Below are positions 1-64,000 of a stretch of 64,000 bases of DNA, piece after piece. The notes under the pieces are model-generated. The model did not search any database. It was not told the origin of the DNA and was given only the letters and a program-made list of their open reading frames with translations. The DNA is taken from NCBI GenBank assembly GCA_914767715.1, contig OU612065.1:36272001-36336000 (forward strand), written 5' to 3'. Position numbers and translations under genes: made by a program. Source of the DNA: Membranipora membranacea. Its lineage: Eukaryota; Bryozoa; Gymnolaemata; Cheilostomatida; Membraniporidae. Position 1 is the stretch's first letter; each line of letters opens with the position of its first letter.

Positions 1-510
1 CAGCCATTATCAGGATTACCGCCTAAAAGTCATAATTTGTGTTGTCAATAACAATAGCCTATAATGGCTGCTGCAATTTTCCAATTTCGCTAGCTTTCCT
101 ACTGGTTATCATTTCTGGAGTATTGTCCAAAAGTGATAGCAAAGCAGCACCGGTCAAACATCTTTTCCGGCATCCTCTTCTTGGCATGGGGACAAACCTC
201 TGATAGTACCAGCGATCCCCTACGCTGAGCTTCTCAAGGATCGCTGCTGCCAAATTCAACTGGGGATTGACACAAAACGCAGGATTTTCTTGAATTTATC
301 TTCTCAAAAATTGCACTTTTCATCTTCTTTTTCGTCGCAATACACAAGTTTGCTTAGCTGCCGTTTAGGAATAATTGGGGGGGGGGGGGGGTGAAGAAGG
401 GGTGGTGCTGAGCTGACCCCCAAAAAATTCACTTCATGCAGCTCATATTGATGGTAGAGCAAATAATATAACATGTTGGTTTTAGGTTGTAAAAATGGAA
501 AATAATCAAA

Positions 511-629
511 AGTCTACAGCACCCAGTATTCCCAGGCGGTCACCCATCCAAGTACTAATTGGGCTCGACGTTGCTTAGCTTCAGTGGTCGGACGAGAACT
601 GGCGTTTTCAACGTGATATGGCCGTACAC
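511..629 (-). rRNA. 5S ribosomal RNA, array 1 copy 1
   Basis: The reverse strand reads as a full-length 5S rRNA of about 119 nt. It has the canonical box C segment ACTTGGATGGGTGACC, the A-box segment GAAGCTAAGCAACG, and the 3' end GGGTGCTGTAG followed by a T-run terminator (AAAA on the plus strand at 508-511). The 5' end reads GTGTACGGCC rather than the canonical GTCTACGGCC, so position 3 of helix I is G and faces G of the 3' strand GTAGAC. Two other bases also differ from array 2 (GACCAC for GATCAC; CAATTAG for CAGTTAG). It is transcribed by RNA polymerase III from internal promoters. Confidence 0.95.
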
Positions 630-1900
630 AATTATGGTGATTAATTTTAGCAGTTTTATGCTTGGATGCAGGAATAACTAAACAAGGGCATGCAACTCTT
701 GTTTTGATTTGCATGTTTATAGTCTTGTTCCTAGACATTTTAACTTGTTTCTCTATATGAGAATTGATACAAATATATATACATACATACATACATATGA
801 CAACAGAATCATCCTTCTCCTTCTTCATTATATCTTTCCTCTATTATAGAACATACATTTCTCTTCCATAACATTGTTAGTATGCAACTTACCTTTTTGA
901 TTTTATTTGAGGAGGGACTGGTTGGTTTGGCTGCCAGGTTTCAACCAAGCTGCCGGGTTTGATGGCTCATACAAGCATCTTTTGACGGCATTGGACTTTT
1001 TGCGGAGAATTTGTAGCATGCTATGAACTCTGTGGCAACAATCATCTTGACGCGACATCACGCTTAGCTCCATTGTTTAACATTCTGTCGGACTAAACGC
1101 CGCACTCACAGCGCAGGATTAAAAGCGCAAGTTATAAGCTGGCAGCAAGTAGCGGACTCTGGTAAGTTACTCTTTTGTTTGATTGTGACAGTACCAGCAG
1201 TGATCTAACCACTAGACTGGACTGTAGGCCAAGGGAATTCCAATGTGACACTCGTGTGTGATCCATCGTACAGCCACAGATATTCTCATTTTATGAAATC
1301 TATACCTGTTTAGTTAGCAAAATCTGATGTCCGCGGCTGGATTTTGGTAATTATGTGCACATCGACACACTTAACCTAGCTAGTGAACACCAGCCATTAT
1401 CAGGATTACCGCCTAAAAGTCATAATTTGTGTTGTCAATAACAATAGCCTATAATGGCTGCTGCAATTTTCCAATTTCGCTAGCTTTCCTACTGGTTATC
1501 ATTTCTGGAGTATTGTCCAAAAGTGATAGCAAAGCAGCACCGGTCAAACATCTTTTCCGGCATCCTCTTCTTGGCATGGGGACAAACCTCTGATAGTACC
1601 AGCGATCCCCTACGCTGAGCTTCTCAAGGATCGCTGCTGCCAAATTCAACTGGGGATTGACACAAAACGCAGGATTTTCTTGAATTTATCTTCTCAAAAA
1701 TTGCACTTTTCATCTTCTTTTTCGTCGCAATACACAAGTTTGCTTAGCTGCCGTTTAGGAATAATTGGGGGGGGGGGGGGGTGAAGAAGGGGTGGTGCTG
1801 AGCTGACCCCCAAAAAATTCACTTCATGCAGCTCATATTGATGGTAGAGCAAATAATATAACATGTTGGTTTTAGGTTGTAAAAATGGAAAATAATCAAA

Positions 1901-2019
1901 AGTCTACAGCACCCAGTATTCCCAGGCGGTCACCCATCCAAGTACTAATTGGGCTCGACGTTGCTTAGCTTCAGTGGTCGGACGAGAACTGGCGTTTTCA
2001 ACGTGATATGGCCGTACAC
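1901..2019 (-). rRNA. 5S ribosomal RNA, array 1 copy 2
   Basis: This copy looks identical to copy 1 and lies exactly 1390 bp further on, with the same array-1 bases (G at position 3 of helix I) and the same T-run terminator. Confidence 0.95.
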
Positions 2020-3288
2020 AATTATGGTGATTAATTTTAGCAGTTTTATGCTTGGATGCAGGAATAACTAAACAAGGGCATGCAACTCTTGTTTTGATTT
2101 GCATGTTTATAGTCTTGTTCCTAGACATTTTAACTTGTTTCTCTATATGAGAATTGATACAAATATATATACATACATACATACATATGACAACAGAATC
2201 ATCCTTCTCCTTCTTCATTATATCTTTCCTCTATTATAGAACATACATTTCTCTTCCATAACATTGTTAGTATGCAACTTACCTTTTTGATTTTATTTGA
2301 GGAGGGACTGGTTGGTTTGGCTGCCAGGTTTCAACCAAGCTGCCGGGTTTGATGGCTCATACAAGCATCTTTTGACGGCATTGGACTTTTTGCGGAGAAT
2401 TTGTAGCATGCTATGAACTCTGTGGCAACAATCATCTTGACGCGACATCACGCTTAGCTCCATTGTTTAACATTCTGTCGGACTAAACGCCGCACTCACA
2501 GCGCAGGATTAAAAGCGCAAGTTATAAGCTGGCAGCAAGTAGCGGACTCTGGTAAGTTACTCTTTTGTTTGATTGTGACAGTACCAGCAGTGATCTAAGC
2601 ACTAGACTGGACTGTAGGCCAAGGGAATTCCAATGTGACACTCGTGTGTGATCCATCGTACAGCCACAGATATTCTCATTTTATGAAATCTATACCTGTT
2701 TAGTTAGCAAAATCTGATGTCCGCGGCTGGATTTTGGTAATTATGTGCACATCGACACACTTAACCTAGCTAGTGAACACCAGCCATTATCAGGATTACC
2801 GCCTAAAAGTCATAATTTGTGTTGTCAATAACAATAGCCTATAATGGCTGCTGCAATTTTCCAATTTCGCTAGCTTTCCTACTGGTTATCATTTCTGGAG
2901 TATTGTCCAAAAGTGATAGCAAAGCAGCACCGGTCAAACATCTTTTCCGGCATCCTCTTCTTGGCATGGGGACAAACCTCTGATAGTACCAGCGATCCCC
3001 TACGCTGAGCTTCTCAAGGATCGCTGCTGCCAAATTCAACTGGGGATTGACACAAAACGCAGGATTTTCTTGAATTTATCTTCTCAAAAATTGCACTTTT
3101 CATCTTCTTTTTCGTCGCAATACACAAGTTTGCTTAGCTGCCGTTTAGGAATAATTGGGGGGGGGGGGGTGAAGAAGGGGTGGTGCTGAGCTGACCCCCA
3201 AAAAATTCACTTCATGCAGCTCATATTGATGGTAGAGCAAATAATATAACATGTTGGTTTTAGGTTGTAAAAATGGAAAATAATCAAA

Positions 3289-3407
3289 AGTCTACAGCAC
3301 CCAGTATTCCCAGGCGGTCACCCATCCAAGTACTAATTGGGCTCGACGTTGCTTAGCTTCAGTGGTCGGACGAGAACTGGCGTTTTCAACGTGATATGGC
3401 CGTACAC
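3289..3407 (-). rRNA. 5S ribosomal RNA, array 1 copy 3
   Basis: Same gene body as copies 1 and 2, including the A box, box C and the three array-1 bases. The 1388-bp spacing reflects a poly-G tract that is two bases shorter. Confidence 0.95.
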
Positions 3408-4677
3408 AATTATGGTGATTAATTTTAGCAGTTTTATGCTTGGATGCAGGAATAACTAAACAAGGGCATGCAACTCTTGTTTTGATTTGCATGTTTATAG
3501 TCTTGTTCCTAGACATTTTAACTTGTTTCTCTATATGAGAATTGATACAAATATATATACATACATACATACATATGACAACAGAATCATCCTTCTCCTT
3601 CTTCATTATATCTTTCCTCTATTATAGAACATACATTTCTCTTCCATAACATTGTTAGTATGCAACTTACCTTTTTGATTTTATTTGAGGAGGGACTGGT
3701 TGGTTTGGCTGCCAGGTTTCAACCAAGCTGCCGGGTTTGATGGCTCATACAAGCATCTTTTGACGGCATTGGACTTTTTGCGGAGAATTTGTAGCATGCT
3801 ATGAACTCTGTGGCAACAATCATCTTGACGCGACATCACGCTTAGCTCCATTGTTTAACATTCTGTCGGACTAAACGCCGCACTCACAGCGCAGGATTAA
3901 AAGCGCAAGTTATAAGCTGGCAGCAAGTAGCGGGCTCTGGTAAGTTACTCTTTTGTTTGATTGTGACAGTACCAGCAGTGATCTAAGCACTAGACTGGAC
4001 TGTAGGCCAAGGGAATTCCAATGTGACACTCGTGTGTGATCCATCGTACAGCCACAGATATTCTCATTTTATGAAATCTATACCTGTTTAGTTAGCAAAA
4101 TCTGATGTCCGCGGCTGGATTTTGGTAATTATGTGCACATCGACACACTTAACCTAGCTAGTGAACACCAGCCATTATCAGGATTACCGCCTAAAAGTCA
4201 TAATTTGTGTTGTCAATAACAATAGCCTATAATGGCTGCTGCAATTTTCCAATTTCGCTAGCTTTCCTACTGGTTATCATTTCTGGAGTATTGTCCAAAA
4301 GTGATAGCAAAGCAGCACCGGTCAAACATCTTTTCCGGCATCCTCTTCTTGGCATGGGGACAAACCTCTGATAGTACCAGCGATCCCCTACGCTGAGCTT
4401 CTCAAGGATCGCTGCTGCCAAATTCAACTGGGGATTGACACAAAACGCAGGATTTTCTTGAATTTATCTTCTCAAAAATTGCACTTTTCATCTTCTTTTT
4501 CGTCGCAATACACAAGTTTGCTTAGCTGCCGTTTAGGAATAATTGGGGGGGGGGGGGGTGAAGAAGGGGTGGTGCTGAGCTGACCCCCAAAAAATTCACT
4601 TCATGCAGCTCATATTGATGGTAGAGCAAATAATATAACATGTTGGTTTTAGGTTGTAAAAATGGAAAATAATCAAA

Positions 4678-4796
4678 AGTCTACAGCACCCAGTATTCCC
4701 AGGCGGTCACCCATCCAAGTACTAATTGGGCTCGACGTTGCTTAGCTTCAGTGGTCGGACGAGAACTGGCGTTTTCAACGTGATATGGCCGTACAC
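4678..4796 (-). rRNA. 5S ribosomal RNA, array 1 copy 4 (last of array)
   Basis: Same 5S body with the three array-1 bases. About 280 bp upstream (in minus-strand sense) the unit ends at the array edge near 5080. The edge sequence has GCAATTTACC as in array 2, where the inner array-1 units have GCAACTTACC. Confidence 0.95.
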
Positions 4797-5080
4797 AATT
4801 ATGGTGATTAATTTTAGCAGTTTTATGCTTGGATGCAGGAATAACTAAACAAGGGCATGCAACTCTTGTTTTGATTTGCATGTTTATAGTCTTGTTCCTA
4901 GACATTTTAACTTGTTTCTCTATATGAGAATTGATACAAATATATATACATACATACATACATATGACAACAGAATCATCCTTCTCCTTCTTCATTATAT
5001 CTTTCCTCTATTATAGAACATACATTTCTCTTCCATAACATTGTTAGTATGCAATTTACCTTTTTGATTTCATTTGAGGA

Positions 5081-5600
5081 TGGGTGCAACAAACTGACCT
5101 GATTATTTGATCTCTGTTATTGGATAATCCATTTGTTGTGCTATTATTATGCTGTTTGCGGAAAGTTTTGATTGACTTATTAGAGTTATCATTCTTTTTT
5201 CCGGAGGAAGAGAACTCTTCAAGATCAGGTTAGTTAGGATAACATAGGGTTTATATTTGTATCGGTCTTAATTTATAAGAAACTCTTTATTTGTGTATTT
5301 GTGTACTGCTTTGCACTTCACCACCATAAACTGCGCAGCTACAAACATAAACACAGCAGAAACAAACAACTTAAGTCCATAAGAACGTTTTTTATGTATC
5401 TGATTCTCAAATCGGCCCAAATCATATTGTCAATAAAAACACAGGACTTAACCCTACACATCCATTTAAACAGATTTTTCACGGAATTTTGGCTTTTCAG
5501 TGCATTAGCAGTCTCCTCATACAACCCAACCCTCCAATGACACAATGACAATATTTGCATACAAATCAATATTTTGGCTTGCATCAACCAGTCCTTATAT
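5081..5600. other. Unique sequence next to array 1, no gene recognised
   Basis: The 5S repeat stops abruptly and AT-rich sequence follows. Overlapping short frames exist on both strands (5301-5540 plus, 5339-5611 minus), but neither shows a recognisable domain. The minus frame could be decayed downstream sequence of the reverse transcriptase fragment beside it. Confidence 0.5.
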
Positions 5601-5616
5601 GTTAATACCACCTATA

Positions 5617-5930
5617 CTATCCTGTGTTGAAACTGCAGGAAAAGGTTCTAATATGGGAAATATGATGTCTATGTAACATTCTCTTGACTGTTGTGGGTGA
5701 TGTGTGATCGAAAGCACCTTGTATATCAACAAAGCAACACAAAACCTCTTGTTTTTTTAATCTTGATTTTTCGATATTAGTTATTAGGCTGTTTAATGCA
5801 CTGTCAGTTGACTTTGAAGCCAAATATGCATGTTGTGCATTGCTGAAGGGATGGTTAGTCAAGCAGACTTGACGAATATAACAGTCAACTAATCTTTCTA
5901 AGCTTAGCTTTATTGACTGATCTGCATTGT
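5617..5930 (-). pseudogene. Jockey/R1-like non-LTR reverse transcriptase fragment
   Basis: The minus-strand frame reads LERLVDCYIR, then NAQHAYLASKSTDSALNSL, then CCFVDIQGAFDHTSP. This follows the order of RT motifs 2a/3 of Jockey/R1/LOA-type elements (LERLVD..IR, QHAY..GKST..AL, F.DI.GAFD), and the first catalytic Asp lies in VDIQGAFD. The frame closes near 5617. The YADD motif, the endonuclease and the 3' part are not recognisable nearby, so this is a dead fragment of about 100 codons. Confidence 0.75.
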
Positions 5931-5969
5931 GATCATTTATACTAAATGGCTTGTTGTGGTAAGGGGTTT

Positions 5970-6600
5970 ATGATATATGTCCATTTTATTGATATAATAT
6001 GACATGATAATATTAATTTATCTACCCTTTTGTTTAGTAAATATTAAGTTACAACAAAAAATCACTGTACAGTAGCTATATGCGCAAAGAAAGTCCAAGT
6101 GTTTAAATATTGGAGCAATGAGACAACAAACATTACTATCATGCCTTCCTAGACAGTAAACATAAATACCAGAATTACGATATAGAGTTACAGGGATTAA
6201 ACGATTTAAATTTAGGTGACATATTCATCCGAGACACTAAGATTGAGTGTGTGTATTGCTTTTATCCTGCTGAGTCAGCCCTGTCTCACTCCTGCATTGG
6301 CTCCATATCTGTATAAGATGGTCCTGGTTCTGACTATATTAATAAATGTAAAATATGAGGTCAATAATAATTTGAGTAAATAAAGAACAAAATCAGGCAT
6401 AGCATGTGTAGTTCGGGAACTCTGCCTTGTAAAACGCAGGCAGCACATAACTGATTATCTAGATAATCAAACTCTTTTTTGTAATTAATTCCACTAAAAG
6501 TAGCATTAAAATCAATTTGGCCATTGGTAATATATTCAGCCGCAAGATATTTTGTAAGCATATAATATAAACCTTAAAACATGTTAATAATTTAGAAGAA
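5970..6600. repeat. Dispersed repeat, copy 1 of 3
   Basis: This segment recurs at 57,110-57,660 and, more diverged, at 47,370-47,830. Shared blocks include GTTACAGGGATTA, GATTTAAATTTAGGTGACAT and ATAAGATGGTCCTGG. Its 3' part and the 57-kb copy encode related minus-strand frames ending in CLIL.FIYS.YY (6361-6561 and 57,477-57,659), so a decayed coding sequence is possible. I do not recognise the family. Confidence 0.7.
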
Positions 6601-6822
6601 ATTCTACAAAGTGATGTACAGTATAGGTTATTATACTAAAAATAAATAAATAATTTTGCATCAATGATTAGGAAGGAGTTCCTAATCCTTGTTTGCACGG
6701 TGTTTCAATGTTGGAGTTGTTTCCTCTCACTTAATCAGAAAACGTAAGAAGACAACACTTTGATTACTTAATTTGTCACAAGTAATAGAAGTCGCTGTAT
6801 TTTGACGGTTGAGTGTTACTCA

Positions 6823-7440
6823 CCTATAAACTCTACTGTCACCGTTCGGGTGTAGTATTCTTCTGGAGAGCTGGCTGGTACATTCGATCTGTGCTGCTGC
6901 CGACCACACCGCCTGGGGATAGATGGCTGAACATTGAGTTTGGCAGCTAGCTCTTCAGCTTGTACATACCACATCTTGCTGTAGTCATTGATATTCTCTC
7001 TGAAGCAAACTAACTTCCTTTCAGTGTTGTTGATGAGTGTGTTAGCACTAGCCAAATCAATGCTGCGACCTGGTGGAATTGGAATATAAACAGCAAATAT
7101 GATGAATAGTGTATGACCACATACGACGGGGCACCGTTTTGTATCATATTTTTTGAGTTGGTGGTTTGACGTTCTGTAAAAAGTGAATGGCTAAGTGAAC
7201 TACCCGTTATATGAGTAGAAGTTGGTGAATAAAATGATCTTTATATACTTAATGCATGCTGGCTTGACATACAGCCATAAAATTATAACCTCATATTTTG
7301 CCCGAGATAACACAAGTCAATGTTCTCTTACCTTGAAGTCTCACACATAATTCCTTACCGGAAGCCATGATGTTGGAGCAGACGACCAACAAGTATATAA
7401 ACGAGAAGCTCATCAGAGCCCTGAGCATGTTAGAGATGTT
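6823..7440 (-). pseudogene. hAT-transposase-like exons (two)
   Basis: Two minus-strand exons join in frame. The first (about 7440 to 7331) ends KELCVRLQ at a GTAAGAG donor. The second (about 7070 to 6823) begins after a CCAG acceptor with GRSIDLASAN and continues through MWYVQAEELAAKLNV, PRRCGRQQHRSNVP and EEYYTRTVTVEFIGE to a GTGAGT donor. The order 'polar helix, W..A..LA, PR.CGRQ.HR.N.P, YY.R..TV.F' is the C-terminal region of hAT-type transposases and their domesticated relatives (the ZMYM / '52 kDa repressor' type). The flanking splice sites suggest a spliced gene, but the DDE motif region and further exons were not found. It may be a relic. Confidence 0.65.
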
Positions 7441-8417
7441 ATCCCAGTCCGTACGGTACTCTCTCTCTCTGACGACATTGCCTGTAGACTTTCTCCGATG
7501 TGTGGTAACAATTCTATTGTGGTCTCCAGAGCAGTGTATCTAAAACAAGTGAAGCCTGTGGATTACTGGTCTTTCATTTTCATGCTGTTTGTCAATTCTC
7601 CTCCTCTTTTTAAACTCTTTTTATTTGTCCCTTGGTACAATAAAGGTCCATACAATTTCAACACAATGGCTCAACCTCACACCAACAAAAAATTGGTAGG
7701 ATCTGTTCAGTTCAGTATTACCTTTAGTATATTGCCTTCAGTTTTACCTATTTTAGGATGGCTTAAATAGTTACCGTTTGACCCATCTTGTCTTTGAGAG
7801 TGAGCATAGTTTCTTCTGAGCAGTGGTTTCTGATGTTGATTCGATCGTATGTGTCAGCTTGGCTTGTGTCTTTGGGCTGTCCGAGAAGAACGAACACAGG
7901 ACCGCTTGTGTATAATCATATCGCCTATCAAGTGCATATTTTCCTAGTATTATTCAACGACATTTCATACCAGACAGTACCTGCCAATGATTCCTAGGCA
8001 CAAAATCAAATTCAAAACAATCAACTCTAATACCAGGCTGGGGTGATGCAAATGGAGGCACACGAAATATCCAGCAAAACATGTGATTGATATAAATTAT
8101 TTTCTAGTTACTCACTGATTGGCTGTATACTCTTGCAAGGTTTCATCAGAGCTAGATTAACTTGGAATTGGAAACATTTTTCCAGACTCTAAGATACTTT
8201 ACTTCAAACGAGCCGGCACAGAGTTTCTGTTTGTTTGGGTCTGGAAGATATTTCGCAGAATCATCTCAATTATCACTCTCGAGCTTGGTTTATCTAATAT
8301 GGCACCAAATAAATTAAGGAGCGTATCTATGGTGATGTAATAAATTCTACCATTTCAGGCCACTCTGACCCTTCGCTTCGTCATTTCAGATATATTGTCA
8401 GATCAAGCAAAACTTAC
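7441..8417. other. No gene recognised between hAT-like and THAP-associated exons
   Basis: AT-rich sequence. The plus-strand frames at 7498-7770 and 7788-7997 have no recognisable domain or matching splice context. I searched by eye on the minus strand for the missing C-terminal part of the neighbouring THAP-associated gene and did not find it. Confidence 0.4.
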
Positions 8418-11235
8418 CTACCTATCGGATCATGATGGCATCTGGTGAACTTCTCATGCCCATTGAATCCTTCATGGACATTTGAGATGTGGAGAGGCAT
8501 AGACTTCACCATCTCCACCAGAAGCTCTGCATCCCCATTACAGGTAGTGCTGGAATACCATATGTGATTTTATGTGAGAAATCCAAGGCACAAGCTCCTT
8601 TTGATCTTTAGTCTTACACTCCTGATAAATAGCTTTCGCAAAGTTTGTAGTCCAATGCCACACGTCCTAAAGATGAGTGGAAATATAATATAGAGATGCT
8701 AGTGTAAAATTTAAACAATTAAATCAAAGCGCACAGGTTTACTCAATTCTGACTTCCAGCATGAACGCACAATAACTTGTTCTTTGAGGTGACTATGGTA
8801 CTAGTTTTCCTTTATTCTGAGAGCCGTGATTAAACTGAGCATGCGCTTTGCACATCTTTGAGAGCAGAGCCTCATTTGTGGTGTTTGTCATCGTCCGCTT
8901 GCGTCGAAGCCGATTTGTTTTTTGTGTTTGTAGGTTTACCTGATTGTGAATGATGTCGGGATAAACAGTCCGCATCAGTAGAGCAATACCGAGATGACCG
9001 TCTGTGGTGACAACCCTTATACTGAATTCGGATGTTGCGTCTTCCATGATCTCAAAGAAAGCCTGCTTTTCAGCTGCCTGAGAGGATGTGACAGCTCTAG
9101 TCTCTAATGTTAGTGAATGGGTGACCAATCCAGTTGACTGTAATGGAAATTTAAATTAACTCAATTCTCCTCTCAGCAAAACCACCTCCATACTCAATTA
9201 AGAGTAACATTGCAATGATGTGAGGTGCAAGGGCGTATATTCTAAAAAATTTCAGTCACTGAATTTTTAGAGATGAGCGTGGCGGGGAGGGTGTGGGTGT
9301 GTCAATACACCGGGCTTTTGATTGGCTTGTCCAGCTCAAGGTCAAAAGTCAAACTCTGTATTTACCGCAATTCCTCACTTATAAGACATCCCCCTTGGGA
9401 AAAGTAAAAAATGCTCCAGTTATAAAGCACCCATTTGAAAAAAATCTGTTGGGATTCGAAACCACAACATTCCTAATAAGCAGTGAATACCAGGCAGACG
9501 CTCTACACACTGAGCTATTCAGTCTGGCTTGCAAAACGTAATCAAAGATTTTGATTTAGGGATATCCGTGGTCCGTGATTGTTAATATACGCCACTGGTG
9601 AGGTGATCTAGTCTAAGGTTACCAATATCAAACTAAATATAAAAAATAAATTATACTCATCATCTGGAAATTGTCATCCATCAGTCAAATGCCTTTGTCT
9701 TCATTTTGATAAATATGCTCAAATTTGTTCACATTCTATATACAACTATATCTGGGAGTTTGGGAGTTTATGGTTATGTTTCGTTTTAATTATTTTATTT
9801 GGATTTGATGATTAATATGTTGAGTCACTGAATAAAAATCCAATTCTTACCACATCAAGGAGCGTGTATGTTCAATAGCGGGCATTATGGCCAGGGCTGT
9901 CATGCCTGCCATCTCCTGCCAGGTCAGGTTGTACACCTAAACAATACAATACCGTAAGATGTTAGTTATCACTAAAATAAAATAAAACAGCATGTGTAGT
10001 ACAGCTTCAGCTCCGTATGTTAGGGCTCATATTACTGAATTCCATCTAGACAGAAGTGTTATGGAATTTGTCAACAGGCTCATCAGATTACTAGCCAATA
10101 CTTGTTGATCAGTGGCTTGCACTACAGGAGTCTGACTTACTCGTCATTATAAAATCACAATAAATCTGACTTACTTTTTTCAGCAATGATCATCCTAGCC
10201 ACTCTCATAGTCTCATCGTACATTTGGTTAATGACGGGAATTAGGAGGCTGCGCTGGTATACATAAAAGAGTGTGCATGATATCACACTTACATTAATCA
10301 TGCCCATCATGCTTTCTAGTGTGCCATAGGTGTTTCCACTACAAGAGAGATATTCATCAACTGCAAACATTTTTGTTGAAACAAAGATATTATTTTCGCA
10401 AAATGTGTTGTTTTCCTGTCATTTCTTTTCAGTAAAGGAAACGCAGTCAGCAACATGAACTTGCAATTACAGTTTTCTTTCTTCACCACAGAAGTAAAAT
10501 ACTTGGATACTGCGTCCCCAATCATAACGGAGTGATTATGGCTATCGTAATTTAACTACATACCAACTACTCATTCTTGATTTCATTAATATAAAATTGG
10601 TATTGTTGGCGAGACAAGAAGCCATGTGAATTGTTTTTGTACTCACGAAAGTAGCACAGATGCTGCCAGCATAACATTCCCTGGATACTTCCTTCCAACC
10701 TTGGGATGGGAATCCCACCTATATGTGTGGATGCATGACGGGCATGTACCTGTGACAACAAGGGCTGATCCTTGTTGTCTAAACTTCATCGATATCAAAC
10801 CAGGCCATCGACATTCTCTACATGATACCTTATGAAAAACAAGAAACCAGATAAAAACTACATCAATGGCTCATGCAGCATTACACAAAGGTTGGTGCTG
10901 TTACCCCGTGCATATGTTGATTTTAGGAGTTGCATTCTTAAGTTGCAGGAGACAATAACACTGGTAAATTTATGTAAGAATACGGGAAAGACTGTGTGGT
11001 CAGGGAGTTTTGTGTTAACACAGGCAGGATTGTTTTGTACCCCGGGCAGCGTGGCACTGTAGTACATTGTATTTGGATGGGAAAATCTAAACAGACTGAC
11101 CCTTTAGCCACAAATGATAGAATTTCAATATTCTTGAACATAACTTACGTCTTTAAATAGCAAACGGAGTTGTGTGTCGAAAACAATCCACTTGTCACAA
11201 TCAGCCAGTCTCAGAGCCCTTCTCTTTTTCAACAC
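8418..11235 (-). pseudogene. THAP-associated transposase-like gene, spliced exon chain with stop and frameshift
   Basis: Six minus-strand exons with GT..AG borders join in consistent phase: 11235-11149 (ends DTQLRLLFKD), 10828-10647 (CREC and CPSC zinc-ligand pairs), 10338-10175 (GNTYGTLESMMGMIN), 9936-9851 (GDGRHDSPGHNARY, then TGA), 9137-8940 (TLETRAV, VVTTDGHLGI) and 8666-8418 (DVWHWTTNFAK, TTCNGDAELL, SNVHEGFN). The order and motifs (KWIVF, C..C pairs, GD.R.DSPGHNA, VVTDGH, DVWH, NHIWYS, N.H) match a THAP-linked, RNase H-fold transposase-like family that I know from cnidarian, mollusc and fish genomes but cannot name. A TGA replaces a codon after GHNARY. In the DVWH exon a one-base loss in an A-run shifts the frame before NHIWY. 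The C-terminal exons are missing. The preserved splice phases suggest recent decay of a spliced gene. Confidence 0.7.
9437..9535 (-). repeat. tRNA-derived SINE
   Basis: The reverse strand reads TAGCTCAGTGTGTAGAGCG (A-box-like) and then GGTTTCGAATCCC (B-box-like), with tRNA-like spacing and a T-run after it. It lies between exons of the decayed THAP-associated gene. The anticodon arm is not convincing, so I call it a SINE head rather than a tRNA gene. Confidence 0.7.
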
Positions 11236-11646
11236 CTGGAATTGATGAAGCATTTTGTATATTACATGTACACTCTATCCTTGTGGGAGTGATACCATAA
11301 CAAAAACTCCACTTGGCTCATTGAAATCCACCGAGGAAAAAACAACGTTTCAATTTTAAAACATGAGTTTGGTTTAAGTTGGTAGCTGATTGATTTTTCA
11401 AACCAAGTACCAAACGGGTATGTGAGTACTTTCATGTACAAATCCACGATAAAGTAATATCTAAGGACAGATCACCAAAATCTATGAGACAAAATACTAT
11501 TACAGCAAATTGTAAAATAACTCATGTGATATAATGACTATCAAGGAGAACACAGTGGATGATTGCTAAGATTTTAGTTTCCATGTTAATAAAACAAAAC
11601 AAGTGTGCTGTATAGATTTATAAATTGCAATGCATTACTGTGAATT

Positions 11647-11870
11647 TTACAAACCAATATCATCATCACTGATATCTGTAGTATCAGATGATTCCCACAA
11701 ATCAAGTGATGGAAACCTCGCCGGGTCTGGCTCAACCTCCATCGGCTCCGACTCTTCTTGAATCATAGTTTGGGTCCCCGTAGTAACAGCAGATGGACCT
11801 TGTACATCCAGGGTGGACAGGTAATCGTGGTCCCTGACTGGACTCTCCATCATAGCTGTTTGTGTTCCCT
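11647..11870 (-). pseudogene. Possible acidic linker exon of the THAP-associated gene
   Basis: A minus-strand frame begins after a TTCCAG acceptor with GTQTAMMESPV, repeats the GTQT motif, and ends in an acidic stretch DTTDISDDDIG. The composition suits a disordered linker between a THAP domain and the transposase core. The downstream end does not splice in phase to the 11235 exon, so an exon may be missing or the call may be wrong. Confidence 0.35.
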
Positions 11871-12599
11871 GGAATCACAACAACAACAAAGCGGATTCTT
11901 TATTCACTAGTTATCTCTTATGTTACGGTGGCTAAAGTGCCAAATACGGCTTTTTGTTTCTCATAATGGTACTACATGGATATAATACAGGGCTAACAGT
12001 ACCTAACTCGTTTGTGTAGCTACTGGAACGGTTATCGATAAATTCAAGAAAAGCAACATTCATTATAGAAATTTATCCTGTTCTGAATGGGCACTAAAAC
12101 CCGTCGCTAACGATGGGTGTTGTTCGACATATGGCACATGCTGAATGTGACATGTGTACAGCACTCAAGGCCTATAGCATTGCTGTTTGTGCTGAAGGGG
12201 ATGGCGCGCGAGTGCTTCAGGACGTACAGCACCAGCTATACATCTCACAACACATGAATGTCGGATTGGACTAAAAATATGTCTTAGCACGAAATTGGGC
12301 TGCATCAACAAACCCTCTGCTATGATTGTTTCATAAAATTTGCTACTTCCCATACAGAGCTGGACTTTTTCTGTAATGTTGGTACATCCATCTTATAGGG
12401 ATATTGTACATTTTCCTGTGTTATATAGCATAAAAAGGTTGGCAGATCATGGTCGAGGTAGCATCAGTAATTTCATATAATAATCAACTTTGTGTAATGT
12501 AAAATGAACAATAACAGCCTTACGATGAACAATAAAATACTTACGAAAGAACAATAAATGAACAACAAATGAACAACAGTAGGAGTAGGAGAAGTAAGA

Positions 12600-12690
12600 G
12601 TAGGAGGTGGCTCAGTGGATAGAGTGCCTGTCCTTCAGCACGCAAGTGTTGAAGGTCTTGGGATCGAATCCCATTGCAGTCCACTGACTA
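12600..12690 (+). repeat. tRNA-derived SINE head
   Basis: The sequence GGTGGCTCAGTGGATAGAG (A box) followed by GGGATCGAATCCC (B box) has tRNA-like spacing on the plus strand. The downstream 150 bp may be the SINE body. It differs from the SINE family at 18.6 and 26.5 kb. Confidence 0.75.
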
Positions 12691-12904
12691 ATGGGAGTTG
12701 TTGGACCTGATAATATAAAAATAAGACATGGCAGAGCAGAGTGCAAGGACCGCCTGACACATAGAACCTTTTAGTTAGTTCCCAGGGACCTGCACCCAGT
12801 AACCAAGCACTCTGATGCAAATTGATTCCAAGATTCACAAGCTTATAAACAACAGGCATATCCTGTGAACAAGTTACAATGCGTTGTGTGGTTGTGTTCT
12901 ATGA

Positions 12905-13035
12905 CACACTCTCTTTAGCTGTGAGTGCAAGTACTATAAATAACTGCCAGCCTGTATGGTATAGTCACAGGCTGGATTAGATAGAAGGACTAGACTAGTT
13001 ATTTATATAACTTGCACTGACAGCTAAAGAGTGTT
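12905..13035. mobile_element. Fold-back (MITE-like) element
   Basis: The two ends, ACACTCTCTTTAGCTG and CAGCTAAAGAGTGT, are inverted copies. The pairing continues inward (GAGTGCAAGT with ACTTGCACT; AAATAACT with AGTTATTT; CAGCCTGT with ACAGGCTG), giving a ~130-bp imperfect hairpin. No coding capacity is seen. Confidence 0.7.
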
Positions 13036-13109
13036 TGGTGGCTTGGCCTACCTACTAAGAAGATGCATCATTCTTCTCCTTTTGGAACATAGTGTTGTTA
13101 TGAAAACTG

Positions 13110-13320
13110 TTAGCAGAATATCTGATTTACACTTACTGAGCTTGATGTAGACTTCTTATCAAAGAATGGACTTTTTGGCCAGGAACTGGCTTGCCTCCTG
13201 CAAGCTGTCTCTGGCAGACCTAATCTGCCTTGCAGATTGGTGTAGAGGGAGAATCTTACTGTCCTCGTATGGTAACTCTCCAAACTTAACTGTATTTTTG
13301 ATGCTGCAGCCACCTGAGAG
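13110..13320 (-). pseudogene. Possible exon upstream of the THAP-associated gene
   Basis: The minus strand after a CTGCAG acceptor can be read as KNTVKFGELPYEDSKIL, then SARQIRSARDSLQEA, a polar helical stretch that soon meets a stop. A different frame is open to a GTAAGTG donor. It lies between the THAP exon and the transposase-like exons, but neither reading can be linked in phase. Confidence 0.25.
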
Positions 13321-13336
13321 TTTTGTTTGCAGCTGC

Positions 13337-13373
13337 CAGCAATGAACTAAACTAAAGGTTTAGTTCATTGCTG
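13337..13373. repeat. Perfect 16-bp inverted repeat with 5-nt loop
   Basis: CAGCAATGAACTAAAC is followed by TAAAG and then the exact reverse complement. It interrupts the THAP exon and looks like a secondary rearrangement rather than a terminator. Confidence 0.8.
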
Positions 13374-13565
13374 CCAGTGGCTGTGGGCAAAATTTTCAAA
13401 ATGTGCCTCACAAACCCTGGCCGCCGAAGTGAGACTTTCAAATGAGATGTCATTTCTCTTGGCCCTGATAAACCATTCATTGGCTAGAGCTTTTGGAAGC
13501 CTAAGGAAACTCCCAGAGAAATTATCTTTCTTGTTGTTACAACTAGCAAAGATGCACTGAACCAT
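13365..13565 (-). pseudogene. THAP zinc-finger exon, 3' end truncated by a hairpin
   Basis: The frame starts MVQCIFASCNNKK and continues GSFLRLPKALANEW and ARVCEAHFENFA. It shows the C2CH pattern of THAP DNA-binding domains (C..A.C early, W mid-domain, VC..HF late). The usual distal part (AVPxxF-type end) is absent. The frame runs instead into a perfect 16-bp inverted repeat at 13,337-13,373 and stops. It lies upstream of the THAP-associated transposase-like exons on the same strand and is probably their N-terminal exon. Confidence 0.65.
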
Positions 13566-13805
13566 TTTGTTTGAATTTGAAATAATGATGAAGTTCTCTG
13601 ACTACCAATCTTACTGAATAAATCTGAACTGAACAATGTGCTTTAGCCTGGATAGTCTGTGATGTGTGGGTGGGGGTACACCCACCCACACAACAAAGAC
13701 AGACTACCTAAGATAAATGTGTTCATCGGAAATCCACATAGACATATGTCTATGGAAATCAAGAAGACTAGTCCACTCCATTCATTGGCTGAGCCGCCTT
13801 CTTCT

Positions 13806-13921
13806 TCCGCATTGGGGGTTCACTAAAATGCGGAAATGCGGAATTTCTCTTGAAAGTACGCGTTAGCACGCGTGTTTCTCAGTTTTACGATGAAATGACT
13901 AAAATGCGGAAATTTGGAAAA
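13806..13921. mobile_element. MITE-like repeat with the TTCCGCATTTTAGT motif, copy 1
   Basis: The sequence GGGTTCACTAAAATGCGG begins the segment, and ATGACTAAAATGCGGAAA recurs near its end. The same 16-bp motif occurs five more times, in both orientations, at 21,002-21,200, including the end sequence TTAGTGAACCC. Confidence 0.55.
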
Positions 13922-14274
13922 CACATTCTAATTGGTTAATTGAATCCCACCAAGCCAATCAGGGGTAGTCATCTCATTTTCTGCCTAATCTAAAACATGG
14001 TCAGGATTTGGGTTGATGCCTGGTGGTGTTCTTCATGAAGAAGCTCTGTAAAGCTGCATACTCTACTCTGCTAATGAAGACTATACCGCTGTAGTGTTTT
14101 CCTTTCCAGTCTCAGCAAGTTTCAGGTAACAGTTTCCATCCTTGTATAGTAAAGTAGTAGCACTCACTAATTTAGCTAAATATTTCCAACGTCTGTATGT
14201 TTAAATAATAATCATCATCATTACTACTACTTCACTAACTAATCATTTCTTTTTCTACTTTACTCATGGGTCCC

Positions 14275-14480
14275 AGGGGCCCATGCCTTTACCATAGGCC
14301 CTCTAGGCATCTGGAGTTACAAGCATGTCCAGTATAGTTGATACTGGACATGCTTGTAACTCCAGATGCCTATGGCCTATACGTTGCTTGGAAAGGACTA
14401 GGATGGGTGACCAATGTCCATGATCATGATCATGGACATTGGCAAAGTATACATGCTTGTATTGTAACTCCAGATGCCTT
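14275..14480. mobile_element. Nested fold-back element with a 32-bp perfect hairpin
   Basis: Bases 14,304-14,335 and 14,341-14,372 are exact reverse complements with a 5-nt loop. They are followed by a second palindrome centred on CATGATCATGATCATG (near 14,428), and the unit AACTCCAGATGCC recurs near 14,472. Parts recur at 14,640-14,810, 28,006-28,137 and 34,147-34,279 (CCAATGTCCAGTA, ACATGC.T). Between the palindromes, GGACTAGGATGGGTGACC resembles box C of 5S rRNA. Confidence 0.7.
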
Positions 14481-14644
14481 TACTGTAGGTAGTACTATTA
14501 CTACTACTTAATCAGATTACTAGTTACAAGTCTAGTAGCCTTCCCACTCACTGAACTAAACCAATACTCTGCTGTTATATACCAACACGTTACACTTACT
14601 CAAGTCAGTGCTGTATTGTGTGCTTAGATCAGTGACTGTGTGGA

Positions 14645-14810
14645 GGTTATGAGCATGTATACTTTGCCATAGCCTGTCTTGACAAGCTTTTTTCGGCGCC
14701 CACCCTCCAACAAAGCTTTTCAAGACAGGCTAACTTTGCCAATGGACATCGGATTGGCGAAGTATACAATTACATGCTTGTAAGTTCTCCAGATGCTGAT
14801 AGTCCCATGG
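14645..14810. mobile_element. Related fold-back element
   Basis: AGCCTGTCTTGACAAGCTTTT pairs with AAAGCTTTTCAAGACAGGCT across a short GC-rich loop. The flanks carry GTATACTTTGCC and GGCGAAGTATAC, also inverted, followed by ACATGCTTGTAA and CCAGATGC as in the 14.3-kb element. Confidence 0.65.
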
Positions 14811-14829
14811 TGCCTCTGGCCTGGGACTT

Positions 14830-17500
14830 ACTTGCAAGCCTTATTTTACATTATATATATAAGCCTAGGTAGGAACTCAAGTCCATAATCTTGTCAAGGT
14901 CTTTGTTGGTTTGGTACGTTCAAACTAAACTTTTAACTTCAACTTGATCCAACCCCCTGCGTCACATGGCCCACAACACATTAACCCTGGGTTGTGATGA
15001 GTTGTGTGTGGATGTTACGGCCCTCGGGACATGGGACCTGTGTGTGGTTGCATTATACTCACTCACCGTACAACAGCACAACAATGAGTGACTTTAATTA
15101 ATATTAATTCGATATAAAAATGCCATTTATTTGTACTCATTTGAAACAACATGTGCTGTGCTTCAAAGGCTTCCTTGGTCAGTAGATCGCCTAACGCTCA
15201 GTTAATTCCTCTTACATTGGTTGTTGGGGAATCAATGGGGACATATCCTTAAGCATTGTCCGTGTCGTAATTGATTTTGTACTCGACCACAGAAATATCA
15301 ATGGTCAATGGAATTCTCAAAATTTGTTTGCTCCTGTAATTGCTATAGCTATGTATGGGCATAATAACAATACACTACACTACTGTTGCCAGCTACAAAA
15401 TACCGATGTTGTTCCCCTAGCTTACTTGCTGGTTTGATTAAGCACAGTTGCTGTAGCCTACATTAGAAGGTGTGATAAAAAAGTTCTTGTTATGATGTGC
15501 ATACAAATACACTTCATATCACACCAAAATTGAGCTTTGGTTAGTTTATGCCATATGGCTAAATGAAAAAAAAAGAAGATTTTTCAAGCTAACTTAATCA
15601 TATACTATACACCCCTCCTTCTTATGATCTCCACTTTAGAAAGCTGAAAGTAGTGAGGCTTGGTGGTTCTTAGAAATGTACATGTAGTTATATTCAGATT
15701 ACTAGAGATTGGTCAATTTATCCATAGTATTGCTTCTGAATGTATTACTTCTGAAGATCATAACCCACATTGCATTGAAAGAATATGCAGAAAAAAACAA
15801 TGTGCAGTATGGATATTACCTGGGCCTGTAAGTGCATGATATTTGCTTGTTGCAGGAAAAAAGGTTTTTTTCTCTTACTGGGGATGGTTTTACTGTGAGA
15901 AGAGCGATTGGTGGTCTTCATACTCATTTCTATTCATTGAGAACTGCGACTGAGACAAAGATCAGTGTGAGTAGGCTACTTCTAGTCTTTTAGGAAAATC
16001 AAGTCTAGATGACAAAGATGTCTGTGGGCTTTTTATTTTTCCCATAAGATTACTTCATCATATTTCAGACCCTGTGTAGAATTATGCTTTAGTTAGATGA
16101 TTTGTTTGCTGAGTTGTCTGCTCACACTTATTGAGTAGGTAACTTTGAATGGAATTTAACGCTAGCTATGTGTGAGCAGTGAGGGTGCAGGCAGGGTGAG
16201 GGTGGTGCGAGCCCTTTCGCCTATAGATAGGTCATGAGGTTGTAAGCCCACCTATCTAGACCTGACTTAATCGTGCTCCACATCATTCAGATGCTATTAT
16301 TAAGTTTCATAGACCAGCACGCTAGACAGTGCACCGTTTGGAATAAAAATGACACTTGGGCCATATGCCTACACTGAACAGCTTAGTGTTAATGTACTTA
16401 CAGCCTCTTTCAACTTTAAAGCTGATGAATTTGTCATGGAGATCCTAGGTCTTTGGTTTTGGCTCACAGAATTATTTATTAGACAGCTTATAGTGCATTA
16501 ATCCCAATAGTATTTTTTTTAATGGATAACCATTAAGTGAAATACTTGCACTACAAAAAAAGCGGCATCCTCACTGCTCTTTGCCTTGAAAATATATAAT
16601 TATCTCTAAACATATTGCTGAGAAGTAGCATATTTAGTTGCACTGATTGCCCATGTACAATTGAATTTGGCATCAGTAATTCAGTGCAACTTTTGAAATG
16701 ACGGTGAAGACCACTTGCCATTTTAGATGTGCGGTAGCGAAGATGTCAGATGTTCACTGATTACTCACAGGCAATGCCACTGTTTCGTCTGCAGTACTCA
16801 ACACTATACAGTGTGCCTCTCTAACCAATGAGGGAGTTCATTGGTCTAACAAGCAAAAGCCATTGTAAGTTGACCTAGTCATAAAACTTTAAAAAATGCC
16901 AAATAATGTGGAATAATGTGAAGAAAGCTTGAGTTGCTTGGTGGTAAGGTAATTAGTGTCATATTATGACATACTATGTGAAAAATCAGCAGTTTTTCAT
17001 TTTTTTTTCCCATTGAGTTCCCTTAATTCAATTTGATTCATCAATTGCGGAACAACTAATATATCTGTATCCTCATCATTGATCAGTTTGTCCAACGATG
17101 TTCAATTGTTTGTATCTTACCTCAAAAATCCATCACAGGCGTTTTTTGAAGTAGCTTGGCACTGATTTTGTTTGTTATTGGTACTTGTAGAACTGAGTGT
17201 CACTAAAAGTTAATTCAATCTGTTAGTGAATACAGGTCGATTACTCTCATCATACCATGCAAGGAAAATCCTGCATGCGTGATCATGACTATCCAAAGAG
17301 TGGGAAACATGGGAAACAGACTTTATGTTGAGGTAATTTTGATAACTTTTGCATTACATGCTGTGAGTGTTATGTTCTAGACCTATCTCAGTTGCCTCAT
17401 AATCCCTGAATGATCACATGGTGGGAGTAGGTGTTTATCATAGCTCTTGCCCCATGATCAAGACTTTTCTGACAACATAATTAGTCTGATACAGAGGGTT
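14830..17500. other. No gene recognised
   Basis: AT-rich sequence with scattered simple repeats. The longest frame here (15,745-15,927 minus) has a hydrophobic end but no domain, splice context or similarity to anything else in the window. Confidence 0.4.
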
Positions 17501-17519
17501 GACAGCATGTAGTTTATAA

Positions 17520-18860
17520 CAACAATTGTCCAAAATACCTCAAAAAAGTGAGTGCCCTACCCACCGGTCCATGACTTCTGAAAATCTGTTGTGTCGATTG
17601 CATGGCCTGAAATACGGAGCACATCACATAGTGTGCTATTATGAAAAGGATTGATACTGGTAATTAGCAAGTTTGATAAGCCCCACACACAGTTATATGT
17701 GGAGTAATTTTACAGACTACTTACAGTAAATCCATCTGATTTATACCCTCCCCACCCACACAAGTCCCTTACATTGTTGGGTTGGCGTAAACAAACCACT
17801 AACGGTAACAATGGTTCCTACATATTATATATTTTATATTTCAGGTTGTTCCCAGATTTCCAGTTCAGGTTGAGGTTATAAGTGTGCTGATGTTATGATG
17901 CATGTTTATGTGTTATGGCGATGAATAACATTCAGGTAAGAAATACCCGTCAGAAAGAAGTATAATGTAAAACTTAACTTATCCAGTGGCCGCATGTGTG
18001 AAATCCAACCATCATTCAGTACTTCAAATTCAAACTACCTTATAACCCATATAAATATTAGCTTTTGAAGACAAGCTGAAAAAACAGTACGATCTCATAA
18101 TGTCACTTCGCGCAACGCCTTAAGTTTTGAAAATTGGTTTGTGTACATCCTTCATAAATAACCCAAGAGAAGTAAATAAATAAAAAGATAAATAGTTAGG
18201 AGGTGACTTTATGTTAGCACACCCCAATTTCCGCAAAGCCATTTTATTAAAACTCCTCTTGGGTGGTTCAAAAGAAGCTATCCTCTTCAAACATGGTTTT
18301 TTTGTACTCTTGGGTAGAGAGGATATACACCTCTATGAGGTAAGGGGCTAGAAACGCTCGTCAATGTGACTAAAAATCCAGCTTCAGCAGTACCGATTGC
18401 ATGGTCTGAAAATTTGTTTTGAGTAATGTAACAGACTATCTGAAGAAATTCCATATCACATGTACCCTCCCTGCTGCCACAAAATTACCCTTCCATACAT
18501 TCTAGGGTTGTAGTAAACAAACCACAAATGTATTTAACAGGCAGTAACAATGGTTCACCATATTATAGTAGAGGTATACACCCGAGGGTGCTGGGGGCTG
18601 GAACAATCAACCTTGAAAGCTCCCCCAACGGGATTTGAACTCACAAATCCTGCGACACCAATCGACTGGCAGTGAATAGCAAGCCGATAACCGATTGCAC
18701 CATCTCACCGTCCCCACAAATTTTATATTTCATTTTTTTATTTCAGATGATTTCCAGACTCCTTGCTCAGGTTTGCAGTATTAGTATACTGATGTTATGC
18801 AGGGTGTTTATTTATAATGGTGAAGAACCGTGTACAATAAGGTCAGTGATATGTATATAT
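17520..18860. repeat. Two diverged copies of a ~0.8-kb segment; the second is interrupted by a SINE
   Basis: Blocks near 17,590-17,960 (GATTGCATGGCCTGAAA, GTAACAATGGTTC, ATATTTCAGGTTG) recur in the same order at 18,395-18,850. In the second copy the sequence between CATATTATA and TTTTATATTTC is split by the minus-strand SINE at 18,565-18,716. The first copy therefore shows the empty site. Confidence 0.65.
18565..18716 (-). repeat. tRNA-derived SINE (family A), full length
   Basis: The reverse strand begins GGTGAGATGGTGCAATCGG (A box), has GAGTTCAAATCCCG (B-box-like), and ends GCACCCTCGGGTGTATACC. The same head and tail occur at 26,490-26,636. It is inserted in a duplicated segment whose other copy (17,825-17,850) lacks it. 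Confidence 0.8.
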
Positions 18861-21000
18861 ATATTGAGACATATGTTGAAACAAACCACATCATTGTTCA
18901 ATACTTCAGAATCCCACTTACAAATTTATCTGATAATTTTTCGTCATACTACTGCTGGTCAGGGACTTGCATTATACAGGCCTGCTGCAGCAAATATTAT
19001 TTTCCAAATAATCAGTCCTAATTTCAATTTTATAACTGCGAGACCCTTGGGCTTGATGAGTATAATGTGCATAAAAAACATGCTTCAATACCTCCAAAAT
19101 CGCTAGGCATCTCACAACTGGGTGGGAAGAGATACATGTGCTGCGGAACCAAAAGTGACTAGGAAGCTAGCATGTCAAACAAGCAGTTCCAATATTGGAA
19201 GCTGATCTTGAGAAAAGACTGCCAATCTTGCCATGACCTGCAAGAAGTTGATTGCCCTTGTCCAAAAGACTTACCTACCGTACAGTTAGCAGTTAGATCT
19301 AATACCAAGGATGGTCTGTGGGTATCTAAAGCGTAACCTTATGTCATATGATACTGTGGCAGGATAATTTTTGCGATTGGGGGCATATGCCCTAGTTGTA
19401 GGTAAAAGATATGAAATAAGTTCTGAAACATTAGGCCTTAGAGACCTGCACAATGATCAACCATCAGCCTTTAGCTAGGGGGTGGTCAAACCATTTTCAA
19501 TATCATTAGGGAAGAAGCTGCGGTCTGTTGTTTCTATTTCATCAGGGAGTCTCCTTTTCGGCAGGGAGGACGGGTGGGATACCCTCCCTGCTCCCTGTTT
19601 TTTTTCACTTCAAATTGAGACAAATCATAGAGTTGTTCTCTCTTTGACATGTAAGTTCAATGAGGGGAAAACCGATGATAAGACGTCCTTAAGTTGCCCC
19701 CAGACTGCTCAGCTGACATTTTTATCTTTTCTTCTAGGGATGCATCTACCGAGTTCTGTGATTGCTGAGAATAACTCTTGCTATGGACTGAAGCTGCCTT
19801 ATGATCGATAGATTCTAGTCCATCTTGTGCAGAAGGTCAAAACAGACTCTCCAATCAACATAAATTGTGTCTTTGAGCCGAAAGACACAGCCATTAAAGC
19901 TGGTACCTTCGTAGAATTGATAGAAGGTTTTTCGAAGTAAATGTAGTCTATCGATAAATTTCAGATTGTTAATAATGTCAAACTTTTCCTCCTGCTAAAA
20001 TTCAACTCATCTAATGTAGGTCAGTTTTATTTCATAAACACCACAGTGAATCAAGGTTTAATCTTGCTAAATACAATGTTACAGATGTATGTTTGCTTAT
20101 AAACTACCTCTGATTTTAGTAAAACATTGGCTGATATTACGCTTCTACACTATCAATACCTGAAACAATGAATTGTTTTATAAATATCTACCAACTACAT
20201 TGTTGGACTCACTTGTGCTTTTATACAGGCTGATCAATATGATTATTGTGTGGCTTATGAAAATAAAAAGTATAATTACTCAGTCTCATCACGCAATCTT
20301 GACTAAGTGCTTGGATATTATAAGTTATAATTAGTTCATTTGCACTTTAATAGAGCAGAATGAAAAACCAAAAAAACTCTTATGAATTCTTGTGACAAGG
20401 ACCACCCTGCCTTTCCCGGAAAATGATCTTTGGTGTATCTCTACTGTACACGGTTCTGCTACAAAGGACTTGATCACCAATAGACTGATCTTCATATTTT
20501 CACAGATGTCTTCCTATGTTCTCCGATGACTTTTTTGCTACTACAATGATAATCACCTAACGTCACCACTTGTAAGATATCAGGTTAACTATCGATGTGT
20601 AAACACCCGGGTTGCTAATTGCATATATTATCTAGTTTCACTCTCAATGTATACTAGTGTCCTATAGCTTCATTCTCAATGTATAATATGCCCATAAAAG
20701 CATTTCTGCTCAATAAAACTTGCCTCTATCAAAATCTGCATTTCAGAAATAGTAACTATCATGGGAATTTTGTTTGACAAATCATCATATTAGAGTTATC
20801 TTCTCCTGAATACTCATTCTCATGTATATATTTCACTGGGAATTCCGCTTTAATAAATAAATAGTGCTACAGCTGTACTATAACACATAATTTCTAACCC
20901 AGATTGCCCATACACATGGCCTATTAGATGTTTTCATAGAACACATATCAATTTTATTCTTATAGGCCACATTCAGTGGTAAAAAAAGCTAAATATGAAA
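18860..21000. other. No gene recognised
   Basis: The frames at 18,672-19,106 and 19,482-19,811 are the longest, but they are hydrophobic or low-information and the first overlaps a SINE. No splice chain or domain could be supported. Confidence 0.4.
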
Positions 21001-21001
21001 T

Positions 21002-21200
21002 TTCCGCATTTTAGTCAATTTTGACTAAAATGCGGAAAAATGCTTTTCAAGGTCACAAGTAGGTCACAAATTGATTTTCGCATTTTAGTCAATCCCACAC
21101 ATGATTGACTAAAATGCGGAAATACGCACTAATTCCCGCAACACGCACGTGAATTTGCGTGATCACGGATTTCCGCATTTTAGTGAACCCGTCCGCATTG
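21002..21200. mobile_element. MITE-like repeat with the TTCCGCATTTTAGT motif, copy 2
   Basis: Two palindromes, each made of TTTTAGTCAA facing its complement TTGACTAAAA with CCGCA/TGCGG ends, lie at 21,002-21,037 and 21,077-21,121. A fifth single copy ends TTTAGTGAACCC at about 21,190. The motif also occurs at 13.8 kb. Confidence 0.6.
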
Positions 21201-21209
21201 TGAGTCTAG

Positions 21210-22070
21210 CTTATAACTTATCAAGGTTTTTATTTTATTCATGTTTTGGTTTCCGGTTTGGGATTTTCAGCAAATATGGAAACTGTGAAGAACATCATAA
21301 CAGTGAGTGGCAAAACAGGTAAATCCTTGACTATGATTTGACACCAAGTTAACAGGGAGGGGTGATTGAGAGAAAACAGCTTAACCATTAAGGCTTTTCT
21401 TGTTATATTCAGTGGAAAGCTTATCATTTACCTTTCTTGAATGCAATCGCTCTTTTGAATAAAAATAAAATCACAAATAGGACTAGGTCTCTCTTTAGTT
21501 TAGAAACTGCCTTATGAAAATAGAGTTGACCTAGTTTCTATACTATCATGTATCAGTTGTTGGCAGCCTTGAGGGGTGGTTGACAGTTAAAGGGATAGCA
21601 ATCAGACAAAGTTGTGTGAAAGTTTTGAGTGAAGAATTTTGAGATTAACGCTGTCTTGCAGACCATTCAGTAACAATACATTGTTGTTGCAGTGAGTGAG
21701 ACCTAGTGATCCAGCCGGCAAGGTTTAGCCAGCAACCTTCTGTAGAGGTTGCCAATGGGCAGCTTTATTGTTAGCCAATATCTGACATCACCTGTCTTTG
21801 ATAGGTATTCCAGAGGGAGCCAGATATCCCCATTCCCAGCAACAGATATAATTGGTTGTAGATGCTTCTGCTTTTGTACTCTATTTTCTTGCCATTGGCG
21901 GTTGCAGAAATAACTTTTCTGGACTGACAACACATAGCAAAAACTCAAATATTAATGTATTTACGATCTATTAGTATGGCTCCAGCATGAGAACAGTTTA
22001 CTCCCCATTGTTTTCGACAGGGCTCTCAACCCCTCAGGTTAAGCCCGAGTTACACAGATTTTTGGGGTCA
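21210..22070. other. No gene recognised
   Basis: Short frames on the minus strand (21,239-21,427 and 21,703-21,948) show no domain. A CACTCACTGCAACAAC-like stretch occurs near 21,690, but nothing diagnostic. Confidence 0.4.
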
Positions 22071-22074
22071 ACTC

Positions 22075-22390
22075 AGGCTACTCAGGGCACAGACAGCAGG
22101 TCACTGACCGTTGATTTGATGAGTTGCAGCCTTGTGTTTGTTGTGTTGAAGATGGGAAGCTGTGTATGAACCAGGTTATCGCAGCTCATTGGTCAGAATA
22201 GAATATTCTGACCAATGAGAGAGAAGTGACTCATCTGAGCAACTCATTTGGCGGGTACAGAAGCTGCGCAGCTGCGATAACCTGGTTCATGCAAGCTTCC
22301 CATTTTCACCACAACAAACACAAACCACACACACACAAGGCTTCAACTCATCAAATCAACTGTCAGTGAGCCGCTGTCTGTGCTCAGGGG
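22075..22390. mobile_element. Fold-back element, ~310 bp
   Basis: The left arm (CACAGACAGCAGGTCACTGAC, TTGATTTGATGAGTTG, AACCAGGTTATCGCAGCT) and the right arm are inverted copies. The centre is the perfect palindrome ATTGGTCAGAATA-GAATATTCTGACCAAT (22,189-22,219). Mismatches in the arms indicate an old insertion. No coding capacity. Confidence 0.8.
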
Positions 22391-22399
22391 ATTTTAGAA

Positions 22400-24589
22400 T
22401 GTTAGCTAAAAACTCAGTCGGCAGAGATGAATAATATATAAACAATGCTAAATGTTGCCTTGCAATAATTTATGCCATATTATTATTGAATGACCCGGTA
22501 TTAGATTCTAGTTGTGATAAGCTATGTAAATAATACTGCACTGCCTATACTAATAATGCCTCTCACTGTAATAATACTCTCACTGCACTGCCTATTCAAG
22601 GCATTTCTAAATTCCAATTTGCGTTTGAGAATGCTTTTAAAAAATCTAGTCTCTAATTTGAATACAATGATAAGAATAATAAAGTTCATTTATGATTTCT
22701 AAGCGTTATAGAATATCAACGCTTTACACCCCAACTGAGATGAATAGTGAAGATAACATCAAACTTTTGCATGAGAATAACGTGTGGCATTTGTTGGGGT
22801 ATTTGATTTCATTTGTGATAAGCTATGCTCTTATTGAAATGCCAATCCCAGAGATTTGCGAAAGAGATTATTATGGCTAAATAGAAATTGGAATTTTAGA
22901 CATGTTAAAAAAGTGATTTTGCAGGTGAACCGGATAAATCCAGGCAATGATTTCAATATCATCACATTACATTAATTATGCCTTTCTACCCTGGCGCCTC
23001 GATTCGTCAGCCTTTAAATCAATCTTTTTACATCATATTTTAAAATCATGGGGATTCATTTTCACCTGTGGTGACGGCCTTGGTTAGTCCATATGAATTG
23101 GTTCATGTGGATCAAATCTAAAATTATTTTACTTTTTACTATTTATTTATGTTTACAAGAAATGCTCTAGGTTTCTATTGATTTACTTGCTATCACAAAC
23201 ATGACATGTTGCGAGAAAAGGATGCATATACTTTGTCAATAAAGGAGCTTGCTCTTAATATGGAAATTGGATAGACACAGTTAAAAATAATCCCTGATAT
23301 ATCCTTCCCTGAGAAGGATATAAAATCTCTATTTAACTTCTTGAAGAGGTTGCTAAAAAACACTTTTTAGCAATCCTCTTCCACTGGTCCATATGGCATA
23401 CAATTGGCAACAGTGTTCAGCCCCTCCCGGTAACCTCTTTCCAACTCAGTTTAGACAACTATTTGCCCGCTGGGGAGTAGACCAAAGTGCTTTCTCACAA
23501 TAAGAATAAGATTGCGCACAAATATAATACATTTCATCAATATGATTTTCATGGATTCCTCACTATCCACCCATCAGAATGTGTTAATAATATTTGTAAA
23601 GTAGGACTATTTGTGAATTGAACTACTGAAATTCTTATCGTTTGGCTTTGGTGGGGTGGGGTGGTGAGAAAAGGATCACAGCTTCATTATAACATAAGTA
23701 TATCTCAGTTATCTGTACGGTATGTATGTCTGTTGTATACAGCAGTTTTGTGGTGGATATTTGAATTGCATAAATGTCCGTGATCAAGTGCTGACCATAT
23801 AGCAGACAAACAAATTCTTTGCCCATCTTTTGTATAAAAATACAAAAGAGGATCAAGCCATCAAAATTAGAGGCCTACTAGATTACGTTGCTTGCCTCAC
23901 TCAACTTGCTGTCACAGCATGCTTTAACAGCAAGGATAGTGAGCCAAGACAGTGTTCATATGGCGCATAGAAGCCCAAGAACTTTTGATCATTTTGGTAA
24001 CAAATTGGAGAGAGGACAACGCATACAAAAATAACGTGTCCATTGGCCACTCAGAGAATATTTTCCCTTTTAAGTTTTAATCTTTTTCCAACATCGCATG
24101 TTGATACCAAGTTGTCTGATATATTGATTAGAATATCATTGGGCATCACCTTAACATCAGGTTGAGCGGTTAGTATTGGCAGCAGTTGATGTCAGCCCGA
24201 TGAACATGAAACTTTTTCTCCTGTGTACCATATAGCCGGCAAACATGGGAACATAGATATGCTTGAAAAAAAAACATTGAAGACTACTGGGAAATAGATG
24301 TTATCAGACAGCGCTTATCACCGACTCAGTTCATACCCAAATTAGTAAGTCTGGAATGACCGTGTCCGCAAGAATTTAAAAATCTAGTTAGGAATTTGTT
24401 GAGTTCATTTAGATGTATGTCAAGGTTTTGTGTTACCCTTGTCTTCGTTAGTCACTGTAACACAAAAGAGTCAAAGTCGCAGAGTTATTCATAAATGAAA
24501 ATATGCATAATCATATCAATGTTCGCTTAATCTTTAAGATGCTGGTTTGGTCTAATTAGTACAACAGATCAGCCTTAGCTGACCATATC
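22400..24589. other. Upstream region of the LRR-Roco-caspase gene, no other gene recognised
   Basis: AT-rich. A short hairpin (GAAGAGG and TGCTAAAAA facing their complements) lies at 23,344-23,384. The frames here are short and unsupported. The promoter of the downstream gene should lie in this stretch, but I see no TATA or initiator that I would defend. Confidence 0.4.
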
Positions 24590-24698
24590 ATGGATCCTCC
24601 ACCAAAAGACTCTGCTAGGAGAAGAAGACTTAACCCACAAGGGGCAGAATACAATGAGGAAGCTCAGGCTACAGGAACGGGTCAACCTGCTATGCAGA
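24590..24698 (+). CDS. Exon 1: basic N terminus
   Basis: MDPPPKDSARRRRL starts at the first ATG after stops in frame, and the exon ends ATGCAGA before GTAAGT (phase 1). The single A left over completes a Lys codon with exon 2. This phase match is the main support for the start; an upstream non-coding or coding exon cannot be excluded. Confidence 0.6.
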
Positions 24699-27600
24699 GT
24701 AAGTTTTGGTTTATTCACAATGCAGAGACCCTAATTATAAAGATTATAATACTTTTCAGTGGATTCAATCATTTACTCTTTTATCCACAGCGCTAAGACT
24801 CTTAACAAGTTTCTCTTCTGAGTAAACATCATGCCTGCTCCATATATCATAATATCACTAATTTCAATTGCACCTGGACGGAACCTGAAGAAGAAATGAA
24901 ATACTCCCTAATAGGACGTCACATTTCGTTGTTTTCCTCTCTTCACAAACAGGAAGACAGCCCTAGTTATTGCCAAAGCATGCAAATGTTTTATGTAGTG
25001 TTAGGCCACACCGGGTGTCACATTGTCAAGGCTCTCAGGCTCTCCGCTATAATAACTCCTCTCATCATGTAAACTTTCTATGGATACAATATTGCACAAC
25101 CGATCAACCATTTCCCTGTTTCTATATGAGATAACACTGATATTATTTGACACAAACTCTCTTCTGTTTTAATGTTGATTGAAGGAAAAAAGACATATTA
25201 TGCCACTGTCTTTTCACCATAACTTACAATCTTGTTCTAGAACATAATATATTAAGTGAGGACCAAGCTGCTGTTGATATTTATCAAATGTGAAGATATC
25301 GGGTCAAAAAAATTAAATAGTTAAGGTAGCCCTATCAGTTTTGTGAGCTAGTTTCTAACCATAACATCATATCAATAATTTTAATATCCATAATATTTCC
25401 TATATGATTGCTGGTCAGCTTAGGTGTGGTGAATATACCCCAATTTCGTTTATATTCTATTCATATGGTATTGCTGAAACTTCTTTGGTGCTAACATCAA
25501 CCAAACTAGGTGGTACGTTATGATGATTCAGGCAAGTTATCGAAGTTAAAATTTTAGGGAAAATATGAACCATCTTATAATCAGAGAACTTCTCTATTTT
25601 TTCTATATTGATGTTCACAGAGTATTATAGAATCTGGTATCGAGATGACAGTGAACCAGATGTAGCCAAGTTATCTTATAGACTACAGACAGAGTACAGG
25701 AGATTTACACTAGAGGAGCTTATATCAGCTACACAGGATCTCACTGTGACTCATATGTCTATCGAAGGAGACATACCACCAGTACTCAGTCAGATAGCAC
25801 CTCATCTAAAAGCGCTGAAGATATGGGATATAACTTATCATGACCAATTAGAGTAGTAAGTAGATTAAAATCTATATAACAGACTGTATCGGAATCGCGC
25901 TAACCGATTGCGCCATCTCACCATCCCCAAAAAAGAATGGGTCGATTACGCTAATTAGATAGCCCGCTATTCACTACTCGGAGTTGTGTTCTCTCATCCC
26001 ACAGCCCGTTACAATCCACCATTGCCACCCTATGAAACACAGCGTACGTGCCACCTGATGTCAACAAAACTGTACCAAAAACTGAGGTGTCCAGATTAAT
26101 CAAGATGATTGATAGTAATGATTGATGATAGTAATGATTGATATAATGATAGTATGATAGAATGATTGATAGTAATGATTGATAGTAATAGTAATGATTG
26201 GTCAATATAGTTGCTTGATTGATAGATCAGGGTAGAGTTATTAGACCGACAAATCTAGTGTAAATGCAAAATCGTTATACCCTATATTATTACACCGACA
26301 TTTACTGCCAACAGTCGGTGTTGTTCAATTATGCAGCTTTGGGTTATTGGCCTTACATGGCCCATTGCTGGGACCCCTTGTAGTAGGTTTAGCTGTCTTT
26401 CCAGCTTGTCAGCATGTCTTTCCATGCTGTCACATGTCTATCCATGAGTCAGTCAGTAGACAAGTACACAGTAGTACACAGTCTTTGTTAGGAATGGTGA
26501 GATGGCGCAATCGGTTAGCGCCCTTGCTATTCACTGCCAGGTGATTAGTGCTGCAGGAGTTGTGGGTTCGAGTCCCACTGGGGGAGCTTTCATTGTTGAT
26601 TGTTCCAGCCCCCAGCACCCTCGGGTGTATACCTCTACTGTGTACTTGTCTACTGACTGACTCATGGAAAGACATGTGACAGCATGGAAAGACAGCTAAA
26701 CCTACTACAAGGGGTCCCAGCAATGGGCCATGTAAGGCCAATAACCCAAAGCTGCATAATTGAACAACACCGACTGTTGGCAGTAAATGTCGGTGTAATA
26801 ATATAGGGTATAACGATTTTGCATTTACACTAGATTTGTCGGTCTAATAACTCTACCCTGATCTATCAATCAAGCAACTATATTGACCAATCATTACTAT
26901 TACTATCAATCATTACTATCAATCATTCTATCATACTATCATTATATCAATCATTACTATCATCAATCATTACTATCAATCATCTTGATTAATCTGGACA
27001 CCTCAGTTTTTGGTACAGTTTTGTTGACATCAGGCGGCTGCTCCATTGTTACCATCTTGTTCCCTCTGGCATTTAACCTTGTGTCGTTCATTCTGTGACA
27101 TGATCACAGAGCAACGATTTCATTAAACATTTAATCTTTCAGTGTGCGAGCTAATGCAATATCAAGACAAATATCCTAAACTCCTTGCACTGACTCCGAT
27201 CAACGCAAACATCATCTCTTTACCGTTACATTCGAGATCTAAAGTTCAGTTCAGTTCATTCAAAACTTTACTATTCAACCATATATTATCGACTTGACCA
27301 ACATCATTGATGATAATATTTCCTTTCTGTTTCTCTTTTTTTGTTTTAAAATTTTTTTGTCTGGCACTGAGTGCAAAACATTTCGAATGAGATGACTTTG
27401 GTTGCCAATAAAAGTATATATATCTCATCAGAAACCAATGAGATAACAGTGTCCTTACCAAACAAAGCTTGTCAATACAGGTTAGAGTTGATGTAAATCA
27501 TAATTTGAATTTGTATGCCTGATTTTAAAAGACCCAGTGAGGCGGCTAGGGGGCAAGGGGTAACCTCTAGAGATTGAATCCACTTCATTTGGAAACACAG

Positions 27601-30600
27601 GTATTCACTTATAAGTCAGGCAAGGGAGTAGAGTAATGTGTAGTTGCTCGAGAAGTGTCTTTCCCCTTGAGTAAATCCTGCCAATCCGAGGGTTCGGATG
27701 GTCTTATGCTTAAATTTTCTTTCTGGTGGAAACTACCAGTTGTGTTGGTCTTTGGGACGGGGCGTTAGCATAAAATTATGTTTTTGTGTGCTTTTATTCC
27801 AGTTTGAAACTGTAACAACTTTTTTCAAAATAATTATCCTTTAATAATCAATTGCACTCAGAAATGATGGTGGTGAAATATTCACCTCAAAATAGACAAA
27901 AAATGAACGCAGTCAACATCAAATAACTCGTAACTTAATGTGACTTGTGATACCCTTATCATTTGGCATGTCATACTGTTTGAAAAACTACTTCTTTCTT
28001 ACTCTTAGCTCATGGGCACCTGGGACTTACATGCCTTACTTTACCAATGTCCAGTATCAACCGCGTGTTTTTGGGGTGGTTGGTACTGGACATTGGCAAA
28101 ATAAGGCATGTAAGCCCAAGGGGCCCATGGCTTAGCTAGTAGAGACTACCTGGAGTAAGTAGATTTTTTAAATTCAGTATTTTGATCTACAGGCATCGAC
28201 ACACAGACATCAAGTTAGTCTATTAGTCATGTTGTGATCACATGATCTGTAGGTAGACCATAGAATAAAGTCGGACAACTCTTATTTTATTCCGAATTCA
28301 CAACTATTGCAATTTATTTTTGAGTTGTCCTCTTTTTCCAAATGGATTTACCCTGGCTATCCCCCTCCCCATCCGCCCACCCCCAACAGCCTGCCGAGGC
28401 TTCCCTTTGTTGATCAGAAAGATTATAGGAGAGTAATTTCTAACTCTTATTGGACTGGATTATTACATTTTAACAATAATTAAATGTTTTAAATCTCCAG
28501 CATGTTCATAACGAGGGATCAGTTCTCAACTACAGTAGTGTATAAAACAGTATTTTAGTTCAGTAAAACCTCATTTGTTGTAAATCATGTAATAATCTGT
28601 GGGCTGAACAATTTGTTTTGGTTAAAACTAATTCTGATACCACCACAATATAGAAAACATAGCTTATATTCTGGACAGACAGGTTCCCGGAGATTATGAC
28701 TTAAAAATCATCTATCAATCATCATTCTATCTCCTTGTTACAGTATGAGATCACTAACCAGCATAGAGGAAGTGAGCATATCCTGGAATAGGAATCTGAA
28801 ATCCTTACCAGACTGGATTGGAGAACTCACGAGTCTTAAGAAGCTAGATGTGTCTGAATGTGACCTCACTCACCTACCTAACAGGTATGTGAACACTATG
28901 ATTCCATTATTCTCAATAATAGTTTTTACTTCAGTGTCTTTATTAGTGACTCTAAATGCAATTTTATATCACTGATCTTGTACTTTTAATACAATATTGG
29001 CTTCAATTAGCATGCCTGAAACCACGCAACAATATGATAATAGGATATGATATTAACTAATGACTTCTTGAGCGTGGAGAATTTTACAAATATACATTGA
29101 TTAATGTTATATAGCTACATAATATTTGCAGTTTTCGTTTCTGCTGGGTAGTATTCATCAGTGATAGCAGTTGATTTTTTTTTTAAATTTGGATATAAAT
29201 TAAAAAGTCACGAACATAACAGAAGCAAGATTGTTGCAAATAAATAGTCTGGTTGCAGTGTACTTGAAAAATAACAAGCTTTATTAAATACACCCAAAAT
29301 TGATTTGAGAAACTAAGAGACACTTTGTGATCAAGATACACTGATATCATAAACTGGTAATATTCACAAGTCGAGAGAACTTAACAAACAAGTATTAAGT
29401 GTGCGATAGTGTCGCAACATATATCTCAATGATGTTAACCTCTTTTTGGCTGTAGTGCCTTGTAAGTATATCATTTGATCCCAGAGGTTTATCCCTGAAA
29501 TTGTTTGTGATGCATTCATAATAGTCATAATAGTCATAGTCATAATAGTCTGAACTCTGTCAACTTTAAGTATGAGCAAGGATTCAAACTGTTCCCACAG
29601 ACAAGGTTTCCATTTTCAATGCTGTATCTTAGTTTTAATCCGTGAGAAATTCAGCTTCAGTTATAATGAGTAAGAAGCAACTTGTATGCCAACTTTTAAA
29701 AGACCCAGTGAGGGGGCTTGGGGATGCAAGTTAACATCTAGAGATTGAGTCCACCACACTTGAGAACATAGTTATTCACTTATAAGCCAGGCAAGGCAGT
29801 AGAATAATGTGTAGTCGATTTCATTGCTCAGTAATTATCTATCCCCTTGAGTTAATCCTGCCAATCCATCGTAGGTTGCCGATGGTCTTATGCATAAATT
29901 TTCTTTCTGGTCGAAACTACCAGTTGTGTTGTTCTTTGGGACGGGTGTTAGCATAAATTGATTTTTTTGTGTGCTTTTACCCCAGTTGGAAACTATAACA
30001 AAAAAAATTATCCTTTAATAATCAATTACACTCAGAAATGATGTTGGTGAAATATTCACCTCAAAATAGACTAAAAATGAATGCAGTCAACATCAATTAA
30101 CTCGGAACTTGATGTATTAGATATAAATTTTTGTTCTACAAAATTTCCCAAAATTGATATTTCTTATAATTAAGATTACTTACAAATTTAGCAGTAGGAA
30201 ACCAGATAATATACACATCGGATCATATATTATACTTATAATCTTATATTTGTGTATTAAAGAGCATTAACCATCTTATCCTCACCTATTTACTCTCCTT
30301 GTTGCAGCATGAGAACACTCACCAGCATAGAGGAAGTGGATATATCCTTGAATACGGAACTGAAATCCTTACCAGACTGGATTGGAGAGCTCACGGGTCT
30401 TAAGAAGCTGGATGTGTCTCGTTGTGGCCTCACTCACCTGCCTCACAGGTACATATACATTATAGTTTATAATATCATTTAAAACTTTGATACTGGTAGG
30501 TATAAAACTATGTAAAAACCTTTCTGTCTTAATACTTGGCATCCTGTATGAGTTTCTGATAAAAGAGTTGCACTGGTTCAGAATATAAATATCAAAATTG

Positions 30601-33600
30601 AGAAAATTGTAAGCAGTATTTTCATTCCTATTACACACCTAAAATTTGGCATAAAAAATTAGGAAGCAGTTACTCTCTATTAACCTGGGTGAATCAGCGA
30701 AACCTTGTCCTGATCTTTCACAATTAAAAGGAGACAGAGGAGGACTTTTGTCTCTTGATTCTTTTATTATTTAATTTCTAAGCTGGTGAACATTTGCCTG
30801 ATCAGTTGTCTTCAGGACACCTACTTTTATCATATATTTGCTGTTTCTCTTTTTTTGTTTTGAAATCCTTTTTTTTTTCTTGCACTGAGTGAAAAACATT
30901 TCAAATTAGATGACTTTGGTTGCCAATAAAAGTATATATATCTCATCAGAAACCAATGAGATAACAGTGTCCTTGCCAAACAAAGCTTGTCAGTACAGGT
31001 TAGAGTTGATGTAAAATATAATTTGAATTTGTATGCCTGATTTTAAAAGACCCAGTGAGGCGGCTTGGGGGCAAGGGGTAACCTCTAGAGATTGAATCTA
31101 CTTCATTTGGAAACATAGGTATTCACTTATAGGTCAGACAAGGTAGTAGAGTAATGTGTAGTTGTGTGTTCATTTCATTGCTCGAGAAGTATCTATCCCC
31201 CTGAGTTAATGCTGCCAATCCAAGGGTGCGGATGGTCTTACGCTTAAATTTTCTTATGGGGAAACTACCAGTTGTGTTGGTCTTTAAGACGGGGCGTTAG
31301 CATAAATATATGTTTTTGTGTGCTTTTATTCCAGTTTGAAACTAACAACTGTTACAAAAATATTATCCTTTAATAATCAATTGCACTCAGAAATGATGGT
31401 GGTGAAATATTCATCTCAAAATAGACAAAAAATGAACGCAGTCAACATCAAATAACTTGTAACTTGATGTATTAGATATGAATTTATTTTTTTTTACAAA
31501 ATTTCCCAAAATTGATACTTCTTATAATTGAGATTACTTACAAATTTAGCAGTAGGAAACCAGATAATATACACATCGGATCATATATCCTTATAAACTT
31601 ATATTTGTGTATAAGGGAGCATAAACCGTCTTAACCTCACTAAGTTATTCTCCTTGTTGCAGTATCAGAACACTAACCAGTATAGAGGAAGTGATTATAT
31701 ATAGGAATGGGAATCTGAAATCCATACCAGACTGGATTGGAGAACTCACGAGTCTTAAGAAGCTATATGTGTCTGATTGTGGCCTCACTCACCTGCCTAA
31801 CAGGTATGTAAATATTATGATTTCATTTTTCTCAATAATAATTCTTACATCAGTGCCTTCATCAGTGATAAAATGACTCTTCACGTGACTTTAGATCTGT
31901 CAAAGGTTGTTTACAATGTGTTTATAATATCATATCAGTTAAATATTTGATACTGGTAGGTATAAAACGATGTAAAATAATTTCTGTCTTAATATTTGGC
32001 ATACTGTATTTTCCGATAAAAGAGTTGCACTGGTTCAGAATATAGGTATCAAAATTGAGAAAATTGTAAGCAGTGTTTTCATTCCTATGACACACCAAAA
32101 ATTTGGCATAAAAAAGTAGGAAGCAGTTTCTCTCTATTAACCTGGGTAAATCAGTGAAACCCTATCCTGATCTTTCACAATTAAATAGAAACGAAGGAAG
32201 AGGATTTTTGTCTTTTGATTTTTTTTATTATTTAATTTCTTTGCTGGTGAACATTTGCCTGATCAGTTGTCTTCAGGCCACCTACGTTTATCATATATTT
32301 GCTTGTTACCCTATTAATCAAGGAATTTAGAAATGTCAATTAGTTGAAAAGGGATTTCTTCTCGTATATCTTTCAGTGTGCGTGCTAATGCAATATCAAG
32401 ACAAATATCCTAAACTCCTTGCACTGACTCCGATCAACGCAAACATCATCTCTTTACCGTTACATTCGAGATCTAAAGAGAAGTTCTGTTCATTCAAAGC
32501 TTTACTATTCAACCATATATTATCGACTTGACCAACATCATTGATGATATTATTTCTTTTCTGTTTCTCTTTTTTTGTTTTAAAATCTTTTTATTTCTGG
32601 CACTGGGTGCAAAACTTTTTGAATGAGATGACTTTGGTTGCCAATAAAAAGTATATATATCTCATCAGAGACCAATGAGATAACAGTGTCCTTACCAAAC
32701 AAAGCTTGTCAATACAGGCTAGAGTTGATGTAAAACATAATTTGAATTTGTATGCCTGCTTTTAAAAGACCCAGTGAGGCGGCTTTGGGGCAAGCGGTAA
32801 CCTCTAGAGATTGAATCCATTTCATTTGGAAACACAGGTATTCACTTATAAGTCAGGCAAGGTAGTAGAGTAATGTGTAGTTGTGTGTTCATTTCATTGC
32901 TCGAGAAGTATCTATCCCCCTGAGTTAATGCTGCCAATCCAAGGGTGCGGATGGTCTTATGCTTAAATTTTCTTTCTGGTGGAAACTACCAGTTGTGTTG
33001 GTCTTTAGGACGGGGCGTTAGCATAAAATTATGTTTTTGTGTGCTTTTATTCCAGTTTGAAACTGTAACAACTTTTTTCAAAATAATTATCCTTTAATAA
33101 TCAATTGCACTCAGAAATGATGGTGGTGAAATATTCACCTCAAAATAGACAAAAAATGAACGCAGTCAACATCAAATAACTCGTAACTTAATGTAATTGA
33201 TATGAATTATAATTTTTTTTACAAAATTTCCCAAAATTTATACTTCTTATAATTGAGATTACTTACAAATTTAGCAGTAGGAAACCAGATAATATACACA
33301 TCGGATCATATATACTTATAAACTTATATTTGTGTATAAGGGAGCATAAACCATCTTAACCTCACTAAGTTATTCTCCCTGTTGCAGTATGAGAACACTA
33401 ACCAGTATAGAGGAAGTGAATATATCCTGGAATAGGAATCTGGAATCCTTACCAGACTGGATTGGAGAACTCACGAGTCTTAAGAAGATAGATGTGTCTA
33501 GATGTGGCCTCACTCACCTGCCTAACAGGTACATAAACATTATGATTTCATGATTCCCAATAATAATTCTTACATCAATGTCTTCATTAGTGATCAAATC

Positions 33601-36600
33601 ACTCTAAATGTGATTTCAGATCTGACAAAAAGGTAGTTTACAATATGTTTATAATATCATTTAAAACTTTGACACTGGTAGGTATAAAACTATGTAAAAA
33701 CCTTTCTGTCTTGATACTTGGCATCCTGTATGAGTTTCCGTTAAAAGAGTTGCACTGGTTCAGAATATGAGTATCATATTCTGATAAAATTGTAAGCAGT
33801 ATTTTCATTCCTATAACACATTAAAAATTTGGCATAGGAAAAGTAGGAAGCAGTTTCTCTATATATCTCTGGGTAAAGCAGTATAACCTTGTACTGAGCC
33901 TTCCATAGATATATTGAGTGTTCTAATGCCACTATAGGTCGCAGCTAAAATATGTACGTAAATTCTCATAATGCTCCACTAAACGAGATAAACCTGACAG
34001 TCCAACTCTAGAATTAAATGGTGTGGAAATAGATTGTTGTGACAATGTTAGATATTTGGGAGTACTTGATTCTTCCTTCTTATTCCTTGTGATACCCTTA
34101 TCATTTGGCATGTCATACTGTTTGAAAAACTACTTCTTTCTTACTCTTAGCTCATGGGCACCTGGGACTTACATGCCTTACTTTACCAATGTCCAGTATC
34201 AACCGCGTGTTTTTGGGGTGGTTGGTACTGGACATTGGCAAAATAAGGCATGTAAGTCCAAGGGGCCCATGGCTTAGCTAGTAGAGACTACCTGGAGTTA
34301 GTAGATTTTTTTAAATTCAGTATTGTGATCTACAGGCATCGACACACAGACATCAAGTTAGTCTATTAGTCATGTTGTGATCACATGATCTGTAGACCAT
34401 AGAATAAAATCGGACAACTCTTATTCTATTCCGAATTCACAACTATTGCAATTTATTTTTGAGTTGTCCTCTTTTTCCAAATGGATTTAACCTGGCTGTC
34501 CCCCCTCCCCATCCACCCATCCCCAACAGCCTGCCAAGGCTTCCCTTTGTTGATCAGAAAGATTATGGGAGAGTAATTTCTAACTCTTATTGGACTGGAT
34601 TATTACATTTTAACAATAATTAAATGTTCTAAATCTCCAGTATGTTCATAACGAGGGATCAGTTCTCAACTACAGTAGTGTATAAAACAGTATTTTAGTT
34701 CTAGTCCAGTGGCAGCCTTCCAAAAATGTGTCTAGAAATGCAACTTCATTTGGATGGATAAATTCTAAGAGTGGATACTAGGGTAGTTTTTTGAGGCGGT
34801 CGCAATGGTGATGATGTATGAGGGTGCGGATGGTGAGAAAGATTATAGGAGAGTAATTTCTAACTCTTATTGGACTGGATTATTACATTTTAACAATAAT
34901 TAAATGTTTTAAATCTCCAGCATGTTCATAACGAGGGATCAGTTCTCAACTACAGTAGTGTATAAAACAGTATTTTAGTTCAGTAAAACCTCATTTGTTG
35001 TAAATCATGTAATAATCTGTGGGCTGAACAATTTGTTTTGGTTATAACTAATTCTGATACCACCACAATATAGAAAACATAGCTTATATTCTGGACAGAC
35101 AGGTTCCTGGGAGATTATAACTTAAAAATCATCTATCAATCATCATTCTATCTCCTTGTTACAGTATGGGAACACTAACCAGCATAGAGGAAGTGAAGAT
35201 ATCCTGGAATAGGAATCTGGAATCCTTACCAGACTGGATTGGAGAACTCAAGAGTCTTAAGAAGCTAAATGTGTCTGAATGTGACCTCACTCACCTACCT
35301 AACAGGTATGTGAACACTATGATTCCATTATTCTCAATAATAGTTTTTACTTCAGTGTCTTTATTAGTGATCAAATCACTCTAAATGTGATTTCAGATCT
35401 GTCAAAGGTAGTTTACAATAAGTTTATAATATCATTTAAAGCTTTGATACTGGTAGGTACAAAACTATGTAAAAACCTTTCTGTCTTAATATTTGGCATC
35501 CTGTATTTTCTGATAAAAGAGTTGCACTGGTTAAGAAAATAAATATCAAAATTGAGAAAATTGTAAGCAGTATTTTCATTCCTATTACACACGAAAAATT
35601 TGGCATAAAAAAGTAGGAAGCAGTTACTCTCTATTAACCTGGGTGAATCAGCGAAACCTTGTCCTGATCTTTCACAATTAAAGGGCAACCAAGGTTTCAA
35701 ACAACTTCTCATTGATGGCCATTGATTAATAGCAGATTGCACCTTCTGCATGGGGAAAAAGACAAAATATAATTCGGATGATTATTCAGCCAGAATTCTT
35801 GTGAAACATTTCTTCCATCAGGTACTCAAACTCAGCTAAAAGAGAATACCACATAGCAGTTTCCTGTTCCTGTTATTATTTAGCCTGTGCTCTATAATTA
35901 TTACAGCAAAGTCTTGGAACCTCCCCTAAACTGATGTGTCACCCAGCTTAGAGTCAGCAACTACTTTGAGTTTTGCATCGCGTAATGCACAAAGCTGATG
36001 CTGCCCAGCACATTATTTGCTACCCATTAATACATTGCTGCGAAACCTTGGTTGCCCTTTAAAAGGAAACAGAGGAGGACTTTTGTCTTTTGATTCTTTT
36101 ATTATTTAATTTCTATGCTGGTGAACATTTGCCTGATCAGTTGTCTTCAGGACACCTACTTTTATCATATATTTGCTGTTTCTCTTTTTTTGTTTTGAAA
36201 TCCTTTTTTTTCTGGCACTGAGTGAAAAACATTTCAAATTAGATGACTTTGGTTGCCAATAAAAGTATATATATCTCATCAGAAACCAATGAGATAACAG
36301 TGTCCTTGCCAAACAAAGCTTGTCAGTACAGGTTAGAGTTGATGGAAAATATAATTTGAATTTGTATGCCTGATTTTAAAAGACCCAGTGAGGCGGCTTG
36401 GGGGCAAGGGGTAACCTCTAGAGATTGAATCCACTTCATTTGGAAACATAGGTATTCACTTATAAGTCAGGCAAGGTAGTAGAGTAATGTGTAGTTGTGT
36501 GTTCATTTCATTGCTCGAGAAGTATCTATCCCCCTGAGTTAATGCTGCCAATCCAAGGGTGCGGATGGTCTTATGCTTAAATTTTCTTTCTGGTGGAAAC

Positions 36601-39600
36601 TACCAGTTGTGTTGGTCTTTAGGACGGGGCGTTAGCATAAAATTATGTTTTTGTGTGCTTTTATTCCAGTTTGAAACTGTAACAACTTTTTTCAAAATAA
36701 TTATCCTTTAATAATCAATTGCACTCAGAAATGATGGTGGTGAAATATTCACCTCAAAATAGACAAAAAATGAACGCAGTCAACATCAAATAACTCGTAA
36801 CTTAATGTAATTGATATGAATTATAATTTTTTTTACAAAATTTCCCAAAATTGATACTTCTTATAATTGAGATTACTTACAAATTTAGCAGTAGGAAACC
36901 AGATAATATACACATCGGATCATATATACTTATAAACTTATATTTGTGTATAAGGGAGCATAAACCATCTTAACCTCACTAAGTTATTCTCCCTGTTGCA
37001 GTATGAGAACACTAACCAGTATAGAGGAAGTGAATATATCCTGGAATAGGAATCTGGAATCCTTACCAGACTGGATTGGAGAACTCACGAGTCTTAAGAA
37101 GATAGATGTGTCTGATTGTGGCCTCACTCACCTGCCTAACAGGTACATAAACATTATGATTTCATGATTCCCAATAATAATTCTTACATCAATGTCTTCA
37201 TTAGTGATCAAATCACTCTAAATGTGATTTCAGATCTGACAAAAAGGTAGTTTACAATATGTTTATAATATCATTTAAAACTTTGATACTGGTAGGTATA
37301 AAACGATGTAAAAACCTTTCTGTCTTGATACTTGGCATCCTGTATGAGTTTCCGTTAAAAGAGTTGCACTGGTTCAGAATATGAGTATCATATTCTGATA
37401 AAATTGTAAGCAGTATTTTCATTCCTATAACACATTAAAAATTTGGCATTTACCCTGGCTGTCCCCCCTCCCCATCCACCCATCCCCAACAGCCTGCCAA
37501 GGCTACCCTTTGTGGATCAGAAATATTATGGGAGAGTAATTTCTAACTCTTATTGGACTGGATTATTACATTTTAACAATAATTAAATGTTTTAAATCTC
37601 CAGCATGTTCATAACGAGGGATCAGTTCTCAACTACAGTAGTGTATAAAACAGTATTTTAGTTCTACTCCAGTGGCAGCCTACCAAAAATGTGTCTAGAA
37701 ATGCAACTTCATTTACTGATTTGGATGGATAAATTCTAAGAGTGTATTTTAGGGTAGTTTTTTGAGGCGGTCGCAATGGTGACGATGTACATTACACAAA
37801 TTTGCACCATAGGCAGCAAATTGCCAAAAGCGCTGCCAAAAATGGCCAAAATTGCTGTTTTTTTAGATTTCAAAGGCCTGTCCTGTGCTCACCTTATGAG
37901 TTGGGCAACTCAAACTCTGCAATCAGATTCATACATACCTTGGTCAGTTTTAGGTATAATATCAGCATGATATCTCAAATATTGAGTGAATGACCAACCT
38001 TAAAAAAGTGACAAACTTAAAAACGCTGCCAACGAAAGGGAAAGTGGTGAAAAAATGATGATAAATAGTTTCAAAACATCTAAAATCTGAAAGAGCATGT
38101 CATAATTTGTGGATCTACAATTTCACATGGGTCTGCCATCATAAATAGCCGAGATGTGGCCAACAACGGTTACCCCCATATATCACCTGTATATAAACAA
38201 CCATTGAAATGACAATTTGGCAGAACAATAGTCTGGTTGCAGTGTACTGTGAAAATAACAAGATCTATTTAATACACCCAAAATTGATTTGAGAAACTAA
38301 GAGACACTTTGTGATCAAGATACAATGATATCATAAACTGGTAATATTCACAAGTCGAGAGAACTTAACAAATAAGTATTAATTGTGCGATAGTGTCGCA
38401 ACATATATCTCAAACATGTTAACCTCTTTTTGGCCGTACTGCCTTGTAAGTATATCATTTGATCCCAGAGGTTTATCCCTGAAATTGTTTGTGATGCATT
38501 CACAATAGTGAATGTTCTAATGCCACTATAGGTCGTAGCTAAAATATGTACGTAGATCAGAGGTGCCCAACCTATGGCTCATGAGCCACCTCGGCTCATT
38601 TTGGCTTTTTTGGTGGCTCATTTTAATATTTGCAAATTTCACGCGCTTTTTGGCGCGAATTTCATGCATTCAATTCATGCATGTACAATGTACATTAAAT
38701 GTATGTATAGTGTATACAAGTTCATTGTACTGGGTGCCTGCATTGTAATATGTGTGTAGAGTTGTCTTCTTGCAGACTTGCCAACCTAAATTTTCCAAAA
38801 TGCTTACAAAAATTTGCAAAATGCTTAAAATGCTTACAAAACTCCAGGGCGCCTTATATGACCAGAAATTGCCTCCAAAATTTTTTCGAGCTATGCGCGT
38901 AATCTCTTTGCTTTGGAATTTTTGCCAACACTTATACATGAATGAATATGATCCATATATATCACTGACTGTTTCCATGTTGTCTACACGCGACGTGGTC
39001 AGCTCATTTGGTTTAATTGATTTTTGAAATGGCTCATGCGAGAGAAAAGGTTGGGCACCACTGACGTAGATACTCAAAATGCTCCACTAAACGAGATAAA
39101 CCTGACAGCCCAATTCTAGAATTAAAGTGTGTGGAAATAGATTGTTATGACCATGTTAAATATTTGGGAGCACTCTTTGATAACAAATTACGTTTCAAAA
39201 GTCATGTCAATAATGTTGTGACAAAATTTTTGTTAGTTTGACCGAGGAGCAATTGATTTTTTGTTTCATGTGGGTATATAATATGTCTGAAAATACTTAA
39301 TCATGATTGGAATTAATTCTCGTTCAATTTTAGTCAGATATTTGTCTATGTCTGTTAGTCTATGCGATACTGCCTTTTGAAGTCTTTTTGGCGATTAGAG
39401 AAAAATCTCACAGGCTACATAAAATATACCCAATAGTGATTCGAGTACACTGATATCACGAATTGGTAATATTCATTAGTTGAGAGGATATAACAAATAA
39501 CATGCAAATGAATAAATCCTGGTGAAATTGCCCTCTGTGCCACCCTTCTCCTAATTGTTCAACTGGTTCTACTGATAATAATTGTGTAAACATTGTGTTA

Positions 39601-42600
39601 AGTCTGAAATATTGGCGATTTATAGAGGATTCGACAACAAAAATGATGAAAAACATCAAATATTGGAATCATGAGCAGTTAACAATTCAAGATGACAAAT
39701 GCTCTAGTGAAACAATAATAATGATACATCTGTTTGAGATGTCATGTTACCTAATACCTAATACAGTGTGACATGACTGCTTGTGAAAATCTGATACATG
39801 TTTACCTATTTGTTGCCTTGTAAGCGCCTTGTAAGTATATCATTGTCCCTGAAATTGTCGGTAATAGTCCAAACTATGTCATTTTGGGAACATTAGCAAG
39901 AAATCAAACTGTTCTACCAAGAGGATTTCCATGTCAATGCTGTATCCTAATTTCCAATTAGTATCTATCTCTTTGAGTTAATCCTACCGATCCATCATAG
40001 GTTGCGAATCCTCATTTCATGCATTGATTTGCTTACTGTGGATACTTAAAGTTTTGTTGTTCTTACTAAGTTTCTATAGATCCTGCATGCAGGGCTTGGA
40101 GCATGTATAATAAGGATATTTCATATGAATGACTTTTTCCTTTCACCTTGCTGAGGCCAATTCTCGCTACCTTCGTACACACATTGATAGAATGGCCTTT
40201 ATCTTTTCCATCTATTTTCCTGTAGCTGTGTTCTAATTGGATCTCTTAACAGCAGGTTCCTTTACGTTTTTGGAAGTATCCTTCTTGAGGTTTTCAATTT
40301 TCATCAGCTCTCTCAACCAGGAATTTAGCTTTATAGCAGTATACTTCAACTTCTTGGTCAGATTCCAGCATTCCAGGTTCGCCGTGGTCGGTAGTTGATC
40401 ATAAGCTGCACCAACCAAAAAGCTGATACTTTGTGGCTCCATCGACCACATTTCTGTCCATTTGATTGGTATATTATTCCTCCTCTCTAATACAAGATAT
40501 CAAAGACTGGTATCTGAACTTATTTCTTTTTTCTAGCATGTCAAAACTGGTAAATTTGGAGGAACTTGAGCTCAGAACTATCCCCTCTCTCCTCTCAATC
40601 CCTCCTGGTGTTTGTCAACTCAGTAAACTGATGACAATAGACTGTGATGAATGTGAAGCACTGACGAGTCCTCCATACGCTGTCTGTACACAGGGGCTTG
40701 ATGCAATGAGAAAATACTTTACAGATCTGGAAGAAGATAGGGAGACGAACATAAAGTTTGTTCCAGTCACTGTTTTTGGTCAAACCATGGCCGGAAAAAC
40801 CAGTCTTGTTCGGTCAATGCAGAAAAATGAACGTGTTTTGACTTTGCGATGTGACAATAGCAAGCTAGATGAGGCTACCAAAGTGTTCAAGGTGTGCGAG
40901 GCAGAGGTCGATGACAAATACAAATTAGTATTCCATGACTTTGGTGGGCAGGCGATTTATCAGTTTGCCTACCAATTGTCAGATAGATCCCAGTACATTC
41001 CCATGCTCGTCATAGACATTGCTGAATTTGACCGTCTGGTAACTGAACAGGGAGAAGAAGTTGCCTGTGAAACAGTTTGTTTTCAATGGCTCTCCCACCT
41101 CTACCTTGCAAGCCCCAAGGCAGGCCCGCCATTTGTAGTGTTGACCCACTGTGATGTTATCGATAGCCAGATCTGCGAAACTAGGCTGAGATTGCTGATA
41201 GAAGTAACAGAACGCTTACGATCAATATTATTAAAGGAGGAGAAAGCCATGGTACCAGAGAAAAGCCCAATTTTGATCATGAAAAGTTTCCAGGATACAT
41301 CCCAGCCCCTTCTCACTCAGCACACACCACGCTTCTTTTACAAAGATTCTACCACTGAAGTAATTTGTGGTCTAAAAACCTTCCTCGTGTCTATTGGATT
41401 ATCGCTGCTCACAGAAATTCCAGGTAGCTGGTATGTTCTGATGGAACTGTGTGCAAACAACAAGCAGCCATACCTGACGCTGGAAGAGCTGGACAAGCTA
41501 TTTCCTGGTGACAAAGACCGCGTAATTCTTCAATACCTGAATGAAATAGGAAGAATCAAGTGGTACAGGAATAGAGAAAACCTGTCCAATATAGTGTTCC
41601 ATCGAATCGAGCTGCTCACACACCTGATCGAGTTGCTCTACGACCATTCCAGAAAGGATACCTGGGATCAGCGGATAAAGAGTTTCCAAGCTTTTAAGGA
41701 TGTGAGTCAGGATGTGAAAATAAACAAAAGGAAATACAACGACATGATTAGATCCTTCCTAGACACTGGGGTCATAAGGGATATTCTGCTACATCATCTA
41801 ATCAGCCAAGAATCTGAGGTTAGACCTGAGGTGGCAATAGAAGTATTGAAGGTGTTCCATCTGATCTGCGGTCCAGTACAGAAGGGTAGTGAGAGTCACT
41901 ACGTCATCCCATACTTCAGTCCGAGAGTAATCACAGTAGAGGAATCTGGGAAATACATCCCTTTGAAAGTTGACATTTGTTTCAATGGATTGGCACTTCC
42001 AAGCTATGCATATGATCTGCTTACAGCAATATATGTCAACCTCCACATCACACCTTCCAATCACATTGATGTCGGCTGCAACGGTGCTTGTGTTAGAGAA
42101 GACAACGGCACAATCAAGTATTTATTTCACGACCATATTGAGAAAACCGTCACACTTATCATACTATCACCATCAGAAGAAATAGCCACATCCTGGGGCA
42201 GCCTGCTGAACACTTTGCAACATCTGACATCACAACTAGAAGAAGTATGGAAGGGAGCTCACTGGGAGAAGGTATTTTACTGCTCACACTGCCTGCTTGC
42301 TAAACAAGACAGCCTACACACTCAGGTGGATCCAGAATGGCTGACCCTTAAAAGGCCACCCTATACTGGCAAAGAAGTTTGTGTCTGCAGTGAACCCCCT
42401 ACAGCCCAAGGCCGATTATCAGTTCCACGTCCGTTCATCTATCCATGTTAGTACCGCTAGAATTATGTTTATAAACTCATGTGCAGTTGGCGTTTAAGGC
42501 ATGATTTGAATGTTGCTGGTTGCATTTTTATGTCTCTTTCTGTATCTGTATTCTCTCTGCAAATCTACATAAATGTTATAATTAATAGGCGGCAGCATTA

Positions 42601-45600
42601 CTGAAAGAGGAATTAAAACTTTGGACGAGTACTTGTCAAATATTGAAACAGGACAGCATCAGGCAGGTAGGTAATTACAGAGTTCATGTTCGGTGATCGA
42701 GGAAAAAAAATCAAATTTAAAATTCTAATATATACCTCTGTCAGAACAATAACCATGGAATTGTCAATGGTTGAACATGTCCACCTTTCCAGACTTTTAT
42801 TGCTGTCACGCAGGACAAGCAAAGTTAGGTATTGGATTGGGAGCATCGGTTGATCTACGGTCTGGAAATGCTTTTATTCCCAGCCTTAGCCTGAGTACTC
42901 AACAAGTGCGTTTGAGTTGCTGTTGCCTCTTTTCAATCTAAATCTAGTTTCTGTTGTTGCTCATTTGTGACAATTCAACAACAATAATAATTTCACAATC
43001 TGAAAACCCCGTTTTGTCATTTTTTTAACACATATCGTGTTTTTTTAGCGCAGATGCAATATTTTCTCAATCTTTTTCCTTTTGTCACATGTTATAGTAT
43101 TCATATTTTTTGTCTTTACAGCCTCAGCAACTTCACAGTCCGATAGTTCACACGATCAACTTGCTGTACAGGTATCACAAATTGATGATATCGTGAATGA
43201 AGTGAACTCTGATCAGGTTCTGATCAGTCATGAGCCAGTTACAGCTGATCCATCGAGCACATATCTGAAGAATCAGGTAATTGAGTTGTCCAGCTTTTGC
43301 TATCAAAAAAGGCATGCTGACCTGTGCGATTCAATTTGCTGTCTTAGAATTGCCCTCTCACATTATCATCAGTTCTGTTAGTTCAGTTAAGTCCATACTT
43401 CCCATGCGTCCCCAACAAAACTTATTTCAATTGAAAGCTTTGCCAAGACAGACTAAAATGCGAAAATGAACACAGTGCAATATAAAATGCGCACTACATT
43501 TTACAACTTTGTTGATGTTATGTCTGCATGTCTTCATTGATCGGTTTTAGAGTGTGTATAGTGTGTCTAAAACTCGTGGAAGAGCACTGATAATATCAAA
43601 CAGAGACAGGAGAACAGGCTCAGATCATGACAACGACAATATTAAACGAATGCTAGGCAAGTTCGGATTCATTACTGTTGGAGGACATGACAGCTACACT
43701 GCGCAGGTAATGAATCTTCCACACAGCACTGCAAAATCCCGATACATTCAGTACATGGCAATAAATGTGTCTATTGAAACCATTACAGTTGGGAGAAATT
43801 AATTTGAACACTGAAAACTACTTAATTTAAAATTTGCTGATTTAAATGATGCATGAGTGAAACCCTGGGCAATGATCATTAATTTTGATGAATCCCTCAA
43901 ATATTTCCACTGACTTCATGAAATGTGTACAATGAAAAATATTACCACGGTTATTTACACTGTTGTGGCACCTAGCCTAACCTGTCTGGAATCAATATAT
44001 CCATATATCAAACCTCATAGTATCATTTAACTTGGAGAGGTAGATGGATGTAATGATCCGATGGGGATTAAGTGGAATTTACTCCTTGTGTTATGCTCTT
44101 TGCTTAGGAAATAGTTGCCGCTATTCATTCAGAGACACAACTAGTAGACCCACTGACAAATGAATCAGTACACAAACAGCTACACTCATTTGTGCTAGTC
44201 ATCGCGAGTCACGGACATGAGGGATCTGTATCTGGTTCTGATCGGAGACATCTCAAAATCACAGAGGTTATAGACCTACTCTCCCCTAAAAACTTCCCTG
44301 CTATGAAAGGGAAGCCAAAGCTCGTGATTATACAGGCGTGTGCTGGCAGTAAGTCTGTGAATCTGTATAAGAATATAAAGACAGCTACCTAAGCTTTCAA
44401 AATACCTGCAAGTCTTCATTCAACTCTAGTAGAAAACTCATTTTTATATGCTCAATAGAAATATGATTGATTATCAAATACTATGACGCAACGCTGAGAA
44501 GTGGGCTATCGAGTCTAATTAGTATACATACAACCTGTTAACATCCTACACTATTGTTAAGTGAACCACAGTAAGCTCTGAGCTATTAAGGTTTTGAAGA
44601 AAAAGTTAACATTACCATCTGGACACATTAAATCAAGTTCTTTGGATTTTCATCTGCAACCGTTCTGATTTGTTTGATAGATCCTTATTGGATCAGGTCA
44701 CTAAAAGCCAAGATAACATGACTTTGCAGGTAAGAGAGAGATGTTTCTCATGGACCCACCCCCTCCAAGACCTGCACCAACTCAGAATCGACCCGATGTC
44801 GGTAATATCAATCAGTCTTCTGCCCACACTTCTGATGATGACAGTGATAACAATGAGGAAAATGATGAAGCAAATAATCAAGACAGTGACGGAGACAGTG
44901 ACGAAGACAGCGGTGAAGACAGCGGTGAAGACAGCGGTGAAGACAGCGGTGAAGACAGCGGTGAAGACAGCGGTGAAGACAGCGGTGAAGACAGCGGTGA
45001 AGACAGCGGTGAAGACAGCGGTGAAGACAGCGGTGAAGACAGCGGTGAAGACAGCAGTGAAGACAGCGGTGAAAATGGAACTGAGTCACATACCCTCGAC
45101 CCTAGTGATATCTCTACATCAGACTTCATGATCATGCAGTCCAGCTTTGATTGTAAGTAGAGAACAATTTCCCACCTAGTTAATCTAGACTAAATGAATA
45201 CAGCGATTGGTCAGCTGTAGCATAACTGATTTAATACACCAATAAGAAAGCTCTAAGTTGGTCCTTTTCCACACTAAAACAAACAAGTTTCCCGATCCAT
45301 GCATTGCGTGCATGTTTGGTTCTAGAAACATCGTCAATTTGCTAATCTAAAAATTGACTCAGCACTTACCATTGAGACGCAGGAACAGTGAAGGTCGAGT
45401 TAAAAACAGGGGCAATCACAGCATGATTGTTTTATGACCAAATTTACTTCGACAAAATCAATTTAGATTGTTTTAGTTTTCATATTATGATGTTGTTTCC
45501 CTACAGTGTTCAAGTCACCACGGAGACATACAGTTGGCTCGACGTTCATTCGATGCTTGGTATCAGTGTTCTACAGATATGCTGATAGATATCATCTCAG

Positions 45601-46332
45601 GGAGCTGGCAAAAATGGTAAGTGATTGTACGATTAACATGTCGATTACCTTTCCTTGGTGTAAGTGCATAACATCAATTTTTGCATGAGTTGATGATAAC
45701 TATATTCATTCCAAATCATTGGAAGATTCATACTTAGCTCTAGTCACATCCCTTGTTTCTCAGGTAGGGGAGGCTGTAGCTAAAGCTGGAACACAGAGAA
45801 CAGAATATCTGCTGAGGACTCGTAGATACAATGGAAGTTTTGAGAATGCTTTTCGTGCCTCGATGCCGCAGACCAGATGTACATTCATTGAAAAGGAGTT
45901 CTATCTACAGCCTGGTATCAATATGAGAACAGAGGATGGGCCAGAGGATCATCCAGAATCACTGAGAAACCCTGTGCTCCCGGATAACACGTATACTAAA
46001 ATAGAGCAAAAACCTAGTGAGTGATAAGAGCTATTTTGAGCTGGTATTTATATTATTTATTTGCTTATGCTTATTATTGATTTTGGTAATTAACCCTTGT
46101 GTGGCTTCTCTTTCTGAGGGGGGATGGGGTAATTCAATGATTCAAACAGTGACAGTAAATAACAAAATACAAAATGAATACGCAAATAATTATATTGATG
46201 GCAATCTCGCATGATATATTTTATACCATATCTTCTGTTTTTCAAGATTTGATACAACGATTTGAGAGAGCAGGAGAGATAAACCTGAAGAAAACTTATT
46301 ATCAGTGGAGAGTGAAAAAGAACCCAACATGA
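24590..46332 (+). CDS. LRR-Roc-COR (Roco) GTPase fused to a caspase, 17-exon model, 1533 aa
   Basis: Exons: 24590-24698, 25621-25855, 28744-28884, 30308-30448, 31663-31803, 33388-33528, 35165-35305, 37002-37142, 40537-42446, 42589-42666, 43122-43276, 43551-43706, 43... continuing 44108-44348, 44730-45152, 45507-45616, 45764-46016, 46247-46332. All have GT..AG borders and joining phases, totalling 4602 nt. Domains in order: basic N terminus; LRRs (about residues 100-445); Roc GTPase with G1 FGQTMAGKTS (477-486), G3 DFGGQ and G4 THCD; COR-like region to about 1030; linker; caspase p20 with SHG (His 1198) and QACAG (Cys 1241); acidic repeat linker; p10; short C-terminal tail. Roco proteins usually end in a kinase or death domain, so a caspase effector is unusual. 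By family knowledge this is a cytosolic GTP-regulated dimeric switch attached to an Asp-specific protease; a role in cell death or innate immunity is inference. No transcript was available, so start, end and splice choices are predictions. Confidence 0.8.
25621..25855 (+). CDS. Exon 2: N-terminal domain before the LRRs
   Basis: The exon is preceded by TGTTCACAG and followed by GTAAGTAG. It encodes YYRIWYRDDSEPDV, then FTLEELISATQDLTVTHMSI and HLKALKIWDITYHDQLE. The last part (L.ALKIWDI) looks like a degenerate LRR strand, and the first part is not a domain I recognise. It ends in phase 2, and TA plus T of exon 3 makes Tyr, so it splices to the LRR exons. Confidence 0.75.
25886..26010. repeat. 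Rearranged fragments of SINE family A
   Basis: GCGCTAACCGATTGCGCC and CATCTCACCATCCCC form a minus-strand SINE head. GCTATTCACTACTCGGAG and TTGTGTTCTCTCATCCCAC form a plus-strand internal piece. Both lie in the intron after exon 2, just outside the large inverted repeat. Confidence 0.65.
26054..27034. repeat. Giant near-perfect inverted repeat (arms ~400 bp) with a SINE as loop
   Basis: The left arm (26,054-26,472) and right arm (26,637-27,034) are reverse complements over about 400 bp. I saw only one 21-bp extra segment in the left arm (near 26,400-26,421) and a few single mismatches. The loop (26,473-26,636) is a family A SINE. The arms contain a (ATCATT)-type simple repeat and the block TAAATGTCGGTGTAATAATA. 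It lies in intron 2 of the LRR-Roco-caspase gene. No protein similarity; the mirrored frames are products of the symmetry. Confidence 0.9.
26490..26636 (+). repeat. tRNA-derived SINE (family A)
   Basis: Head GATGGCGCAATCGGTTAGCG (A box), then GGGTTCGAGTCCC (B box), then the tail CAGCACCCTCGGGTGTATAC. The internal promoter is intact by eye. It forms the loop of the large inverted repeat; its right edge coincides with the start of the right arm. Confidence 0.85.
27513..27930 (+). repeat. Intronic repeat of the LRR-exon family, copy 1 of 5
   Basis: A block beginning TATGCCTGATTTTAAAAGAC and containing CCAGTGAGGCGGC, AGAGATTGAATCCAC and CACTCAGAAATGATG. It recurs near 29,680, 31,020, 32,745 and 36,360, ahead of LRR exons. 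GGCGGCT..GG.GGCAAGGGG and AGATTGAATCCAC are loosely A- and B-box-like, so the block may have started as a SINE. Confidence 0.75.
28006..28137. mobile_element. Fold-back (MITE-like) element
   Basis: AGCTCATGGGC..ACTTACATGCC..CCAATGTCCAGTA faces TACTGGACATTGG..GGCATGTAAG..GCCCATGGCT across a short loop. A near-identical copy with the same flanks lies at 34,147-34,279, so both were copied with the surrounding intron. Confidence 0.8.
28744..28884 (+). CDS. Exon 3: LRR exon 1 of 6
   Basis: A 141-bp exon, phase 2 at both ends (TTACAG before, GTATGT after), encoding 47 residues with two leucine-rich repeats: LTSIEEVSISWNRNLKSLPD and LTSLKKLDVSECDLTHLPN. Its flanks match those of the 35,165 exon. 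Confidence 0.85.
29250..29575. repeat. Intronic duplicated block (also at 38,228-38,515)
   Basis: TAGTCTGGTTGCAGTGTACT through GATAGTGTCGCAACATATAT and GATCCCAGAGGTTTATCCCT is nearly the same in both places. A third, more diverged copy spans about 39,400-39,870. Confidence 0.75.
30308..30448 (+). CDS. Exon 4: LRR exon 2 of 6
   Basis: Same 141-bp phase-2 design, after TTGTTGCAG and before GTACAT. Reads VDISLNTELKSLPDWIGEL and LKKLDVSRCGLTHLPHR. It is the most divergent member (Thr-Glu for Arg-Asn in the first repeat; His for Asn near the end). Confidence 0.85.
31663..31803 (+). CDS. Exon 5: LRR exon 3 of 6
   Basis: Same design after TTGTTGCAG, before GTATGT. Reads IRTLTSIEEVIIYRNGNLKS and LKKLYVSDCGLTHLPNR. 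The first repeat has IIYRNGN where its siblings have NISWNRN, a change on the exposed beta-strand face. Confidence 0.85.
33388..33528 (+). CDS. Exon 6: LRR exon 4 of 6
   Basis: Same design after CTGTTGCAG, before GTACAT. Reads VNISWNRNLESLPDWIGEL and LKKIDVSRCGLTHLPNR. Exon and several hundred bases on both sides are almost the same as the 37,002 copy; I see VSR versus VSD as the coding difference. Confidence 0.85.
33930..34080 (+). pseudogene. Non-LTR reverse transcriptase C-terminal fragment
   Basis: Reads STKRDKPDSP, LELNGVEIDC and NVRYLGVL, the region after the RT core where non-LTR elements have YLGV.ID. A second copy at 39,070-39,240 continues KYLGALFDNKLRFKSH. This copy also marks the site that is empty of the hAT element found at 38,558. 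Confidence 0.65.
34147..34279. mobile_element. Fold-back element, copy of the 28.0-kb element
   Basis: Same inverted arms as 28,006-28,137, slightly more symmetric here (GTAAGTCCAAGG facing the CTGGGACTTAC arm). It directly abuts the reverse transcriptase fragment, at the boundary of a ~1-kb segmental duplication. Confidence 0.8.
34560..34985. repeat. Local tandem duplication within an LRR intron
   Basis: The block from GAGAGTAATTTCTAACTCTT to TATAAAACAGTATTTTAGTT appears twice about 280 bp apart (from ~34,569 and ~34,849). Between them lies TCCAGTGGCAGCCT..GAGGCGGTCGCAATGG, which recurs at 37,665-37,785. Confidence 0.8.
35165..35305 (+). CDS. Exon 7: LRR exon 5 of 6
   Basis: Same 141-bp phase-2 design after TTACAG, before GTATGT. 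Reads VKISWNRNLESLPDWIGEL and LKKLNVSECDLTHLPNR. Flanking introns match the 28,744 exon, so the two derive from one duplication. Confidence 0.85.
37002..37142 (+). CDS. Exon 8: LRR exon 6 of 6
   Basis: Near copy of the 33,388 exon with the same flanks; reads LKKIDVSDCGLTHLPNR in the second repeat. Ends CCTAACAG before GTACAT in phase 2 and joins the C of the Roc-COR exon to make Ser. Confidence 0.85.
38558..39063. mobile_element. Non-autonomous hAT element, 506 bp, with 8-bp target duplication
   Basis: The ends are CAGAGGTGCCCAACCT and AGGTTGGGCACCACTG (inverted, one mismatch). The flanks are ACGTAGAT on both sides (38,550-38,557 and 39,064-39,071), an 8-bp target-site duplication typical of hAT. 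The related intron copy near 33,950-33,970 lacks the element (GTACGTAAATTCTCATAATG). The internal frames overlap on both strands and do not resemble a transposase. Confidence 0.9.
39070..39240 (+). pseudogene. Non-LTR reverse transcriptase C-terminal fragment, second copy
   Basis: Reads STKRDKPDSPILELK, VEIDCYDHVKYLGALFDNK and LRFKSHVNNVVTK, continuing a little further than the copy at 33.95 kb. It is split from its upstream part by the hAT insertion. Confidence 0.65.
40233..40451 (-). pseudogene. Non-LTR retroelement C-terminal fragment
   Basis: The minus frame reads SISFLVGAAYDQLPTTANL and ECWNLTK. The pattern 'FL..A.YD.LPT.ANL..W' is found near the C terminus of some invertebrate non-LTR polyproteins (normally followed by a CxxC). 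It ends just before the Roc-COR exon and is presumably a relic in the intron. Confidence 0.45.
40537..42446 (+). CDS. Exon 9: last LRRs, Roc GTPase and COR
   Basis: A 1910-bp exon after TTTTTTCTAG. It opens with one more LRR pair (LVNLEELELRTIPSLLSIP; LSKLMTIDCDECEALTSPP), then Roc: G1 FGQTMAGKTSLVRSM, G3 FHDFGGQAIYQFAY, LVIDIAEFD, and G4 VVLTHCD. The following ~380 residues have COR-like features: helical LLTEIPGSWYVLMEL, LEELDKLFPGDKDRVILQYL with a winged-helix look, GVIRDILLHHL, then HYVIPYFSPR. Typical Roco proteins have exactly this LRR-Roc-COR order. Continuing to the TAG at 42,449 would give a Roco protein without caspase, an alternative if the weak donor GTTAGT is skipped. Confidence 0.9.
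42589..43276 (+). CDS. Exons 10-11: linker between COR and caspase
   Basis: Exon 10 (42,589-42,666, TTAATAG before, GTAGGT after) reads GGSITERGIKTLDEYLSNI. Exon 11 (43,122-43,276) reads SATSQSDSSHDQLAVQVSQI and VNSDQVLISHEPVTADPSS. Both are short, polar and probably flexible. Phases (1 to 1 to 0) match their neighbours. Individually they are the least supported exons of the model. Confidence 0.65.
43551..44348 (+). CDS. Exons 12-13: caspase p20 subunit
   Basis: Exon 12 (43,551-43,706) encodes TRGRALIISNRDRRTGSDHD and IKRMLGKFGFITVGGHD, the first strand and helix of the p20 fold, with RTGSD at the place of the S1-pocket Arg. Exon 13 (44,108-44,348) encodes FVLVIASHGHEGSV with the catalytic His in SHG.EG, and KPKLVIIQACAG with the catalytic Cys in QACxG. 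Both catalytic residues are present, so an active enzyme is expected. The split within QACAG-S is in phase 1 with exon 14. Confidence 0.92.
44730..45152 (+). CDS. Exon 14: acidic p20-p10 linker with Glu-Asp-Ser-Gly minisatellite
   Basis: After CTTTGCAG the exon reads SKREMFLMDPPPPRPAP, then a highly acidic tract containing 14 units of a 12-bp repeat (44,903-45,070; GAAGACAGCGGT, Glu-Asp-Ser-Gly, one unit with Ser for Gly). It ends DISTSDFMIMQSSFD, which resembles the 'DFL..YST' strand just before p10 in caspases. The linker is about 140 residues, much longer than in most caspases. Confidence 0.85.
44903..45070 (+). repeat. 12-bp coding minisatellite, 14 units
   Basis: GAAGACAGCGGT repeated without a frame break, one unit with CAGCAGT. 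The near-perfect copies imply that the length is likely to vary between alleles. Open frames on the other strand here are mere mirrors. Confidence 0.95.
45507..46016 (+). CDS. Exons 15-16: caspase p10 subunit
   Basis: Exon 15 (45,507-45,616) reads FKSPRRHTVGSTFIRCL and FYRYADRYHLRELAKM. This matches the p10 pattern S.R....GS.FI..L......YA....L.E, with the S.R arginine of the S1 pocket conserved and Pro in place of the usual Trp. Exon 16 (45,764-46,016) reads VGEAVAKAG and FRASMPQTRCTFIEKEFYL, the last helix and strand. The exon either runs to TGA at 46,022 or, preferably, uses the donor CCTA/GTGAGT to reach exon 17. Confidence 0.88.
46247..46332 (+). CDS. Exon 17: C-terminal tail with KTYYQWxVxK motif
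   Basis: After TTTTTCAAG the frame reads LIQRFERAGEINLKKTYYQW, then RVKKNPT and TGA. It is joined by the single A of exon 16 (Asn). A second copy of this exon at 56,147-56,213 encodes VQSLTNGEKV and KTYYQWSVEKTTP, with the same phase and stop position. This cross-copy conservation is the reason to extend the gene past the TGA at 46,022. Confidence 0.7.
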
Positions 46333-46920
46333 AGTGCTCCTTCTCTCCACTGTAGGCAGCAGTAAATATCCCTTTTATCAATTTTCTGTTGATTATTTGT
46401 CAGTTAATTCATCACGTATATCGAATGTATAAGCTAAAGTGCTAACTGTGATAAGCCTTATTTGAGTCTTTTTAGTTTCTAGACAGATAATGCTAATCTG
46501 ATCTACTGATGCTAAATATGCTGAAATCAGTTGTAAGGTCATTAATCAGTTACAGCTAGTAAGCAAGCATCAATTTTATCTTATATTATTGTGAATATGG
46601 TTTTATATGCATTTTTATGTTGTCTTCGACATATTATACCATTCATGAGCTATAAATATTATTATGTATATTTGAGTGATTCACAAACGGTGGCAGTAAG
46701 ATCTACCGACAATTGAAACTGCCCAGACCATGAACTCCTCCATCCGATCGGATTGAGTTTCATTGCCAACCGATCTCCGACAAGCCTCCAGTGTGAGCTG
46801 AATTGTTATTCCCTAAATACCGCACCTCGTTTGTTCAAGAAAGCAGAATCCATGGTCTGCTCAATCTAATTCAGATCTTCTTACAACTTCTTTTGTGTTA
46901 TTATCCTTTTTTATTTTGTA

Positions 46921-46926
46921 AATAAA
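46921..46926 (+). promoter_or_regulatory. Probable polyadenylation signal
   Basis: AATAAA about 590 bp after the predicted stop, in AT-rich 3' sequence ahead of the oppositely oriented retroelement remains. Confidence 0.5.
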
Positions 46927-47054
46927 CTGTAAAATTTCAAATTTCTGGCATGGTTACGGTAAAGAGTTAGAGACAACTCTGTCGCTTACCCCTTGGTCAC
47001 GACAACAGGGACAATGATCTGCATGTGCAGTTTAGTTCTCGTGTCCGCAATTTG

Positions 47055-47260
47055 TCATGACAGAAAAGTGTTGTCTTCTTTGTTGATACATTCTTGTGGT
47101 GGGAGAGGATGCAGGTAATGAGATGGACACTCACAGAGCTTGCAGAAGTCAACTGCAAATTCCATGTTCCATATTGGCGGGCCAGGCTTCAAATAATGAT
47201 CTAATTTTGTAATGTCGTAATTATGTCCCACCAACAAATCAATTCCTAACGCCCAAAGTC
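47055..47260 (-). pseudogene. Unrecognised coding-like fragment
   Basis: The minus frame reads LGIDLLVGHNYDITKLDHY and PPIWNMEFAVDFCKLCECP. It is coding-like in composition, but I do not recognise it. The phrase IDLLVG is faintly like a retroelement protease. It could belong to the 3' part of the neighbouring Ngaro/DIRS-like remains. Confidence 0.3.
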
Positions 47261-47369
47261 AAGAATCAGACGTGTCACTCAAATTCTGCTAAACATAAAA
47301 ATTATTAACTGACCGGTGTATACTGGTGAACATAGGTAATGAGAACTGTATAATAAGGACCAATGACCC

Positions 47370-47830
47370 TGATAAAATTTTATTGTGTTCTTTTTATTTA
47401 TATGTTATGACAGGATAATAAAAATTAATTTACCCTCATGTTTAGTGAATATTGAGAAACAACAATTGAAGAAAAAATCCAGTGCGCAATATTGAAATGC
47501 ATCATGTCAGTCTACACAAGTGTGTGCAGTTACCAGTAAGACTACCCAAATGTATGTGTAAGGACTAGTGAGCCAAACCTCACTGATCTACCTAGACAAT
47601 AAACATAACTAGCAAAGGTGGATACCAGAATTACAATGAGGTACATGGATTTAACTGCTATAAATTTAAACGCCATGATATGCCTATGAACGGATAATTT
47701 TAAATTTATTGGTTCTTTTTTCCAGCAGATTGAGCCTTGAGATTGAGCCTAAACTCACTCTTGCATCATCTCCATTTCTGTATAAGATGGTCCTGGCTCT
47801 TACTATATTATTCACTACAAAATATTAATT
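47370..47830. repeat. Dispersed repeat, copy 3 (diverged)
   Basis: Shares TTTAGTGAATATTGAGAAAC, ACAATAAACATAA and the 3' block TCTGTATAAGATGGTCCTGG with the copies at 6 kb and 57 kb. Confidence 0.6.
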
Positions 47831-47959
47831 GCCAAGCTGTACGTCCTTCTTGTGGTATGCGCGAATGTGTTGTGTATCAGGTTATCAGCTCACAAGGCTG
47901 ACAAAATAAAGGTTTTTAGTGTAGTAGCCTCTGTAGGGTGGGGTATGATGGGCCGGGAT

Positions 47960-50900
47960 TTTGTATTCTGTGTGGGTTGTGTAAAATTTGCAACCAGATT
48001 CCAGCTTTCTTGATAGCTTATCTGCTATGACCCTCAAACTACCGGCTATGTGGCAACCTCGCAAAACAAGGCCAAATCTTTCAGTAAGGTGTTGATCATT
48101 GCCACCAGAGCTTGATTGTCAGTCTGAATAGAAAGTACCGTATCACTTATATTGTCGCCCCAGAGATTAACGGCCATGTAGGTGGGAATCTGTTATAAAA
48201 AGAGCGATATTCTGTTTCGACCACCATTCATCTTGCCAAACCCTGTTGAGCCACCAGTTGTCAAACACACATCCCATAGCCAACCGATCCTGAGGCGTCA
48301 GATATGACAGAATGTGGGGCTTCCTGAGATCCTGCAAAAATGAAATTAAATGGTTTTCTCTCCGGTTGAGACAGGAGGAATGCCACACTCGCAGATCTGC
48401 ACGAACGTTTTCATTTAATCTGTGGTGTGCCCACTTGTTTGAGGATAGAATACCAGATAGATTTTGGTATAATCCCGTCAACAGCGCCTTTCTGGGTAAA
48501 AATGCGATACAAAGAAATGAACGCGGGCCCCTTCTTAGCGATGATGTTAGTTGTTTCCCTTCCATAATTTTCTCTTTTTGACAGAGGCACAAATAATAAC
48601 AGATTCATGCTGTCGATACCCAGCCCTAGGACTATATATGGGTGCAGGTCTTTTGTGGGCTGATAGGGAAACCTAAATACTTTAGACATGAGAGAAATTC
48701 TGACAATGCCTCTTGGTATCGCTGATGGCTCAACGCTAATATCAAAAAGTTATCAATGTTATTGGAAATTTCACAGTCTGGATGGGCTTTCTCAAAAAAA
48801 CCAAGCGAGGCGCTCAGGTCCATAGGCAGACGTAATATATCGAATAACAACTTTACTTCGAATTGCATCACCAGATATCTCCATTCTTCTTTGTTTATTG
48901 GGCAGCACCGATACGCATCTTTGTCATAAAGGTTGGGGCCTGCTCTTTCTCTTGTCTTCTTGACAGCGATTCTGCCACCTGCATAACATTACAGAAGCTG
49001 ACACCTTTAAGTTCATTGGGAATTTTATCATTGACAGATGTGCCATAAGGTTTACTCATATAATGAATGAGACGAAACTTTCCCGGAGCGCTTCTCGGTA
49101 TAGCATATAATTGACATTGTTAATCGCGAAACATGGTATGGCCCTAAGATGCGGCCTTCCTCCAGCTCACAGTTTAGCTTTTCAATGACCACCCCGCGGT
49201 TCCTGGCGGGTTTTTGTCTTGGATTATATTATCGAAAGAAAAGGAGTTTACAGAAGGCCCCCCTATGCGACTGGTGTTATGATTCTCGATTCCGCTATTT
49301 ATTTTAAACTTTGCACTAATTCTTAAAATGGAAAGTGTAAATAATGTTAGCTCTTAGTGAATACAGTAGTCACAAAGTTGTCACTGAAAAGGCGAGAGGG
49401 TGATTAGAACCTTCCACACTCGTCGATTCAATTCTAATTTGTAAAGACTATTCATGCACAGACGAAGCAGTATAATTGAACTGAGCTGGTTATTCTTTGC
49501 ACATTTAAACTTTCCATTTAAACTTTCCTACACTTGTAAATTTACAGCCCGTACAAGTGCGTTTGCGTGCGTTGAAGCAAAAACACCTAAAGGACCTAAC
49601 TACGTTGGATGGTTGGTATGATAGTGCCCGATAATGAGCCTGGCTTGCACTCCTTGGGCCTTCAGGTTCCATGTAAGCATTCTTTGACACAAACTCTGCC
49701 ATATAACAGCCCCATGGTACGCTTGGATTATTAGCTTTCATAAGTCGGAACTTTTTATCATATAAGGTTCCATCAACATTTCGAAAAAATATATGTTTTA
49801 CCGTCTCGAGGTGTTCATTAGGGTAAGCTTTATCTCTGACTGTCATGTAAATCAGAAAAAAAATCAATAAATAGGTTGCATGAGAATATATCAGCCTTTT
49901 TGATGTTAGAGTCAAACTTTAATTGCCCATCTTTGACAATGAGGACCTGGTCCATCTCTTGCTGATTATCTGCGCGGAATAGCTTTTATTGCTCTACATC
50001 CTCTCCTTGTACTTTTTTCAGTTTGATCTTACTTGGCACATGGCTAGTATGGGGGGCATCTGACGCCACTAAGTAAGGAGTGTAGTCATTGTCAATAGCT
50101 GTCATAGTCATACCGTTGTTAGGTTGAAGGTCAACCGATGAATCCTCCTCCTCCTCCAGAGACATCTGTACTGAGGGTATTGTCGGAAGCTGAGCATGAC
50201 TGACTGCCTGAGGCCGTTGATATCAGCTCTGTCACTGCTGGTCTTGCTAGCGTAGGTGAAGGGCTCCGTGACAATCCTGGAATCGGGTCCGGTCGCAGCA
50301 ACCAACCGTCATGATCCAGTCTCGTCTTGAGCCGAGGTTCCAAGCCCCGAGTTGCACCATCAGCTAAACAAAGGCGTTTTTTGCAAGGAATTTTTCTCCT
50401 CTCTGACTATTAACTAGAGTTGATTTAAGAAATTCGGTTTTGTTACAAGCTCCTTTACTGCACCTTCTCCAGCTCCTTGTCTGATTTGTCTGACAAATTT
50501 CTCAAGCTTACGCTTCTTTGAGGCCTAAACTTTTTTGCTTGCCTATAATAGAGAGAGAAATGATATTAGACAACCATGAAGACGTATGTCTTGTTCTAGC
50601 AGACAGCTTAATCAACAGCACAATTCTCCAACAAGTGAGGGGTGATCATGACCATCCGCACTCAGTTTGATTATTCTATTATTTTCAATTTATTTAAATC
50701 TAAGATTTTTTGAACTACAATTTTTGTTGTTGGCTACTAGGTTTGAAAAAAAAACATCACAGGTGACGCAAGGTATTTACAGGCCATTTTATCTGTGTCA
50801 GTCAGATGGACACCATCAGACCTCAAAATTAAGTGTCGGTCATACTTGTTTGACCATCTCCAGCTTACAATAATCTGGTTTGGATTTCTGGTAATAAGAT

Positions 50901-51205
50901 CATATAGGGCAGTCAATCTATTCATATAATTTGTCCATAGACAGGGAAAAACTGTTATAATAATAACTTTGGCGGCAAATTGGTCAAACAGGTTGGCATG
51001 GCCCCTCAAATTAACTTATAAACCGCTTGGAGTAATCCCATCTCCCAGACCGTTCATTCCTATCACCAGGATGATGCCGTCATAATGCTGTTGGTTAGCT
51101 GGGACCTCTAAATAGTTGGTCAGAGCTCCTCGGCGGCACCTTAATTCTACTGACAGATCTCTACTGCTGAAGTACACCCCAGCTTGATCTTTCAGTCATC
51201 GTGCA
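47960..51205 (-). mobile_element. Decayed Ngaro/DIRS-like retrotransposon with SGNH hydrolase
   Basis: All parts lie on the minus strand in several frames. SGNH hydrolase: VLVVGESHAR, GIILVIGMNGLGDG, and HLILRSDGVHLTDTD (51,205-50,740; Ser and Asp-His motifs). Gag-like Ser/Pro-rich and C-rich region: FCFNARKRTCTGCKF (about 50,570-49,505). RT: ELEEGRILGPYHV, KPYGTSVNDKIP, NIDNFLILAL, YLGFPISPQKT and LGIDSMNLLL, then HHRLNENVRADLRVW (about 49,250-48,170). RNase H: LSIQTDNQALVAMIN and VIADKLSRK (48,180-47,970). This order and these phrases are typical of DIRS-group elements; an SGNH domain is known from Ngaro elements. Many frameshifts; no tyrosine recombinase found. Confidence 0.75.
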
Positions 51206-51639
51206 TGTGATTCCCCCACGACAAGTACCTACAGGTAGTTACAGGCTTTCCAAATTAGTATAAATTCAGGAATACAGAATATCTGAATCACCCCATAATC
51301 GTTAGCGAACACCCAAATATCACTGAATCTAGTTATTAAGTTCATGAAGTTGTTCTATTATCTGTTTCATTACCAATCCACAGGGCTTATTATTTCCGTC
51401 AGCACCAGAATGAAGCCAAGGACAAGCGAGTTGTAGTGGCAGTCTGCCTTAAACAATGAACTCATTCATTAGGCAGAGGTTAGGAAGTTTTTTTAAGGTG
51501 TGCCTTGGGAAGTAATGACAATGAATGATAGTGAAATGATCGGAGTTACAAATGGAAGTTGGGTAGGAAAGTTCAAGGCATATCTCATAAAGAAGCTTGT
51601 CGTTGAATATATTATTATTTTGTTTGATGCTCTCAGATT

Positions 51640-54600
51640 ATGATATCATTTCCACAGGTAACATCAAATCACAGCTCAATATAAACAGTATGAAACATTG
51701 ACGAGGTTTAGCCAAACATTCTCTTACTTTCTCTTATAATAGAAGACATGTTTACAGTTGAGATTCAGGATCTGACAGAGACAAAATAGACAGACAGTGT
51801 TCACTGTCTCAAGGCTAGCATTATATTTGGCGCCGAAAAATGGCGGCCGTGTTTTAGCTGAGCTCTGTAAATATTACTCTATTTCACCAGTTTTAACTAT
51901 ATCTGACTAGTGAAACCTGTCAAGATTGACAGGGAAACTCTCCTATCACTCAACAGCAGTACTAAAGTCATCCAGAAAGACTATTGGAACACTAGTTACA
52001 AGGAGTTAGTAAAGAGCAAGTGCCCTGAGCTGCTACGCAGTAAGAAAAGAGGGAAAAGAGCTGGTGCAAGAAACAAGCTAAGAACACTCAAACTCAATGG
52101 TAAAATCAAGACCAGCCTGCCTTCTATACTTCTAGCCAACACCAACAGGCTATACAACAAGTTAGATGAGTTACAGGCCACACTTACCACCAATCTTGTT
52201 CAGAATTGTTGTCTCATAGCCATCACTGAGTCATGGCTTACAAGCAACTTCTCAGACAATCAGATAGCCTTAGCAAACTACAGTGTATTTAGAGCTGACA
52301 GAGAGGGGATTACAAGCAACAAAAACAAAGGAGGTGGATTAACTCTATATGTTAATAAAGACTACTGTTCAGGTGTCAAGGTCATATCCCGGCACTGCTC
52401 GCCATATTTAGAAACCATGGCAATCTCCTTGAGACCATATTGGACTCCTCGTGAAATCTCCACTATAACGGTGCTACTCATCTATGCAACTGTGTTTGAA
52501 ACCACGCCCATCTCAGTTGCCACAGCAACCAGGGATGCCATCCACAAACAAATAGATGAACTAGAGACAGTCTATCCTGACTCAACACTGATAGCACTAG
52601 GTGACCTCAATCATGTGGACATTAAATTGCCCAACTACACACAGCAGATCAACTGTACAACACGCGGCAGTAACACTCTGGATAAGTGCTATTTAAAACG
52701 TAAGAATGCCTACAAATGCCACAAAATAGCTAAGCTGGGTAATTCAGACCATCATCCTATATTTTTGTTGCCTAAATCTACAACCTCAAAGTCTTCTAAC
52801 CCTACTATCAAAGTTAGAGACTGGAGCTCTGATAATACAGACAAGCTAATCTGTGCCCTAGAGACAACAGATTGGGAGTGCCTTACATATGATCAGCCGG
52901 ATGCCAGTAAACAGGCTGAGATTATTTCCGACTACATCAGCTTCACCTACAATGACTGTGTCCCCGTGACAGAGAAGGTAGTTAAGCCTGACAAATCATG
53001 GATGAATGGTAAAATCAGCAAACTGCTAGCAGACAGGCACCTCGCTCTATCCCAGCATCAACCAAACAAGCTTAAATCCATCAAAGCTGAACTACAACGC
53101 GAGATAAGACGTGCTAAACGAAGGTATGCAAGTAAAGTTGAACAATCATTAAAATCTGATAACTCTCGGCAATCATGGGATCAGCTCAAGTCAATACTTC
53201 AACTGAAAAAACCCAACTCTCAATGTCATCTACCACCCGAGATATTGAATAAACATTACACCAGGTTTGAGAAAGTTATACCTCCACCCAACCTCCCTCA
53301 AACTACACCAGACACTCCATCAGTCTCCAGTGACAAAGTGCTAAAAAGCTTGAGATCGGTCAATATACGTAAAAGTACTGGGCCTGACAACATCCCGAAT
53401 AAGCTGTTGAAAACTGCAGCGTACAGCCTCTCAGAGCCTCTATGCGATCTGTTTAACAACTGCATTTCTCAGGGAGTCTTCCCCAATGTATGGAAGTTGT
53501 CTACCATCATCCCTATTCCGAAGAATGCAGGGGCGAGCGAGCCAAAAGAGTTCCGTCCGATCGCACTCACCCCTACAATATCTAAGGTATTTGAAAAGCT
53601 TCTGCTACAGTTTCTCAAACCATGTCTCACCGATAATACTCAGTTTGCATATCAGCAGCACCGCTCCACTGAAGATGCACTAGCATCCCTACTAGACATA
53701 GTCACAGAACATCTTGACAATAATGCTAAGAATCATGCGAGATGTCTATTTATAGACTTCTCAAGTGCATTCAATACTATCAGCCCTACCACACTCTGCA
53801 ACCAGCTGCAAGAAACCAGACTGAATCCCGCAATACTCAACCTTGTATATGACTTTATGACAAACCGCTCTCAGAAGGTTCTCACTGAACAGGGCCTCTC
53901 ATCCGCACTAGCTACCTCTGTCGGAACTCCACAAGGTTGTGTTATCAGTCCCCTTCTTTTTTCAATATATGTACAGCATATGCCTAAGCCTAGCTCTGGT
54001 AACTTTCATCTGATTAAATATGCTGACGACACAGTATTGATTGAGCTTTTGTCGAGAAGTGATGTTTCATGTATGGGTAATGCTGCCCAAGATTTGGCTG
54101 GTTGGTGTCATGATAATGATCTATTTTTGAATGGGTCAAAGACAAAGGAGCTTGTATTGTGCAATCTTAGAGACAATCCTGTACATGATAGCTTAGTTAT
54201 CAATGGTAATAATGTAGAGCAGGTTGACAGTTTTAAATACTTAGGCACTATTATTGACAAAAAGCTTAAGTTCCAAGAATATTCCATCGAAGTCATCAAG
54301 AAAGCCCGCAAGAGACTTTACATCATGAAGAAGCTGTATTCAATGCATATAGCTGTGCCTCTTAGAATGCAATGCTATACTACTTTTATTGAATGTATAT
54401 TTTTGTACCACCTTAGCACTCTATATGGCCACTTATCCTCGTCATCTAGGAAATCGCTCAATAAAGTTATAAGCCTCGCAGGCTATCTAGGTAGCTGCAA
54501 TTTTGACACCATCGAGGCAATATACGAAAGAGTGATGAGAACAAGATGCCTCAGACTCGTAGCTACTGACCACGCTGACCCAGTATTTACATTCGATAAA

Positions 54601-54871
54601 CTTCCGTCTGGTCGATACAGAGCAATCAAAACGAGGGTAAACATACGAACTGACTGTTTCCGATCCCTCTGTGTGCGGAAGTTAAATAGTATACTTTTTT
54701 AGCCAACTAGTGATAATTCTTACTGTTTATTTTTTTTTTTTTCAATTTTTACAACCAACCAGACCAAAACTTTTTAATGTTTTACACCATAACTTTTATT
54801 GCTCAGCGAAAACAAAATATTTCTCAAACATGAGACTGTAATAAACGATGAATGAATGAAGCAATCAAAGG
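51640..54871 (+). mobile_element. Non-LTR retrotransposon (CR1/L2/Rex1-like), near full length
   Basis: One long frame with endonuclease and reverse transcriptase, followed by a short 3' UTR ending in the tandem tail GATGAATGAATGAA at about 54,857-54,870, as in CR1/L2-type elements. The 5' end is not defined; ATTTGGCGCCGAAAAATGG at 51,823 may be part of the 5' UTR. No poly-A tail. It inserted beside the Ngaro-like remains. Confidence 0.8.
51910..54702 (+). CDS. Non-LTR ORF2: AP endonuclease and reverse transcriptase
   Basis: 930 codons without a stop. Endonuclease: LLANTNRLYNKLDEL, ITESWL (catalytic Glu), LIALGDLNHVD and LGNSDHHPIF (SDH). Reverse transcriptase: STGPDNIPNKLL, EFRPIALTPTISKVFEKLL, CLFIDFSSAFNTI (Asp), GTPQGCVISPLLFSIYV and IKYADDTVLI (YADD), then DSFKYLGTIIDKKLKF. 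All catalytic residues are present. No RNase H or zinc knuckle follows. No ATG occurs before about residue 171, inside the endonuclease; the first in-frame codon after the upstream TGA is at 51,907, so translation must begin elsewhere (reinitiation, non-AUG, or a lost start). Confidence 0.92.
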   Translation: MKPVKIDRETLLSLNSSTKVIQKDYWNTSYKELVKSKCPELLRSKKRGKRAGARNKLRTLKLNGKIKTSLPSILLANTNRLYNKLDELQATLTTNLVQNCCLIAITESWLTSNFSDNQIALANYSVFRADREGITSNKNKGGGLTLYVNKDYCSGVKVISRHCSPYLETMAISLRPYWTPREISTITVLLIYATVFETTPISVATATRDAIHKQIDELETVYPDSTLIALGDLNHVDIKLPNYTQQINCTTRGSNTLDKCYLKRKNAYKCHKIAKLGNSDHHPIFLLPKSTTSKSSNPTIKVRDWSSDNTDKLICALETTDWECLTYDQPDASKQAEIISDYISFTYNDCVPVTEKVVKPDKSWMNGKISKLLADRHLALSQHQPNKLKSIKAELQREIRRAKRRYASKVEQSLKSDNSRQSWDQLKSILQLKKPNSQCHLPPEILNKHYTRFEKVIPPPNLPQTTPDTPSVSSDKVLKSLRSVNIRKSTGPDNIPNKLLKTAAYSLSEPLCDLFNNCISQGVFPNVWKLSTIIPIPKNAGASEPKEFRPIALTPTISKVFEKLLLQFLKPCLTDNTQFAYQQHRSTEDALASLLDIVTEHLDNNAKNHARCLFIDFSSAFNTISPTTLCNQLQETRLNPAILNLVYDFMTNRSQKVLTEQGLSSALATSVGTPQGCVISPLLFSIYVQHMPKPSSGNFHLIKYADDTVLIELLSRSDVSCMGNAAQDLAGWCHDNDLFLNGSKTKELVLCNLRDNPVHDSLVINGNNVEQVDSFKYLGTIIDKKLKFQEYSIEVIKKARKRLYIMKKLYSMHIAVPLRMQCYTTFIECIFLYHLSTLYGHLSSSSRKSLNKVISLAGYLGSCNFDTIEAIYERVMRTRCLRLVATDHADPVFTFDKLPSGRYRAIKTRVNIRTDCFRSLCVRKLNSILF

Positions 54872-54879
54872 ATTGATGA

Positions 54880-55300
54880 GTTTAAATCTCCCACAATTCA
54901 ATACAAAGTGATCACATAACTTCCTTGTTGCCAGATCAGTATTTTATATAACATGCTGGAGTTGTCGGGGCTTGTTGGGAAGGCCAGACGACTTGAGGAA
55001 AATTTGATTTCTTTTATTGTATACCAATTTTACTGAAACTATGATATCATATTTTGTCAATCATGGCAGCAAACATTTTGGTTTGGCTGCAATCTAGCCG
55101 CTGCATGTATTTGATACTCTATTCTGATATTCAGTAACAATATAAAGGGCATAGTTTAGAGAAAATATAGGGGAGGCAGAAATTGCTGAAGGCACAAAGG
55201 AACACCAACTGTGATGCTGTACGCTTGTCCGATGTGTTTGAAGCTGAATAAATAGCAAATGGCAGCTGATTCCATCCAAGATTATTCAATAATAGTATTA
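54880..55300. other. No gene recognised
   Basis: AT-rich sequence between the non-LTR element and a SINE; the short minus frames have no domain. Confidence 0.4.
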
Positions 55301-55304
55301 ATTG

Positions 55305-55560
55305 GGCTAGGGAGCGGCTGTGGTGCAATGGGTAAGGTATGGGTTTTATCAATCGAGAGGTCCCGCGTTCAATTCCCGGTCGGTCTTGTTGGTGTCAGGA
55401 AGAGCATCCGACCTCAAATGCTTCTCACACGGTATCACAGGGTATTGAGACTATGAATGGACGTGAGTTTTAGTATTAAATGGGCTACCTTACTTAGCAT
55501 TCTAGAGGAGGATGTGCCACCCTGCCTCCCCTAGGACTCGGGCCTCATTGTCGTATATGT
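55305..55560 (+). repeat. tRNA-derived SINE (family B) with RTE-like tail motif
   Basis: GGCTGTGGTGCAATGGGTAA is A-box-like, CGCGTTCAATTCCC is B-box-like, and TCAGGAAGAGCATCCGACC is a phrase widespread in SINEs and RTE 3' ends (usually CAGGAAGGGCATCC). A distinct family from those at 9.4, 12.6, 18.6 and 26.5 kb. Confidence 0.75.
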
Positions 55561-55579
55561 ATAAGTACTAGTTGCATGT

Positions 55580-56140
55580 GCATTACCTGTGTATATATAT
55601 ATAAGATATATTGGTGTGACCTATATGCATTTGACAGAGCAGCATGCAGCAGGTTCTGGGACTGTCATGTGACCTTTTTATAAGGCTATTAGCTAGCTTT
55701 ACCTTTGTTCTGCTGTCATTGTGTTGAGCGTCAATCTGCTCACCAAAATCTGATCGACCTTCCCCAAGTTTTGTCAGCTTATATATTCATATCCTCTCAA
55801 GCCATCCACTTCTATGGTCTTCATAGCTGGAGATATAGACAGTTTTCTGATCTCTGATTAAGGCCCCCATTCGGAGTTGTCCTCTCTCCGGTTTGGTACT
55901 TTTAACCCACGCCGCATAGGAAAAACGTGCTGAAAAGAGGGTTATGTTGATAACAGCCTATAATAGGATAACATTATTTTTGATTCAGAATCTGCAGCAT
56001 TGAAAATTTTGGGAAATACATTTAGTATTTGGATAGTCAATTATAGCATTTTCTGCCTGTTTTGCGGACAATTTGGCAGAATTTTTCATGAGTCTCGTCA
56101 CTAAAATTAAGATTTAACAACATTCAAGCCTCCAATGATT
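55580..56140. other. No gene recognised
   Basis: I searched the plus strand here for p20 and p10 exons that could accompany the stray terminal exon at 56,147 and found none. Confidence 0.4.
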
Positions 56141-56146
56141 CTTTAG

Positions 56147-56213
56147 ACCAGGTTCAATCATTAACAAACGGAGAGAAAGTGCAGACGAAGACTTATTATC
56201 AGTGGTCGGTTGA
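56147..56213 (+). pseudogene. Stray copy of the caspase gene's terminal exon
   Basis: After CTTTAG the frame reads QVQSLTNGEKV, TKTYYQWSVEKTTP and TGA, parallel to exon 17 of the LRR-Roco-caspase gene (LIQRFERAGEI, KKTYYQW). Same acceptor phase, same stop position, and similar TTCTTCTCTCCA sequence just downstream. It is either the relic of a second, deleted gene copy or an exon of an undetected gene. Confidence 0.6.
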
Positions 56214-56229
56214 AAAGACCACACCATGA

Positions 56230-57100
56230 GATTTTCTTCTCTCCATCTTCTGACAGATGATGATGATCACCTGATTATATCTTCTTAGGTACAAACTAGT
56301 AGTATTACATATTCGTTGTATTTTCAAATTTCGGGGCTGTACAATCTATGGAAATACCTCCCGGTTCGCGCGAAGCTCGAAGGTTCAGTTTATGCTGCTG
56401 AGCTGTGTGGAATGGCGTGGTCATCATCTAGGGCTGCAGATCGGGAGGCCCAGTGTCAAGTCCTGGAGGCAGATATATTCGGAGTTTCGACTTGCACTGA
56501 GCTCGAGCTCAAAAAATTCAGGAAAACACACTGAAAAGAGGCGAATTTGTCAGTTTTGTTAATGCCCTTATGCTGTAAGATGCCTTCTGCTCATCCAATT
56601 GATTTTCTCAGCTATCTTTAACATGTGAATCCAACTGGGCCAGTGAGTCTTCAGTTACATTTTATCATACTAGAGCAGACTTGCACCATTGTTTCATCTA
56701 CTTTATTTCTATCAGAAAATATGAGTTTTTTTTTTAAGTTTTATTTTCCGCAGCTCTTTCTTATTGTGCGTATATACCAAATTATATAATTATCAATCCT
56801 CAACAGTTCATGACTGGGAGACAAGAAATAAAAATATCATGATACGTATAACAGATATATCGTATATCTCGAGTTCTGAGTTTTATATGTAGATAACTTA
56901 AAATTGTGGAAAAAGTTAATTTTAGTTAAATCCCTTTGAAGGCATTGTGCGCAAGCGCACTATATTCAGCCACGCCGCCAATTAGGAAATAAGTCGAGTA
57001 AACACGGTATAGATATTCGCGTCAAAAAAGTCATTCGTCACAATCGGAATTTGACTTTAATGCCATTTCCATGGGGCGATTACTCCCGAAATCCTTGCAT
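56230..57100. other. No gene recognised
   Basis: Contains a plus-strand frame at 56,316-56,534 with a weakly tRNA-like phrase (GTGTCAAGTCCTGG) that I do not accept as a SINE. Otherwise AT-rich. Confidence 0.35.
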
Positions 57101-57109
57101 AATCGATCC

Positions 57110-57660
57110 ATGGAACCATAGTGAATATAAATTTATCTAGCCTACTGTTTAGTAAATTTTGAGTCACAACAATAAAGGGAAAATATCGCTGTACAGTAAA
57201 TGCGCAAAGAAAGTGTTTGAAGATTGGAAAGTTGAGACAACAAACCTATCTAATACACTATCCCAGACAGTAAGCATAGAGAGCAGAATTACGATAAAGA
57301 GTTACAGGGATTAGACGATTTAAATTTAGGTGACATAATTCATCCGATACACTAAGAATTGAGTATATATTTCTTTTTATCCTGCATGGGTCAGCCCTAT
57401 CTCACTCCTGCATTGGCTCCATATCTGTATAAGATGGTCCTGGTTCTGACTATATTAATAAATATAAAATATGAGGTCAATAATAATCTGAGTAAATAAA
57501 GGTCAAAATCAGGCATTGCAGGTCTGTCCTGTGTATTTTGGGAACTCTATCCTGTAAAATACCGGCAGCATATGACTGATTATTTAGGACATTAGATAAT
57601 AAAACTTTACACAGGATATTTTGTAGGTAGGATAATGTATTACCGTTCCAATATCTCAAT
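57110..57660. repeat. Dispersed repeat, copy 2
   Basis: Close match of the 5.97-6.6 kb copy in the same order and orientation, truncated at the 3' side. Includes the related minus frame ending CLILTFIYSDYY. Confidence 0.75.
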
Positions 57661-57965
57661 GAGTTACTTCATGTCTACAATCATCAATGCATGTTACTCA
57701 GTCAGTTACTGATGATGAAGGTATATAGGATTTGCATGGGGAAAAATGAAAAATTTCTTCTGGGCGTGAATTACTGATGGCAGTAAGAATTCTCCCCACA
57801 AGGGAAGGCGACTCCCATACACTACCAAACGTATATCCTCTAACCAAGAGTTAGAGTCAGTTAGAGTTAGAGTTGCTCATACTGATCATTATATGCAAAA
57901 AAAACAAGTTATAGCTGCTTTAGCCAATCACAAAAATTACTGAGTGACATCATTTTTCAAGGTAG

Positions 57966-58022
57966 ATGAGCCCTTACATACTTATACTCTCTAGAGAAGT
58001 ATAAGTATGTAAGGGCCCATCT
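57966..58022. repeat. Perfect 19-bp hairpin with paired flanks
   Basis: GCCCTTACATACTTATACT (57,970-57,988) and its exact reverse complement (57,998-58,016) enclose a 9-nt loop. The flanks AGATG and CATCT also pair with a one-base bulge on each side. It could be a small-RNA precursor-like hairpin or a MITE remnant. Confidence 0.75.
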
Positions 58023-58615
58023 TCATCTGACTCTATAACTACCTTCTGTTTACGGGGCCTACCTCTCTTCTTTTTCTCTCCTTTAAATCATAGAAACATA
58101 AAACTTCAAGTCAAGCTGATTTCTGATTTGAGTTTTTGTTCCAGTTCCATACACAATGACTTTAATAGGATTATCACATATTCTTTTGGTTTTAGTAGAG
58201 AGTTACGAAATTTTGTATTTGTCTTTTCTCAATACGTGAACTTGTTGTCATGTATACGTTTTCTTGATTGGTCAGTTTTGAGGTTTAATGTGATCTGGAG
58301 TTACACTCTCACGACAGTGGAAAATACTACTTGGTATAAATAAAAAATAATACACCCTGACAGGTAGAAATTTTCAGATCATATCAAATGTAATATTTTA
58401 ACGGTGCCATGAAGTTGTCATATCATGTATGCTTTCACATTCTCGGTCAGATTTCGAAACCTCACTAAAGTTTGGCAATTATCTATTGTTAACTAAGAAC
58501 TTTGGGTGTTGTCCTGACAATATATAATTGATAACTTCAATAGAAATATTCATAAGATACATTAGAAGATGGCGCGGAAATAGGAATATCCTATCACACC
58601 GCCTACCTCCATCAT

Positions 58616-59146
58616 CTAGGTGTCGTTTGGGTTTTCTCTTCTTAGTGGTAGAGTTCCCGCCTGATGGAGTTTTAGCTGGCGTTGGAACCGGGGTGATCTT
58701 TCTTCCTCCTTTTCATCTCTGGAGTTTTCTGGAGTCTTGAGCTTACCCTTCTGCAGTAACTCACGAGCGTTAGACCAGATAGACTGCTGACGTATACTAT
58801 CCTCATAGATCTAATAAAACAGCAACAATATCTACTGTCACAACACAAGAGATTCAGTGCTGCATTTAACTCATAGGTTCTATAAAGTGGCGTACTGAAT
58901 GGAAGCATCTATTTATCATAAAAAAAATTACTAACCAAAGAGCCCTGTATGTTGTAGTTCTATGCGTTCTTGCATGGTAAGGCCATATCAGCATCAATAT
59001 CATCCAGACATCTGTACTTGTGAATCTTGATATTTTTACGGATTTTCTTGGAGTCCATCTGTTTCCTGATCACATCATAGTAGTCAGTTAGTTCTCTACG
59101 ACTTGGTAGCTGGTAGAATGGTTCACTTAGTATACGACCATCACTA
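58616..59146 (-). pseudogene. SMARCA2/4 (Brahma/BRG1)-type bromodomain pseudogene, two exons
   Basis: Exon 59,146-58,936 (TTCTCAG before, GTTAGT after) reads SDGRILSEPFYQLPSRREL, DYYDVIRKQMD, HKYRCLDDIDADMALPCKNA, then TAG, then NYNIQGSL. Exon 58,810 onward (TTATTAG before) continues in phase with IYEDSIRQQSIWSNARELLQ. This is the order of the BRG1/Brahma bromodomain, with the YY and the acetyl-lysine-binding Asn kept. The TAG stands where the functional gene has Gln. No ATPase exons are present: the copy starts at the edge of 5S array 2, so it is a truncated duplicate of a chromatin-remodeller gene whose working copy must be elsewhere. Confidence 0.8.
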
Positions 59147-60435
59147 CTGAGAACAAAGAGGACATATCAAGATGTCAGGTTAGTCAGTTAAATTAGAGAA
59201 ACTATCAAAAGTACTAAAACCTAAATTCCTCCAGGGTGAGTGGCATTTACTGCTACAATCATTTTGTTTTAACAGTCAATGAGTAACCCCACAGAGTTGA
59301 TTAACAACTCCTTGACTACACACAGAAACCACAAATTGGAGTTCCGATTTATTTCGTTTTATCATAACAACTCTCACACACTATCAAGCCGCTCCAATGA
59401 ACTTAATGTTCCATTCTCGTACTCTTCATTATATCTTTCATCTATTATAGAACATATATTTCCCTTCCATAACATTGTTAGTATGCAATTTACCTTTTTT
59501 ATTTTATTTGAGGAGGGACTGGTTGGATTGGCTGCCAGGTTTCAACCAAGCTGCCGGGTTAGATGGCTCATGCAAGCATCTATTAACGGCATTGGACTTT
59601 TTGCGGAGAATTTGTAGCATGCAATCAAATGAACTATGTGGCAACACTCATTTTGACGGGACATCACGCTTAGCTCCATTGTTTAACATTCTTTTGGTCT
59701 AAACGCCCCACTCGCAGCGCAGGATTAAAAGCGGAAGTTATAAGCTGGCAGCAAGTAGCGGGCTCTGGTAAGTTACTCTTTTGTTTGATTGTGACAGTAC
59801 CAGCAGTAATCTAAGCACTAGACTGGACTGTAGGGCAAGGGAACTAAAATGTGACACTCGTGTGTGATCCATCGTACAGCCACAGATATTCTGATTTTAT
59901 GAAATCTATACCTGTTTAGTTAGCAAAATCTGATGTCCGCGGCTGGATTTTGGTAATTATGTGCACATCGACACACTTAACCGAGCTAGTGAACACCAGC
60001 CATTATCAGGATTACCGCCTAAAAGTCATAATTGTTATGGTTTCTGGAGTATCGTCCAAAAGTGATAGCAAAGCAGCACCAGTCAAACATCTTATCCGGC
60101 ATCCTCTTCTTGGCATGGGGGACAAACCTCTGGTAGTACCAGCGATCCCCTACGCTGAGCTTGTCAAATATCGCTGCTGCCAAATTCAAATGGGGATTGA
60201 CACATAATGCAGGATTTTCAGGAATTTATCTTCTCAAAATTTGCACTTTTCGTCTTCTTTTTCGTCGCAATACACACGCTTGCTTAGCTGCCGTTTAGGA
60301 ATGATTGGGGGGGGGGTGAAGAAGGGGTGGTGCTGAGCTGACCCTTAAAAAATTCACTTCATGCAGCTCATATTGAGTGTAGAGCAAATAATATAACATG
60401 TTGTTTTTAGGTTTTAAAAACGGAAAATTATCAAA

Positions 60436-60554
60436 AGTCTACAGCACCCAGTATTCCCAGGCGGTCACCCATCCAAGTACTAACTGGGCTCGACGTTGCT
60501 TAGCTTCAGTGATCGGACGAGAACTGGCGTTTTCAACGTGATATGGCCGTAGAC
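60436..60554 (-). rRNA. 5S ribosomal RNA, array 2 copy 1
   Basis: Full 5S with the canonical 5' end GTCTACGGCC pairing perfectly with the 3' GTAGAC. Contains GATCACTGAAGCTAAGC and CCCAGTTAGTACTTGG, the common animal sequence. Followed by a TTTT terminator. Confidence 0.96.
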
Positions 60555-61786
60555 AATTATGGTGATTAATTTTAGCAGTTTTATGCTTGGATGCAGGAAT
60601 AACTAAACAAGGGCATGCAACTCTTGTTTTGATTTGCATGTTTATAGTCTTATTCCTAGACATTTTAACTTGTTTCTCTATATGACAACAGAATCATCCT
60701 TCTCCTTCTTCATTATATCTTTCATCTATTATAGAACATACATTTCTCTTCCATAACATTGTTAGTATGCAATTTACCTTTTCGATTTTATTTGAGGAGG
60801 GACTGGTTGGTTTGGCTGCCAGGTTTCAACCCAGCTGCCGGGTTTGATGGCTCATACAAACATCTTTTAACGGCATTGGACTTTTTGCGGAGAATTTGTA
60901 GCAGGCTATGAAATGAACTCTGTGGCAACAATCGTCTTGACGCGACATCACGCTTAGCTCCATTGTGTAACATTCTGTCGGACTAAGCGCCGCACTCACC
61001 GCGCAGGATTAAAAGCGCAAGTCATAAGCTGGCAGCAAGTAGCGGACTCTGGTAAGTTACTCTTTTGTTTGATTGTGACAGTACCAGCAGTGATCTAAGC
61101 ACTAGTCTGGACTGTAGGCCAAGGAAATTACAATGTGACACTCGTGTGTGATCCATCGTACAGCCACAGATATTCTGATTTTATGAAATCTATACCTGTT
61201 TAGTTAGCAAAATCTGATGTCCGCGGCTGGATTTTGGTAATCATGTGCACATCGACACACTTAACCTAACTAGTGAACACCAGCCATTATCAGGATTACC
61301 GCCTACAAGTCATAATTTCTGTTGTCAATAACAATAGCCTATAATGGCTGCTGCAATCTTCCAATTTCGCTAGCTTTCCTTCTGGTTATCATTTCTGGAG
61401 TATCGTCCAAAAGTGATGGCAAAGTAGCACCGGTCAAACATCTTTTCCGGCATCCTCTTCTTGGCATGGGGGACAAACCTCTGATAGTACCAGCGATCCC
61501 CTACGCTGAGCTTGTCAAATATCGCTGCTGCCAAATTCAAATGGGGATTGACACATAATGCAGGATTTTCTTGAATCTTCTCAAAATTTGCACTTTTCGT
61601 CTTCTTTTTCGTCGCAATACACACGCTTGCTTAGCTGCCGTTTAGGAATAATTGGGGGGGGGGGGGGTGAAGAAGGGGTGGTGCTGAGCTGACCCTTAAA
61701 AAATTCACTTCATGCAGCTCATATTGAGTGTAGAGCAAATAATATAACATGTTGTTTTTAGGTTTTAAAAATAAAAAATTATCAAA

Positions 61787-61905
61787 AGTCTACAGCACCC
61801 AGTATTCCCAGGCGGTCACCCATCCAAGTACTAACTGGGCTCGACGTTGCTTAGCTTCCGTGATCGGACGAGAACTGGCGTTTTCAACGTGATATGGCCG
61901 TAGAC
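61787..61905 (-). rRNA. 5S ribosomal RNA, array 2 copy 2
   Basis: As array 2 copy 1, with one private change (CACGGAAGC for CACTGAAGC) next to the A box. Confidence 0.96.
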
Positions 61906-63131
61906 AATTATGGTGATTAATTTTAGCAGTTTTATGCTTGGATGCAGGAATAACTAAACAAGGGCATGCAACTCTTGTTTTGATTTGCATGTTTATAGTC
62001 TTATTCCTAGACATTTTAACTTGTTTCTCTATATGACAACAGAATCATCCTTCTCCTTCTTCATTATATCTTTCATCTATTATAGAACATACATTTCTCT
62101 TCCATAACATTGTTAGTATGCAATTTACCTTTTCGATTTTATTTGAGGAGGGACTGGTTGGTTTGGCTGCCAGGTTTCAACCCAGCTGCCGGGTTTGATG
62201 GCTCATACAAACATCTTTTAACGGCATTGGACTTTTTGCGGAGAATTTGTAGCATGCTATGAAATGAACTCTGTGGCAACAATCGTCTTGACGCGACATC
62301 ACGCTTAGCTCCATTGTGTAACATTCTGTCGGACTAAGCGCCGCACTCACCGCGCAGGATTAAAAGCGCAAGTCATAAGCTGGCAGCAAGTAGCGGACTC
62401 TGGTAAGTTACTCTTTTGTTTGATTGTGACAGTACCAGCAGTGATCTAAGCACTAGTCTGGACTGTAGGCCAAGGGGATTACAATGTGACACTCGTGTGT
62501 GATCCATCGTACAGCCACAGATATTCTGATTTTATGAAATCTATACCTGTTTAGTTAGCAAAATCTGATGTCCGCGGCTGGATTTTGGTAATCATGTGCA
62601 CATCGACACACTTAACCTAACTAGTGAACACCAGCCATTATCAGGATTACCGCCTACAAGTCATAATTTCTGTTGTCAATAACAATAGCCTATAATGGCT
62701 GCTGCAATCTTCCAATTTCGCTAGCTTTCCTTCTGGTTATCATTTCTGGAGTATCGTCCAAAAGTGATGGCAAAGCAGCACCGGTCAAACATCTTTTCCG
62801 GTATCCTCTTCTTGGCATGGGGGACAAACCTCTGATAGTACCAGCGATCCCCTACGCTGAGCTTGTCAAATATCGCTGCTGCCAAATTCAAATGGGGATT
62901 GACACATAATGCAGGATTTTCTTGAATCTTCTCAAAATTTGCACTTTTCGTCTTCTTTTTCGTCGCAATACACACGCTTGCTTAGCTGCCGTTTAGGAAT
63001 AATTGGGGGGGGTGAAGAAGGGGTGGTGCTGAGCTGACCCTTAAAAAATTCACTTCATGCAGCTCATATTGAGTGTAGAGCAAATAATATAACATGTTGT
63101 TTTTAGGTTTTAAAAATGGAAAATTATCAAA

Positions 63132-63250
63132 AGTCTACAGCACCCAGTATTCCCAGGCGGTCACCCATCCAAGTACTAACTGGGCTCGACGTTGCTTAGC
63201 TTCAGTGATCGGACGAGAACTGGCGTTTTCAACGTGATATGGCCGTAGAC
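63132..63250 (-). rRNA. 5S ribosomal RNA, array 2 copy 3
   Basis: Same as array 2 copy 1, with canonical helix I and T-run terminator. Confidence 0.96.
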
Positions 63251-64000
63251 AATTATGGTGATTAATTTTAGCAGTTTTATGCTTGGATGCAGGAATAACT
63301 AAACAAGGGCATGCAACTCTTGTTTTGATTTGCATGTTTATAGTCTTATTCCTAGACATTTTAACTTGTTTCTCTATATGACAACAGAATCATCCTTCTC
63401 CTTCTTCATTATATCTTTCATCTATTATAGAACATACATTTCTCTTCCATAACATTGTTAGTATGCAATTTACCTTTTCGATTTTATTTGAGGAGGGACT
63501 GGTTGGCTTGGCTGCCAGGGTTCAACCCAGCTGCCGGGTTTGATGGCTCATACAAGCATCTTTTAACGGCATTGGACGTTTTGCGGAGAATTTGTAGCAT
63601 GCTATGAAACGAACTCTGTGGCAACAATCGTCTTGACGCGACATCACGCTTAGCTCCATTGTTTAACACTCTGTCGGACTAAACGCCGCACTCACAGCGC
63701 AGGATTAAAAGCGCAAGTTATAAGCTGGCAGCAAGTAGCGGGCTCTGGTAAGTTACTCTTTGGTTTGATTGTGACAGTACCAGCAGTGATCTAAGCACTA
63801 GACTGGACTGTAGGCCAAGGGAATTACAATGTGACACTCGTGTGTGATCCATCGTACAGCCACAGATATTCTGATTTTATGAAATCTATACCTGTTTAGT
63901 TAGCAAAATCTGATGTCCGCGGCTGGATTTTGGTAATTATGTGCACATCGACACACTTAACCTAGCTAGTGAACACCAGCCATTATCAGGATTACCGCCT

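Follow-up and report, generated by a model that had tools for sequence, protein, structure and literature searches.

A predicted bryozoan gene encodes leucine-rich repeats, a Roc-COR GTPase and a caspase in one chain and belongs to a multi-copy family

We identified a gene predicted to combine leucine-rich repeats (LRRs), a Roc-COR GTPase and a caspase in a 64,000-nt stretch of the genome of the bryozoan Membranipora membranacea (contig OU612065.1, positions 36,272,001 to 36,336,000, hereafter the window). The predicted product of about 1533 residues carries an N-terminal cap, an LRR array, a Roc-COR tandem, a possible zinc-binding segment and a caspase. Sequence comparison with relatives indicates that the LRR-Roc-COR-caspase fusion is real and is conserved in bryozoans as a multi-copy family. 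We consider it probable that this one gene provides an LRR sensor, a Roc-COR switch and a tethered caspase triggering death or inflammatory proteolysis, most likely as an immune receptor. A Roco architecture with a caspase output appears uncharacterised, as no description of a Roco-caspase was found in the largely open-access literature searched.

The first-pass annotation had proposed a 17-exon gene, and a rebuild from the raw coordinates bore this out, with GT..AG borders, a total of 4602 nt and an open frame of 1533 residues. The Pfam scan likewise recovered LRR, Roc (below its cut-off) and Peptidase_C14 in one frame, which also holds the motifs FGQTMAGKTS, DFGGQ, THCD, SHG and QACAG that had been read there. 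The features of the gene are as follows.

24590..24698, plus strand: exon 1, proposed start (MDPPPKDS...), from the frame and the donor GTAAGT
25621..25855, plus strand: exon 2, conserved N-terminal cap (RIWYR...VTHMSI...), aligned with Watersipora P0001 and P0002
28744..28884, plus strand: exon 3, LRR exon unit 1 (141 nt, phase 2-2, two LRRs)
30308..30448, plus strand: exon 4, LRR exon unit 2
31663..31803, plus strand: exon 5, LRR exon unit 3
33388..33528, plus strand: exon 6, LRR exon unit 4
35165..35305, plus strand: exon 7, LRR exon unit 5
37002..37142, plus strand: exon 8, LRR exon unit 6
40537..42446, plus strand: exon 9 (1910 nt), last LRR and entire Roc-COR tandem
40766..41155, plus strand: Roc GTPase domain (Pfam Roc match, residues 77-206 of the exon-9 translation)
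40778-40801, 40937-40951 and 41144-41155, plus strand: Roc motifs, P-loop GQTMAGKT, DFGGQ and THCD, respectively
41411..42382, plus strand: COR-A and COR-B region, approximate, by fold
42281..42388, plus strand: putative zinc-binding segment after COR-B (CSHC ... CVC)
42447..42588, plus strand: intron 9, 142 nt, phase-1 donor, with the TAG at 42,449 as its bases 3-5
42589..42666, plus strand: exon 10, linker (TLDEYLSNIE), conserved in relatives
43122..43276, plus strand: exon 11, linker
43551..43706, plus strand: exon 12, start of caspase p20 (RGRALIISN...RTGSDHD)
44108..44348, plus strand: exon 13, p20, catalytic His codon at 44210-44212 (SHG) and Cys codon at 44339-44341 (QACAG)
44730..45152, plus strand: exon 14, Asp/Glu-rich interdomain linker and start of p10
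44903..45073, plus strand: 12-bp minisatellite within the interdomain linker, 14.2 copies, encoding EDSG repeats
45507..45616, plus strand: exon 15, p10 (SPRRHTVGSTFIRCL)
45764..46016, plus strand: exon 16, end of p10, the frame running to a stop at 46,022-46,024 if the last splice is omitted
46247..46332, plus strand: exon 17, proposed last exon

Since nine exons (3-8, 10, 12 and 14) are divisible by three, the matching of phases is weak evidence for the model and the decisive test is comparison with relatives. In the alignment with the Watersipora proteins, exon 1 found no counterpart and exon 17 no support. No other first exon encoding a myristoylation-type N terminus emerged: a donor-pattern scan of the ATGs between 15,001 and 25,600 gave 13 candidate first exons, none of which began MG-x3-[STAGC]. 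No tblastn match to a second copy of the gene was found elsewhere in the window below E = 0.2.

We searched for relatives of the fusion with three queries. Residues 398-1280 gave two matches among 5.8 billion proteins (6832 candidates sharing short exact words and within the length range), both from Watersipora subatra, with 32-33% identity over 96-98% of that region. When the caspase part of one of these two served as the query, nine matches were obtained, all from Watersipora and the query among them (697 candidates selected in the same way). Exon 9 gave 42 matches among the 7996 candidates sharing most words, namely two further Watersipora proteins, one protein from Bugula neritina that contains Roc, COR-A and caspase domains, 35 ORFs (P0003-P0035, P0037 and P0038; sources jgi, ena and lgn) and four distant Roco-type proteins (P0041-P0044). 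Altogether, the fusion was found in 11 Watersipora proteins, on six contigs as told apart by their lengths, and one Bugula protein, so that the domain order proposed in the first-pass annotation recurs in other genomes of the clade; five of these proteins, P0036, P0039, P0040, P0047 and P0051, lack one end. Among the candidates scored, all species-labelled fusion proteins were bryozoan, and a viral-contig scan for relatives returned nothing. The Watersipora fusion proteins are NCBI gene models; the Ensembl annotation of Watersipora is described, in the available part of its report, as built mainly from transcript alignments (PMC12902671).

In the Pfam scan of seven Watersipora proteins, LRR, Roc and Peptidase_C14 matches were present in all seven; the Roc match was below its cut-off in each and the LRR match in P0002, and the general GTPase model MMR_HSR1 exceeded its own cut-off in P0002, P0049 and P0050. 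Alignment with P0001, P0002, P0036, P0039 and P0040 showed the order Roc-COR, exon-10 segment, p20 and p10, with the cap (RIWYR...VTHM) aligned in P0001 and P0002 and the exon-10 segment reading TLDEYLSNIE in the window and KLDEYLSNLE in P0036. Overall identity between the window gene and the Watersipora and Bugula fusion proteins was 25-32%. In a tree of 52 sequences and 633 columns, the window gene and 31 ORFs formed one clade (P0003 being 97% identical to the window gene), and Watersipora, Bugula and four ORFs formed the other; the root and the clade supports (0.80 and 0.89) are weak because the rooting depends on four highly divergent sequences, one of them P0043 from Candidatus Electronema. 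Both clades are many-membered, the counts being of ORFs or proteins and not per species. P0001 and P0002 begin MGAKSS and MGCSLS (MG-x3-S), which resembles an N-myristoylation signal and suggests that some members of the family are anchored in a membrane.

We then considered the junction between COR and caspase, where the unspliced frame stops at 42,449 and the joined model is predicted from sequence, so that an LRR-Roc-COR gene ending at this TAG and a separate caspase gene could have been wrongly joined. The PxPL..PC motif was reached by pattern search in 27 of the 35 ORFs homologous to exon 9, and PC was followed by Glu in 16 of them and by Lys in eight, the remaining three having a stop, an Arg and a Met; the pattern missed P0037 and P0038, in which reading by eye gave PCK. 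Translation across a phase-1 donor of sequence GTGAG or GTAAG into the intron would yield Glu or Lys, and the frames of the 24 ORFs carrying them end 0-68 residues on, while spliced Watersipora proteins carry other residues at this point (PCFQL, PCDQL and PCYNL). The end of the COR exon therefore looks like a conserved splice donor rather than a stop codon. These ORFs were compared as protein, and any caspase exons would lie past the ORF end. Given this donor signature, the presence of Roc-COR and caspase in one chain in 11 Watersipora proteins and one Bugula protein, the alignment of the exon-10 segment with relatives and the lack of conservation of the stop position among the ORFs, we rejected the two-gene reading as extremely unlikely. 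A scan for bacterial-type promoters and terminators at the junction found none, a type of scan that is uninformative for an animal gene. Deliberate retention of intron 9, giving a caspase-free LRR-Roc-COR form as a decoy or inhibitor beside the full-length form, is improbable: the intron is just 142 nt and its retention ends the frame directly after the Cys codon, but relatives do not share the position of the stop, though in them, too, retention would close the frame after 0-68 residues.

In the window gene the Roc GTPase is followed directly by COR, which places the predicted protein in the Roco family. The Roc match is below the Pfam gathering cut-off; the P-loop GQTMAGKT and switch II DFGGQ are intact, and GTPase function is predicted. 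The P-loop is complete in 10 of the 13 family members checked, nine of which also have DxGG, P0049 having DYAG in its place. The best match of exon 9 by sequence among solved structures was the Chlorobium tepidum Roco protein (3dpu, 4.5e-7). Weak matches to AAA_22, AAA_24 and AAA_16 at the P-loop were below the Pfam cut-off, and by sequence and fold the NTPase is Roc, a Ras-like GTPase, and not a STAND NTPase of the NACHT or NB-ARC type; the fold comparisons were read for their Roco, GTPase and caspase rows. After COR-B, 42 of 48 family members have a C-x2-C. A loosely defined pattern gave a second Cys/His pair in 25 of the 48, of which at least five are doubtful as they overlap or pass the later PC motif; this segment may bind zinc.

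The caspase half of the window gene matched Peptidase_C14 (1.5e-27) and has the make-up of a C14A caspase, with catalytic His and Cys in p20 (SHG and QACAG) and p10 in the same chain. Alignment with caspase-9 placed Arg in RxGSxxD, Gln of QAC and Arg five residues before GS.F at the positions of the S1 pocket for Asp; the last site of the window gene and the first of P0001 were read by eye. The Arg before GS.F is present in eight of the 10 members with the p10 pattern and replaced by Lys in P0002 and P0048. His-Gly is kept in 12 of the 13 members checked (SHG in eight; THG in P0002 and P0051, CHG in P0040 and AHG in P0039), as is QAC (read by eye in P0045; QACRV in P0039), and the member without either, P0036, is an incomplete protein. 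No CARD or DED prodomain and no death domain was found in the window gene at E <= 1 (Pfam), and no CARD, DED or death domain in the seven Watersipora relatives at E <= 0.1 except Death_EDAR in P0048, a match of 17.4 bits inside the LRRs. The linker from QACAG to p10 has 131 residues in the window gene, with 27 Asp and 20 Glu, mostly from the 12-bp minisatellite; in P0002 it is 184 residues long and an unrelated repeat occupies the equivalent place, and in the nine other Watersipora proteins measured it has 52-122 residues. By eye, the protein position of the EDSG minisatellite is taken up by another coding repeat in both P0002 and P0051.

Caspase-9 and CED-3 scored highest against the caspase sequence, with ancestral effector caspases 3-4 bits lower, and a low-confidence model of P0040 tied caspases 7, 3, 2 and 8 by Z. 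The caspase sequence alone does not settle the class; its tethering to a sensor suggests an initiator role, and the mechanism proposed below is independent of initiator or executioner class. What the first-pass annotation had observed is confirmed, and its interpretation as a single-chain receptor-executioner is partly supported.

The LRR array is built from exons 3-8, six 141-nt units of two LRRs each. Intron stretches between these units are 83-99% identical, indicating that the array grew fairly recently. At the LxxLxLxxNx positions, which line the LRR concave face, the six paralogous exons, which are few and not independent, showed 5.5 differing pairs per site (of 15) compared with 1.7 elsewhere (permutation p = 0.003), and pN/pS was 1.56 compared with 0.66 elsewhere and 1.02 for the LRRs overall. 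A Fisher test on site counts was not significant (p = 0.09), so the concentration of amino-acid variation on the concave face is suggestive.

Other elements were also found in the window. Minus-strand 5S rRNA genes lie at 511-4796 (four copies about 1.39 kb apart) and 60436-63250 (three, about 1.35 kb apart), the two groups flanking the caspase gene as if the region were inside a 5S rDNA array. Intron 2 holds a near-perfect inverted repeat at 26050-27038 with 362-nt arms (99%) and 60-nt arms, which resembles a SINE-type element; between the arms, 26502-26579 scored 29.3 bits against the Rfam tRNA model (threshold 29), and ARAGORN made no call. An uninterrupted plus-strand ORF of 931 aa at 51907-54702 encodes a reverse transcriptase (RVT_1, 1.3e-30) and may be a LINE-like element, perhaps recent, and minus-strand fragments at 5620-5967 and 48635-48988 have weak reverse transcriptase matches.

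We compared the window gene with known systems. The Watersipora fusion proteins share its domain order, exon-10 segment and catalytic motifs, and P0001 and P0002 its cap; they differ in LRR number, and P0001 and P0002 start with MG-x3-S, unlike the window model. The human Roco proteins MFHAS1, LRRK1, LRRK2 and DAPK1 are partnered with a kinase, a death domain or nothing and are not known to have a caspase partner, unlike the window gene. MFHAS1 is an LRR-Roc-COR protein without a C-terminal enzyme, and the window gene, with its C-terminal caspase, is not an MFHAS1 orthologue; the MFHAS1 name on Watersipora records is the source's own label. Caspase-9, CED-3, caspase-2 and caspase-3 share with the window gene p20/p10, the His/Cys dyad and the S1 Arg/Gln; animal initiator caspases, however, are recruited by a separate sensor via CARD or DED, whereas sensor and caspase are in one chain here. 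IPR009003 denotes the trypsin-like PA clan. Brown algal ROCO genes, in the accessible text of PMC11378527, resemble the window gene in their tandem phase-2 LRR exons, selected concave sites and large families, but have one LRR per 72-bp exon rather than two per 141-nt exon, and their group 3 has a C-terminal IPR009003 peptidase, not a caspase. The same text counts as many as forty ROCO domain combinations in animals without the word 'caspase'; a ROCO-caspase may be among them. Likewise, the available text of PMC6337361 names MFHAS1, LRRK1, LRRK2 and DAPK1 and does not contain 'caspase'. CtRoco of Chlorobium tepidum has LRR-Roc-COR like the window gene, without a protease. Of the architectures in print, those of the ROCO-containing TIR proteins of Aplysia (PMC9334734) and of the brown algal ROCO proteins with an IPR009003 peptidase come nearest. 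From the passages available, animal death sensors and caspases are usually joined by separate adaptor domains (PMC8195603), rare COR-linked GTPases occur in bacterial conflict systems (PMC7159879), and bacterial caspase systems are discussed in both.

In the mechanism that we propose, a ligand would bind the LRR concave face and thereby change the nucleotide and oligomeric state of Roc-COR, which would bring together or release the tethered caspases. The caspases would dimerise and then cut their own p20-p10 linker, a candidate cleavage. Cell death or inflammatory proteolysis would follow, with no need for adaptors of the CARD, DED or death-domain type. By analogy, the receptor would most likely sense non-self or danger. 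Alternatively, the caspase could be active but otherwise controlled, with Roc-COR mainly a scaffold or localiser and a role in development or tissue turnover rather than immunity. Bryozoans turn over polypides heavily, and the myristoylation-like starts of the two Watersipora proteins favour localisation; nevertheless, the P-loop and DxGG conservation counts against a mere scaffold, and concave-face variation and family multiplication fit recognition better, so that we regard this alternative as rather unlikely. That the locus is a decaying copy of a working member, with LRR variation reflecting relaxed constraint, is very unlikely: the inverted-repeat element in the intron, the retroelement sequences nearby and the overall LRR pN/pS would agree with a pseudogene, but the 1533 codons are stop-free over 17 exons, splice sites and catalytic motifs are intact, and the LRR variation is unevenly spread. 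Within the receptor reading, GTP could equally switch the caspase off by separating it, since GTP-bound CtRoco is monomeric according to the available part of PMC11052575.

Colonial animals showing allo-incompatibility include bryozoans, according to the accessible part of PMC8195603, and on this basis we advance, as a doubtful extension, that a large, diversifying bryozoan repertoire of single-chain LRR-Roc-COR-caspases might serve cell-autonomous non-self recognition or allorecognition, with unequal exchange multiplying the LRR exons, splicing possibly selecting among them, Roc-COR as a molecular timer and direct firing of the caspase. If true, this repertoire would be a third animal design for linking sensor to caspase, beside NLR/APAF1 with CARD and death receptor with DED. 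The GTPase switch of the window gene resembles that of the Parkinson's protein LRRK2, and the one-chain family would make directly testable, with a simple protease read-out, how an enzyme attached to Roc-COR responds to its nucleotide cycle, which is the question posed by LRRK2, as well as non-self recognition in bryozoans.
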